Below, piece after piece: positions 1-64,000 of a DNA stretch of 64,000 nucleotides (the first letter of the stretch is position 1; each line of letters starts with the position of its first letter). Position numbers and translations under genes: made by a program. Where the stretch lies: assembly GCA_033182465.1 (NCBI GenBank), contig CP137318.1, forward strand, positions 3,906,001-3,970,000, in the 5' to 3' direction. The DNA is from Sanghuangporus weigelae. Lineage: Eukaryota > Basidiomycota > Agaricomycetes > Hymenochaetales > Hymenochaetaceae. The notes beneath the pieces are model-generated. The model ran no database searches and was not told the origin of the DNA. It saw only the letters and a list, made by a program, of their open reading frames with translations.

Positions 1-404
1 CAGGTGCCACCAAGCAAGACAATATTGCAATGGAAGTTCACTCGGGCACGTGAGTTTGGTTCCGGCTTGAAATAGGATACGCAAGTTAGCGAGAGGCAAG
101 ACGCATAGCGAAAGAGAATTCCAAATGAGTGAGTTCCGAGTGACGCTGTCTGAGGGATGCATTATTTTAGAAGCCTGCTAGTACCCCAAAAACTTTGTCT
201 CATCTCCCGCGACACGACCTGCAGCTGGTGTAAATTGCATTGCTCGTGATAATGTAAGGAATATTGTAATCTGTTGAAGATAAATGGTAAATTATAAACG
301 ATGAGAGGAAATCTTCGTTGGCCGTGTACAATCATGAGCCTAGTCCGTGCCGTCTGTGCCATCTATGCAGTTCGTCCTTCAACCGGATTCGGAAATCAAA
401 GGCA
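1..404. other. Intergenic left edge
   Basis: There is no convincing gene here. The stretch lies 3' of the phosphatidylserine decarboxylase gene and probably holds its 3' UTR. Short open frames are present on both strands but none resembles a protein I recognise. Confidence 0.5.
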
Positions 405-2136
405 TCAAATCATCTTTTTTTCTTCGGGTGGTTTTACGTCTCCCAATCGTTGTCCGACTTTGATTTTCTGTCCGGCATGCACATCAAACGCAAATTCCTT
501 CGGAGCTTCAAAAACCAACACGATCGTACTCCCAAGGCAAAAACCACCCATCTCCTCTGCAGGTCTAAGCGGCTTGCCTCTCAGAATCTTGCTCGCATGA
601 GTATACACGGCTTCCGTAAACGTTCCGGGAGGTGGCCGACGTCCGCGGATGTTTGTGCGTAGTTCCGAGTCAAAGTTGAGGAGGATGCTTCCTACGTTTG
701 TTGCCCCTACGGGCGTCATGCTGAAGAATCCATGACACCATCTCCCAAGAAGCGCGACACGCTCGTTCAGAACGAAGAGATTCGGAAGACGTTTTGCGAT
801 GTACGGAGAAACGCTGAAGAGCTCGCCAACGAAGTGTCGTCGTCGCTCGACGACCCACGCTGCGGGTGAATGGAAGCGGTGATAGTCACCAGGCGCGAGA
901 TAGATCACTGTGAAGTATAGACGGTTATTTGGATTTCGTTGGTGCTCTGAGGGTGCTCGTGAAACAGGTGCTTGCCCGACAGCAAGCGCCACAGATGCGT
1001 CGTGTGCAAGGTTAGACTCAGATCCAGAGGGGAGTAAAGATGCGTCTTTCGCTTCCCCTATCTGCCGCAACGCGTTGAGTTCTCCATCCGGTAAATCTTC
1101 TTGTTTTTCGCTTTTACCATTCGACTCAGACACCTTCGGCGCGTCCGAAGAGCCCAGCAGCTGTTCCAGACTGTACTCAATGCCATTAATCTCCGCAAAG
1201 TCTCGGTCCATGACTATTCCGTGATCACGATTCGAAAACTCGATCGTTTGCGAAGTCGGGGTCGACGGCGTCGATTTACCCAGCAAAGCGTTGAGAGAGT
1301 ACGTGAGGCCCTTCACTTGCTCTACTCGAGAGCCTTCTACCGTGCCGAAATGTAGTACTCTCCCGTCAGCTGGAGAAACCTGTAGAAAATCAGAGGGCAA
1401 TTAAAAAAAAAGTTGGATGTTTTGATCTCCTGACTTACGAGAATAGCATTATCGACAGGCCTCGCACCTTCTTTTAACCCCCGGAAGAAGAACTCGCCAA
1501 GACTTTTGTATTGCGAAAGGTCCATTTCGACCTCGTCCAGATTGACACCAAATATTTTCGAGTAAATCGTGAAACCAATCGGACGAAACCAAACGGGAAG
1601 CTCGACGGAGTTCAGATAGCCCCATAATCGAGAGAGATTTCTGAGTGGCAAAGCACCGAGAACGTGAATCTTAAGAGGACAAATCACTCAAGGTTAGCAC
1701 TTGCAAGTCCTCGCACAAGATCAGAAAACATACGTGGAATGGACCGCGTAGCCTTACAGGCTCATCTCCATCTCTGTCAACAATCGTGTCGCGCCCTTCG
1801 CCGCCCGACGTATATGCTCTGTACCTCTTGCGATAATTGAGCGCGACAAGCAGCATAGCACCAACAAGAACGGGCAAAGGATACCATTTAGTTGGTGTGT
1901 TCTTCCAAGCATCCGCGAGTTTCTCTGTATGAAAAAATCAAAGAAATATGAGCATAATGTCAAAGCGAGATGATATCGCAGCGCGCACGATGCAAAGGAA
2001 TTTCACTCGACTGCCCCTGCTGGTTCTCTCGTCTGTACTGGCTATACTGTCGCCCAGCATAAATGGCATGCGCCACGTATTTCTTCACCCGACGTCGACC
2101 TCCTCGATAAACGTGCGAGGTCGCCCGCCTGAACAT
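405..2136 (-). CDS. PSD1: Phosphatidylserine decarboxylase, mitochondrial type
   Basis: Converts phosphatidylserine to phosphatidylethanolamine, at the inner mitochondrial membrane in fungi. The N-terminus is rich in Arg (MFRRATSHVYRGGRRR) and fits a mitochondrial presequence. It is followed by a membrane segment (PVLVGAMLLVALNY), the family stretch LGALPLRNLSRLWGYLNS, then SPADGRVL, GDYHRFHSPA and, near the C-terminus, GFCLGST. The LGST motif is where the proenzyme cleaves itself to form the pyruvoyl group. At least three short introns are needed: one before KLADAWKNTP, one after GPFH, and one between NAIL and VSPADG, each with GT..AG ends. The large last exon is unbroken from 405 to about 1380. 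An in-frame ATG at 2157 is an alternative start. All family motifs are present, so the gene looks functional. Confidence 0.93.
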
Positions 2137-2726
2137 CCCTGATTTATATGGCAACATTGGCGGACGTCGTTCCCTGCAGAATCACACGGTGTTGTTGTGG
2201 TACGAGGCTAAGTGTGGTTCGGCCCATTTGGCGACTGCAAAGTGCTAACGAGTACGTACATTTTCGGCAACTTCGGCCTTTCTCCCGCTCCAATCGGTGC
2301 GGTACTCTCCTCGTGTCTAATGCACAATAACATCATATTTTTATTATTAAATCTAACTCGAGTATCTGATCTGCAGCCTTTCAACTTCCAGAGAAGTTGC
2401 GAAAATACTCGTTTTCTTCATTTTCGGAATCAATTTTGTGTTGAACTTGAACACTCTCATGAAGAGTCACGTGCGACGCGTCATCTCGGCTTGTTGCGAT
2501 CGACGCGTCGATCGGCCTCACGTAACTTGTAAATAATCATTTCGTTCGAACGTAAATTTCAAATATTGACCATACAATTATTTCGGTCGAGAAAAAAAGT
2601 CTCTCTCCTCTCCGTGCTCAACTCTTCGCAACAGAGAATTCACGAATCGGGAATATACTGTCAAAGTCCGAGTAAATGCAACTTAGACGATCAAGTCCGT
2701 CCATTCATTCAGGAAAGCTTCGCGCC

Positions 2727-4573
2727 TTACACTGACTCCGATCCATCTCCTCCACAATCGAAGTTGATCTCTGAGATCGAGTCTCTCGTATGGATGCCCA
2801 TAGACACAGTGAAAGTACCGAGGCTTATGTCCTGTTGTCCAAGGCAAGAGCGGATATTCAAGATCATTCGACAATACGCCACGCTTATGATGGCGATAAT
2901 GACGAAGTTTAGGCCCGTGATTACAATCGTGGTGTTAGTTGGTATGAGTAAAGGGGTAAGGAATTGAGGAATGGCCAGGCTGGAGGATGTTTCGTAAGTG
3001 AATCTGATGCGAACAGTGACATAGCACCCACATTGTGAGAACCAGTGTGAATGCGAGGGCTACGGAACAAAAGATACAAAACCAACGTAAAAGTACGTCC
3101 ATATACACGGACTGTCGACAAATACTACTCACAGTCTCGAACTATGACCATTGCAAGTTTACTATTGCCTTCACTCCCTGGATCAGAAAAAAGATAAATC
3201 ATCAGAAGATAATCAAAAGAAAACATTCGAAGATATGAACGCACAAAGCCGAAAAAACTTTATTAAACAAGCCATACACATTGCTACATCCGGAGCAATC
3301 ATGCATGCATAGAAGGTAAGATATATCGACCTCGGAAATGTAGCTTGTAATGCACAAGATACTCCTGAGCTGGAACAATGCCTAAGCTTTGCGTGTCACA
3401 ATTGCTGAAGAAAGAAGCCTACAACGGATATTCGGCTGCTGTGAAATTTAAACCAGAATAAGCTGGTGACTTCGAGACAAAGCTTGCCTTACATTCATAA
3501 GAAAATATAAGCTTGATGCTTAGGGCAAAGATGAGAATAACCTGAGTCGAATCAGCACCACGCTCTAGAGCAATTGCAAACTAGTAAGATAACGCACGGC
3601 ACTTCCAAGGCAGATAAATAATTTCTTTCTCAAGGGCGGATTGTCACCATAAGGCGCGATAGCCTTTACCAGTTGAGTAACTTTGCCATCAAATCAAGGC
3701 TTCAACATCGCATTTCAGGACAGACTAATCTTGATTGGCTTACGTTTGATGGCGAGGGAGAAGCTGCAAGCCCATCTATAAAACTCGTGGGTTGTCTGGG
3801 TCTTGTACAATCGGAGAAAATTACTAACGCTGTATATAACTGCGTCAAAATACGACAGCTTTCACAAAAGAGATGAGTTTCAAGGTAGAATATGATTTTA
3901 TGTCAGACGATGCGTACACCTGAAAGTATCAACCAAGGTCATAAAGCGATTTTTGTCCGTGTGTGGATAAGAAACGCACGAAATCTCGAGGATCAATATA
4001 TAGTGTTCCTTTAGAGACGCATCAATCAATGAACCGCAACGAGCGAGCGACTAACGTACCGTAAAAGCCAGCGATCGCTAGTCCAAGCGATGCATACCGT
4101 ATGTAGAGATAGAGGAGCTTTCCCACAGACAATTTCGCCTTCTAGTCTCGCAAGCATCCTAAATAAAAAATCCGGGCAGGATCTGAGGGAACTTACCCAG
4201 ACTAGTCTGAACTAAGTCGGGGAATAAGAATGAAAACACGAGATGTCCAGAGAAGCGAGCTAAACCAACCTCTCTTTTTCCACCAGGGAGAAAACAAAAT
4301 CATTAGTCCAAATGCGATAGAACATTATATACACAACTCACTCCGAGAAGAAGATGCAGATGTCGAACGCCACCAGAGCCGTCATGCCCGCTGTTGTTTT
4401 CGTGTCCACCGAATCCAAGAAAAGGAATCATATGAACTGCTTACCAGCAAGGCTCTATACCAGAGCTCGTTAGCAAGAACGCTTGAACTGAAAAAAAAGG
4501 CACTCACGCGAACTAACTGGTCACTCGAAAGAACCTTGACGAGGAATGCCTCTTGTTCAGTATCGACATTCAT
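2727..4573 (-). CDS. DUF6533-type seven-helix membrane protein, probable
   Basis: A basidiomycete family of unknown function with a GPCR-like layout. Pieces found in order on the minus strand are: a start exon (MNVDTEQEAFLVKVLSSDQL); an exon with TALVAFDICIFFSE, which matches the family pattern of a helix ending in Asp and Glu; KLLYLYIRYASLGLAIAGFY, the second helix with its usual Arg-Tyr; a weaker helix near 3500; and a C-terminal part with CIFCSVALAFTLVLTM and, after an intron, GLNFVIIAIISVAYCRMILN followed by a hydrophilic tail ending at 2727. Recognition rests on the family-like spacing of helices and on good intron borders at several joints. The middle exons (about 3240-4040) could not be resolved, so decay there cannot be excluded. 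Confidence 0.55.
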
Positions 4574-4676
4574 GGTTACCGAAGATTGAGCTCAGGAGAC
4601 AAAGTCATGCACTTTATACGACTATTATTACTGTTCGGTTGCAGTTTTCCTCGCGCGGTGTAAAACATAGCTGCTA
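4514..4676. repeat. Partial duplication, unit 1 (promoter and first exon of the DUF6533 gene)
   Basis: This 163 bp stretch covers the promoter side and first exon of the DUF6533 gene. It aligns along its whole length with 5052-5224. Both copies run from a TA before (a/g)(c/t)tggtcac to a TA after tagctgc. The MITE lies exactly between the two copies. Confidence 0.75.
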
Positions 4677-5051
4677 CAGGTGGTTCCCAAAAGTCTTCGG
4701 CCCCCCTGTTTTTGGTAATTGATCGACGCTAGTCAAAGACCTGCACTTTTAGCTATCCCATTACACATTTTCATGCAGAAATTTTGTCTGAAAATAAGCA
4801 TGAGTCAGATGCCACCAGAAAGCAAAAAAAACATATAAGAGAGATGTTGATATAAATGTTGTGCAAAGGTGAAGTTCAAGTCGCGCGTCTCAGGCAACAG
4901 ACAGGAGTGGAAGGATCGACGTGTATCTGACGCACCATCTGTGCTCCTTGACACCACATTTCCCTCTTGGACCTTTTCTTCAAGAAATGTCTAGCATAAA
5001 CGTCGATCACTTGCCATAAACGGGGGGCCGAAGACTTTTGGGAACCACCTG
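4677..5051. mobile_element. Tc1/mariner-type MITE, 375 bp
   Basis: The ends are inverted repeats of about 52 bp. The first 30 bases (starting CAGGTGGTTCCCAAAAGTCT) are identical in both arms, and the next 22 differ at a few positions. The element is flanked by TA on both sides (4675-4676 and 5052-5053), the target duplication typical of Tc1/mariner elements. The interior has no long reading frame, so it is non-autonomous. Its termini differ from those of the Tc1 element at 27741-30583, so that transposase is not an obvious source. Confidence 0.88.
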
Positions 5052-5224
5052 TAGTTGGTCACTAAAAAGAATTTTGATGAGAAAGGCCTTCTGTCCGTGA
5101 TCATCATCCATGGCTGTCAAAGATGAAGCTTAGTAGACAAAGCCTTCCAAGTTGTAAAGATTTATACCAGGTTTGTCATTATTCGGGTGCGATTTTCTTC
5201 ACGCAGTGTGGAGTATAGCTGCTA
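5052..5224. repeat. Partial duplication, unit 2 (orphan promoter and first exon)
   Basis: Second copy of the unit at 4514-4676. On the minus strand it holds an ATG at about 5112 and codons for MDDDHGQKAFLIKILFSDQL, clearly related to the first exon of the DUF6533 gene. The copy stops at the MITE, so it is an orphan 5' end and not a full gene. Confidence 0.7.
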
Positions 5225-5883
5225 CGCTGACGGCATAGAAACTTGCTCCAGAAGGGGCTTCATTGTTAACCGTAGCGTTCAAAGAGCGAAGACTAATCAT
5301 TGATAAAATTAGTTCGTCTCAGAGCCCCGGAGGAAGGGAAGCTATCAAAAAGTGGAATGATAGAAGTAATTCGCTGCCTTTAAGTTTTGAAGTCCAGAAC
5401 AGGAAGAACCCTTCGGTGTTGCGCATTCTGCGCACAATTTTATTGGAGACGCTGAAGCCGAGCATTATCGACCGGACCATGGCGAGATATGTGTTTGTGC
5501 CTTGCACCGAGCAGGGACTTCTCGAGACCAGTCTTCTACGCGATCGATACACGGAGCATCGCCAGGTAAATTGTGCTCAAGAAGCAACGCAAGAAAAGGG
5601 ACAGTCCCGTGCGTCCTGTTTCAACGGCCTCGGAATCCGTTGGCTCAACTGAGCCCGATGCCATTACTGAGCAATGAACTGCGGCGCCTTCATTTCAACG
5701 CGCATAACCTACCGCAGGGAAGAACAAAACTGAGCGCATTTCATTGAGAATTCCATGATTCATGATGATGGAGGAGCTTGAAGAAAGCTGTAACTTGAAG
5801 TTCCCACGGTGTTGCCGTCGATCCCTGCGGAGGCGACTGATGACTGACTCCGACTATACTGATTATTTACTACATCGACCACC
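5225..5883. other. Intergenic, no recognised gene
   Basis: A 129-codon frame is open on the plus strand (5263-5652) and a shorter one on the minus strand over the same bases. Neither resembles a known family and no splice-supported extension was found. The last part should contain the promoter of the ChaC-like gene. Confidence 0.4.
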
Positions 5884-7110
5884 ATGACTGTGACGACAAA
5901 CAAAAAACCTTACGTCGTCTTTGGTTACGGATCACTCATCTGGAAGGTACACATCCATAAGAATCTACCACATTATTCACGTTCACTCATCAATCTTCAA
6001 CACGAAGCCCCCTCCGCATACAATCAAGCAAAGTAAATACATTTGTCTTGAGGCCACAAAAGATCTGCTAAGTTGCATTTAGCGCCGGGATATCTCAAAG
6101 GCTACGTGCGCCGATTTGCCCAGAAGTCTCATGATCATCGTGGAACACCCGAGGTTATTATCCAGTTACCTACTAGTTAGCACAGCTCCGGATACTTATG
6201 CTCGCAGAATCCAGGGAGAGTCGTAACGCTCGTACATAAGGAAGACTGGGATAGATTCTCTTCCAAAGTAAGAGTTGGGAGTAGTTTCGTTTAAATACTT
6301 TCGATGAATTTCTCTATTCTCTTTTTTATCATAGGATCCCTTGCCAGAGGAAGACATTGTCTGGGGTCGGTATCTCATCGGTCCATAAGTTTCGGAAGAG
6401 AGACTCACATACCCCCAGGAATAGCATACACGATAGACCCACAGCACGACGAAGTCGTTCGGGAGTATCTTGGTAAGCAACCTGTTTTCACCATCATGCT
6501 TCTCAATCACGCAAACGGCGAATTTCCCTCAAAGATTATCGAGAAAAGGACGGATACACGGTCGAATCAGTCGATGTATACGACGTAGAAGATGGTCAAG
6601 AAAAAGTTGTCATCCACGGTGTATGTCAATGTCAAGCTCCCTTGGATTCTGAAGTGCGGCTAACGAATATATCCAGGTTATCGTACGTTCCAGCCCATTT
6701 GAATATCTTCATCTTATCATTAAAGCAGACTTGACATTCCAGACATACGTCGGAAAGCCAGAAAATCCCTCATTTAGTAAGTTTCAACGACTTTGTCATT
6801 TGTCTTTCGCCAGCTAATTGATTTGATATTCTTAGTCGGCTCGGAACCAATAGAAGATCTTGCGCAACGTATATACGTCTCTGTCGGACCTTCAGGCCCC
6901 AACAAACAATACCTATATGAGCTTGCCAGCTCCGTCCGTAAACTCGCTCCGGAAAGTCACGATTCGCACCTGGCAGCATTAGAGGTAGGTCGTTATCACA
7001 GTCATTCTTACGGTCACCCTTGGCTCACATTCTCTTGATAGAGACGTGTCAGGGAACTAGACGAGGACTCAAAGTCGGATTCAAATCATAAACAAGCGAA
7101 CGGAATCTAG
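5884..7110 (+). CDS. ChaC-type glutathione-specific gamma-glutamylcyclotransferase
   Basis: Likely cytosolic enzyme that splits glutathione into 5-oxoproline and Cys-Gly. The start exon reads MTVTTNKKPYVVFGYGSLIW; the GYGSLIW motif forms the substrate-binding loop of the family. Short exons then give APGYLKGYVRRFAQKSHDHR, GRVVTLV, a segment DPLPEEDIVWG joined to IAYTID, DYREKDGYTVESVDVY, then VIHGVITYVGKPENPSF, and a helical C-terminus ending LDEDSKSDSNHKQANGI. EYLDYREK contains the glutamate expected as the catalytic acid of ChaC enzymes. About eight introns, one with a six-base exon between two of them (GTTATC), make the model intricate, but the joined protein matches the family throughout. 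The Kozak context ccaccATGA supports the start. Confidence 0.85.
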
Positions 7111-7522
7111 ATAGATACACATCCTTCTGACATTTTGATTGCCAATCGGTTCCCCTACTGAGATAGTTAACACAAACCATCTGCACAAGACAGCACAGAC
7201 TATAAGTTCCTTGCATTCTACTCGTTTTAGATACAGACACACCAAATTTGAGGGAAAAGCGAGTTCATTCGGGAAGACTAGTGCGAAAGCAAATTGTAGA
7301 CAGAGGCAAAAGGACAAACGAAACCATGACAAAAATGCTATTTAGTGAATAATGCTAGGTAGTCTTGAATATGTTCATAACCTTGTAAAGACGCGACGGG
7401 GACCGATGCATAGATGCATGTGAGTGAGCGATTCGTTCAGAAGTACCTGATAATCCATTTCCGCCTTCAACAGTCGGTGGTTCTTTCGATGCTGAATTGC
7501 CAAGTTGATCAATACGGTGTCA
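7111..7522. other. Intergenic between convergent genes
   Basis: This holds the 3' flanks of the ChaC-like gene (+) and the Mam3-like gene (-). The open frames here are short and in several phases. No gene is supported. Confidence 0.5.
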
Positions 7523-9859
7523 CTACGAGGGCGGTGAGGAGTTCAGTGTAGCTCCATAACTCGGTCCTCCATTTCCATTGCTTCCACCTCCATTCGGCCC
7601 ATACTCCCGAGCCCGGTATTCCTGCGTCGGTGTCAGCGATCCGCTCTGCAACGGCCGAGAGCCATCTGTTCCTCTATCTGAATATTGGGTGCTACGATGA
7701 CTCGCATCATCTGGATCAGGACTGGCGACACGGCTGATTAGGGGTGTCGTCTCGTTCTCGCCTTCCCGTATGACCGTCGTCAGTCCCGCCTGGGAGAAAT
7801 CGGAGTTACCTGCACGGCGCTTGACGTGCTCGACAATTCTACAAGGAAGATCAACCTAAATACGTCGACATAAACGGAGAAGGTAAAGAAATATACACAC
7901 CCTTTCATGACTTCAGCCGTTCCTTTCCGTTTTGCCATCCTCTTTGATTGGTTGTCCTCATAGCGATCAAACTCATCGACGATCTCCTCAGCAATGATCT
8001 CTTCAATAATATCTGCGAGCGTCACCGACGAGGTCTCATTAATTACCCCTTCTCCCTAACTCAAAAAAGTGCAGATGACAAACCTTCGAGTGTCACTACT
8101 CCTAGAGCTCCGCCTGGGATGCCGGGTGTCTTACTAACAAGAAGCAAGTGCGCGCGTCCCGTTTGGCTGTAGTAGGCAGACATAAGTTTGATTTGCGGTG
8201 AATGCAACTTCACAAGCTTAACGTACAAGTAATCAAGAGCTTGGAAGCAATTGATATCAACACCTGCTTCCGGAAGAATAGACAATGGGAGGTCCGATAC
8301 TTTCTTCTCCTCAGAGGGATCGTAAGAGAGCAACTATGAAATGCATTAATGCGGGTCTAAAGCAAGAAAACATGTCGAATTAAAGCAAACCTTCTTTATC
8401 AGCAGTAAGCCAAGGAACGATTTCGGATTTCCAGGTTCATGGACAGGGAAGCGCGAATATCCGCTCACAAGGCTGACATAGGAAGGGATCAGACTCACTT
8501 CTATGATCATATTAAGAAATTGGCTAACATCTTGTCGACAAGTGTATGATCCAGCACGGCGTCCGCGCTCAGAGTTACCACATCCTGAATCGGGGTCATG
8601 ATTTCCAGGAGGGTCTTGGTATTCAGCTCAAGAACGCCATTCAAAATAGCTATCTCGTCATCCCGTAGAGGTTCTTCTCCTTGTCGATGGAATTGCAAGA
8701 ACGAGCGTAGCTCTGCCTTCTTGTACGTGTGTTCTTCATTTGCTCCGAGGACATAATCTAGTAGCTTTGCTGTTGGATATGCGATAGGAGCTGATATTGT
8801 GCACGTCAGATGACACACTTAAGATAGTGGAAGGAGGCCATACCAAGGATGTACATGAGACCGGCGACCAAAGGTGCGCACTTCGCGCCAATAGAAAGGC
8901 CGTGACGAGCACAGACAGCTTGTGGGATGACTCTGAGAACAGCGTAAGATAAAATTGAACGTTGTAAATGATCGACAACGTACTCTCTGAAGATCGAAGT
9001 AATGTGTAAGATATTATTCAGCTTCTTTGGTTTTGTCCATTACTGATAAAACCATACCCGAATATAACTGATGAGATAACAGAGTCAGCTTTTCCAAGGA
9101 ATCTATCTCGAATCCACGCACCAATCAATGCAGTCGAAATGACAACAGCTGCCACTCCCCCGCCAATCTGATGTACATGAGTATTGGAAATATAGTTACA
9201 TCCCGCAAGACAAACATACAGCGCTGTCCAGGAAAATCGGCAAACTTTCATTGACAATCTATAATGAAGCTTGAGCATGACAATTCAGAGCTCTGCACGG
9301 TGATTTACATACCACATTGCCTAAGAGCAGCACCTATACGGAATGTGAGTGTACATGAAAGTATGTGGCCAATGAGCTACGCACGACTAAAACCCAATGT
9401 CGACCTTTCCTGAGAAGACTCAAGACTGCAGAATCGCATTTGTAAGAAACGGATAAAGCAATAACGACCACTATGTACCTTTGCTTGCATTCTTCCTTTC
9501 TACCTCGTCATCAGAGGACATGGACAAGACACGGAGATGAAGATCGTCAAGTCCCATAAGACCAATCGTTAAGCTGAACCATTCGCCACGAATGTTTCAG
9601 TTCATCGTAGATCGTAAATGCCTCGATCTAGACTGTCGAAGGCTCACCCAGCAAATACACCTCCCAACAGGACGAGAATACAGCTAAAAAGGAGCTTCAT
9701 CCAGAACCCCGTCGAACCCGGTTCCTCCTCCGATTCGCCTCCGGCAAAGGTAGAGACCATTCTGACCTGAAGCGTCGGTGTGGAGACGACTCTTCCGAGC
9801 CCATGCAAAGCTCTAAACAGAGACAAGAGGACGAGATGAGACGACGTCCTCCTAGCCAT
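7523..9859 (-). CDS. MAM3: DUF21 and CBS-domain membrane protein (Mam3/CNNM family)
   Basis: Related to yeast Mam3 and animal CNNM proteins, which act in divalent metal (Mg, Mn, Zn) homeostasis at vacuolar or plasma membranes. The first exon starts MARRTSSHLVLLSLFRALHG and includes the helix KLLFSCILVLLGGVFAG. Several short exons carry further helices of the DUF21 domain (GGGVAAVVISTALIG; APIAYPTAKLLDYVLG). The CBS part follows, with AELRSFLQFHRQGEEPL, DEIAILNGVLELNTKT and IMTPIQDVVTLSADA, then GGALGVVTLEDIIEEIIAEE, the classic CBS2 end of this family, then DEFDRYEDNQSKR. The tail is Ser/Gly/Asn rich and ends at 7523. About ten introns are required. The paralogue or orthologue relation to Mam3 is inferred from domain order only. 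Confidence 0.85.
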
Positions 9860-10362
9860 GATGGTAGTTGGCTGTTGAGAGCGATACTGCCAAGACGGAG
9901 GCTCGGGACCGTTTTCTCAGGCCAACCAGACGCGTCGATCGCCGAAGGCGCGTCATCGACCGGGGATCCGTCGGCGATCTAATCTTTCTTACATAATAAT
10001 CGCTCAAGTGCTCTTCGTCAAAATCTGATCGTTTTAGCTGTGATCTATATCTCCATCGTTCGAGCCATGTCGACCGTCAGCAGAATCATCTTCTTCTTGA
10101 TTGCCAATCTTCAAGCTTGAGAGATTAAGCTTAATACTTGTATCTTGTACCATACATCAATACGATCACTCGCCGCTCATCGAGCGTTTGGGACTTTTCA
10201 CACTTAAAGTATTACTTTCTAAACTTTTATGCTCAGTCGCGCTAACGACTGACTTCCACACATCTAGACTTCTGGATATCAGCTTCACTGTGCCTTTATG
10301 GGCTGTCCTTACTAGCGACTCTGCCGTATCCTTCACGTTGAAAAGGCTTGGTGCGATCATGT
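9860..10362. other. Intergenic, promoter side of the Mam3-like gene
   Basis: No supported gene. The stretch contains cgcgtcgatcgccgaaggcgcgtcatcgac-like CG-rich sequence next to the Mam3-like start and becomes AT-rich towards the LTR remnant. Confidence 0.4.
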
Positions 10363-11434
10363 TCGGGTCGTTATTGTATAGCAACATTTCTTGCTTTCGG
10401 GTGACTTTTAGAGACGAGCATGGGCACGCCGTGCCCCCCTACCACGACAAGGTAGCCTCCACAGGGGGAAATGTGGCTCATTCTTACATAATCTATTCGA
10501 GATACTCAAGTCTTACTCATTCGTTTATCTCACTTTACTCTCTTACAACTTAGTTCTTGACCTTACATTCGATACGTAGCACACAAGTGGAATACGACGC
10601 ACCTGGTTGTCCTCAAATCGTGCTTAAAATGCTTACCTCTCTCCTCCTCCCTCTCCCCGGTCTGGCTGTCTATCTGCCGAAAACTACTCTACTATGCTAA
10701 ACTACAGCCCCCCCCCCCCCGGCCTACAATCCACCTATCTCCATTCATCCTCTTCCAATCAGCGCCTCCACCCTCATCGCGCAAAACCATACTGGAACTA
10801 CGGGTCATGTATATTCGGATCAACGGCTCCTAAGAGTGCGTTTAAACTCCCGGAGTCCTCCCCGCGTCTACAGAGGACTGCCGAACTTGTCGTGGTGCGA
10901 TTACCGGGGTACACTGGCACTCGACGAGCACTTGGCCCGTCGATGCGAGCGAGTTCAGGAAGTTAGGGAGAGGCACCTCCTTCACACCTGCACGTCGCTC
11001 GCGTGTGCACTCGTAGCCGATAGTCGGAGCCGTAGTCCAGAGTGGAATTGCGCGATGGCTCGTCGGATTTCGTGAGTTGTTTGTCGGTGTCGTCGGTGTT
11101 GTCGATCGGATAGTGGTGTCGTTTCGTCGGAAGTGATAGTGCGTGCGCCTTCGAGGAGCCTCGGCGGGGACTCGGCGACGGGACAGGTGTTGGAGCTCGT
11201 GTAGGCTAACCACTGTGCGTCGACGAGTCCGCGCCTTGGCTCGCGGTTCCAGGAATGTGCATTCGGGGATAGGCGGTGTTGGCGCGGAGATCATAGTGGT
11301 GAGAAGACAAGAAGAGATGAAGTGCCGCTACCCGATCTCTCAGACTTTATAGGACAGACTGGCCAATCTCAGTGCTAGAGTCAGACTAGTCGAGTATGAG
11401 GTTAACCTCATTCTAACCTGGACTGGTCTCAACA
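10363..11434 (+). mobile_element. LTR retroelement remnant, copy 1 (3' flank plus LTR)
   Basis: A 1072 bp stretch repeated in inverted orientation at 21214-22284. Read on the plus strand it begins with about 109 bp of shared leader and a polypurine run (acagggggaaa, 10461-10471). A TGTGGCTC end at 10472 then opens a body of about 963 bp that closes near GGTCTCAACA at 11434. A polypurine tract directly before TG..CA-bounded sequence is the arrangement of a 3' LTR. No gag or pol remains beside it, so it is a truncated copy. The family was not identified. The body contains a 150-codon antisense frame (10842-11294, minus) preceded by a TATA-like ctataaag, discussed in the findings. Confidence 0.65.
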
Positions 11435-11874
11435 CAAATGTTTCTGGAATTTTAACACAAATAACTCCTAGACCTCATTCTTACGTCTCTGATGCATATT
11501 GAGAATCAGTCCAGAGGAGGAACTGTCAATCAGCAGAGGAGCAACCAAAATTCTATATCTTCACCATGGAATTAAAAAAGTTGAAACTCCGACAGATTCC
11601 GACATCGTGTCGTAGCACGTGCCTATTACAACTTGTGGTCTTCCACAGACCCAGAAAAATGCAATTCAAAGATAAACCTCGCTAAGGAAATAAACATATT
11701 CATAATTCGATGCAAACTTCCCTTTTGCAAGCTTCCGACAGTAGCGTAACATGCATCCGTGCTTTGCTCCATCTGCATACCCCATTGCTTTGCTTCCATA
11801 CCTTCCACTATGGCGCTCAAAAGGCTTGCCTATCATACTCTTCTTGAGTAAATCAACGAAACAATCAAATCGAC
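11435..11874. other. Intergenic, promoter side of the DUF6593-like gene
   Basis: No gene recognised. Short open frames occur on both strands only. Confidence 0.4.
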
Positions 11875-12731
11875 ATGGAGCTGGACTTTCCGCGCCGTCG
11901 TATCTTCAACGCCACGTTCATTACTCCTGGTCCTGGCGTCTCAAAGCCTGTCTATCGCATCTCTACTACGCGTGACTGGAAATTCTTTCCTCATAAAACT
12001 ACGATAGAGTTCGTTGCCTCTGATGACCTGGAGGACCATAGGACTGTTGCACAAATTATCTGGAACTGGCTTTCGCAGGATCGTAGCTACGTTCATTTCG
12101 GTGGACACTTGCACGCACTTAGCGAGTTCCTGGGGTACGGTGAGGGATTCATGAAGTAAGCAGGACTAACATGTTATCTCTTTTATGAGTCGATGATCCT
12201 GACCAGAGTTCAATAACAGTACAGACTCCCAAATCACTTTCGAGAACCAGACATATACATGGCGCACGTATGCTTTTGAACCGCAAGTTCGTTTCTCTCT
12301 TCTGCGCAAACTTGCCATGCACTAACACCCTCTCATAGCTCTACGATTCCGCCGGCAGGCAGGTAGTGACATACAAACGCGATCCGTTTGGATTGTTCAA
12401 GCCCAATAGCATCTCCCCGGCCGGTCACCTTCGCATCAGCGAATCCATTGCAGTCAACCCGATGGCTCGCGATGCCGTCTTCACGTCATTCTTCATTTTC
12501 ATGGTGTCGCGGAACCTTCATCTTCATTGGAAGAAGCGCCAGGTGACGCAGGTGAGTGAGCCTAAGACTGAAGTCGTCGCTACGAGTGCTAGTGAGGAGA
12601 AGCCTAGTGTTGACGGGAAGGACGTCAAGGCTCAGGCCGCAAAAGTTAGCGGGAAAGGGCCCGATGGAAATGTCGATACTTCTTTAAAGAATGAAGGTGA
12701 GGGCTATATTGTCCTTCCAGATACAGCATGA
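11875..12731 (+). CDS. Basidiomycete protein of unknown function, DUF6593-like
   Basis: Three exons. The first starts MELDFPRRRIFNATFITPGP and contains KPVYRISTTRDWKFF and TTIEFVASDDL. The second, after an intron that opens at the gtaagc following GFM, gives TDSQITFENQTYTWRTYAFE. The third begins LYDSAGRQVVTYKRDPFGLF and has a hydrophobic stretch DAVFTSFFIFMVSRNL before a charged tail rich in Lys, Glu and Ser. The pattern of an early YRISTT strand, an exposed Trp strand and a late DPFGLF/R region recalls the small DUF6593 proteins that are numerous in agaricomycetes, but I cannot confirm the family by eye. Function and location are unknown. Confidence 0.65.
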
Positions 12732-13321
12732 TGGTGCCGGAAGGTCTCTGAAAGAAGATCCCGTGATTCACTGTATATCGCATAGAAGTTCTAATAAAGC
12801 AGAGAGAGCTACGTGGACCGAGATGAGAATATCATAGTAGTGCGCATCTTGAGTGCACTCGTCTTTAAGCCATCCTATAAGAAGCTGCATCGTACAACCT
12901 CAGTCTATGTACCGGTACGTACTATTATGGTGATGGCATTATGATCTAAATACTATATGTCACATCGACGGATCCATTAAGCTTCAACACTTCGAGGAGT
13001 ACCCCAGCATATTCTTCGTCCTTTGCCTGTTTCGTCGTTCCGAGCCACTCGGAGTACTCAAGACCTTGGGACACTGAAAGCTTAGTTTAGTATTTTGATC
13101 TCGACTGGTCGCTGGTTATGGTCTTCTCTCTGTTTCACGGGTTTCGTTCTCAATCTTTACTCCTCAACACCCCTCATCCACATCTACTATATATATCAAA
13201 CCACCGTATCCAAAGCCTATCATTTCACCGACCTTCTACTAGTCATCAGAGTAAGCAGTGTTACTACTCTAATCCCAGGCCTTATAGGAACTAATAGTGA
13301 TATTAACCCCCACACTTCAGC
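12732..13321. other. Intergenic
   Basis: It contains the 3' flank of the preceding gene and, near 13180, a TATA-like actatatatatc about 135 bp before the next start codon. No gene is supported. Confidence 0.4.
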
Positions 13322-13792
13322 ATGCCCGCCTTTCACAAGACCACCTCGAAACAGAGCATACTCCCCTACATCAGGAGCGCCTCCTCGAAGCTCAGTCTCT
13401 GCGCTCTCAGCTCCACCTCCTCTATAAGCGCGCTCTTTTCATCCTCCGCATCTATGTCAGGCTCTTCGAAATCCATCTTCATGAGTGGCATCCGTGGCAT
13501 AATGAACAGCCAACAAGACAAGGAAAATACTCTTCCCTCCGAGTCTCCCTCCAACTCCACGCTTCTCAAGAAGGCGAAATCGAAGAAGGACAGGTCGAAG
13601 AAAGGAAGCGTATACCCAGAGATCTCAGCACCACAGATGACAACTGAGTCGCTCGAAGCCGTCAGGGCGAAATTCACCCTCGTGCCACTCAAGAAGACCG
13701 ACCCGTGCGAGGAAGAGATGGATATGGTGGTCGTCAGCCAGGTAGACTATCAAGACATGCCTGCATCGCAACAGAATGGTCGCCGTTTCTGA
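13322..13792 (+). CDS. Small serine- and lysine-rich hypothetical protein
   Basis: A 156-codon frame without introns. The N-terminal third is very rich in Ser and Ala (SSTSSISALFSSSASMSGSS), the middle is basic (LLKKAKSKKDRSKKG), and the end is acidic (CEEEMDMVVVSQ). It looks largely disordered and lacks any domain I recognise. It is preceded by a TATA-like run near 13180 and followed by a T-rich stretch. Two other frames are also open across part of it, so coding status is only moderately supported. Confidence 0.4.
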   Translation: MPAFHKTTSKQSILPYIRSASSKLSLCALSSTSSISALFSSSASMSGSSKSIFMSGIRGIMNSQQDKENTLPSESPSNSTLLKKAKSKKDRSKKGSVYPEISAPQMTTESLEAVRAKFTLVPLKKTDPCEEEMDMVVVSQVDYQDMPASQQNGRRF

Positions 13793-14243
13793 TTCCCTAT
13801 TCCTGCATATACAATATGTCCATCCATTCCTTGAACATTCTACACTCCTTGTCACGCCTCTCCTTTAATATGTATCATTCTTGTATTATCCCCTCTATTT
13901 ATTCTCTTGAATTGTTCAGATAGATCGTCCTCGAACTCGGACGTTGTGTGGCTCAAGCCATGTCTGCAGTCGACAACTCCATACCTTGTTTCATCCCCTT
14001 CCGATATAGTCATGTACACCTACCCAATGCTAGGACTTTAATTCATTCGAGCGCAGCGTGACGGATTCGTCCTTGTTGTCAAGCGCAGAAAGATGAAAGA
14101 TATGTGAGTCCGGAATAAAATTAAACACAACAGAGTGGTACACGCGGTACCTGCGCACGTTAGAAGAACAATATCGAAAAACTGAACTAAACAAACGAAT
14201 TCGTATCGGCCGCACGGAGCATTGTCCTCTCCTCTACAGTCCA
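13793..14243. other. Intergenic
   Basis: This joins the 3' ends of the small serine-rich gene (+) and VPS35 (-). No gene is seen. Confidence 0.4.
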
Positions 14244-17200
14244 TCATCGAGCCGACCCGTCCTGCTGACCAAGCCCCATCTTGAGCATGGCGCCCACTAC
14301 GTCAACCTCATCCCATCGAGCATCCGCACCCGGACTGTTCTTGCGGTTCTGGATGTATAAAAGTGTGTTGCGGAAGTGTCGTACAATCATGTCGGGTGTT
14401 TGAACACCTTCGATAAGTCCCGGTGGAGCTCGGAAAGAGGGGTGTACGTCTGGTGAAGAGACGTTGTCGACGCTCGAGGTGATCAGGTCGACTAGGCTAT
14501 TTACAAACTTGGGTGTAACCTGTGATCGCAAATCTTAAGCAGATGTAAAATCAGGTTGGAATGAATACACATACAGCTGACGCTTTATGGTCGAGGTAGT
14601 AAAGATATTGATCTAAAGCATCGCAATAGAGTTGCACGGTTACGATGTCTTCCGTCGCAGAGTTCGCGATGCGTAACGACTTTTGCAAGCATTCGAGAAC
14701 GCGCTTGCTATCCTGGTGAGGGTACTGCAGTTTGTTTATTAGAAGCAAACTCGATCACAGAAATGGGGATCATACAGCTTTTGGCCCGTCTGCACTATCT
14801 GCGTCGGAACCAGGCACTGAACTTGGCTCGTGTACTTCACCATCCGGCGCTTCCTGCCAGAACATATGGCTCGCGAGATGCACAGCAGTGGCTTGATGAG
14901 GCTTCTTCAATAGCTTCGCGCCATGAAGAGCAGCCTTCGTGATCAGTGTATCATAATTGTCGACAGTAAACACCTTCGCTCCTTGCAATGTGCCAATGAT
15001 CAACGTGACAGCTTCTAGCTGTGCTCGGCTGTCTGAGATGCTTTCCTCGTATACAGTGAAGGCCTGTACGTATAGATCGTATGTGAGGTCCTCGAATCCG
15101 CATTCATCGGCGACCTGAGCAGCAAGCAGGAAGAGTCGCAATGCAATCGCAGGAGCCTCGATTTGGGTGAATAGAATCGAGGTAAGCTGCCGGATAAACC
15201 TGATAATTGAAGAGACTTTTGATTGCCAGTCCTCCTCCTGGATTATTGATATGTCAGCAATTTCTTATATATCTATGGCACCTTATTCACCTCTTCCTGA
15301 CGTAGCTTGTACCGCCGACATAATTTGATAGCATTCGTGATGAGTGCCGGGTAGGTATATCGTATTCGCTCACCACCAGTCTCAAAGTGTCTCCGTGCTT
15401 CTTGATAGAGCTGAGAAGAAACAAGAAGTTAATCACTGATGGCATGCGAGATGGAGGCGCAGCATACCTCGAACTGCACGTCTAACACATCGGTACGGAA
15501 GAGATGCACCATTCTGGCTACCCAACCTTGTTCCTCCGCCATCTCCTCTCTATCGGCGAGATATGGAGGTCTTCGGGTAGCTTGAGCCTGTTTTCCAGGG
15601 ATAGTATCCAGTTGATCTCGTATTAACACTTGACAAAGGTCAAGTATACCACGAACGTCCTCCGGAGTTTCGATGATAGTTTCGTTCTTGAGCACAGATG
15701 CCACAATAGCATGAGCGAGCGAGCGTCGAGTTGTGAAAGGTTGAAGAACAAGAAGGTTCGCATAGCGAGGTAACGCAAGAAGGGTAAGGACGGATTGGTA
15801 TGAGTTGATAGGTGCAATAAGGAGTGAGGCAAGGTTGTTCGTCGTTTGCATGGCATGAAGATCAGGACTGAAATGCACATTATAAACTTTTGCAATCATG
15901 GTCTGGAGACTGCACTCACCTGTCTGAAAACTCCTTGATCTTTTCGCTTGCGAAGCCGAGGATTTGATCAACGTATTCCAAGCGGTCGGGATAACAGCTA
16001 ACTGAGAGATTCATAAGAGAGACGAATAGTGCGGTAATGTCTTGTATGGAGAGATCTGGCCGCGCCTAGAGTCATCAGTCAGTAGCTGTATGGTTCACAT
16101 TTCAGTTACACGCACTTTAATAAGTTCGACGACCTGATGCCAGAAGACTTCAAATAATCGGACGTTCTCCGGAATACCTCTGAATTTCTTGACCGGTGCT
16201 TCCTGCGCCTCCTTTTCCTTACCCTTCTCTTCAGCTGGTGTTTTAGGTTCGGCAGTCTCCGCAGCTCCATTGGTGAGTGACATATCCTTGAAAGATTCTT
16301 CTGCATCCGCTGTCGGACTGGTCGCACCCCATCCCGAGTCATCCGATGCCGTAGGCGGCGATACCGCATTTGCACCATTTAAACGCGCCTTCGCCTTCTG
16401 TTCCTTCACCTTTTCTGCCAGACGACGCGCTGCCGCAGCTTCTTGCCGTTTCGTTTCCTCCGGGTCTTCATTTTCAGCCTCGCGCGCAGCATACGCAGCG
16501 AGCCTATCGATGAGCGCAATGACAATCTGCTTGATGTTCACCGCCGGCTGAAGCTGAGCAGTTGCGGACAGGAATGGACCGAGCGAGTATAGATGGAACT
16601 CGTCAGGGAAGACTTGAATTACGACTTCCATCAGATACTCTTGCGCGATGACGTCTTTGCAATTGACTATCTGCTCAAGGATATGTGGAAGAATAATTCG
16701 CTGATACATATCCAAGTCAACGCCGTCAAGCGAGCTTAGACGAACGAGGTTGGTGCCGACGAGAATTCGGAGCTCTCGGCGCTCCAATTCGCGTTTTTCA
16801 CGGTCGCGCGAATGACCTTGGTGCTGCAAACGGACCCACAACTTATTCATCTCGATGAAATTGGTCAAAACAAAGGCGATAGAATCTTGAAGATTTCCGA
16901 CCGGACTTGAAATGTAATAAATACACAATACAGCGCATTCCAGAGTTATATCAAAACGCACCCAGTATCGTTACCAATTGGCAGATGATCTCTTGTCTGT
17001 CCACTCAAGTAGTGACGTAGGAAGAGACCCCTTGTAGGATGTTGTACACCTCTAGACATCTCCATCATATCCTTCATTATCTCCTTGACTGGCGCGTCTG
17101 GTATGGACATGTACACAGAGCCGACAGTAATCATCAGGTAGAGTCTCGGGACAATATTTCCTGCATATTGCACAAGTTCGTACAGGTCCGCGAGATGATG

Positions 17201-17572
17201 TTTGCCCTGCGTATGGGCCTCGTATAGATAAGTTGAGAGGTGCCTCAACGCGTCAAAGACGGCCATGTCTGCGGAACGAACAACGTGAGATAGAATCTGT
17301 GCTGAAATTTGCTTCACCCACAAAGCTCATAGTACTGCTTGGGAGACAGTGACGAAGTGCGCAGCTCGGCCAGCATCGTGCTTGCACTTTTGAGCGCGTC
17401 CATGAGCTGGTCAAGTTCCTACATTTTTGCTTGGTCAGTTGCTCAGAATGCAGATAGAACACGCGTCAAGACTGACCAGGAACCGCTTCATCTGTTGTGT
17501 CTGGATTTTGACAACATTGAGAGCTTCGCTCAACATCTTGGCTTCGTCGCCCAACGGCGCTGGAAGCGACAT
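14244..17572 (-). CDS. VPS35: Retromer subunit Vps35
   Basis: Core alpha-solenoid of the retromer coat, which recycles cargo from endosomes to the Golgi. The start exon reads [20 protein letters not shown]. The next parts include [20 protein letters not shown] and [23 protein letters not shown] is the hallmark Vps35 motif that contacts Vps26. Further on come [53 protein letters not shown], and a long repeat-helix region down to the C-terminus at 14244. A low-complexity Glu/Lys/Pro/Ser insert around 16190-16450 interrupts the solenoid, as in other fungal Vps35 proteins. About ten introns are needed. No disruption was noticed. Confidence 0.95.
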
Positions 17573-18653
17573 GGTATCGTGAGTGCTCGTCGACGACAAC
17601 GTTGAAGGATAATGCTAGACGAAGAGTGGGCATCATTAGATCACGTGAAGCGTGAGAAACCCCCATTACTTTTTAAATCCACTATTATTTCCTTCCTTCC
17701 TTTCTTCCATTATCACTATCGTTGTAATGTCCGCGGAGAATGGTCCATTCAGAATCCAGAGGGAAAGTGTGCTTGCTGCACCATGCATGTACAAGGCATC
17801 TCCTACCTGGTACGTGGGACCTCGAAGATTCAGTCCAGCGCCGGGCCGCAGTTAGCAATAGATAGATGAACTTCCATGTTGCATCGTTTAGACGCACGAC
17901 TGGATGATTACCTGTGGCGCTCCAGAGCACAGCACAGTTTTTCCAACAACTTCCAAACAACTCGGGCAATAGGATGCGATAGTTGCGGAGTATGTATGAT
18001 GATCCCTGACGCGTAAGATCTCCGAGTCAATTCCACCTTAGATACCATGCAGCAGTCGAACTAATACTTTGGTCGCTGGTGATATTCATTAGGAGCAAAT
18101 TCGGACGCGGTCGCATCTGATGGTCCTGTAGATATATCTTGACCTGAACTTGCGTCGAGTCTTCGACTCGGCTGTGCAAAAATCAAGTATGTCAAAGGAT
18201 AATATTAGATCATGGATACACGTGCATTCAAGTCGCAGCATAAGTACCAGAGTACGAAGCTCTCCTCATTTGGAGTCCGTATCCGATGGACAAGGAAAGC
18301 GTAGTCATTGCTGATAGGATGATTTTCCAAAATCGTCTGCATGAAACGAGTCCATCAAGTATTCATTTACTCATCGATATGCAATTGACCTCAGGGATGG
18401 ATACGGAGGCTCATTGTTTCCTTCTACCTCTTTCGTATTACATTTATCCAGTGAACGGAGATTGCATCTCTCCAAATACCATGAAATAACCTCGTTTGGA
18501 CCACAAGCTACTCAATTTCAATGCGGCGTTACTGCCATCACTATTCTTCATTCCGGCAGGATTTTCTCCTAATTTGCGTAGGCAAAGTTTTGTCCATTGA
18601 CAAGCGAAGCGCTCAGCTGTCGACGCGGTGATAAAGTCACTCCGGAATTCCAA
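17573..18653. other. Intergenic between VPS35 and TPS1
   Basis: About 1.1 kb between divergent genes. A short plus-strand start at 17727 (MSAENGPFRIQRESVLAAPC) is preceded by a pyrimidine-rich tract and could begin a very small spliced gene. I found no domain and no convincing extension, so it is not called. The rest is without recognised features. Confidence 0.35.
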
Positions 18654-18664
18654 GGATATAAAAG
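18654..18664 (+). promoter_or_regulatory. TATA box of TPS1
   Basis: The sequence ggatataaaag lies about 50 bp before the TPS1 start codon. An equivalent TATAAA element lies at a similar distance before TPS2, TPS3, TPS4 and the fragment at 53403-53818, which supports it as a core promoter. Confidence 0.6.
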
Positions 18665-18709
18665 ACTTTGCGATTCTAGTCAAGAAACTCATCAGCTCCG
18701 ATTTCCACA

Positions 18710-19830
18710 ATGCAGCAAGCTACAGAACTCACTCTCAACATTCCTGACCTTTTCTCATCGACGCCTTTCCCCTGGGCGGGATGTAACCCGCTCTATACTC
18801 CCGCTAAAAGAGAATCTACAGAATGGATACTCGGTTACGGATTGTTCTCTGATTATAGGCGGACGCGATTCATGGCGACATACACCGAGTTGCTGGGAGC
18901 ATATGCCTATCCCTACGCCGATGCTAAAGGCCTTCGTATAGCTAGCGACTGGGTGACGCTCCTTGCCGCATGCGACCAGTTTACTGATGAGCAAGACAAA
19001 GACGGGGCCAAGGCAACTCGCGGCGCCTTCATTAGAGCATTACACGACGATACTGAGGTCGACCCTTCACCGATAACATCGCCTACGAAAGAGTGAGTTA
19101 GTCGTCCTGGAATCCTCGGAATCACTTACTGATTTACTTCGAAGTTTTATGGAGAGCATTTTACACATTTCCACTGAGCTGCGCGCACGTTTTGTGTCGC
19201 ACTTGATTCAATACATCGACGGCATCTCCGAGGAGGCCACCCTGCGCACTGATGGTGAATTCCCATCATTTGAAGAGTACATCAAGATGCGTCGTGACAA
19301 TGGCGGTCTCTTCCCGTGCTGCGACATCGTGGAGATCATACTAGGCATCACTTTACCTGCGGAGGTAATTGAGGATGAGTACTTCAAGAAAATCATGGAT
19401 GCAGCCGTTGACATGATGTGCCTGTCAAATGTACAGTATTCGATAGCGATCTCTTTCGTTTCCCTAGTTGACCTTGATCCATGTTTAGGATATCTACTCG
19501 TACGCACTCGAATATGCAAGTGGCCTCGACGGCTGCAACGCTGTTACTATCCTCATGCACAACGAGGGCCTTTCACACCAGGAAGCAATGAACCGTACTG
19601 CACAGCTTTACAAGAATTGTGCCGATCTCATCATAGCCTGCAAGTCGGCGATGCGCTCATTTGGTCCGGAGGTAGATGACATGGTGCGAGCATACCTGTA
19701 TGGGGTGCAGCAGGCGATATGTGGAAATAACTATTGGAGCATGGACACACCCAGGTACTTCGGAGACAATCGCGAGGAAGTGAAACGCACTGGAATCGTG
19801 AAGATCACCCAGCGCAAGTCCTCCGCTTAG
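18710..19830 (+). CDS. Sesquiterpene synthase TPS1
   Basis: Class I terpene cyclase that would convert farnesyl diphosphate to a sesquiterpene with Mg2+ in the cytosol. Three exons give about 337 residues, the usual size. Exon 1 holds FPWAGCNPLYTPAKRESTEW, LLGAYAYPYADAKGLR and LAACDQFTDEQDKD. Exon 2 starts DFMESILHI and ends at MCLSN. Exon 3 continues DIYSYALEYASG, so the joined NDIYSYALE fits the NSE metal motif. The C-terminal TPRYFG supplies the conserved Arg-Tyr pair. The aspartate-rich motif is unusual, DQFTD in place of the DEVTD of its neighbours; the two outer Asp remain. It is on the opposite strand and about 20 kb away from the other three synthases. An ABM-domain gene follows in convergent orientation. 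Confidence 0.9.
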
Positions 19831-20126
19831 ACCGCGGTAGAGAAGTCCCACGGAATAGACAAATAGATGCAAGACTCCTTTCTTCGTGTACATACTTGTC
19901 ATATATACATTATTCTTTATCCTCGACCTTACCGCTTGATATCCAGATGGATCCAAATCTGCATACAACACTTGACTGATCGATTTTCTTACTGACTGGT
20001 GAATTCTTCGAAATAAGTCATCTTGGGTTCCTACAATGTCGCTGGTAAGTGCTTACTCCCTAAATTGAGACCAAAGCAATATTACGTACTCCGACCACAA
20101 TGTCAGAAGCAGCAGCTGAAAAAGCC

Positions 20127-20545
20127 TTAAATGGTTCGGTTTGAAAGTGCCTGTCCAATCATTGGCATCAGAATCAGAAATATCCCGAGAGCATTGAAGT
20201 CTGACTTTGCGAGGGCGGCCTTATCAGCATATCTGCAGTCATTTCATTTAGCAAATTTCAATCAGACCGGGAGAAGACAATGATGGTTTATCATACGCAC
20301 TCTTCAAAGAAAACGACTTTATCTCCGTATCTCGCGCAACGGAATGTAAGGCAGCCAGGCTCGTCGTCAGAATTCGAATGCTTAAGGGAGTTGGCCATGA
20401 AGCGCTGCATCTCGTCCATCTTGCCCGACTTCACAGTTATCTGGTTGACCTTAGTAAAAAAAAAGCATAAATCCGGAAACTTGCTGGTATGCACCTCTGC
20501 GAACAGAATGATCTTGTTCGGTATGGAATCTGCAGTACTGGCCAT
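20127..20545 (-). CDS. Antibiotic biosynthesis monooxygenase (ABM) domain protein
   Basis: A small dimeric alpha/beta protein of the ABM family; members include monooxygenases and proteins that bind or modify aromatic and other small metabolites. Exon 1 has MASTADSIPNKIILFAEVHT, then VNQITVKSGKMDEMQRFM, DEPGCLTFRC and KVVFFEE. A GTGCGT..CAG intron joins this to YADKAALAKSDFN and a C-terminus ending SNRTI at 20127. The GK.DE, EPGCL and FFEEYADKAAL pattern is typical of the domain. The protein is complete at roughly 115 residues. Its position next to TPS1, convergent with it, suggests but does not prove a role in the same pathway. Confidence 0.78.
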
Positions 20546-21213
20546 GGCTGGTCTTAAGATATTCGAACTATGCCTGTCTTCGTTTGACTGGCGAGATGGA
20601 TAGGCGGATCGTGTGAAAAGGGCTGACTCATGCGAATAAGTGAGTCCTTATATCATAGATATCAATGAGAAGTCGTTTTGTATTCAAAAGACAAAATGTC
20701 GTGGGTGGACCAATAAGGTTTATCCCCAATTCTCAGGCTCTACGAAGTTCAAGGGTACAGTCAGATACAAATAAGAAGCCGGGCTTTTGGACGGCGGCAA
20801 TTCAATCCAATATTCATTAGTAAAGTAAAAGGTGAGCATTGCAGCCGGAGTTGAACACGTGCCAGTGCCCACGCGTCGCGTCGCGCGCTAGGCGGAACTT
20901 GTCGGAGTCAAAATCGCGATTGCCGTTTTCGACTACTGTACATATAGACGCTCTCTGAAGCAAAGGACAATCGAAGACTCAGCTGGAATAGTCGAGGTCC
21001 CTTAATTCTAACATGCTCCGCTCCAGCCTTTTACCTGCATGTCGATTCCACTTCCAATAGAAGAATATGGCATCGTGAAAAATATGATAGCGCGTCGGCG
21101 ATGATAGGATGAGCCCTAGGCCTGACGAACCATAGCCAGGATTCTCTTATCTTGATTTGAGACAAACTAATTTACTCTGGACCAGAAGGAATTAGATATC
21201 CAGTAGCGTTCAC
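20546..21213. other. Intergenic
   Basis: Promoter side of the ABM gene and spacer to the second LTR remnant. No gene recognised. Confidence 0.4.
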
Positions 21214-22284
21214 GTTGCGACCAGTCCAGTTTCCAACTCAGGTCCCTGGCAGAAAGAAACTCTGATATCGAGACAGACCGTTCTGTCCTATAAAGTCTGA
21301 GAGATCGGGTAGCGGCACTTCATCTCTTCTTGTCTTCTCACCACTATGATCTCCGCGCCAACACCGCCTGTCCCCGAATACGCATTCCTGTATCCGCGAG
21401 CCAAGGCGCGGACTCGTCGACGCACAGTGATTAGCCTACACGAGCTCCAACACCTGTCCCGTCGTCGAGTCCCCGCCGAGGCTCCTCGAAGGCGCACGCA
21501 CTATCACTTCCGACGAAACGACACCACTATCCGATCGACAACACCGACGACACCGACAAACAACTCACGAAATCCGACGAACCATCGCGTAATTCCACTC
21601 TGGACTACGGCTCCGACTATCGGCTACGAGTGCACACGCGAGCGACGTGCAGGTGTGAAGGAGGTGCCTCTCCCGAACTTCCTGGATTCGCTCGCATCGA
21701 CGGGCCAAGTGTTCGTCGAGTGCCAGTGTACCCCGGTAATCGCACCACGACAAGTTCGGCAGTCCTCTGTAGACGCGGGGAGGACTCCGGGAGTTTAAAC
21801 GCACTCTTAGGAGCCGTTGATCCGAATATACATGACCCGTAGTTCCAGTATGGTTTTGAGCATTGATGGTGGAGGCGCTGATTGGAAGAGGATGAATGGA
21901 GATGGGTGGATTGTAGGCCGCCTGGGGGGAGCTGTAGTTTAGCATAGTAACATAGTTTTCGGCAGATAGACAGCCAGACTGGGGAGAGGGAGGAGAGGAG
22001 AGGTAAGCACTTTAAGCACGATTTGAGGACAACCAGGTGCGTCGTATGCCACTTGTGTGCTACGTATCGAATGTAAGGTCAAGAACTAAGTCGTAAGAGA
22101 GTAAAGTGAGATAAACGAATGAGTAAGAATAAGACTTGAGTATCCCCAGTAAAAATTATGTAAGAATGGGCCACATTTCCCCCCTGTGGAGGCTACCTTG
22201 TCGTGGTAGGGGGGCACGGCGTTCCCATGGTCGTCGCTAAAAGCCACCCGAAAGCACTGAATGTTGCTATACAATAATGACTGA
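21214..22284 (-). mobile_element. LTR retroelement remnant, copy 2 (inverted)
   Basis: Inverted counterpart of 10363-11434, of nearly equal length. On the minus strand the leader lies at 22176-22284, the TGTGG end at 22175, and the body runs to 21214. The sequence just beyond the leader (about 22360-22440) is a weaker second copy of the leader with its aligned CACGGCGT and ttgtcgcg segments, so a little more of the internal region survives here than in copy 1. The antisense 150-codon frame is at 21346-21798 (plus). No TSD was identified. Confidence 0.65.
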
Positions 22285-22891
22285 TCTGAACCAAGTCTAA
22301 GCAGATGAGTTCGCCTTGAGTTCTATATCCGGAGTCTGTAAGCGTGAGACGCGTTTTTCCCTGTGGGGGATACATTGTCGCGGTGAGGGACACGGCGTAG
22401 CTAGAGCACATCGCTAAAAGCCAAAGCCATCCAGAATCGGAGCGGAGCACTTTTTTCAAGTTCAGAACGCAATACACGAGCACCGTAACCTGTTCCCGTA
22501 GTAGCCAGAAGACATTTGAGTTAAGCGATAGAAATGAAATCGTCCAAGCACGTACGTGTTATGGACGACGCCAAGGATTTCGCTGGAGACATTAATATCG
22601 CTTTGCAAAATTGGAGGTTGAGCGAGAAGAGCCATGTTCAACTTGAAGTTTAGGCAAATTCGAGAAAACGTTAGGCGGCACTGGTTCTGATTATTAATAG
22701 CTACCGAGACGATCGCAGATGGAAAACTGAGTTCAGTATGCACATTCCGAAACTTGTAACTGGCCTGTGAGTGTTAGACTTGAAGTTACTGCTGATACAA
22801 AGTCGCAGGGCATGTTCAAGAATTGTATGGACACGTGATTGTATAGTAATGATTGATGACGGGCCGACAACTTCTCACCTCAACGACCACC
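22285..22891. other. Intergenic with decayed retroelement leader
   Basis: The first part holds a diverged repeat of the retroelement leader (about 22360-22440). The remainder is the promoter side of the copper transporter. No gene is seen. Confidence 0.4.
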
Positions 22892-23830
22892 ATGATGATA
22901 TACGCAAACATGAACAGGGCTTTCTTATACATCTTGCTTTCTCTCTTCTCGTCATCTCTAGAGCTGGTCTCAGCGCATGACAATGGGATGGACATGAGCA
23001 TGGACGGGTCCATGTACGTCCTATCTCCTTACCACATCCTCACCACTTCAAGTTAAATCAATAAATACTAATATCGACTATGCGTTGCACATTCATAGGA
23101 GCCTGGCCTCAGGAAACATGCTGCCCTACCTGCACTTCACGTCCGGGGACATACTCTGGTTTCAGGGCTGGGTTCCGAGCAAGGCAGGTCCGATGGTCGG
23201 CGCGTGTATCGGGCTCTTCCTCCTCGCTGTGTTCGATCGCTGGCTCTCGGCCTATCGCGGTCTCATCGACTCGCATTGGTATAGACAGTAAGCGCTTTTA
23301 TTTCATTTATAACTGACAGTTAGCAGAGAGTATTGCATGTTTATTTGGATTTCTGAATTAAATTACGCAGTGCTAAGATCAGCCTCGCGAAGAGGATAGA
23401 CGCCCATAACAGTAACACAATCGCACCCCGACCACAACTCGAGGCTCGCCCATCCGTCTCCTCCGAATCCTCGATCGCAGCAGCCAAACACGCAGCAGCG
23501 ACACCTCCAGACTTCCAGGGTAACAACACCGGGAGCAAGCCCACGTCACTCCAATCAAGCTGGTTAATCCGCTACATCCCGCGCGGGATCGTCCAAGCAG
23601 CCCAATCCGCACTCGAGTTCGCCTTCATGCTCGTCGTCATGTACGTTCTCTCTTACTCTTTCACACACTCATACTACATTTCTTGCTCAAATCGTCTTAC
23701 TGGTACTACCCTTGAATTTAATTTATGCAGGACTTACCAAGTCGGGTTCATCCTATCGATCGTCGTTGGCTTGGGAGTGGGCGAAGCCATGTTCGGTCGT
23801 TACCACCCCCAGGCGCATCTGTACCATTAG
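22892..23830 (+). CDS. Ctr-family high-affinity copper transporter
   Basis: Takes up Cu(I) at the plasma or vacuolar membrane as a trimer. The N-terminus (NRAFLYILLSLFSSSLELVS) looks like a signal sequence, followed by a Met-rich copper-binding run MDMSMDGSM. After an intron come LHFTSGDILWFQGWVP and the first helix VGACIGLFLLAVFDRW. A hydrophilic loop rich in Ser, Ala and Gln follows, then SALEFAFMLVVM spliced to TYQVGFILSIVVGLGVGEAM. The MLVVMTYQ run matches the family MxxxM helix and GLGVGEAMFG the GxxxG helix. The protein ends at HPQAHLYH. Starts at 22853 or 22910 are in the same frame. It converges with a ferric-reductase-type gene. Confidence 0.9.
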
Positions 23831-24147
23831 TCAGTCAGTATGTAGTCGGTATTCTCGGTGATGTCTCGTTGAAGTTGCGAGCTCCTTTAACGTGGGAGTT
23901 GGGATTGTAGAATATCCTCATAGTCGAATAAATTTCTAAGCCTTTCAATTTGAGTAAAATGTCCATGTCAAGGGACAAGAATACGCAGGTAAACAGGACT
24001 GCGAGTGGGCTTGCTCATATTCATCTATACAGATACAGTACAAAAGAAATACGACAACACAGTCGTTCCACTGTACACAACAAATTCCTTCCAATCCCAA
24101 TCCCAATCCCATTCCAGACCAGGCCAGAAAAAAGAAGTCCATAAGAA
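23831..24147. other. Intergenic between convergent genes
   Basis: A short AT-rich spacer. It contains a small tandem run of tcccaa units at about 24095-24113 close to the end of the ferric reductase gene. No gene. Confidence 0.5.
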
Positions 24148-26294
24148 CTACAAGAAGTACGCTTCACTATGACACTCCACCCTCCGACGAGGATATCTCA
24201 GCGCAACCCGCGCAGCAGCACTCTTCGCCTCGGCCGTAAGACTCTCAGGGCCCGCAGCACACACAGCCAGGCTCTTCCACTCACAACCAGCTCCCTCGAG
24301 CACCCTCGAGTCGGGCTTCTCGGGGTCGGGGTCGTTCATCCCAGATCCAACGAATGCACCAGATGGAGTAAGCAACCCGTCAACGAGCCGCCGCACGCTC
24401 GGCTTCTCGACCAGGACGTCGCAGTTCGGGATGAGCGGCACCTCCTCGGGGTTGCACAGGCACGTCACGTACACGCCGATATGCAGGCTGATCGGCGAGT
24501 CGGGCGCGGCACTCGCAGCGCGCGAGGCGATGGCGGAGAGGAACGGCGCGACCCAGCGCAGCGCGCCGAAGGAACGGATACACCACACGAACTCGACGCG
24601 CTGTGTCAGTTCCCCGCTGCGCCGGCCGAGCTTGACGATCCGCCCGACGAGGTCGTCTAGGAGCCCGAGTGTGAACGTCACGCCTGACCCGCCGGCGACA
24701 AGTAGGACGCGCTCGAACGATCCGAGGTCGATTGCACACCCGCCGTATGGACCGTCGAGCATTACTTGAATTGGTGCCCCACTTCCTGTTGATGGCCACT
24801 GCGTCTCAGTAGTGATAGTTTCAGTCACGTCTTTCCCTGTTTTTGATGGTCCAGGGAGGTCGGCAACGTTAACGTGTACACCCTCCTGTACATTCTCCAC
24901 CACAATTTCATTCTCAATGACAACGTTCGTCGCCTGCTCGGTCGCACCGACAGCTTCTTTCTCCGTACCAGAGTCAAGCTGGAAATTATTCTCGCGCGCA
25001 TAAGCATTAAGCGCACGAGTCCAGTCGCCCTGCACCCTCGCTCCAAGGAGCATCTCATGAATCACCCCGATGTCATCGAGACAAGTCGTCGCCTGCGGTG
25101 CGTTCATGATCGTAAGCGGATGACTCTCGAACATCCTATTAGCGACGAAGATGCGCAAGCGCACATGCTGGCCGACACTCCAGCCCGCCGAGCAATCGTG
25201 AACACGGAGGATCGTCATTTGCGCATCAGGCGCGATCAGTGTCGCATCCTTGACGCGATAGCGGACGAGGCGGAGGAAGAGATCAAAGCCGTAAAATGCA
25301 AGGATAGGGTACACGTAAGGAGCCATGTATATCGTATGATAGCACATCGTGATAATGAACGCGGGTACCACAAGAATGCTGACAAGTAACATCAACCCCT
25401 GCCCGACCGCAACGAAAATCAACACAGCACTTACTGAATCAAGCGGAACGCCTGATACACATGAATCCGCACCGGGCGAACCGAGGTCACAGCAAGCACG
25501 CAGAGCAGTGCAAAGGCCGCAACGCCCGACGTCTCCTTCTGCGAACCAAGGATCTGTATTCCATACTCGAGATGGTTTCTTATCCAGAGCGCTCCATGAA
25601 TAGCCGCAGCGAGCAATGTTCCACGCCCAGCCCAACGGTGCAGGAAATTAATCTTCTCGTATCCAGACGAGAGGAGAAAACCGAGCGGGGAGTTCTTAGT
25701 CGCAAACAGGAAAACCGGTGGTAGTTGCGCGATGGCCAAGAAACCAGCACGGTTTGGGTTATCGACGAGCTCGGCATTAAGCACGATGCACAGCACGACG
25801 GTAGTGTAATAAGCAATGACGAGCGTAACTAAGTAGAAGAATGAACATAGGTCGGAACGTACACCAAGTCAGTATCAAGTGAGATTTCTCACGTTGTCCG
25901 ATGTCAAGCCCAAGGAGAGGCACAGTCCACATCGCGGGCGCTTTCAACACAGAAACCCAGCCGGACATCCTCTCAAACCGACTGCTTCCTGCCTGCTTGG
26001 TCCTTCCCGTCCCAGCAGCAATAGGTTCGTATGAGTTCAAGTCCTCACGAACACCGAGCAGTGCATCACGGAACCTGCCGGACTGCAGCGACCAGATAAA
26101 AGTCGGTAGCGCAGCCAAGACGAAGAACGCTGCAGCCGACGCCCAGACGATGCTGAACTTGCGCTGATAAGCCGGGTCTATTTCATACGAACTGTTCTCA
26201 GAAAGTCAGCGTCGTAAGAGTCGATGGACAAGACCAATACAACGTACTTGTAAACCTGGAACTCAGTAGGGATAGAAGGCGGAGCATCAGACAT
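24148..26294 (-). CDS. Ferric/cupric reductase transmembrane protein (FRE type)
   Basis: Flavocytochrome that passes electrons from NADPH through FAD and haems to extracellular Fe(III) or Cu(II). The start is MSDAPPSIPTEFQVYK. After an intron the first helix follows (WASAAAFFVLAALPTFIW). The haem-carrying helices come next, including INFLHRWAGRGTLLAAAIHG, where the HRW..G..H pattern gives haem ligands. YMAPYVYPILAFYGFDLFLR leads to the FAD domain with HPLTI, and then GPYGG and VLLVAGGSGVTFTLG form the NADPH part, with a C-terminal CAAGPESL. A long Glu/Thr-rich insert (about 24800-25010) splits the FAD domain from the GPYGG segment. It converges with the Ctr copper transporter, which suggests paired use. 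Confidence 0.9.
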
Positions 26295-27740
26295 GATGCA
26301 GTCGAATCCCTCAGAGATGACTTTGGGAACTTGTACTTGCGCTCCTGGCAAATGCAGATGATACGATGCGACTGAAGTACACTTGCACGCAGCACCGGAA
26401 GACGGTGACAACGTGACGGAGTATTACCAAAGCATCTTGTTCTAGTAAGCCGTCCCTACTTGGAAAGTATTTCTCACGCAAGGCTGCCAATCAGGATCTC
26501 CCGTAGGCCCTCGATCCACCTAAATGCACATAGCCCGTGCTGAAGCGCGAGATTGTCAAATAAGTTCAGATCGTTGCATGAGCCTCGCACCGAGGAGAAG
26601 GAAACAGAAGTGCGTGCCATCAAAGTAATCACAGCAGAAGGCAGCAACAGCAGACAGAAAACGAACCTGAAGCCAAAATCGCACGAGGCAGAGTGCTTGA
26701 TATCGCTTCTCTCCGGCACAATAGATATGATATGAAGAAGCGCGAACACGCAGCTGTTAGAAAGGCACATACGCAAGTAGAGCCAATTCATTCCAAAAAA
26801 AAAAAAAAAGAGAGAGACACAGTACGTCCCCGCGGGTCGCAGCTAGCCCAATGAGAGGGAGAAGGGAGGAGGGGAGTGCATGTGAGATCTCTGTCAAGCC
26901 AGAGTCACTCGTAATAGGACATTCGTCGTAAGAAACCCACGAACGACAAAGGTGAGAGAACCAAATCAGCACACCGCCCAGCAAAGGAACGAAGCAAGCA
27001 AACAGATAGCAGACACATGTCGATACAAAAGAGAGAAACAGAAAGAAGAAGGAGAAAGAGGGCTACATCGCCAGCCCCTCACACCTTCTCCTATATCACA
27101 TCACAACAATGAGAAAGGTATGCGTACATACACCTCTCATAAGCCAGAGCTGACTTGCTATGTATTTTCGACGCCTTCCTCAACGGGTGAGAGGCGAGCA
27201 CGACAGGTCAGCAGGCGTCTCACGAGGAGTGGGAATGAAAGAGCGTGTGCGGCGGGGGACGATGGGTGAGTAAGGGAGCGAGTCGAGATGACTGAACGAG
27301 GTGTTTCCGCCAAGGCAACGAGGCAGTTTCGCCGTGATGACTAAGATTTTTATTACGGCATATCTAAATCACACCGAATTAGGAAGGAAGAAATAGTATC
27401 TTGTGAGTTGAGTCCCGCCGTGTGTTGAGTCCCGCCGTGTATATGCACGGAAAGTAATCAAGATATCGGCGGTACATCGCTTCTCTCTCCCGTCTACAGT
27501 CTTGGACCCGGTCCTTGCACCAGTACATTTTTAATTGCTTTTAACATCTTATTTACGAAATTTTTCTTCAAACAAAAAATATACGCAAAAATATAATTCA
27601 CTTTTGCACCTGCTTACAAAGTTTGGAGGTGATTGATTGTGTAGAATAGAAAGATTGTTTATGAAGAGATCATTGCCAGAGTCCAAAATTGACATGCACC
27701 ATTCCTTGCCACCAGTATATTCCCACAATGCAAATAACTA
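26295..27740. other. Intergenic
   Basis: About 1.4 kb upstream of the ferric reductase. It includes a poly-A run near 26795-26809, a purine-rich stretch near 27020-27065, and an 18-bp unit (gttgagtcccgccgtgt) present twice in tandem near 27405-27440. The small open frames on both strands resemble nothing known. Confidence 0.4.
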
Positions 27741-27852
27741 CAGCTGGGTATCAAAAGTGACCATCACTGTCACACAAAACGTGTGCCGCGTCGTGCGTCG
27801 TCTCACTTTGTCAGTTTCCACTCACTTCCATCCTGCCCCCCTCCCTACTTTC

Positions 27853-30425
27853 ATGACCCAAACACACTCCCTAAGGTCTCAGCTCGCCTCCCCGGTGAAA
27901 AACCAGATTATTGGGGCCATTATTGGCGGCAAAAACAAGTCTCAAGCAGCAAAGGCATTTGGCATACCTCGGACGACCATAAACAACCTTTTTGCACGCT
28001 ACAAAAAAACTGGTACAACGAAAAACTCGCCCCGAACTGGCTGTCCGAAGAAGATCCGTGATCACGTCCGTCGCCTGCTCATACGAACTGCAAGAAAAAA
28101 CTGTTTTGCGCCTCTCAAAACTCTGGCACAAAGTCTCGATGTCAAAGTGTTAGGGAGTAGGCCCGGGTTTACACCGGTTTGATCCTTTTGCCTAAGCAGC
28201 GGTGTGTTGTGCAGAGGTGATTTTATCTACCCATGTCTGGCTGTACCACGCGGTCCCTTACTAGCCTTCTTAGTCGCAGTCCGAGTTATGGATGCTTTCA
28301 GATACGAGGTGATAGTAAAGCAGATTGGGATTTCCAAGAGGCGTGATAGTACAAAGCACACAGTAATAGCTCGCTGTAGGGCAAGCTTTACACCAGTGTG
28401 TTAAGAGGATCGAAAGATGGAGAAATGAGGGCCTAATCCTACAGCTATTTATGCTCCCAGATATTCCATTTTCCATCCCATTTCTTACTCATCCTGTCTC
28501 CACCTTACTCCACTTTTCTCCACCATTACATCTGTTCCTTTGTCATCCTGCTGTGCTTTGCTCCACTTTGCTCCAATCTTTGTAAGGTCGTCTCCACTAT
28601 GACAGTATTCTGTGGAGTTGCTGACTGAGACAATAGAGGTAATGCTCCGATATGGAATGCTCCACTGTCAGTACTCCATAACAATGTCATTGCCGTCATT
28701 GAGTGGCATCTTTGCTCTTGGAGCGATGTAGGCTGCTCGGTATGTGATTCTTCGGAATTCATCTCGAGGTCCAGCAAGGGTAAGCATAACTCACACGTCA
28801 GTGTTAAGGTGTCGGGTCGGTGTAGAGTATGGTCCAAGGCATATCATGAACTGCATAAGCTCTGCTGGCGGGTTCTGCTGGGTTCTGGTGACTAGCCATG
28901 CTTTGCCTTCGTATCATATATCTCGAATGTAGCACCATATCCTTCATTGTATAAGGAGTTGTAATTGCTTGGTCTCCAGGTTCGCATCTCTCGGTAAATA
29001 AAGGTTTGCCTGTATCGTGGATGCTGGACATGGTGTGTGCAACTCTGGTCTATACCATCCAATCATTCTCCAGATTATCGGGTTCACAGTTCGAGGGGTT
29101 TGAGTTGTGATCGTGAGTTCCTCTCGTTTCTTGGGTACTACTGGGTTTGGTGGATTGGAATGCATTGTATCTTGAAGGTGTCGCTCAGTTTCGATGTGAC
29201 AGTCATGCGTGCCAACTGTTGCCGTGCATACTAAATAGTATACTTCATAAAAGACCATGTAAACTCGTGCACAGACTTGACAGTGCTGAAATGCCAGTGA
29301 GGTCTCCATAAACCTTATTAGCCTTTAGCCTTTTAGCATTTAGGCTTTAGTAGTTGTGCTTCTGGACTTCTAAGAAGTTTGATCGCTTCTTTTGATCGAG
29401 GTCGCTCTGGTTGCTTGGTCGGCGGCGTTAGAGTGGTAGTCCGCAGTAATAGGTGGTCGGCGGTGTTAGCTGTTAGCGGGGTTACGTATTCACTTTGGTG
29501 CTTCTAGCGCTCGGGTGGTAATGGGTTACTGTTGCCTAGGCCGCTCGCTTGCTTGGGCCCATGATAGCTGGCTTAGTTACCGGTCGTGTTTGAAAAGCTG
29601 ATCGTGTAGATCTGTTGATCGCGTCGATCCTGATGCAAGATTTTGAGCAGATCCTTTTACAAAGTGAGCCGTCAGACTATCAGACATGAGCTAAACGCTG
29701 CAGGACTCAAGCAGAGGAAGGCCCGACGTGCTCCATACATCAACAAGGCCCATAGGGTCTTACAGCTAGCACGTGCAAAGGAACTGGTGAAGATTACAAA
29801 GAGGCAGTTGAAGTCGGTCATTTTCTCAGACGAGTGCTATGTTTACCTTGGTTCAAACCCTGGCACCATTTATTGTACACGTCGCTCTGATGAAACCTGG
29901 CATGAGGACTGCGTTATACCATCCTTTAAGAAGTCCTCTGTACGTGTTATGGTCTGGGGTTGCATCATGTATGGTAGGAAGGGTCTGCTTATTGTGCTCG
30001 AGTATCCCGGGGGCAAGGGAGGAGGAATGACTGCAAAAAAATATATTGAGCAGGTATTGGATGGCTGTCTTTTGGATTTTTACAATGAGGTCTGTCGACG
30101 CAATCGGTCTGTTACATTTCAACAAGACAATGCACGGTGCCATATGGCAAAAACGACGCAACGCTGGTTTGAAGAGCATGGCATTTCACTGTTCCCACAC
30201 CCACCCACTTCTCCAGACATTAATGCTATCGAACCTTGCTGGTTGGACCTTAAACGGAACATATGGGCCCGTCGTCATCACCCTACATCAGTTGGAGAGC
30301 TCAGAAAGGCTGTTCTCGAGGCCTGGGAGGCAATACCAATCAATCATATCAATAACTATATTTTATCAGTGCCTCACTGTGCACAGGCAATTATTAATGC
30401 TAAAGGTGGACAAACGAAATACTAA
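27853..30425 (+). pseudogene. Tc1 DD34E transposase, split by an insertion
   Basis: The N-terminal part starts MTQTHSLRSQLASPVKNQII and contains a helix-turn-helix (KSQAAKAFGIPRTTINNL) and a second DNA-binding region up to LAQSLDVKV. The frame then enters foreign DNA at about 28149 and stops. The C-terminal part resumes at VSRQTIRHELNAAGLKQRKA (about 29661) and has the catalytic triad in SDECYVY, QQDNARCH and SPDINAIEPCW. Thirty-four residues separate the second Asp from the Glu, which is the DD34E spacing of Tc1. Both halves are open, with no stop inside them, so apart from the insertion the gene looks recently intact. It is not expected to work as it stands. Confidence 0.88.
28150..29659. 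mobile_element. Unclassified 1.5 kb insertion inside the Tc1 transposase
   Basis: The stretch interrupts the codons for DVKV..SRQT of the transposase. It is bordered by the same seven bases, caaagtg, at 28143-28149 and 29660-29666, consistent with a target-site duplication. The ends (ttagggagtagg on the left, cagatcctttta on the right) are not clear inverted repeats. A reading with TGTTAG..TTTACA ends and a 3-bp repeat is possible too. The minus strand has a 121-codon frame (28944-29309) and a 103-codon frame (28526-28837) that I do not recognise. The class is unknown. Confidence 0.6.
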
Positions 30426-30585
30426 TGGTGGAAGGAATATTATTAGATGCTAATCAATGTATATACATACTTAATTTTGTATAAAATTGTGTTTTGCATG
30501 AGTGGTGCAGCATAGAAGTTGCATGAGCACGATGCGACTTACGGGAAAGCGTGACAGTGACGGTCACTTTTGATACCCGGTTGTA

Positions 30586-31224
30586 CATTCCACCTGTAAC
30601 GGGGCTCAGAAATTCGTATCTTCTCATAAAATGAGTGTGATTATTTGAGGGCAATATATATATTGTCATTTATTTGTATTTGGAGTTCATGGTTCATATA
30701 GTCAGGATACTGAAGTTGAGTCGACCGACCAGAAAGAAGTGGACTGAGTAAATCACGTGATGTCTCAACTCGGCGCTCCGGGAGGATAAGGAAATTTCTT
30801 GAATTTTTATGCAACCAAAACTCAACAGAACTGCACGAAATTTTACATGAAGGATGCATTGGCAATGATGAATGTATTTTGGATTTTATTTTGTGAATGC
30901 GGCCAGTGAAAACATTTGTATTGTATCTGTGTAACAAAATTCTGACAAGGACTGAAAAGTAAGTACACATTTTAGACAATTTATGCTGTAACTCAATGGA
31001 AACTCCATCAATTCATTTGATTTTTTTTCTGCTGCAATAACATGATGATAGGTACATGTCTAATGTGTTTTTGGGATTGAAAAGGTAAAATGTACTACGT
31101 ATTTGGTGGGGTGGTGCAAGGACTGATGGTGGTGCAAGGACCGGTCCATGACTGTATAAATAAAGACAATCCCATCTGACGGAGAAGATAACAAGCCTTA
31201 CATCCCAATGCATTCGAACGGCGC
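30586..31224. other. Intergenic
   Basis: AT-rich spacer between the transposon and BCP1. No gene is supported. Confidence 0.4.
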
Positions 31225-32455
31225 CTACGCCTGCACCTGCATCGACTCGGGCACAACGAACGCAGCACTCATCTCCTCTAACATACTTCTAAGATTCTCC
31301 GCGGGGACGAGCATCATCCGCCCGCCTACGTCCAGCCCGAATGCGTCTTCCCCGTCGCGTGAACTGGAGGAGGCGCTGGACTCGGAGGTGAGGGCGTAGT
31401 CGAGCGTGTGCGATGCGTGCTGTGTAGATGGAAATGGAGATGGTGTGAGTACGTATTGTAAAGGAGGGGACGAGACGAAACGAAATGCACCTTTTGGATG
31501 TACTCGTCCTCCGGATGGAACGAATACGTCGCGCACCCACTTGCGTTCCCATTCGCATTCGCAGATCCGTCGGCGCTCGCCTGCATAGCCAGCTTCCCTT
31601 TCCGCTTCTTCGCCGGCCTCGCCGACTCAGCCTGTTGCAGCTCTGCAGCCTGCTGGGGCGTAAGCCGGTACGTCCGCGTCAGGAAGAGGTAGTGCGTGAA
31701 CCTGTAAGGCTCGTTCTGCGAGTCAAGTCAGCACACGTATAAAATCCCGAGCACTCGGAAGAAACATAAAGAAAAACAAGAGAGATGGACGCACATCGTC
31801 CACGGCCCACTTGATCTCGTCCGTCAACATGCGGTACATCGGCGGGACGACCTGCACGGGCATATTGACCAGCCTCTCGCTGAGCACGAAGCCTACGTGT
31901 TTCTCGGACCGAAGGCCTTCCGGACCAAGCAATGACTGAAGTGTGGCGTGTAAGAGGGGCGACGAGCCCGATTTTTGGAGGACGTATTGGATGAGCGCCT
32001 TTATCGATGGATGGTTCTGCAGCACGATCACGGCATGAGAGAAAGCCAAGAGCGTAAGAGAATACGCCAGACGCACCTGATGAACGTGCATATTCAGCAC
32101 CGTCAAATACGCATACGGATCTCCCTCGATCCCATCGGTCTTCACCGTCGTCCCTACCAGCGGCTGGCTCAATATCAACTCCGCCAAATCATCAAGATGA
32201 AAGAGCTCTGCGTCTGCTTGGAAGAGCTGGGCGAGGAGACGCTTGAGGGCGATGAAGTCTACGTTTGGGTTGGGGTCGAAGAAGTCAAAGTCGACGTTGA
32301 CGAGGCTCTACTGGGGGGCAGCGTGCGTACGTCTGTCATTTAAAGCAGATGTGTTGAGATACGGGAAGGGTGCTTACGACATCGCTGGTGTTCCCGTCGT
32401 CTGAGTCTGAGTCTGGACCAGTAGTGTTCGTTTTGGACTGTTTCCGTTTAGACAT
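31225..32455 (-). CDS. BCP1: BCP1/BCCIP family protein
   Basis: Nuclear protein; yeast Bcp1 is a chaperone and export factor for ribosomal protein uL14, and the animal homologue BCCIP binds BRCA2 and p21. The start exon encodes MSKRKQSKTNTTGPDSDSDD. The family core follows as VDFDFFDPNPNVDFIALKRL, LLAQLFQADAELFHLDDLAE, LILSQPLVGTTVKTD and DPYAYLTVLNMH. Then come LLGPEGLRSEKHVGFVLSER, NMPVQVVPPMYRMLTDEIKW, YLFLTRTYRL and the late FHPEDEYIQK. The C-terminus has an extra Ser-rich stretch before MMLVPAENLR. Five or so short introns are needed. It is head-to-head with the proline dehydrogenase gene, about 145-170 bp apart, so the two may share a promoter region. Confidence 0.92.
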
Positions 32456-32599
32456 GGTCGTATGAAGCTGAGGATCGACGGTGTGAAATTTGACCGGAAT
32501 TGGATCTCCGCTATGAAGCGCCGATCGCCGATATGTCTACAGCGTGGCGGCGGATAAGAATGGGTAATCTGATGGGATATCCTGGATAATCACTTCCGG

Positions 32600-34865
32600 A
32601 TGTCCGATTCATGCTCCTTGACGATGTTCGTGTTCGCTCTGCGTAGAGTCGGGACTCGCTCAAGACCGCCAAACTTAAATGTCGCTCGATGTGCTCGTCC
32701 AACTGCCCGACGTGCCATATCGAGCTTGACGCCACTTTCTCGACGCGTCCGACCGTGTCTCCTAGGCACACTCGCACTCACCAGCGCAGTCTCCGGCTCA
32801 GCGTACCTCTACCTCCGCCAGCCCGTCTCTCTAGATGCTTCACCACCCTCCGACGATGAAACAGGAAACGAAGAACCCCTTTCGACGCTCTTCCGCACGT
32901 ACATCGTCTACTCAATGTGCTCCATCCCCTGGCTCGTCGACAACTCCCCCAAGGTCCTCGACGTCCTCATGTCCATCCCGCTCGTGAAGCAGGTCACAGA
33001 GGCAGTTGTACGGGCTACCTTCTTCGCCCAGGTATGCCTTGAATTTATGCTTCTAATTATAACCGCGTCTAAGATTTAAAAAATGCAGTTCGTCGGTGGC
33101 GAAACGGCGCAGGACATGCTCCGCGTTCTCGAACGCATGCGCACAGAAAACAAGGGCGCTATAATCCACTTCAGTGCAGAGGTGGACGAGCACGCCGCCT
33201 CTTCGGCGGATTCTAGCAGCAAGAAGCTCGTAAACTCGGAGGTTATAAGGGAGTTCACCAGATGCATAGACACTGCTGGGGACTTTGAGGATAGCTGGCA
33301 GGCGAAGATGGGTGAGGGAGAGAAAGGCGCTGAGATGGGCGGGAGGAAGACTTTCGTAGCCATGAAACTAGTGCGTCTGTCTCTATTTGACCCTCTTGTT
33401 CATTGAGGCGTCTTACACCGTCGTAGACCGCCCTCATACCCAACCCGAACACACTTCTCAATTTCTCGAAGCACCTCACGAACACGCGCTCGAGCTCCTC
33501 GCCCAATGTTCCCTTCCCAGGCATACCCCGCCCGACAGACCTCGACATCCTCTCCGTCGACCCGCTCGACCTTCCTCCAACGTGCCCACTCACAAAGGAG
33601 GATTTGGAGTCGTTGAACGCGCTGAAGGAAGGACTATTCAAAATGTGCAGACGTGCGAAAGAAAGAGGGGTTAGTGTCTGTATCGATGCGGAGTATAGGT
33701 GAGGTTCTAGTTCCCCCTTTTCCTAAATCCAAATACTGAGACGAGCGAACTTTCGCCCATGGCGATTCTGTGCACAGCTGGTACCAGGTACGTCAATTTC
33801 TCGAGGAAAGTTAATACCGGTTCTCAATTACTGACGGACGGGCAGCCTGCAATTGAAGCCTTCCAACTCGCCCTTATGCGCGAGTTCAACCGTATAGAAT
33901 TGTCGACTAGCAAAGATGTAGTGCCGGAGAACTCGGTTCCCCCGTCAGGACAGCCCCAAATCTATGCGACGTTTCAAACGTATCTCCGAAGGCAAGTTCT
34001 CAATTCTACTAAAAACGGTATGTATACAGGATCTAACTGAATGAATAGAGCACCAGAGCACCTCGAACAAACGCTCCGCGACGCAGAAGAGGGAGGATAC
34101 TCGCTCGGTGTGAAGCTCGTCCGCGGGGCGTATCACGAGTCCGAAACGTCCTCTCACCGTCACTCTCAAGCGCATACATCCTCCTCCTCCTCTTCGAGCA
34201 TCTCCCCCGACCCGCTCCCGCCGGTATGGGCGACGAAAGCAGAGACGGACGAGTGCTTCGACGAGTGTGCGAGGATGCTCGTGAGGAGGCTTGCGCTCGA
34301 CATCGCAGAGGAGGAGAGTAAGAAAGCAAATAGCAAGAAGGAAGGAGGAGGAAGTGAATACGTACCCCGCTTAGCGCTCATATTCGGCACGCACAACCCG
34401 GGAAGCTGCGAGCTCGTCTTAAACGCGCTCGTCGACGAAGGACTAGCTGTACGTGCTCGACCAACATCCACTGCACCTACAGAAAAAGAAGAGGATAAGG
34501 TCGAGATCAAACCGAGTGTGCTGCGCCGCGTGTGCGTGGGCCAGCTGTACGGGATGTGCGACGCCCTGAGTACGTCGCTCGCGCGGCGCGTCATCAACAC
34601 TACGTCCCCGGGCACAGAACCTAACCAAACGCAGCCCTTCGTGATCAAATGCACGCCGTACGGCCCCCTTGCGCGCGTCATGCCGTACCTCAGCCGCCGG
34701 GCGCTGGAGAATAAGTCCGTCTTGGGTGGTTCCAAGTCTACTCCTGGCTCTGGTTCGAGTTCGAGTTTGGAATCTGGAGGAGCAGGAGGGGCGAGAGAGG
34801 AGCGAGAGCGAGCGCGCAGGGAGATTGGGAGGAGGGTTAAGAGGCTGTTTGGGCTTTCGTTTTGA
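32600..34865 (+). CDS. PUT1: Proline dehydrogenase, mitochondrial
   Basis: FAD enzyme that oxidises proline to pyrroline-5-carboxylate in mitochondria. The N-terminus is basic (FALRRVGTRSRPPNLN), fitting a presequence; an in-frame ATG at 32624 may be the true start. A hydrophobic stretch LLGTLALTSAVSGSAYLYL follows. Later exons give VRATFFAQ joined to FVGGETAQDMLRVLERMR, TALIPNPN, CIDAEYSWYQPAIEAF, YATFQTYLRR, GGYSLGVKLVRGAYHESE, LIFGTHNPGSCELVLNAL, CVGQLYGMCDALS and KCTPYGPLARVMPYLSRRAL. These are the conserved active-site and FAD-contact blocks. The Ser/His insert after YHESE and the Ser/Gly linker near the C-terminus are low complexity. About six introns. Confidence 0.93.
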
Positions 34866-35170
34866 ATCCTATTAGTTATTAATGTTCCTTCCCTTTGGGA
34901 TTGGAGGGCGTTGGGGTTGATTAGACAGGGCTTTGGTAGAATTGTTCGTCAATACCAGCTTCAGAACGAATAGATTTAGAGATTACGTCAGGATAACGGG
35001 TACGCGAGATACCCGAAGACCGGTCGAGCGTCGATCCTCCGCGTCGTGTGTCTGTTTATTGTAATTGGTCGCGTGAATTCTGCCTCCGGTTTGGCGGCAA
35101 TGCACTCACCACTTCCTCTCTCCTTCTCACTCTCACCACCACCACTACAGCCAACGTCGGTATCGCAGAG
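34866..35170. other. Intergenic between PUT1 and the SDR gene
   Basis: A short spacer with a pyrimidine-rich run (ctctctccttctcactctca) near 35116-35135, just before the SDR start. No gene. Confidence 0.5.
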
Positions 35171-36942
35171 ATGTCGTTACAAGGTGCGCAGAGCACCGCA
35201 AGGAAGGGTACACGAAGCTAACGGAAGGCGCGGTGTAGAGCTCTCGACGCAGAACTTGTTCACAGTGAAGGACAAGATCGGTTCGTCCTCTCCCAGTCTG
35301 CCTCGCTTAAAGTCGACGACTTACTATGTGCTACGACAGCACTCGTGACTGGGGGCGGGTCGGGCATCGGCAAGATGATCGCCGCAGCGTTCGTCGCGAA
35401 CGGCGCGAGGGTGTACATCGCTGCGCGGAAGGAGGGGCAGTTGAGAGCTGTGAGTCCGGACTCTTGTCCCCACGCCCCATTCTTCTTCTTCATCGATTTT
35501 TTCGCTTTCTATGTTGCTGACTACGACTCGGAATGTCGTGTCTGTGTCTGTGTTCTGAACGGTTTGCGGCGGCTGTAGGCGGCGGAAGAGCTGAAGAAAG
35601 CCGGACCAGGGACGTGCGAGCACATCGTCGCGGATCTCAGCGTACGTCTCCCCCCTCTCCCTATCGTCCCTCCTTACTCACTCGTAAATACGGAGTAGAA
35701 CAAAGCAGGCTGCCAAGCCCTCATCTCCACGTTCAAATCCCGCGAACAGAAGCTCCACATCCTCGTGAACAACTCCGGCGTCGCGTGGGGCGCGCCGTAC
35801 GACGACTTCCCCGAGAAGGAGGGCTGGGATCGCGTGTTGGCCGTAAACGTGAAGAGTATATTCTACAGTGCGTCTTTCTATCCGTCTTTGCGTATTCTGT
35901 ATTCTGTGTTTATGTGAGGCGCTAACGTCGATTTGGACTGGATTGGATGTGTTTTCGTTCCGCAGTGACTCAAGGGTACGCTATCTTATTCACTCGGGGA
36001 ATGAATATCCAAAGGGTGAATTGACAATTTTCCGGCAGCCTGACGGATTATCTCGCAAAAGCCGCGACCTCATTCGACCCAGGGCGGGTCATCAACATCT
36101 CTTCCACCGCCTCTCTCGATCCGCATGCTGAAGACACGAGTCTCGCGAATAAGGGGAACGGACTGTGGAGCTGTGCGTCCAATTGATATCATTTCGGGAC
36201 TGATTCCTTCTAATTGATGGATTATTTCGTAGATAACACGAGTAAAGCTGCTGGTACGTTCGTCTTCCTTCCAGAGACACGATTGGTGTCGTTGACTGGT
36301 TGCTTACTGACGCGTTGCCTTTTGCTTGTAGCTAACCACTTGACGTCCTTACTTGCCGTCACGCTCTGTCCACAGCACATCACGTACGTACCCCGCTCTG
36401 TCCATCCTTCATTTACTCACATTTTCATCTGCAGGGTTAATGCCATCTTACCAGGGTGAGTTACACAAGAATCTCAAGACTCTATATCGGCCTTGAGGAT
36501 AGTGTAAAGGATACAATGGATATCAATACTGACCTGGTTATTTTCTCTTTTCCCCCTCGCGTCGCATAGTGTATTCCCATCCAAAATGACCGCGTTCGGG
36601 TTCAGGAGAACAGGCGAGGACAAAATGGCCGCTGCACAACCATCAGGCGAGTCTCTCCCTCTTCATTCATTCATTTACATTAAATCTCACTGGCATCATA
36701 ACCAATGTACTTTTTCTTTATTTTATTTTATTTTATTTTATTTTATTTTATGCGCACCACCTGCAGGCCGAGTGGGATCCCCAACAGACATGGCAGGCCT
36801 CGCTCTGTTCCTGTGCTCGCCCGCCTCTGCGTACGTCTCGGGGAACCATATCGTCATCGACGGAGGGTCCGTGCTCGTCAGGACGAAAGCGAGCTTCCAG
36901 GACGTTTCTGATTCTCCGGCGCCTGCGTCGAGTAAGCTGTAG
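35171..36942 (+). CDS. Short-chain dehydrogenase/reductase (SDR)
   Basis: NAD(P)-dependent oxidoreductase with a classical SDR core. The first small exon (ATG TCG TTA CAA G) joins by a 55-nt intron to give MSLQELSTQNLFTVKDKIAL. Then come VTGGGSGIGKMIAAAF (TGxxxGxG cofactor motif), ANGARVYIAARKE, HILVNNSGVAWG (NNAG-like), GRVINISSTAS (catalytic Ser) and WSYNTSKAAANHL (YxxxK). After ITVNAILPGVFPSKMTAF the end is YVSGNHIVIDGGS. Eight or more introns are needed. One of them carries a TTTTA microsatellite at about 36717-36750. The substrate is unknown. The fungal neighbours in this sub-group are often annotated as RhlG-like reductases, which says little about the real reaction. Confidence 0.9.
36717..36750 (+). 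repeat. TTTTA microsatellite in an SDR intron
   Basis: About six or seven tandem TTTTA units lie inside the last or next-to-last intron of the SDR gene, just before the gcaccacctgcag acceptor. Confidence 0.8.
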
Positions 36943-37236
36943 TTGTAGTCGTAGTCGTAGGCTTTGGTGTAGGGATGCTTGTGCTTTATGTACAGAGCGC
37001 AGTACAGTTAATACAATTTGAATGAATGAACGGACGAGCACATTACTATTTATTACACTGTATGGGACGGAAATTGATAAGGGTCTCCATAAAGTCACTC
37101 ATAACCGTTCCCATAAGTCCACTCAGCACGAATAGAGTGCGGAAAAAGAATAAAAAATAGTAGAGGGATATATAGGGAGAATCTTCAATTCCGCGTGACA
37201 CCAGGGCTCACTTTCATACGTAGAGAGACGTAGTGC
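36943..37236. other. Intergenic between convergent genes
   Basis: 3' flanks of the SDR (+) and oxygenase (-) genes. No gene. Confidence 0.5.
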
Positions 37237-38538
37237 TCAACTAGCCATAGTTGGCTCTACATGGCGCGGGGAACGTCGAAACACATCCAAGATCCTCGAG
37301 AACCGCCGTCTTCCTCTTCCCTTCCCTCTCTCCCTCCTTCTCTCTCTTCTACTCTCATCACTCTCCACCCCCTCCTCTCCCGCTCCCCCCACCTTCTCCC
37401 TCAACTCCCGCTCCTGTCTCTGCCGCTCCTCCACGCCGATGTTGACATTCCAATGCGCCCTGCCAATGGCATTGTATATCTCCCCGATGCTCGCGTCGCT
37501 CCACGCCAAGTGTGGCGGGAAGGCGCCCGTGATGGGCGTTTCGAAGCTTTGGGAGGAGGTTAGAAGCGGGAGGTGGCCCCGTAGAGCGTGTACGAGCGAG
37601 TAGCGGAAGGAGGGGTTTGTGAGTGGTGAAATGCGAGATTGAGGTTGGGATTGGGATTCCGATGTCGGTTCAAGTGTTGAGTCGGCGCTCGAATTTGTAG
37701 GATGACTCGGGTGAACGAAAACACGATGTCGCCCCGCCACGAACCTCCCGTTCGTGAACTTGGTAAGTGTCTCTCCGACGAGGATACTCGCGTTCAGTCC
37801 GCGCTCGTTCGTCTCGCAGGACACCCACTCGTCGCGCTCTGCGTCCCAGCACTCCAGCCCCGGTGAGTGGCCGAGGACGATCGTTAGGAGGCCGAGGTCT
37901 CTATGCGGTTCTGACACGACTCGAGAGCCAGATGCGGTTGAAGTGGTACCCCCACCTGCCGAAGTAGACTCTCCCGGAGATACTGGCGGAGGTGGCCGAT
38001 CATACCGGAACATCCGCATAAGCGTCGCAACATTCCCTTCTCCCTCTCCAGGCAACTCCAATTGCCTCTCGGACGTACGAACAAGCACGCCAGGACTCAT
38101 ACCCAGACTTTCCTCGATCGCCTGAAGCACATCACGCATGACACCCGCACTCGCCCTCCACGCCTTCTCCGCCCTCCCGCGCAGCGCAAACTCCATCGGG
38201 GTCGTCTGAGCCTTCCTCAGTGCAATCAAACACTTCTCGCCCTCCACGCGCGAATAACCCTCTTCCGAAGTGTTCGTCTCCTTGCGCGCTCCGACGCGGT
38301 ATTTCATACGCTCTTCCTCGGGCAGATCAAAGAACTGCGCGGAAGACTCGAAGAGCGCCGAGAACGCCTCGTACAGAGGGTCCGATTCCGAATAGTTGAT
38401 AGGTAGACTAACCCATCCCTGGGTAGACAGTTTCTCCAGATCAATAGGGTAACTCAGAGTCGTAGATGGCTCGAGGAGAGGTCTAAGCTGCTTTGGAGGC
38501 GGAGAAGCGGGAGGTGCGTATCGTCGACTCGAGCCCAT
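37237..38538 (-). CDS. 2-oxoglutarate/Fe(II)-dependent oxygenase (isopenicillin-N-synthase-like)
   Basis: A single exon of 433 codons, unlike the intron-rich genes around it. The N-terminal DIOX_N-like part has LSYPIDLEKLSTQGWVSLPI and SSAQFFDLPEEERMKYR. The jelly-roll part has VSEPHRDLGLLTIVL, giving the HxD iron ligands, GRFVAGRHRV with the distal His, and RYSLVHALRGH with the Arg for 2-oxoglutarate. The C-terminus has an added highly basic tail (GKGRGRRRFSRILDVFRRSP). It is the apparently intact parent-type copy of the relics at 41819-42745 and 45990-46950; similarity extends into the promoter. It starts the terpene synthase array and may oxidise a terpene, but the substrate is unknown. 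Confidence 0.85.
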   Translation of the reverse strand: MGSSRRYAPPASPPPKQLRPLLEPSTTLSYPIDLEKLSTQGWVSLPINYSESDPLYEAFSALFESSAQFFDLPEEERMKYRVGARKETNTSEEGYSRVEGEKCLIALRKAQTTPMEFALRGRAEKAWRASAGVMRDVLQAIEESLGMSPGVLVRTSERQLELPGEGEGNVATLMRMFRYDRPPPPVSPGESTSAGGGTTSTASGSRVVSEPHRDLGLLTIVLGHSPGLECWDAERDEWVSCETNERGLNASILVGETLTKFTNGRFVAGRHRVFVHPSHPTNSSADSTLEPTSESQSQPQSRISPLTNPSFRYSLVHALRGHLPLLTSSQSFETPITGAFPPHLAWSDASIGEIYNAIGRAHWNVNIGVEERQRQERELREKVGGAGEEGVESDESRRERRRERGKGRGRRRFSRILDVFRRSPRHVEPTMAS

Positions 38539-39988
38539 CGTGGTTCAAGTGAAAGCTGGGTAGCATCGCCTGTGCGTTTCGAGAGGCCTGCTACGCTACG
38601 AGTAGTTGGAGCGCGCAGTAGCTGTGCTGTGGTTAGTACCACACCACGGGTGTTATTAATAAACATTCCACAGCTAGCACGTGAGAGGTTATTTATAGAC
38701 CGCCGCAGTTGGATTTTTAAGGGAAAAGGGTAGACGAAGGGCAATGAAATGAGGACAGTTCGAAAGATGGGGTCAGCAATTGAATCAAACTCGAGTTTGA
38801 GAGTGAAAATCATTTATAAACTTGAACTTACTCGACAACCAGTAGAGTGTCTTGATGACATTCGTGGAGGCAAATAGCAATGTCACCTCAGTGCGAATAT
38901 GTGTCATCTGAATTGCCGATGAAAACCTCGAAAATGAATATCGCTCGGTGAATGGTGCAGACGCCATCTCGCTTCAGGGAAGTGGAATTTCAATCAATGG
39001 CTTCCGAATTCGACACGGTTGAACGTGGTGACTGAGTCAGTGACTCAACTACAGACCGCGTGCGTTCTCACGGTCGCTCCTTGAATCTGAGTGATCGACA
39101 CATGTCGCACTTTTGAAGTTGGGCTCTTCTTGTACAGTACAGCACAAATTCTGAAAAATTGTGTGAAAAATGGTTTAAAGCATACAGAACATGAATCTGT
39201 AATCTGTTTTGCAGAAAATATTCATTTAAGTGTAAAACAGGCTGTTTTTATATAGTATCTCAGGAACGAGAAACATCCTTTCTGAACAAAATGAAGAAAT
39301 ATAAGTCAAATCTTGATTTCAGCAACAAAACTGACCAAAACTGGTGAACTCAGGGAGGAGATAGGAATATGGTCATGGGGAATATCTGTGTTTCCCGGCT
39401 GGATATTTTGTTGTATTTTACAGATAATTATTCCTAACAATCATGCAATCATCTAAGGATGTTTATTTATGCTGTTTTGTTCTGGTAATCAACAAAGGAG
39501 ACATGTCCGTTTTAAATCTGTGCATATGCATCACGTGATCGTACAGCCATCACTGAGACAATTTTATTTTCTTAGAATATACCACAGATTGCCCGAATTT
39601 ACTCGATTTAGAATCTAATTAGGATGATTTATGCATAGCATGGCCCAGAATTGTGCTCTAGAGATGATTTGCTAGCATCTCAAAGTTGTGGTCAGGTCTG
39701 TCCTTCTTAGGAAGTGAGACAGTGAGATCGACGTAAATTACTAAAATAAGACATAATTCAGGCTCCGACGGGTAAAAAAGTTGGCACGCGGAACTCATAT
39801 TGCCTGGCCAGTCCCCAGTCAAATTGAACGTCGTCGTCAGTTTTCATCAAAGAACGATCACGTGTACAAATACTTCCAAACAACATAGAGAACATGTATG
39901 CCTGGTGGTTTCGGTTTCATACTATAGTTCAATTTCAAGAGTTGAGGGTTCAGGCCGATTCATCTCTGCCATGTGTTTGTTACTTCAC
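38539..39988. other. Intergenic, AT-rich, upstream of the oxygenase
   Basis: About 1.45 kb. The first 200 bp resemble the 5' flanks of both oxygenase relics, including a gcacgtgagag run near 38678-38688. From about 39130 to 39780 the sequence is AT-rich and without long reading frames. No gene is supported. Confidence 0.45.
39029..39047. promoter_or_regulatory. Paired AP-1/Gcn4-like sites
   Basis: TGAGTCA (39033-39039) and TGACTCA (39041-39047) lie one base apart about 500 bp upstream of the oxygenase start. Fungal bZIP factors of the Gcn4 type bind such sites. Function here is a guess. Confidence 0.3.
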
Positions 39989-41131
39989 CTACACAATTGG
40001 TTTACGATGACTTGTAATCTTTACCATCCCTTTACGTCTCATCTCATCGGCCTCCTCGGTGAAAAATCAGCGCGTTTCCAGGTTCCAAGCATTATGCCCT
40101 GTGATCCACTGCTCCAACCCATACACATACCCACTGACCATTTCATCGACTTCTGGACCGAAGGAACGCATGGACGCCTTGCACGTCAAAAACGTATCAG
40201 CGCATTTCCTGTAAAGCTTCCCGACTTCGTCGATAGCATCTTGGTGTGAAAGGCCCTGTTCGTGCATGAGAATCGTGATAGCGTTGCAACCATCGAGACC
40301 GTCCGCATACTCTTTCGCATAAGAAAAGATGTCCTAGCCAGAGAAAATCATTAGCGTAAGGTATATTCCACAAGTATGTTTCGGCATTACATTTGCGTAA
40401 CATATCATGTCATTTGCAGCAAGGACCATGCTCTGAAAATTTTCTGTCTTCGAATACCTCGGGGGGAAGTGTAATGCCGAGTACGGCTTCTATGGCGTCA
40501 AAAGCTGGCAAGACTCCGCCATTGCCCCATCGAATGTTGATATTATGATCTTCAAGTGTCTGTATTTCGCCATTCGTGCGATGGCCTGTCTCTCTTGTCG
40601 TGGCGTCCATGTATGCAGTGAAGTGCGAGACAAATTGCCCTAAAACTTCGGCCGAGACTCCCGAGAGGCTCCTTATGTAGCTGCTGAAACAGTTAGCAAA
40701 GAAGGTCCAAATTCAGTTGTTAGACAAAGAACGATAACACACTCTTTCATGAACACTGCTATGGGAGACGTATCATCGATTGACTCGCCCGTCAAGGCTT
40801 TGACAAATGTATGACGGGTGGCCAACGCTTCTTGCTCCCCCTGGGCATCAGTAACTTCGTCTAGTGTGAAGAGGATCGTGAGCACATCAGTAGCGATCCT
40901 CAGGCCATTGGCGTCAGCATAAGGGTAGATGTAGGCGCCTAGCAATTCAGGATGTGTCGCAAGCAGCCGCAAACCTATATGATCAGGAAAGACGCCATGG
41001 CTGAGCATCCATTCTGTCGACTCCCTTTTACTAGGAGAGAAAAGAGGGTTACATCCTGCCCAGTTGAATGGCGTCAAAGATTCGACGTCAGGAAGCTTGA
41101 GTAAGATCTCTGTAGTTTGCTGTGGCTGCAT
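39989..41131 (-). pseudogene. Sesquiterpene synthase TPS2, disrupted
   Basis: Exon 1 is normal: MQPQQTTEILLKLPDVESLT, FNWAGCNPLFSPSKRESTEW, LLGAYIYPYADANGLR, and the canonical LFTLDEVTDAQ metal motif. Exon 2 reads SLSGVSAEVLGQFVSHF and WGNGGVLPAFDAIEAVLGIT, then after FEDRKF one extra T in a T run (near 40439-40442) shifts the frame, so that QSMVLAANDMICYAN is out of frame. Exon 3 has DIFSYAKEYADGLDGCNAIT and then NLETR followed by a TGA at 40067-40069, exactly where its neighbours have the Arg of the RY/RF pair. The same frame continues FFTEEADEMRRKGMVKITS to a stop at 39989. Two independent lesions make this a recent pseudogene. Confidence 0.85.
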
Positions 41132-41818
41132 GAGAGATGTGGATGTTGATGGGGAACTTCTGAGGAATTTAGCACCGAAATTTATACCTTCTGTTAGTAT
41201 GGGCAGATAGCAATCTCTATTCCAAAAGCGAATCGTCATAGCTCGCATTGAGAGGCATGAGACAGGAACCCGACAATTGAATACAGCCTGCGGAACAATC
41301 ATTAGAGTCTGACTGTGCATCGAACAAGATTTCGATGTTCCACAACTGCAATTCTGGTCCTCGACATAAGGATACAATAGTCGATGACCAGGTTGCAGTA
41401 CAGTTGAGCAACAAGAACTTCAACCTCAGTGTGAGGAAATTCTATCAAAACTATGTTTATTAACGAGACGGACCTTCTTTCTTTTCCATGTTTACTTGGT
41501 TTTGCCTTCCCCACGTATTTGGAACTATCAGTGCGCCACTTTCTCAAGAATGTAACTCATCTTTCACTATTTCATAATCCAGAGGTTCTCCGGGGATGAC
41601 ACACAGAACATAGTGAGATTGTGGTCGTGACAGCATAAGATGCTTTGCATGATAGGCTTTGTTTTATAGAGAGACCGGGCTGTGGTGGGGGTCGCTGATG
41701 TATTCGGTCCACGATCTAAGTGTTGCTTTGTTTTGTCAAGAGTCCGGGTTGGGGTGGGGGTCACTGATGTAAAATAATGTTCGCATTGTTCCACCACAAG
41801 GAATGGCGGTTGTAATTG
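41132..41818. other. Intergenic with a small tandem repeat
   Basis: TTTATA at 41181-41186 on the plus strand is the TPS2 TATA box. A 47-bp unit containing gtgggggtc(g/a)ctgatgta occurs twice, at about 41656-41702 and 41725-41771. No gene is recognised. Confidence 0.45.
41181..41186 (-). promoter_or_regulatory. TATA box of TPS2
   Basis: On the minus strand ggtataaatttcgg lies about 50 bp before the TPS2 start, at the same place as in the other synthases. Confidence 0.55.
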
Positions 41819-42745
41819 CTAAGAAAATTGGAGTATACCGTTATCCCGCAGGGTGTGCATTGGAGAAAGAGTTACGTTGACCAGATACTGATAGGGTAAG
41901 GCAAGGATCTTGACTTCAGACTTCAAGAGGTGCCTCCCGACCACAAACCCATAATTCAAAAGCTTCGTGACTATCTGTCCGATATGACTGGCTGTCTTCA
42001 ATGCACATTCATTCACCTTGTATGATATCCATTCATGACGTTCAGCTTCAGACCTCTATGAGGTTTTGGCACGTCTCGGACTTCCTTCTGATTTGGAGTC
42101 TGGAGAGGACACTGGTAAAGGCGGCCGGTCATAATGGAACACTTGTAGAATTATTACGACATACCTTCCACTCTCCGCAGGTATCTGTAACTGGTTCTCC
42201 GACGCATGGACAGTCGCATCGGTACTCATACCCAGACCTTTCTCAATTACGTCTAGCACATTACGCATAACATCCTCACTCGCTTTCCAAGCCTTCTCCG
42301 TCCCCTCACGTGGCTCAAATTTCGTCGATGTAATCTGGACCTTCTTCAGCGTAATCAGGCGCCTCTCATTCTCTATGCGCAGATAATCCTCCTCCGAAGG
42401 GTTTCTATTCCTTGCGCGATATGACTTGATGCGACGCGGTAATTCATCTGCTCGTCCTCGGGTAGATCAAAGAACCGTACGGAAGATTCAACGAGCGCCG
42501 AGAACGCCACATAAAGAAAGAATCACTGATGAGTGGACTAAGTCATCCCCGCGCGGATACTCGAGGTCATCACGGATGAGGTGAAAAAATGCTTAGCGTC
42601 GCCTGCATTTCGAGCGGCTTCCTACACGTTGGACGCAGCAGCTCTGCTGTTATTACCACGAGTCTCCGAGAGTCAATAATAAGCATCCATTGTTCCAAAG
42701 CACGTGAGAGCGTTTTGTATGACTGTCTGTGGTCTCCGGCAATGA
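41819..42745 (-). pseudogene. Relic of the 2-oxoglutarate/Fe(II) oxygenase, copy 2
   Basis: Aligns with the intact oxygenase at 37237-38538 and with its 5' flank. Recognisable pieces are KAWKASEDVMRNVLDVIEKG, GLGMSTDATVHASENQLQIP, VFHYDRPPLPVS and NYGFVVGRHL. The frame is broken several times. The HRD iron-ligand motif is now HRG, and about 16 residues after it are missing. The start region is broken and has no ATG equivalent. Not expected to encode an enzyme. Confidence 0.8.
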
Positions 42746-44422
42746 ACAAGGACTTGAATAGTTAGTTATAGAATGCTCGTTTCTGTTCCCGGAAATAACA
42801 GGTCTTGAAGAGTCGGAGAGGTATATCTAGAAAAACACGCAGAGTCGTAGAGAGACGAAGGCAGGCTCTAAAGTCATTGTAAGATGGTGTCGGCTCGGAT
42901 TAATATTAGACTTGAGAAAACGAGAAGACATATTTCGATAAACCTACTCAACGACCCGTTCTTATTTCATCATTTCTCTCCATCGTTGAGCGTCTTGAAT
43001 GGTCCATAAAAGCATCTAGATTAGCATTGGAGGTATTGGCCGTTGCCAAATCGTGCTGCAGCACGAGTGTACGTTATCTTTAAGGGCCCCGAAAAGAGGC
43101 AAAGACAGTAAGTCGATTCGCCTATCGGGAAGGCAACTTCTCTCTGGGAGACGATTGATTTGTAAGTGCACACAAAGTTTAGAGTCTAAATGATGACTGT
43201 GAGGAAACAACAGCCCTTTTTCCCGGTAGTCAAGATTTTACTCGGATATTTCACGCCTGGGATCACGTGCAATATTCCACGCAGCACGCCAAGTAAGGAC
43301 CAAACATTCCTCGTTCACCTTCGAGTCCATCCTGTTCAACCCAGTACTACAATCCAGACGCACAACTTACTATAATTGTTAAGGAAGCGCCGATTATAGT
43401 TAAGGAAGCGCCACGTCAATGCGAAAAATCTTATCACTCTTCTTGTCATCAAAAATGTGACTATGATGCAGCTATCAGTGAATCTTACAATAAATGCGTA
43501 CGCACTCTCCGTGAGACGCATCGAAGCAAGTATTTTTATCGGTCATCTTACTTATTCGAAGCTTAACACCATTTGCATTAGTGAGTCACATTTAACGGAT
43601 ACATACGGACAAAAACTGTTGTGCCTATCCTTCCGGCATGAGAAAACCATCGTCCATCCATTACTTCAATCTGTATCTCGTTCGTGACTCTGCCCTGAAG
43701 TCTTACTGAATATCTCTTTCTGGTGCAGCAGGGGAAACTTCTGTAGGTGACTCTTGCGCCCTCTCATTGACATCATAGTTACTTACCTTATCAAGGTGCC
43801 TATGTTCAATCCGCGGTATACCGTACAATTGTGCTCATGAAGCTGATCCATCCAAGGTGCATTCCTGTCTGGTTTTCTTGGCAATCATTTCAGAAGGTTG
43901 AAAGTCAGTAATCTTTCGATTGGATCATTGCGTCGAAGCGTGTCTTCTGAACTGGAGAAACTAGGTGGACTTGAAAAGAGGAGCTGTGCTACAGAGGGAC
44001 ATTGACTATTCGTCCCATCCAGTGATATTATTTGTACAATCATGGTAACCTTTTACAGCTTCGGTTCCAACAGACCGGAAGTGCAGATGATCTCATCGGG
44101 TCGGTTTTACAGCATCGAATTACTTGTCCTTTGCTCCAGTAGCGATTCGATCAACCGGAAACTGTGGAAGCACATATGATCCGGACAAGGCCATTGGAAT
44201 AAATCGTTACTCTCTCAGTCTTTATCAGGAATAGTCCGATTCTCCGATGTTACCAAACAATCTTGCATTTTCCTTGAAGACTTGCATCAGAGGAATAAAC
44301 GTGTCTCCGTGTCTCTACTGGATCGATATCAATACTAATTCTCTATAATTCAATTTCTAGGCACAACACCAATTTATATGACGCAGGAATTGTTACATAT
44401 TACCTGTATATCTCAAAAACAC
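42746..44422. other. Intergenic, no recognised gene
   Basis: About 1.7 kb without a supported gene. A 14-bp unit gttaaggaagcgcc occurs twice at about 43379-43411. The remaining short frames are not conserved with anything I recognise. Confidence 0.4.
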
Positions 44423-45550
44423 TCACGCCGCCCTTATGGCCTTGCGCTGGCTAATCTTCACGATACCAGTACTATTCACCTCCTTACTCTTATCACCAAA
44501 GAACCTCATCGTCTCCAGCTGCCAGACGTTATAACCAGTGATCCACTGCTCCAAAGCCCAGATGTACTTGCGAATCATTTCGTCGGTCTCTGCATCGAAT
44601 GAGCGCAGGGCTTGTTTGGAAAATATCATATCGTCACAGCGTTGCTTGTAGAGCCTGCCGGCACGATCGATGGCTGCTTGTTGAGAAAGACCGTTGCCAT
44701 GCATGAAAGATGAAACTGCATTGCAGAAATCGTTGCCGCTTGCATACTCTATTTTGTAAGAGTATATATCCTATGCTAATACTAGTAAGTAATAATTTGG
44801 ACAAATACACTCCTAGCGAAAAGTAAATGATGAACACACACATTAAACATGCATATGATGTCGATTGCGGCAAGAACGATGCTCTGGAAATCATTGTCCT
44901 CGAGAACTCCTGCGGGGAGCGTGAATCCAAGCGCAAACTCCACCATCTCGAAGGCGGGAAAAAGGCCACCATTTTGGCGGCGCAGCTGGACATAATCTTC
45001 GAAGGATGGCATCTGGCGGGTCACGCGTAGACTGGCCTCTCTTGCTGTTGCATCAATGTAATCGATGCAGTGCGTCAAGAAACGTGTACGAAGATCCTCT
45101 GAGGCGCTTGAGAAGCGCTCCAGAAAACTGCAATATTGATCAGTTCTTTGTTTGCAGAACGGGATAGAGGTGATCGTACTCTTTCGTGAACAATGTGATC
45201 GGAGAGGCGTCGTCTCCTGATCTGCCAGACAGAACATTGGCGAAAATATCACGAGTGGCTTTCGCCTCGTCTGCACTCTGATCATCGGTGACTTCATCGA
45301 GCGTGAAAAGGATTGCAATATAGTCAGAAACAAGATGGAGGCTCTTGGGATCAGCGTAAGGGTACGTATATGCCACGAATTTGTCGGGATTTGCCTTTAT
45401 CAGCGAGGCACGCTTATTTCCAGAGAGGACGCCATAGCTGAGCATCCAGTCTGTGGCCTCTGTGTTTGAGCGAGAGTAGTGCGGGTTGCACCCGACCCAG
45501 GTGAATGGAGTCAGAGAATCCATGTCGGGGAGTTTGACAGTGTGTTCCAT
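44423..45550 (-). CDS. Sesquiterpene synthase TPS3
   Basis: Cyclises farnesyl diphosphate; the cyclase appears intact. Exon 1: MEHTVKLPDMDSLTPFTWVG, CNPHYSRSNTEATDWMLSYG, VAYTYPYADPKSLH and LFTLDEVTDDQ with the DEVTD metal motif. Exon 2 begins FLERFSSASEDLRTRF and ends IVLAAIDIICMFN. Exon 3 begins DIYSYKIEYASG, so the joined NDIYSYKIE is the NSE motif. LETMRFFG near the C-terminus supplies the Arg-Phe form of the RY pair, and the protein ends SQRKAIRAA. The length (about 330 residues) is normal and both introns have GT..AG ends. Relics of an oxygenase lie upstream (45990-46950) and beyond the next intergenic region downstream. Confidence 0.9.
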
Positions 45551-45989
45551 AGCTTGACGGGCAGTACGAATGTAGGCAGATGGAAGTCCATGAAGGCCGA
45601 GTTCAGTATCTTTTATACAGCGGAATCTGCGGATAAGATTGCTCCACAGCGGACATCTAATAGCATTCTGACAGGTTTTTTCAAGCTTCGCTGCTATATG
45701 TTCAGTCAAAATTACACTGTGTTTGAATTTGGAAGATAACCAGCTGGGTTTCAGAACTTACGAGAGAGATGGAGAAGGACGATTCAAGATTTCTGGCCCA
45801 AATCCCTGAAGATCCCTGCTAAACGTGGACAAGCCAATGCAGTCACCACCTTTAAGACAAATTTATCAGGGTGGCGTCATTACGCATGTATTCTGAGGCA
45901 GCTCAGCTTTGAGATATTGGTGATCCGCTACTGTTGGAAGCGAATAACCCAGAATCAGTCATCAGCAAAAAGACCCGCGGCTTGTCATG
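45551..45989. other. Intergenic, TPS3 promoter side
   Basis: Contains the TPS3 TATA box and about 370 bp of spacer up to the oxygenase relic. No other gene is seen. Confidence 0.45.
45611..45617 (-). promoter_or_regulatory. TATA box of TPS3
   Basis: On the minus strand ctgtataaaagatac lies about 60 bp before the start codon, as in the other synthases. Confidence 0.6.
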
Positions 45990-46950
45990 GCTTGCGGAGA
46001 TGCCTCCCAAACACGAGTATCCAATTTGAAAACTTTGTCGGCATCTGTCCGACATGGACAGTTGACTTCAATACACGTTCAATCACCTTATGCAATATGC
46101 AATCGTGGCGTTGTGCTTCGCAGCGATTGAAACCTGGTGAACGGCTTATGACTGTCGTCAAGATGCTGAGGCCTTTTCAAGGTTTTGATACAACTAGATC
46201 TTTCTTCTGACTTGGAGTCCGTCAAAGACACTGGTAAAGGCAATCAGCCATACTGGAACACTTGTAAAGTTATTACAACATACACACCGGACAAAAAAAG
46301 TATTTCGTACCTTCTGGAATTTGGTCGGGATGCAGAAAACGAACCATGATTTGGCCGATTTCACGTTTCCGACTGAAGTTCTAGAAAGTCTTGAGTATAT
46401 TTACTTAGTGTGTATTACTTACCTTCCGCCCTCTGAAGGTGGTTCTCTGGTGCAAGGACAAGTGCACCGGCACTCATTCCCAGACTTTCCTCGATTACCT
46501 CTAGTAAATTACGCATATCACCTTCACTCGCTCTACAAACCTTCTCAGTCCTCTCACGTAACTCAAATTCTGTCGATGTAATCAGAATCTTCTTCGGTGT
46601 AATTAGCCACCTCTCATCCTCTATGCGCAAATAACCCTTCCCCGAAATGTTTTCCTTCTTTGCGCGGTACGAGATGGCATCTCATCCGTTTTTCCTCGGG
46701 AACTGCCTGGAAGACGTGAAGAACGCAGACGATGCCTCATAAAAAGGGTCTGATTTCAAATCATTAATGGGCAGCTGCAGAAGCAGGAGACCCATACCGT
46801 TGACATGAGCCCATCGTGGCTCAAGTGAAAGCTATGTAGCATTGCCTGTGTTTCGAGCGGAATTCTGTGAGTCACAGTACGCCATAGCCGTGCCTTTGCC
46901 ACGGCGGGTGGGTGTGATTAGTAAATATTTACCATTTCGACGCATATGAA
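45990..46950 (-). pseudogene. Relic of the 2-oxoglutarate/Fe(II) oxygenase, copy 3
   Basis: Aligns with the intact oxygenase at 37237-38538. Clear parts are RIEDERWLITPKKILITSTE, RERTEKVCRASEGDMRNLLE and VIEESLGMSAGALVLAPENH, equal to the AEKAWRASAGVMRDVL region of the parent. The 5' flank also matches (gtagcattgcctgtgtttcgag). Towards the 3' end only patches remain (for example around 46010-46080). Multiple frame breaks and missing iron-ligand blocks rule out function. Confidence 0.75.
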
Positions 46951-47479
46951 CGTCTAACTGTAGAAATGCAAATCTCTGCTCCTTGACAGTGAACAAGACT
47001 TATGAGCCAGAAAGGCGAATCGAAGCAGGAGTGTTAGTCATAAGGAGGTCTTGATCATAGTTCCTGGAGGGCCGAAAAATGTTGACGACTTGAATTAATT
47101 TAAAGGCAAAAGACCAAACTTGGCCGACCGCCCTTAAAAGCTATTATCTGGCCGCAAGCATCTGGAGAACCAAGAGGCAGAGATATCTTGAACTTGTTGG
47201 CTTGTTTGCCTTTATGTGAGCTCGAATACATTATGATGAATCCGTTGTTGGAGAACCTGCAAATAGGCAATGAGAGCGATACCCCACCCGAGAAGCATTG
47301 AATGTGCTGCAATTCGTAATGCAAATCGGGAAGTCAAAACGGCATTCAGACTTTGCATGCAATTTGAGTGAGTGCTAAGGAAGGAACAGCCGCATCAGGA
47401 AAAGGCCGCATGCATATGGCTTTCGACGTCAAGCTCCACATACTGTAGTCAGAAGCGAGACCCTTGTAACCAGGGTCCA
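46951..47479. other. Intergenic
   Basis: No recognised gene or repeat. Confidence 0.4.
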
Positions 47480-47650
47480 GCACGGGTATACGTATACGCC
47501 ATGAGCGAGCTTGTCGGGACATATCTTGATCAGCGAGGTACGTTTGTTACCAGAGGAAGCCATAGATGAGCATCCAGTCTATAGCATCTGTGTTAGACTA
47601 GTGAGGCGTGCACCCGACCCAGGTGAATAGAGCCATGTCATGTCGGCTGC
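47480..47650 (-). pseudogene. Terpene synthase relic A (exon 1 fragment)
   Basis: The sequence aligns with exon 1 of TPS3 around the region coding for CNPHYSRSN..TDWMLSYG..KANPDKFVAY: shared runs include gagcatccagtct, gcacccgacccaggtgaat and gatcagcgaggyacg. Frame breaks and small deletions are present. Only this piece of about 170 bp survives, directly downstream of TPS4. Confidence 0.65.
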
Positions 47651-47962
47651 GTTTGGCTTACGTAACTGATAACAGACGTGTAAGCTCTGTCTTTTAAAAC
47701 TGAAATCAGGTTAAACTTTTTGTCTCGAGTCCGAAACAGTTTCTTGAGGCGGTATGTGAGCTTTTCGGCGTCCGTTAAGAATGGTGCAAGTTGAATGCAA
47801 ATATCCGGATAGTAGAAATGGTAATGAAAGCCCTAACACAAGATCGGTTGAAATAATAACAAAATTTACGGCAAGGTACTACTATCTAACTTGCAATGTA
47901 ATAGGTCGATCATCAAAAACCGTGGAGAAAAAGAGGACGCGTATCTATTTTATTTATGCTAC
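47651..47962. other. Intergenic
   Basis: 3' flank of TPS4 and spacer to relic A. No gene. Confidence 0.4.
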
Positions 47963-49091
47963 CTATTCAGTAGATTTCCGCCAGTTGAATCTCACCACAC
48001 TCGTGCGTATCACCTCCTCTGTCTCCTCTCCAAAGAACCTCCGTGTAAGCAAGCTCCAAGAATTGTGACCACAGATCCACTGTTCCAGCCCATGTACGTA
48101 ATTATAGGCGAGTTCATCGACGTAGGGACCAAACGAACGCATGGCCGCTTTGCATGCCACAATAGTATCGGCGCAATCTTTATACAGTTCCCCGACCTCA
48201 TCGATAGCTTCTTGGTGCGAAAGTCCCTTGCTATGCATCAATATCGTAATGGAATTGCAGCTTTCGACGCCGTCCATGACCTCTTTTGCGTATGAGTATA
48301 TATCCTAGTCAGTATTCAAGATAATGAGTAAATAATTTGATAGATAACGATCTTGACGTACATTCGAGTAAGAAATCATGTCGTTTGCAGCCAGAACAAT
48401 GCTCTGGAAGTTGCTGTCGACGAATACCTCTGGAGGCAGCGTGATCCCGAGTGCGACTTCAATGATATCAAAAGTTGAGAAGAGTCCGCCGTTGTCCCGT
48501 CGAAGGCGAAGATGCTCTTCAAAACTAGGTATCTTGCCATCTGTACGATTACCGGCTTCTCTTACGGTAGCGTCGATGTACTCGACAAAGTGTGCGATAA
48601 ATCGTTTTAATAGTTCATTCGAAACACCTGATAAACTAAACGGCTCATAAAGCTGTCATGCAAGTCATTAAACATCGTCGAGATAACAAGTGTGATAAAA
48701 TAGCATACTCTCTCGTGAGTATTGCTATAGGGGATATATCGTCATTTGATTCGCCCGTCAAGGCCTTGACGAATGTATCGCGGGTGGCCAAAGCCTCCTT
48801 CGTGTCTTGGTCATCGGTGACCTCGTCCAGCGCGAACAGAATCGTGAGGAAATCGGTAGCGATATGCAGGCCATTGATGTCAGCATAGGGATACACGTAT
48901 GCACCTAGCAGCTCGGTCTGCGTTGCCACTAATTGAGCTTGCTTAGCGTTGGATAGGACGCCATGGTTGCCCATCCATTTTGTAGACTCCCTATCGATGC
49001 AGGAGTAGAGTGGGTTACAGCCAATCCATGGAAATGGTGTGAGGGAGATGAGGTCTGGGATTTTGAATACGATCTCTTTTGTTCGCTGCAT
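47963..49091 (-). CDS. Sesquiterpene synthase TPS4, with a 5-bp duplication at exon 2
   Basis: Exon 1: MQRTKEIVFKIPDLISLTPF, FPWIGCNPLYSCIDRESTKW, LLGAYVYPYADINGLH and LFALDEVTDDQ. Exon 2: LSGVSNELLKRFIAHFVEYI, GKIPSFEEHLRLRRDNGGLF and IVLAANDMISYSN. Exon 3: DIYSYAKEVMDG, giving NDIYSYAKE, then CNSITILMHSKGLSHQEAID, LLTRRFFGEETEEV and the end FNWRKSTE. All catalytic motifs are present. At the start of exon 2 TAAAC is doubled (48632-48641, plus strand). With the acceptor used by its paralogues the frame would be lost after FMSRL. An acceptor created by the duplication (gtttag, minus strand) restores the frame with loss of four residues. The gene is thus either a pseudogene or a slightly shortened enzyme. 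Confidence 0.8.
48632..48641. repeat. Tandem 5-bp duplication in TPS4
   Basis: TAAACTAAAC on the plus strand (GTTTAGTTTA on the minus). Removing one unit restores the reading DFMSRLSGVSNELLKRF, the same length as DFMESILHISTELRARF in TPS1. Confidence 0.8.
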
Positions 49092-50323
49092 GAGTTTGGT
49101 GACTGAAGATGGATTTTGCGATGAAGTTCATGCCATCTTTTATACCCTCAAAATGCGGATAAGATGAGTCCTCCATCTCTTAGATGCCTACCTGACAACG
49201 GCGTCTTGAAACAGACGGCATTCCGTAGCCCAGAATGAGTAGTCCTGCTAGACAGATATGATCCAATTTTTGCAGAGCAATTTGACTGTTTCATACGTAT
49301 TCACGCCCAAAACATTTCGAAGTCTTGCAAATGAAGGACTTCGTCAGCCCCAAACCAATCGAAATAGTCAGTTTTTTTTGACTATTCCGGTCCGCAGAGT
49401 CTTCGGAGATCTATGCTTCTGACAGTTCCGTGATGTTGCGGTTCTATCTCGGGCGCCAACGGGGGGGAATGCACGTTCAAGACAAAGACCAGTATCAGAT
49501 GCGACGTCGTCGGATTCATGACTTTGGACGCTGGTGAAAAAAGGACGCACGCCACACTTACTATAATCACCATCATGTTCCGTCGGTATCGCACGGCGAG
49601 TTTACCGGGACGTATGTCACGATCAACGAGTAACAAGGACTTGGACCAGGAAGTCGCATTACCTGGGCGGAATGATTCAAATCACATGCTGACGAGCAGC
49701 GCTACAGCTGCGGAAAAACAGAATCTGTCTCATAGCCGACGGTGTCCAGCGTACAGAGTCAGAAAACAATCAGGATAGGTATTGAATAAAAGAGAAGTTC
49801 AACATGCAGTGACAGCACTGGGTAGGCTGTAGTTCAATTCAGGATAGAGTCGACGCGCGCTGAAAAATTAGCATAGATGAGAAGCGCATCCAAGTCATTA
49901 CTTGAATTGGCCGAAACACGATGGACACTGTGGCGCCCGTATCGAATCGTCCGAGGTATTCGTGAAGGAAAGCTCTCAGCTCAGACTCAGCCAAGCTTCC
50001 TGTTGTCCTGTCCGAATACGGATAGTCTATATTATAAATAAACAATACAATGACGTAAGCAGGGTTTCCGATTTTTTTCTCGCAACGTTCCGTTCAGCTC
50101 TTAGCATCCCCACCGTCAATATGCTGACTATGTTATTTCTTTCGATACTCAATAGCACGGATAACGCAACATCCTTGCACTTCTTTTTCGGAGAATGAAG
50201 AGCTTCACAGATTCGCGAATCACAAGATAGGCTAATGAATGCTCGTCCACTCAGAAATTAGGTCCTGTGGGAACGGGGGAAGGAGGGTCATTCATTTATG
50301 GTTATATCTGAAATCTATCGACG
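49092..50323. other. Intergenic, unrecognised open frames
   Basis: The first 60 bp hold the TPS4 TATA box. Between 49370 and 50045 several frames of 60-86 codons are open on both strands, one of them hydrophobic on the minus strand (RRNMMVIIVSVACVLF). They could be exons of a small or decaying gene, but I could not join them into anything familiar. Confidence 0.35.
49138..49144 (-). promoter_or_regulatory. TATA box of TPS4
   Basis: On the minus strand gggtataaaagatgg lies about 50 bp before the start codon, matching the other synthases. Confidence 0.6.
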
Positions 50324-51447
50324 TCAAAAAACTGCGCCTGCGGCAAGTAGCTCTTTTGCGTAATCTTCCAGAGTTCTGAGTTCTTCTCCCAGATCTGGAT
50401 AAAGCTCTTTAGCATCCAATGCACCACCATACTCCTCCTTCTTAGCATTCTCTACAGTGTTATCCCCGCGAATCCAGAGGCTATATACGTAATCGGCCGA
50501 ATTTCTTTCTGTATCAGCTCCGTGGTGAAGCAAGTCGAGTCGCTCTTCCTCGCTAAAAGTTCCGATATCGATTTTGTGGCCAAATACACGTTCAGCGATA
50601 GCGAACAACTCGTTCTGCGTCACTTCTTGCACCCAGCAGAAGACATATCGGTTTAGCGTACGCTCATCAACGATAATGCGCGCAACGAATTTGCCAATGT
50701 CACGAGAATCAGTAACAGCGCATTTGACGTCTCCTGTACCGAAGCGGCTCCCGTAGGTTCTTATGAGCCTCGGATACGGTACCTTGGCTTTGTCTATGAG
50801 GTGCATGAATGGAGGTGACAACTGCATCCTGATTTGGTGCAGTGCAATCAATTTAATCATGGAAGGCGATGCTGAGTGAAGGAAGGCACTTACCACCAGC
50901 CGACATCAATAAAGGTATATCCGATTCCACTCTCTTTGACATAGTCACGAATGACGAGTTTCTGCACGAAACGTGATTGTAACGATTCGCATCTTTCTCG
51001 GGGCTATCAGAGGACTTACCTCGTCGCCTAGCTTTCTAACCCCACGGATACTGGGAATAGCCCAATCGTCTGGGATGAATCGCTTGACGCCAGCTTTCTT
51101 GCATGCATCCACGAGCACCTTCTGGCGAAGTATTTCTGTGATGTAGATTGTCGAGATGACGATGTCTACTCCCTGAAACGGTTCCGCGATCTGGTCGACG
51201 GTCCAATTCTCTGGGTCCAGGATGCGAATTTCGACGCCTCGGGACTTGAAATCTCCGACTTGAGGCTTGGATGTCGATGAGGGACGAACGGCAGCTATGA
51301 CGTGCTGTGTGGACCAATGTGAATGACGGGGACAGATCATAAACATTTGGGACGAACGAAATTACCGCTGTCCTCCAGGAGTCCATTGACAATGGACGAG
51401 CCGGTTATTCCTGTAGCACCAATGATAAGAACAGACTGCTTGGCCAT
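50324..51447 (-). CDS. NmrA-like / isoflavone-reductase-like NAD(P)-binding protein
   Basis: Atypical SDR with a Rossmann fold. The start exon MAKQSVLIIGATGITGSSIV has the GxTGxxG cofactor motif. After an intron following EDSGNF comes HVIAAVRPSSTSKPQVGDFK, GVEIRILDP, FQGVDIVISTIYI, LVDACKKAGVKRFIPDDWAI, a short exon KLVIRDYVKESGIGYTFIDV ending GWW, and then MQLSPPFMHLIDKA. The C-terminal half has GDVKCAVTDSRDIGKFVARI and a helical end ELRTLEDYAKELLAAGAVF. FIP(S/D).(W/F) and DIGKFVARI are typical of the NmrA family, which includes reductases of lignans and flavonoids and redox-sensing regulators. The protein looks complete. It lies inside the synthase array and shares its strand, so a biosynthetic role is possible. 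Confidence 0.88.
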
Positions 51448-51849
51448 AATGTTTAATAGTCGTCGAGCGTGTAATGACATCGTATTTATTTTATATGCTA
51501 TTTTTTGTATGACTAAAAGCAATTGCACTCGCTTATAATTATTGATGTTGCTTTATTCAGCATGTATGTACTTCGCGACCCTTCACCTTCTAACGTTTTG
51601 ACTAATCCCACCTGACGAGCTCTTCTTTTTTTAGACAGAATATAATGTAGGACAAGGTCGAGGAGCACACGAGTTTATTTAATAAATTCTAAGCTTTCAG
51701 GCGGTGAAAGAGCTCATGAAAATATTTGATGTACAATCTGCGCAAGCTATTCCGATGAACTTCTCAGTCTCAGTATACGATAAAGACCAATTTACATGCA
51801 TAACTAGGCGTAAAAATCGCATCACTCGATCATCTAGCATCTGGACTGC
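51448..51849. other. Intergenic
   Basis: Promoter side of the NmrA-like gene; AT-rich. No gene. Confidence 0.45.
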
Positions 51850-52190
51850 TCACGCCGCCCTACGGGTACTGCGCTAAGTAACCTTTGCTATACCAGTACT
51901 ATTCATCTCCTTACTCTTATCATCAAAGAACCTCGCCGTCTCCAACTTCCGGGCGTTATGCTTGCCGATCCACTGCTCCAGCGCCCGGACGTACTTACGA
52001 ACGAACCATTTCGTCAGCCTCTTCACCGAATAAATCCAAGGTGTGCAGACATTATACTGTGTTGTTGCTTTATTACGTCAATGGCAGCAAAGGCGATGTT
52101 CTGGAAGTGATCAGTCGGAGAGAGAATTGTCCGTCTGGGGTGAAGAAAGCCAAGGCAGTAAACAAGAGCAAATAAGGACGGACGCGTTTC
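51850..52190 (-). pseudogene. Terpene synthase relic B (3' fragment with internal deletion)
   Basis: The sequence aligns first with the last exon of TPS3 (shared runs such as cagtactattcatctcctta, gatccactgctccag and acgtacttacgaa), then jumps near 52035 to sequence that matches the end of TPS3 exon 2 (atggcagcaaaggcgatgtt ctggaa). The intervening NSE exon part is missing. No frame survives. Confidence 0.7.
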
Positions 52191-52479
52191 AACAACGGGA
52201 TGTGTATCCTTTCTCTCATCCCAACCAAACACTTACCTCGACGATGTGGTATATGTGTGTTCAATATTTCTTTGAATTTACTGTTGTTGTTCAATTCATA
52301 TGTATCGCGTTAGGTGCACACGATGGTTTTTACCACCTGTAATCTTACCTTTACCAACGGCGCCTCCGTATTTCTTGGCGGTCTTTCTTATCTCGATGTT
52401 CCTTCATGCAAGACCATGGTCCATCCATCTTTCTCGTCCATAGCTGAGACTCAAGACTTATTGAGTTTATCGTTAACGA
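52191..52479. other. Intergenic
   Basis: No supported gene. A plus-strand frame from 52314 overlaps the following hypothetical frame and is less protein-like. Confidence 0.35.
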
Positions 52480-53296
52480 ATGAACAGCTTTTACTGCATG
52501 ATGCTCTTGACTGCGCTTTTCACTTCGTCATGTTACTGGCAAGCCGTTCCGATCGACTCGCCGCTCAGTCGGCCAGTGGGGAGCGCAACGACATTAAGGG
52601 AGGCGATATTGGCGAATTCGTCTTTACCTGATACCTCAGCCCTTAAAAGTCAGGATCCATGTTCGTCCCTTTCAGCGAATTTGGAGCTAAAACCATTGAA
52701 CGGGAGTACGAAACTGGATGGGCTCCTCCCACCGGCGATTCAGCCCCTGGATAGGTGCTGGTGTAACATCTTCTCGCGGAGTGGGCTGTTCGAGCCGACA
52801 GACGTGAGCCGATGGGAGATGGAGAATGTGTTGGTTGCGAGGAACGCTATCGAGATCCGCGCAAAGAATACTGCAGAGAGGAATAGCGAGTGTCTCTCGG
52901 GCGGGGAGGAATCGACGGAGGAGGTTGGATCCAGTGAAGGGCCAACTAGTGTGGATGGTAATGTGGAAGATGCCGATGGAGGCTCATCGTTCTCCCTCCG
53001 TGGCCTGCGCGAGCTGTTATTCCCAACTGCCTCGCCAGCACAAACCCTCATCCCAACCTTTACCCTCCGTGGCCAGTCTGTCCGAACCAACATTAACCCC
53101 CTTCGAGGAACCAGACGTCCACGAGTCGCATCATGCTGACCCTGAAGCGTCCCCCATAACCGACTTCTCAATCTCACCAACACCGACGCATCGCTTGAAG
53201 CTGTTGCGGCCGTATTACGACCTCCGATCGTACGGCATCGACATCACGCTCGACTTTCACTGGGATCGAAATGCGCATACACAGACGAACTCATGA
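52480..53296 (+). CDS. Hypothetical acidic protein, possibly frameshifted fragment
   Basis: A 219-codon frame (52480-53139) runs MNSFYCMMLLTALFTSSCYW through an acidic, Ser-rich stretch (GGEESTEEVGSSEGPTSVDG). Near 53085 a second frame becomes more protein-like and continues SEPTLTPFEEPDVHESHHAD to YYDLRSYGIDITLDFHWDRN at 53296. That suggests either one frameshift in a decaying gene or two unrelated open frames. I do not recognise the protein. It lies between two terpene synthase relics and could itself be a fragment. Confidence 0.3.
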
Positions 53297-53402
53297 CCTC
53301 TTTTTCTGGGTTTCTCATGTCCTCGTGTAAAGGCAAAGATCAAGAATTGACGTATTTTTATCCATATTAGCATGCGTTCTCCATCTGTCAAGCAATAAGA
53401 AT

Positions 53403-53818
53403 TTATAACACTAATCTAAATGCTCTATTGCCATTGCGCGGACCTGAGAGAAGTGCTACCGGGGCGACGCAGGACCGCATTACATCAAGACATGTTCTTC
53501 TTGAAGCCATCAACGACCAAGAGATTCTCAGGCAAGCTATTGGGGGGGGGGGGGGCTTCAGTACGCAGGCCAGATAGAAAATCCTGTGCTCTTTTGTGAA
53601 CAATGTAATTGGAGGTGCGTCGTCTCCGCAGTTGCCGGTCAGAGTTTTAGTAAAAGCATAGTCGACAGCAAGGCAGAGACTCTTGGGATCAGCGTAGGGA
53701 TGCGTATAGGCCCCAAGACACTCGGGGCTGGTCTTGATAAGAGTAGCGAGGGTTACACCCAATCCAAGTGAATGGAGTCAGAGACACAATATGAGGAAGC
53801 TCGACAATGTGTTCCATG
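53403..53818 (-). pseudogene. Terpene synthase relic C (exon 1 with deletions)
   Basis: On the minus strand it begins MEHIVELPHIVSLTPFTWIG, nearly the same as TPS3, then has a deletion with frame change. It continues LIKTSPECLGAYTHPYADPK, SLCLAVDY directly joined to FTKTLTGNCGDDAPPITLF and TKE. Compared with TPS3, about 25 residues are missing at that joint, including the whole DEVTD metal motif. A run of 14 G lies at 53542-53555. The TATA box is still present upstream (53876-53882). Not functional as a cyclase. Confidence 0.75.
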
Positions 53819-53875
53819 AATTTCCAGGTAGCAGACATAACTGTTGATGGATCTCTGTCAGAGAAATCGAGAGGC

Positions 53876-53882
53876 TTTTATA
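53876..53882 (-). promoter_or_regulatory. TATA box retained by relic C
   Basis: On the minus strand ggtataaaagcctc lies about 60 bp before the start codon of the broken copy, in the same position as in the intact synthases. Confidence 0.5.
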
Positions 53883-56509
53883 CCTCGTGAGGTCCATAGA
53901 GCGAGCAACAGATTTTCATAAAGACGCGCACCGTTCCATACACACAGAGAAAAAGGGAGAAAAGAAAGCACTGAATAGCAACGGTAGGCACCACTGGAAA
54001 TCTAGATCTGCCAAGGAGTCAAAGGTAAATTGTAATTCTGTTTGCGGATCTGGCTGGTTATGGATCCCTAGACAAAACGATGCGTACATGCCCAGAACGA
54101 AGACGCAAACAAGCATCAATAGAGCGTCACCTCGCAATGATCTCAAAATCTTAAGTTCGTTATCAGCGACGTTATTTGAGTGCTCGACTGCAACGGATGA
54201 AGATTTCGGCTTCTGGCTTGAGGAGTTGATGATCCTACCCTTCAAACAATGTCAGTGCCAGTAATTGTACACCTAGAAACGGTCCACGATATGCTCTCCT
54301 TTGAGCAGCCACGATGATATGATGAGTATCTGGGGAGCTGAACAGGAGGGTAGGACTACACCGTCCAACAACACCGATACGGATATGGCCAGGCAGGTGA
54401 TTGACGACACTGAAGGTATTCGTTTGATGTTATCAACTCAACGTCGTTATCACCCAGGACTCCATAACAGACCAGCAGAGAAGAGCCTGAAGTCCTTCTG
54501 CAAAGCTTACGGGAACAATGCCAGTAGCTGTTTCTGTAATGGCAGATTTAGCACAGATAAAGAAGAGCACTGTCTCGGAATCCCAGCAGATGGAAGTTCC
54601 CGAGAGAAAGACGCGTTGTTGTGATTTGTTTGGGTCCACTTTACTCCGAGTCAGTCCATGTGATTCAGCCGGGATTCAAAGTCAGCAAACTTTCAAGTTG
54701 TCCCCAGTCCAACACTTAGAATACCAATTCAAAGTACATCCTTGGATCCTTACAGCAGTTTCGTTTTTTTTTTTTTTTTCATACAGCAAAGCATAGGCTC
54801 CTCCTTTCCTCCCGATTGCCTCCTTTTGAACGCGCGATAACTTCAGCAGAGTCTACTCCGGGCCGCGGGAGTGAGAATGATGACCGTGTCTGTTGCTTGG
54901 TGAGACTCTCGCTGGTTATATAGGCGCTTCTATCATCGGTGTTGCTATCTACGGTGCGCATCGATGATGCGTTGTTTTCGGGATTGAGGACAGGTCCAGT
55001 GTTGACTGACTCTTGTTGATGACGACTAATTGACGGTCACGGTATGTAAGCAATCTATCTACCGATCGTTAGATTCTTAGAAAGTTATCGAGTGAACATG
55101 GAAGAGCGTTTCAGGGACGCACACGGTCAATGTTTACCACATTGAGAGAGGCGTGCACTTGGAAAGATCCTCTTTCTTTTTTGTGACAAATTTCCAGTCA
55201 GAAAAGTGACTTGCTGATAAAGAGGACGTCGGGATCCTAACTTCACAGGCAAGTTCGACAACTTGACAAAAAACTCACATTCATTGTGCGTCTGTAGAGG
55301 GGTTATCCACCTTTTCAGGAAACACGGATTCATTATAACCGGCATGGACGACAAAAGGTCGGCATGATGGTCTTCTGATGATTTTCGTATACTACGAAGT
55401 CTGGTGTTTTGATTGGTACGTTTGTGCCATTCCCATCTTATCTCAATACAATATGCAAAACGAGCTGATGAAAGACCGGTACCAGGCAATGGACTCGTTG
55501 TTCAAGTCTAACGTTGGTGACTACCGCAATGACTTGACTCTTGGCTGTCCTCCAGCGCCAAAAGCTCATCAATGCAGATAGGTTGTACTTTTGCGATAAT
55601 GCTTTACTGTCTTATAGTTCCCATGCGCACACGATCGGGACTCGCCGACGGTAAGGTAGTCTTCTTGGCAAGAACTTCATCGGATCTGCGATTTTGTGGC
55701 CCACGGCGTTCGAGTGTTCGTGGAACTCAGGTGCAGGGGTACTACTACCGATGGAGCGAGCAGTCGCTGATAGGGATCAGTGCGATCTGATGATCCTGAG
55801 TGTTGTCGCTACGTGTAAGTTCGTAGGAACTTCCGCGTTCCTGTCGATTGTTTTCTGCGTGACTTTCTGCCGACAAGACGATGTATGTAATGTAATAATG
55901 AGAGTGAGAGTGCGAAGCTGTGTTGCTATATTGTTTCAAGGCACGAAAACATATGAATAATATGATGTATCCGTGCTTTTGTCGAGCCTCCTTACATAAA
56001 AACATAAAATGAGTGTCCTCAACACAGTCAAAAGCTGCAGAGCATGACGAAAGCGTCACATTGGAGGCAGCTGACGATGGACAACAATATTCGTTAATTT
56101 TACGGAAAGACGGGAAATATTAATGAGCATGAGCTGAATGGGGATGGGAGTGTGACACGCGTCACGGGAACGGGTCCCGGCCAGGAGTGATGGACAACAC
56201 CTCTCCTCGTCCTCAACAACGACGAGAACGTATCGTTCTCTCCCGCCGCCATCGCTGTCCGACACAGACAGCGCCATTCTTTTGTCGTCGTAGAACACAT
56301 CGGGTCAGTACTGTCTGCGCTGAGTAGCTTTCTTTTGTCGTTGTGCGCGTCGCTGACAGCCTGTCGTTATCGCTATGCCATTTCAGGCCGCGTAGCCTGC
56401 CGTTGTCCATCGCGTGCTCTATCTCCTCAAGTCGTCTCCCCCGTCGCTGCAGTCGCTCCAGCAATTGCAGCGTGTACAGCCGACAACGCTCCCGACGCGC
56501 GAGTCCTCG
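53883..56509. other. Intergenic, about 2.6 kb
   Basis: Frames of up to 125 codons are open on both strands near 53890-54260; the minus one has a hydrophobic stretch (ALLMLVCVFVLGMYASF). They were not recognised. A run of T occurs near 54764-54779. The last 250 bp are pyrimidine-rich on the plus strand and should be the promoter and 5' UTR of the BNI4-like gene. Confidence 0.35.
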
Positions 56510-59338
56510 ATGGCACTCGTTGCCGCCCACGACTGGTCGAACGATATGGACAGCAGGCAACAGCGCTCTCACCCAAACACAGATCCTGCCAACGTAAACC
56601 CGGCAGCCGCCGCCGCCGCCGCTCAGCAGTCTCAGTCCCCTGGTGCATATCCGCAGGCGCCTTACGGGTATCCCCACCCCCAGCAGGCCCCGCCGGCGTG
56701 GCATATGGGTGGCATGAATATGGGCCAGCCCGGCCCAGGTTACTTCCCGCCTATGCAGTTCTACCCGCAACACTATCCGCATCCCCAACAACAGCAGCAG
56801 CATCCGCCGCAGATGCATGGTGGTAGCCCATACGGACAGCCGCCTCAGATGTTCGATCCAAATGCTCAGTTCGCGCAATGGGCAGCATATCAGCAGATGA
56901 TGTTTAATGCTCAGCAGTCCCACCAGCTGTCTTTGTCTCCATCGCAGAGCCAACAACAGCAAAGTCAACGCGGACTCCCTGGATCTCACCCAGGCTCGAA
57001 TGCTGGCACACCAACAAATGAGTATTATCAGACACCTTTTGCCCATGGTCGCTTTCAGGGGTCAAATACTCCACCGATCCAATCATCAAATAATGGTGCC
57101 CAGTACCAAGGCTTTCATCCGTATCGTCGCCCAGAACGTGGTGAACGACGACCGCATGCAGAAAATTCGCTGAACAGTAACACCATTCCATTTCAGCCGC
57201 CGTATGCTCGGTCGGATGCAACCGGTAGTTCCACGTCTGTCAATTCATCATCGGGCGCGTCACATCGCTCACGTACAAATTCCGGGACGAGTGCAAGCGG
57301 TTCAGCTCGTCCGCAGGTCAACCAGCAAAACAGCTCGAAGCACACGCCTCGTCAGTCGTCGACTTCATCAACGACGTCGACGCCGCGCAGCGGTTCGTCT
57401 TCAAGTACCATATCTTCGTCTACTTTGTCAACACCGGGTTCCACCGTCGCTGCTCCTCGTACGTCCCGGCCGTCGCCACTTTCTCAAGGCTCAATCCTGT
57501 CGGCTGCTGAACGCCGTAAATCACGCGATGACAGTGATCTTGCGGCTATGTTTAGCAGTGCCGTTAATCTGGGTGATTCGTCAGCATCTACACCAGTACC
57601 TCGCTCGGGCCTCAAGGGCCGTCTTCGTCGTGCCCTGTCACTTAGTGCAGGCCAGACACTCCGAGAAGAGGAGGAGGAAGCCTCCAAGGCCAATGGCAAA
57701 CAAAAAGAAAAGGCCGGCAATGGAGAAGCAGAGCACGAAGGTGATGCATCAAGTATGGCCACTAAGAAGACAAAAAAGAGTTTACGCATGTTCAACGCTC
57801 GGTTTAACGCTTCAACGGATAACATTTCACTCTCGTCGACCGTTTCATCCGCAAGTGTGATGATCCGTAAGCTGGGTTCGATGGGCAAACTCGCTCGTCG
57901 TAGTTCACTTGCTGGTATCACTTCACTCTTCAAAGACAAGGAAAAGAACAAGGAAGGCGATGAAGATGGAGCGGATTCGAAGGGTAGGAAAGCTAAGGGC
58001 AAAAGTCGAAAGGCAGATGCGAGCGTCTCGCATGTTACTGCTGAGATCGACAGATCGAATGACTGGTCCGGACCTGGCATGGAAGGTCTTTCTCCCGCTG
58101 CGAAGCTTGCTCGTCAACACACGCTCAAGAGTAACGCAGAGGCTGCAGCTCGCGCCAAGGCACAGCAGGAGGCGCAGGCCGCTACCGTTGCTGCCGTGGC
58201 ATCTGGCTCGGGCGCCAATGGGGAAGCACTACCGACGACTTGGGAACGCAATACTGCAACGAAACACGGCGTCAATGTTGGTGATGCAAGAGAGGATGGT
58301 ATGCGTGTTGTTGTAGAGGAAGATTCGGACGAGGAAGAAGGTGAGATGAGGCGACAATCAGAGGAGCTTGGAAGTGGGAGCGACGACGATAGCACTTGGC
58401 ATGGACATGGACAAGAGGAGGATGAAGACATGACAGTTCGGATGACTCGGGATAAGGGTGCTTTTGACGAAGATGGAAGCAATAATGGACAAGCAGATGA
58501 CGATGACGACGTTCTGGATGAACCTTGGGCAATGAACTGCCGACGGAGTATTGAGAAGAATCTGAAACCCACCCGAGGAATTCTAAAAAGTATGTGTCTT
58601 GAATGGTACAAAGTCAAATTTTCATCGTTGACTCTAGGTCGGAAAATAGATACCGTCAACTATCAAGCAGGCGACCAACCTATCGGCCTGAATACAGCCT
58701 TCATGCAACGAGTTCGTTCTAATTCGTATGACTCGGTGCCCTCGCACCAACAACAAGAACTCGGTCCTCTCGCGCATATGCCTCCCGGAGATCCCGATGC
58801 TATCGACGGTCTGCACCGTCATAACTCCCATCGATCAACCGCCTCCACAATAAAGGAGTCGGCGACGAATGGACCGCCTCTCCTACCGCCTTTGCAGTTC
58901 GACTCTCCGCAAACGTTGGCGCCGTCGCTTAGTACTTCCGCGTCTACCGATGGCGACAAACGTTCAAGTATATACAACCATCCTGGTTTAAACAATAGCG
59001 AACCGACATTATCGACGATCACGAACAACCAACCTCATCTGAATCACCGTTCTGCGACTACACCGGCGAAACGACTTGCATTTGCGGCGAATTTGAGCAT
59101 TTACGATACGTTCTCGTCCACCACTTACGACCGCCGAAGCGAACCTGCCACATGGAGCCGACTGACGCCTGCACTTGCACAAAGGATAAAGGAGGAACTC
59201 AATTCTTACAAGATGGAGGAAATGGAAGTTCATGCCGCAAGTCGAATACAGTATGTTTCTTTTCTCGCTTCTTGGTATGGTGAAGAATGATTTGCTGATG
59301 CACTTTCGCACGGAAACAGCACCCAGTTTTTCGTTTGA
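56510..59338 (+). CDS. BNI4: BNI4-like large disordered morphogenesis protein
   Basis: Yeast Bni4 tethers chitin synthase III and the phosphatase Glc7 at the bud-neck septin ring; fungal relatives act in cell-wall morphogenesis. The protein has about 920 residues. The N-terminus is Pro/Gln/Tyr rich (YPQAPYGYPHPQQAPPAW, HPHPQQQQQHP-like runs), then come long Ser/Thr-rich parts, KLARRSSLAGITSLFKDKEK, acidic stretches, and KPTRGILK. Its end is the key evidence: TYDRRSEPATWSRLTPALAQ, RIKEELNSYKMEEMEVHAAS, and after a last intron RIHTQFFV, matching the conserved C-terminal domain of Bni4 proteins. Two introns are inferred (about 58590-58638 and 59251-59319). An in-frame ATG at 56414 is an alternative start. 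Confidence 0.85.
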
Positions 59339-61469
59339 TGCTGCGCATTGCGTTAGGCTGAAGACATCCATTAACGTTTTGATGTTTTTCTGTTAGTTTC
59401 CCACTTCCATTTTCCCTTTATCTTCCTGGTTTTTGTGTTCATGGACCTACGCTTACCCTCGACCCTCCTTTTTCTCCCTTTCCTTTTCCTCAAGGAAATC
59501 AATAAAAAGCACGTACCGGTTCTGCTCATTCGCATCAGCATTGTCCCCGCCATACCATTCCGAACGAGTTATCCGCATATTCATTCCGACCCGCTGCTAT
59601 CGGCTACAGCCACTTCGTACGGTACCTCTCACTTTTCGTCCACGAATCATACCACACATTTTTCCTCCGACGTCCTCAAGCCGACTTGCAATTGGGTCTT
59701 GTCAGCTCCTACCTACAATGTCTCTTCTCTTCTCTTCAGCTCCGGAATTCAGCCCTTCACGTATCTTTTGCGTTGTGCGCAACTTCATCAATCCTTTTTT
59801 GTTGACCATATACCCTAGTTTCTTTTGTTTTCTTCCCAATCATTTAACTTTGCTTTTTTGATATCTTTCCCTCTCCCTTTTTGTAGTTGTTTTAATCGAA
59901 AAACTTCTTATACTGTTCATTATGGCTTTAAACTTCATTGCCCGCGGAAATCCGGTTCTTCTCCTGTCGCTGAACCCCTCTGCTCCTGAACGCATCTGGG
60001 AATCGGGCTTCGCGAGAAGAATGAGTGGAAGAGGAAGAAGAATCCTTGCATACCTTTTCTTCCATTTGAGTTCGTGATACCTCGTGAGTTGGTACAGAGC
60101 AGAAGGGATAAGGGATGACGAAACGAAGGATCGGGAGTTCGAATTCGGACTTGCACGATGCAAGCAGCCGCACTGAACGGCACGCTCCCTTATGCTCTTT
60201 ACGTTCATTCATTCATACATACCCTCTTCGCTCGTTCTTTACACTACATTGCACTTGCTCTTCTTCAGCTTTACGAGTTTAGTACTTAGATTGGCTGGAC
60301 ACTATCCTTTCTTGCATCACCTTGCATCCTTCGGCGCTTTCTTTATCGATGTATGTTCATGCATCACCATTCCTTTCTTCACCTCTCTCTTTCACGCATT
60401 CACTCATTCAATCATTCACTCGGACTCGGACTGCGGACTTGTTTTGTCATCAACACTCAATTGCCCCATATTCCCCTATACCTCCATAAGCATTTTTTCC
60501 TCTTCTTATTTTGGCTTTCGCGTGGATGCATTGCCTTCGGAACGTACGCATGAGTTTATATATATGCTTTTTTTCGTGCTAGTTTATAATTCCGACCTTT
60601 TTACTCTCCTTATACGTGTTTTACCCAGTTTTTTTCTCTCTCTTTCTCTTTCTTTGCACATAACGTTCTTTACTCCTGCTCTCCCGCCCACTCATTTGCC
60701 GTTCCACTGCTTTCTTTTGTCTCTTTCCTTGTTGATTTTTTTCTTGCTCTTCTTCCCCCCCCTTTTTTTTTTCATGCTCGTTTTTAGGTTTCCTTCATCT
60801 CATCTCTCTCTCTCGCACTTCCAAGACTCGTTCCAATTCAAGTTCAAAAATAACATATAACATGTACATTGTTATATACATACCTATATATTCCCCGCAA
60901 ATTGAATCACGATGCATTATGTTAACTTTTCCCCTGACTGGCACGAAATGAATCGTGATGGAAGGTCCCTGCAGCCTGATCAACTTCATACAGTCTGATA
61001 TTGTAGGCCGTTGCAGCATCCCGTCAGCAAGATACACCCTTATTTGTTACCGCATCGACGTTAGTCTGGATTATGGCGCCATCCAGGTACGTGCGCGCGA
61101 TGTAAGCGGCTGGTCTTTAATTTGGGAGACAGACTTCCTCCTGACTCGCGTCGATTCGGACACCACCAATAAACCACAATTTCTGACATAGTGAAAGAAT
61201 GGTTCTACTCTACTCGCTGACATGAACTTCTCGGTCCAGTCGTTTAGGTATGTCTATTTCGTCTACGTATCTCTCATTTCGCAATCAAGGGTATTCCTTC
61301 TCCCTTCAGCCGATCAGTAACCTTCCTCGTCTTTCCAGTCAGGGGTATACGGCCTACTCAACAACCTTCTGTTCAAAATCTCCAAGCCGGTCCCAGACAC
61401 AGCAGATGCATGCAAACGCCGGTCAAGGTTGGCTTCAAAAAGACACGTGGTACCGTCCGTCCTAGCAGT
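59339..61469. other. Pyrimidine-rich 3' flank of BNI4 and intergenic spacer
   Basis: From about 59400 to 60850 the plus strand is strongly enriched in T and C, typical of a long 3' UTR or spacer rather than coding sequence. A 222-codon frame (60192-60860) is a by-product of this composition. From 60850 to 61470 it is ordinary spacer with the 3' flank of the next gene. No gene is supported. Confidence 0.5.
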
Positions 61470-63331
61470 CTAAGTGGGAACATCATCATACGTTGCGAGC
61501 ATGTAGCCACTCTCATCTGACGAACTGCCGATCCGCGTTGGGTCTGACACCGATTCCGTATCTGAGTGTGACGAACTTGCTTTGGCATCGTCATGAACAA
61601 TAACTCCGGATTCAATGGGCAGGAATGGATCAGGATCGTCAAATTCGTTATGATGTTTGCCTGCCTCTTCGACCCACGATGCTGAATAGTATCCTTGATA
61701 GTCGCGCTCGCTGGTGCCCGCGTCTATAACGATGTTGAATGCTACGATATTCCTCTCGGTAGGAGAATAAATAATTTCGGAACGGCGCGAATTGCTCATG
61801 ATAGCTTGCGCAAGGATACGCGCTTCTGCCATCACTTTCTTAGCATTAGAGTCTGCCGAGCCTCGTTTGGTTTTGTTGGTTGGTGCACTAGGGCCGTCGT
61901 CGGGCCTATCTCGCCAGACATCCTTTGATTCCGAAGCATCGAACAACTTCTTCCTCTGAACGTTCATTGCTTCATTCCACCGACCGAACTCTTCTTCAAG
62001 CTATTTCTTCTGGAAGTCTGAAATCTTGCAGAGTGCAAAGAAACATTCGACGAAATATCCGAAGATCTCAAGCTTGAACGGATGGAACACGGCCTCCACA
62101 ATCTTACGCGCACACTCAATAAGTTGTTGTCTAATACAAAAGATGAAAACATACCAAAGTATCGTTTCGCCAGTGTGACACGTAAATTGATATCTCTCCG
62201 TTGTTTAGGATAGAACCGAATATGAATCCGTCTGTCATTCCTAAAGCTCGTCGGTGTTTCTGAGCACCGTAAAAGAGCATTATAAGCTGGCGCTTGACAA
62301 CTTTGACATCGTTCTGTTTCGCCTCAAAAACGAAGGTGATGACGTTCGGCGTTAAATTGTCCACTACGCTTCTGTAATACGACCACGAGAAGATATATCT
62401 GTTCTTCAAGCCCTGAATATAGAATGCCCAGGGCCCCGGTAAATCCATCGTCGTCACCGCATCTGAAATAAGCTGATCTGGAGGGACCAGCACCGGGGCC
62501 TGCGGCCTAAATGCAATGGTCAATGAGAAATACTATTACACTTTCAAAGATTAAGAAGATTACCGGAAAACATGCCCAGCTCCATTGTGCATTTGGAAAG
62601 CATAGATAATAAGGTCGTCGGCTGCCTGACGCTGAGCGCTCTCGTTCGAATATTCGCCTCCATTATATACCAACTTCTTCCAAGACAACCACAAAAGCGA
62701 GAACCAGTTTCCAGACCGGAGAGGGTCCGCGGTCTCAAAACTGTCGGAGCTGCTCATAGCGAGCCAGTTCCGGAACGACGTGATACCTTCTGCGTCTCGC
62801 GGGTCGTCACTTATGAGGTATTGATTCTGATCGACAAGCTAAAAAAAGTTAACACATTCGTTCGAGTAAATATACGATTTATATACCTGCTCATCATCTC
62901 GAAGGTAGTCTGGATATTTTAACTCAAATTCCCCAGAACGCTGATTCGCCCATGTTTCTTCCATGAAAGCATTCGGGTGAGTTGACGACCATATTGTCCA
63001 GGTTTCTTCTGTAGAGTACGGACTAAGCCGTGCGAAACACAGTAAGGTAACATCCGTTGATTAAGAAGATGCCAAGATCGCACTGTTGAAATAGTTCGGA
63101 ACGGGCGTCCGTCTGTTGGTCAGAACTTTGGGCTGACGTGGTATCGATCATAGGAGTCGCGTCATAAAGGAGTTCTTGACTATATACGGGTTATAACAAG
63201 CGGAAGTCAGGAAAGATAAAAAGGAGACGCACTTTTCATGAACCTTCAATGTCGAAGTCGGTAAGTGAAAGTAGATTCAAAAGACAGCCACTTACAGCGT
63301 TGCGAGGAGCTAAGGGAAAGATAAGTGCCAT
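61470..63331 (-). pseudogene. PD-(D/E)XK-like basidiomycete protein with an in-frame TAG
   Basis: Unknown function; resembles a restriction-endonuclease-like family expanded in agaricomycetes. Joined exons read MALIFPLAPRNAVHENQELL, then SAQSSDQQTDARSELFQ, HPYSTEETWTIWSSTHPNAF, GEFELKYPDYLRDDEQ, LVDQNQYLISDDPRDAEGIT, NWFSLLWLSWKKLVYNGGEY, AADDLIIYAFQMHNGAGHVF, RPQAPVLVPPDQLISDAV and FSWSYYRSVVDNLTPNVITF. Next come VFEAKQND, an ExK motif at the end of a strand as in PD-(D/E)XK folds, GMTDGFIFGSILNNGEISIY and FKLEIFGYFVECFFALCKIS. A TAG at 62001-62003 follows FQKK, but the same frame goes on LEEEFGRWNEAMNVQRKKLF to 61470. That pattern fits a nonsense change near the end of a coding region, or a true stop with 3' coding-like sequence. 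Splicing around the TAG was not found. Confidence 0.6.
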
Positions 63332-64000
63332 TTTTTTGCCTTTGAGCGAGTGCTATGTCGACACCTATGTTGGCGGTTTCTGAAGAGGAGGGTCTTCCGC
63401 TGGCCCAACATGGTGGCATACAAGAGATACAAGAGACACAACGTAGTCTCATCATTAATGTCCTGTTCAAGTTGGTTTCCAGTTGGTATAAGACTAGATT
63501 ACATAAAGTTAAAACTATGTGGCGCTGCTTACGTAGCAGCCCATCCCTTACTTTTTTTAATTTTACATATACATACATACTTACAACTCGTAAGTAACAA
63601 CAAGAGTCCCAGTCTCTACCTTGACTCTCTGCCGCAATCGAGAAGACATCCTAAATGTCCCTTTAATGATTTCACTGCACATCAAATCAAGCAAGTAGGG
63701 GCATTGCGGCCCTCTAGTCGCTCGATGTTGTTTCCTCATCTGGATTTCCTGAATGGAAGTTCACGTATGATTGCAGACCTACTGCATGTATATCATCAAA
63801 TTTCGGGTCCAATACTGAGGAAGCTGCAACCGGCAGGCAATGATTATTTTTATCATTTGTCGGCTTATTAGGTGTAAGATGTACGTATCCTCTCGGTCGA
63901 TGCTCTCATTTTCTTCCTTGTTCCTTGACCATCCTTGCGACGCTTTCTCCTGAACGAAACCCATGCCATGTCTGGCGACGACTCGAGGAGCAAGTCTGAG
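63332..64000. other. Right edge, possibly the end of another gene
   Basis: Short frames on both strands. On the minus strand 63779-63964 and the bases to the window edge are open (MGFVQEKASQGWSRNKEENE) and might be the last exon of a gene that starts outside. On the plus strand a frame at 63350-63871 is open without recognisable content. Neither is called. Confidence 0.3.

What the first reader, a model, noticed from the sequence alone, without database searches (positions are those of the whole stretch)
37237..53882. Serial duplication array of sesquiterpene synthases with co-duplicated, decaying 2OG oxygenases
Seen in the sequence: on one strand, in order, an intact oxygenase, TPS2, oxygenase relic, TPS3, oxygenase relic, synthase relic, TPS4, NmrA-like gene, and two more synthase relics. 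The oxygenase relics resemble the intact gene in coding region and in promoter. Known: agaricomycetes have many sesquiterpene synthases, sometimes in clusters with oxidases. Inferred: a TPS plus oxygenase unit was copied several times, and the oxygenase partner was lost while a synthase was kept or kept longer. Such an array with its failed copies still in place is a good record of birth-and-death evolution of a natural-product locus.
Basis: partly seen in the sequence, partly recalled or inferred. Interest (0 to 1): 0.75.

Follow-up and report, generated by a model that had tools for sequence, protein, structure and literature searches.

The report
Decaying terpene-synthase array in a mushroom
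A fungal chromosome, probably of a medicinal mushroom, holds a row of related sesquiterpene-synthase genes in several states of decay, with two broken copies of an oxygenase gene that share the same breaks; this is an ordinary kind of gene birth and death, recorded in unusual detail.

Summary
The array is real. In the held genome (33.87 Mb, 13 contigs; probably Sanghuangporus weigelae, inferred from assembly size) the close relatives of these synthases lie on one contig within about 50 kb, and the oxygenase O1 matches only its two relics at E up to 0.001. Corrections: (1) the last two "synthase relics" are one pseudogene split by a 1.36 kb insert; (2) TPS2 is not intact (stop plus frameshift) but died recently; TPS4 is open only with a shifted splice acceptor; TPS3 alone is plainly intact inside the interval; (3) the oxygenase relics share two frame-breaking indels and the same 3' limit, so these breaks have one origin and were copied, not suffered separately; (4) at most one joint duplication of synthase plus oxygenase is supported, [TPS3–O2] with [relic A–O3]. 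Its support is the synthase tree, gene order and equal third-position divergence. Spacer homology beyond the oxygenase promoter is weak. The oxygenase relics are also a mosaic: O2 and O3 are sisters in the 3' two thirds but not in the 5' third, so gene conversion between relics is a serious rival to copying a corpse. Tandem sesquiterpene synthases are common in basidiomycetes (25.4%, PMC10210940): new member of a known kind.

The parts
37237..38538 (-). O1, intact single-exon 2-oxoglutarate/Fe(II) oxygenase-like gene, 433 aa
   Evidence: Open frame; PF03171 23.6 bits against a 23.0 cut-off, PF14226 24.5 below its 27.3 cut-off; codon model gives omega 0.26-0.27 on its branch
39995..41131 (-). 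TPS2, three-exon sesquiterpene synthase-like gene with a stop at 40069 and a frameshift near 40448; recent pseudogene
   Evidence: Spliced alignment; branch omega 0.22, omega=1 rejected
41915..42650 (-). O2, oxygenase relic, homologous to O1 up to residue 271, five frameshifts in the alignment
42679..42931 (-). Upstream region of O2, homologous to that of O3 (46884-47121) and of O1
   Evidence: 0 of 500 shuffles reach the score
44423..45550 (-). TPS3, intact three-exon sesquiterpene synthase, 334 aa
   Evidence: Open spliced model with the array's two introns; PF19086; closest solved relative AcCop4 E 2.4e-66
45985..46880 (-). O3, oxygenase relic sharing +1 and -26 indels and 3' limit with O2; own 129-base insertion and stops
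46884..47121 (-). Upstream region of O3, homologous to that of O2 and O1; homology further out to 47391 is weak
   Evidence: inner 0 of 500; outer 31 of 500 shuffles reach the score
47445..47627 (-). Synthase relic A, codons 16-77 only, with a stop and frameshifts, closest to TPS3
47963..49091 (-). TPS4, three-exon synthase; frame kept only with a shifted acceptor at exon 2
   Evidence: branch omega 0.16, omega=1 rejected
50324..51450 (-). NmrA-like gene inside the array (ends approximate); no copy in the self-comparison
   Evidence: PF05368 on two ORFs
51853..52113 (-). Synthase relic B, C-terminal part: codons 270-334 at 51853-52051, weak extension to 52113 (E 0.0017)
52170..53525 (.). Insert between the two parts of relic B; second copy at C1:4131720-4133104, 85% over 1395 aligned positions
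53557..53817 (-). Synthase relic B, N-terminal part (codons 1-135) with two internal gaps of 23-24 codons, one removing the aspartate-rich motif
18719..19824 (+). TPS1, open three-exon member of the same group, opposite strand (ends approximate)

Best explanation
This is a local birth-and-death array of sesquiterpene synthases related to AcCop4. Shown: an old synthase radiation confined to one locus (TPS1 to TPS5, relics A and B), with relics released from constraint, and two oxygenase relics that carry the same breaks. Inferred: an oxygenase copy next to the ancestor of TPS3 lost its 3' part and its frame, and the block [synthase, dead oxygenase] was then duplicated in tandem, giving TPS3-O2 and relicA-O3; later gene conversion may have blurred the 5' third. 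In the relic A copy most of the synthase was then lost. Relic B decayed on its own line and holds an unrelated insert. TPS2 has died recently. O1 is an oxygenase still under constraint; which synthase it served is unresolved.
For: O1 as query finds only O1, O2 and O3 (5 matches, 8 candidates scored, E up to 0.001). Matches to TPS3 above 100 bits all lie at this locus. TPS3+relicA+relicB: ultrafast bootstrap 99 (nucleotides) and 97 (protein) with three outgroups, 88 with one; attachment of either relic to TPS1, TPS2, TPS4, TPS5 or the TPS2-TPS4 stem rejected, AU p at most 0.0017 in 10 of 10 trees. O2 and O3 share +1 and -26 indels and the 3' limit. In the 3' two thirds O2-O3 distance is 0.329 against 0.487 and 0.543 to O1. 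Third-position divergence O2-O3 0.343 (n=201), TPS3-relicA 0.339 (n=56). Synthase-relic omega 0.54 against 0.19 background, 2dlnL 11.0; omega=1 not rejected (2.65).
Against: The oxygenase alignment is a mosaic: O2 and O3 are not sisters in the 5' 214 columns (O2-O3 0.490, O1-O2 0.413, O1-O3 0.397), and the change point is reached by 22 of 5000 permutations; gene conversion could have spread the shared indels. The spacer homology that first looked like proof of a joint unit (0 of 300) is carried by the oxygenase promoter; the outer part alone is weak (31 of 500, or 9 of 500 against a stretch chosen afterwards). TPS3-relicA exclusive sisterhood is not significant against orders with relic B (AU p 0.22), and a relic next to the outgroup branch is not excluded (p 0.086, 0.24). 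Relic A has 56 aligned codons. Oxygenase-relic omega is 0.64 and omega=1 is marginally rejected (2dlnL 4.1). No homology upstream of relic A to the TPS3 upstream region.
Confidence: 0.55

Rival explanations
1. Gene conversion: O2 and O3 arose as separate copies of an O1-like gene, and a later conversion tract over the 3' two thirds made them alike and spread the +1 and -26 breaks from one to the other.
For: Mosaic with a change point near O1 38253, O2 42382, O3 46630, reached by 22 of 5000 permutations; the 5' third is star-like (branches O1 0.160, O2 0.253, O3 0.237). Promoters: O1-O2 and O1-O3 score further above shuffles (z 10.9, 9.8) than O2-O3 (z 6.6). The -26 break lies inside the 3' tract.
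Against: The +1 break lies about 30 ungapped columns on the 5' side of the best change point, so the tract would have to reach beyond it. TPS3-relicA kinship and equal third-position divergence come for free with a joint duplication. Stronger constraint on the 5' part of O1 would shorten the O1 branch there without conversion.
Confidence: 0.28
2. One reading: a synthase-oxygenase unit was copied several times and the oxygenase decayed independently in each copy.
For: Regular order and strand; O2 and O3 also carry many lesions of their own; the three oxygenase promoters are homologous; star-like 5' third.
Against: Two shared frame-breaking indels and a shared 3' limit; TPS2-O1 spacer matches neither other spacer (95 of 300 and 57 of 150 shuffles reach the score); O1-O2 divergence at third positions is lower than TPS2-TPS3.
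Confidence: 0.1
3. Assembly artefact or allelic copies placed in tandem.
For: None found.
Against: Aligned pieces are about 60-81% identical and each copy has its own indels; artefacts give near-identical copies.
Confidence: 0.01

Closest known systems
Tandem sesquiterpene cyclase repeats of Basidiomycota (survey PMC10210940, passages seen)
   Same: Neighbouring same-group synthase genes; the survey reports 25.4% of such genes in tandem and names loss of function as one fate.
   Different: Here failed copies and broken oxygenase copies are still readable; the survey's main text has 0 occurrences of 'pseudogen'.
AcCop4 (PDB 8gr5, 8gr7), terpene synthase
   Same: Best solved relative of TPS3, E 2.4e-66, residues 6-329.
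   Different: Sequence relation only; products of the array enzymes are unknown.
2-oxoglutarate-dependent dioxygenase TropC (PDB 6xjj)
   Same: Only solved relative of O1 at E up to 0.01, over residues 211-276.
   Different: Weak (26.8 bits) and partial; no functional inference.

Membership tests
Terpene synthase family 2 (PF19086), sesquiterpene synthase | Profile match over the curated cut-off | tested here: met
   16 exon-level matches in the genome, among them exons of TPS1, TPS2, TPS3, TPS4 and TPS5
Terpene synthase family 2 (PF19086), sesquiterpene synthase | Aspartate-rich DDxxD-like and NDxxSxxxE motifs | tested here: met
   TPS3 model reads DEVTD, and NDIYSYKIE across the second intron, by eye; motif names recalled
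Terpene synthase family 2 (PF19086), sesquiterpene synthase | Converts farnesyl diphosphate to a sesquiterpene | not testable with these tools
   No assay
2OG-Fe(II) oxygenase superfamily (PF03171) | Profile match over the curated cut-off | tested here: met
   O1 23.6 bits against 23.0, marginal; N-terminal PF14226 falls short, 24.5 against 27.3
2OG-Fe(II) oxygenase superfamily (PF03171) | HxD...H iron triad and RxS co-substrate motif | tested here: inconclusive
Birth-and-death tandem array | Copies closer to each other than to genes elsewhere in the genome | tested here: met
   one search does not exclude relics next to the outgroup branch
Birth-and-death tandem array | Some copies non-functional and released from constraint | tested here: met
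   Synthase-relic omega 0.54 against 0.19; omega=1 not rejected
Serial co-duplication of one synthase-oxygenase unit | Synthase and oxygenase kinship and spacers agree for every unit | tested here: not met
   Kinship and timing agree for TPS3-O2 and relicA-O3, the spacer beyond the promoter only weakly; no agreement for TPS2-O1

The most novel reading that the evidence does not exclude
A pathway's tailoring gene died first and was then carried and copied as a passenger by a synthase that kept duplicating, while the surviving oxygenase O1 stayed under constraint even as the nearest synthase TPS2 broke; the locus would show selection acting on synthase copy number, not on the synthase-oxygenase unit.
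Probability: 0.3. Interest if true: 0.4.

Novelty: new member of a known kind. Interest (0 to 1): 0.3.

Why it matters
It is a readable, within-locus record of how a natural-product locus gains and loses genes. It also warns that a relic beside each array member does not prove repeated independent loss: shared breaks here point to one loss that was copied by duplication or conversion. It supplies corrected gene models (TPS2 dead, relic B one gene, TPS4 splice question) for a probable medicinal mushroom genome.

Tried and rejected
Spacer as proof of a joint unit: I first took the homology of the relicA-O3 and TPS3-O2 spacers as proof that synthase and oxygenase were copied together. Split in two, the oxygenase-proximal part carries it (0 of 500 shuffles reach the score) and the outer part is weak (31 of 500; 9 of 500 against a matched stretch chosen after seeing the alignment).

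Methylation-driven decay of the relics: CpG observed/expected is 1.12 (O2) and 0.90 (O3) against 1.05 for the window; relic A (0.83), relic B N-part (0.72) and the relicA-O3 spacer (0.78) are lower but short. CpG to TpG/CpA change from O1 to O2 and O3 (23 of 75, 33 of 84) is like that between TPS2, TPS3 and TPS4 (0.29-0.39), so no special signature.

More hidden relics: DNA profiles over 114 kb around the locus find only O1, O2, O3 and the synthase pieces listed; three further hits are below the inclusion threshold. Spliced scans of four further stretches (49.1-50.35, 42.5-44.43, 53.8-56.0, 56-60 kb) scored 74.5 to 100.5, taken as noise; the relic pieces scored 172 to 181.5 under the same penalties.

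Flank homology: of 42 comparisons only relicA-O3 against TPS3-O2 passed z 4. Four others narrowly beat their 60 shuffles and were not followed up: TPS2-upstream/relicB-upstream (z 3.3), TPS3-upstream/TPS4-upstream (2.8), TPS2-downstream/TPS5-downstream (2.8), TPS4-downstream/relicB-downstream (2.6).

Transposon nature of the relic B insert: two copies in the genome search and no Pfam match at E up to 0.01 for the two ORFs tested, so not shown to be a transposon. The synthase profile finds nothing around the second copy.

Rows dropped: the C9 synthase was aligned but left out of the trees, and the weak C2 match was aligned only.
Full report
Setting. The window is C1:3906001-3970000 of a genome of 33,870,148 bases in 13 contigs; C1 is 4,491,666 bases. 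A published Sanghuangporus weigelae assembly has 13 contigs, longest 4.49 Mb, total 33.96 Mb (PMC10803629, passages seen). I infer that species or a close relative; the totals differ by about 0.09 Mb and I could not check it by sequence.

What is there. Self-comparison of 36-56 kb gives 17 non-self matches at E up to 1e-4. Spliced alignment shows that TPS1 to TPS5 share two introns, phase 2 and phase 0. TPS3 is fully open; TPS1 and TPS5 have no stop in the 329 and 324 aligned codons, their exact ends being unchecked. TPS2 has a stop at 40069 and a frameshift at about 40448 in an AAAATTTT run. TPS4 is out of frame at the start of exon 2 with the homologous acceptor, but in frame with one 17 bases downstream (my reading). 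Relic A keeps codons 16-77. The pieces at 53557-53817 and 51853-52051 hold codons 1-135 (with two gaps) and 270-334 of one gene, relic B, with a weak extension of the second to 52113. Between them lies an insert, 52170-53525; the genome search finds one other copy, C1:4131720-4133104, 85% identical over 1395 aligned positions.

Where the relatives are. The PF19086 search gives 16 exon-level matches on C1, C2, C3, C7, C8 and C9. With TPS3 as query there are 27 matches at E up to 0.1; the twelve above 100 bits all lie at this locus and the best elsewhere is C7 at 95.8 bits. O1 as query gives five matches at E up to 0.001, all O1, O2 or O3, although the wider PF03171 family has 17 matches in the genome, O1 included. 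The tool scores only the best candidates, so counts are lower bounds.

Synthase tree. With nucleotides and three outgroups (C3, C7, C8) TPS3, relic A and relic B group at 98.4/99 (SH-aLRT/ultrafast bootstrap) and TPS2 with TPS4 at 99/99; with protein 98/97 and 97.1/95; with one outgroup 86.7/88 for the TPS3 group. Tested alone with C7, relic A joins TPS3 at 93.1/94 and relic B at 62.5/79. Trees attaching relic A or relic B to TPS1, TPS2, TPS4, TPS5 or the TPS2-TPS4 stem are rejected (10 of 10, AU p at most 0.0017). A position next to the outgroup branch is not rejected (p 0.086 and 0.24), and the order within the TPS3 group is open (p 0.22).

The oxygenase copies. On 672 ungapped columns O1-O2 differ at 34.5%, O1-O3 at 36.2%, O2-O3 at 29.6%; branch lengths are O1 0.29 (95% 0.241-0.349), O2 0.173, O3 0.204. 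O1 is under constraint (omega 0.26 with relics fixed at 1; 2dlnL 28.4 against all at 1; 196 codons), so a long O1 branch points to a root on the O1 side. O2 and O3 share a one-base gain (O2 42413, O3 46661) and a 26-base lack (O2 42080, O3 46199) against O1; the two do not compensate in frame. A further lack of about 72 bases near the 5' end is shared but has different edges, and I do not count it. In the frameshift-tolerant alignment both stop matching O1 at residue 271. Each has lesions of its own.

The mosaic. The picture is not uniform. In the 5' 214 columns distances are O1-O2 0.413, O1-O3 0.397, O2-O3 0.490; in the 3' 458 columns 0.487, 0.543, 0.329. The change point, near O1 38253, is reached by 22 of 5000 permutations. 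The +1 break lies about 30 columns on its 5' side, the -26 break well inside the 3' part. The promoters agree with the 5' part: z 10.9 (O1-O2), 9.8 (O1-O3), 6.6 (O2-O3). Either O1 is more constrained in its 5' part, or gene conversion has acted. Under both, the shared breaks have one origin; which route spread them is open.

The copied unit. If the unit runs from a synthase to its downstream oxygenase, the pairs are TPS3-O2 and relicA-O3. Third-position divergence is 0.343 for O2-O3 and 0.339 for TPS3-relicA (56 codons), and the synthase tree agrees. The spacers align over 0.5 kb (47391-46884 with 43215-42679; 0 of 300 shuffles), but mainly in the oxygenase-proximal part (0 of 500); the outer part alone is weak (31 of 500). 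If the outer part is real, about 2.1 kb of the TPS3 counterpart is missing beside relic A, a deletion I can only suggest. The opposite pairing, oxygenase then synthase, shows no spacer homology (275 of 300 shuffles reach the score), but that region holds no oxygenase promoter, so the contrast is not decisive.

What does not fit the serial-unit model. The TPS2-O1 spacer, tested without the first 80 bases before O1, resembles neither other spacer (95 of 300 and 57 of 150 shuffles reach the scores). Third-position divergence is 0.434 for O1-O2 (n=212) and 0.463 for O1-O3 (n=229), against 0.602 for TPS2-TPS3 (n=329) and 0.523 for TPS2-TPS4 (n=327). So O1 split from the relics after TPS2 and TPS3 had split, if rates are comparable and conversion has not reset the clock.

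Selection. In a codon model on seven sequences the synthase-relic branches have omega 0.54 against 0.19 for the rest (2dlnL 11.0), and omega=1 is not rejected (2.65). TPS2 (0.22) and TPS4 (0.16) terminal branches are constrained, omega=1 rejected (11.8 and 27.0). So TPS2 died recently and TPS4 is alive or very recently dead. TPS3 alone is estimated at 0.47, not different from the rest (2dlnL 1.2). The oxygenase relics have omega 0.64 and omega=1 is marginally rejected (4.1), which tells against a fully neutral history after their split.

Known context. A survey found 25.4% of basidiomycete sesquiterpene cyclase genes in tandem, 85% of these within one clade (PMC10210940, passages). The S. weigelae genome paper reports nine terpene synthase clusters (PMC10803629, passages); PMC12001456 (passages) treats another synthase, AncA; PMC9020118 (passages) reports 20 sesquiterpene synthases in Inonotus obliquus. 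Searches listed no paper whose title or opening abstract describes this array; I read no whole paper and no supplements, so I do not claim it is unpublished.

Verdict. A real, well-preserved birth-and-death array; new member of a known kind. Its instructive point is that the two broken oxygenases share their breaks, so the loss was copied, probably with the synthase block, possibly by conversion.

Noticed in passing
G000 C1:3975724-3976002 (window scale about 69.7-70.0 kb): A cytochrome P450 exon lies about 1.9 kb downstream of TPS5 on the same strand, a possible tailoring partner of the array.
   Followed up: no
52170-53525 and L041 1501-2885: Two-copy segment of 1.36 kb with a 279-aa ORF in the distant copy, interrupted in the window copy; a run of 14 G lies just beyond its end at 53542-53555.
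   Followed up: partly
27637-30425: Tc1/mariner-like transposase remains (HTH and DDE_3 domains) with CpG observed/expected 0.69, the lowest of the window features measured.
   Followed up: no
46290-46418: O3 carries a 129-base insertion that O1 and O2 lack; GTAAGT stands at its start, like a 5' splice site, but no matching acceptor end is evident.
   Followed up: no
TPS3 and TPS4 C-terminal ends: The C-terminal RY pair seen in TPS1 and TPS5 reads RF in TPS3 and TPS4; the role of the pair is recalled, not tested.
   Followed up: no
G000 C1:3904745-3905005: Another 2OG oxygenase exon lies about 1 kb left of the window; the O1 search did not list it at E up to 0.001.
   Followed up: no
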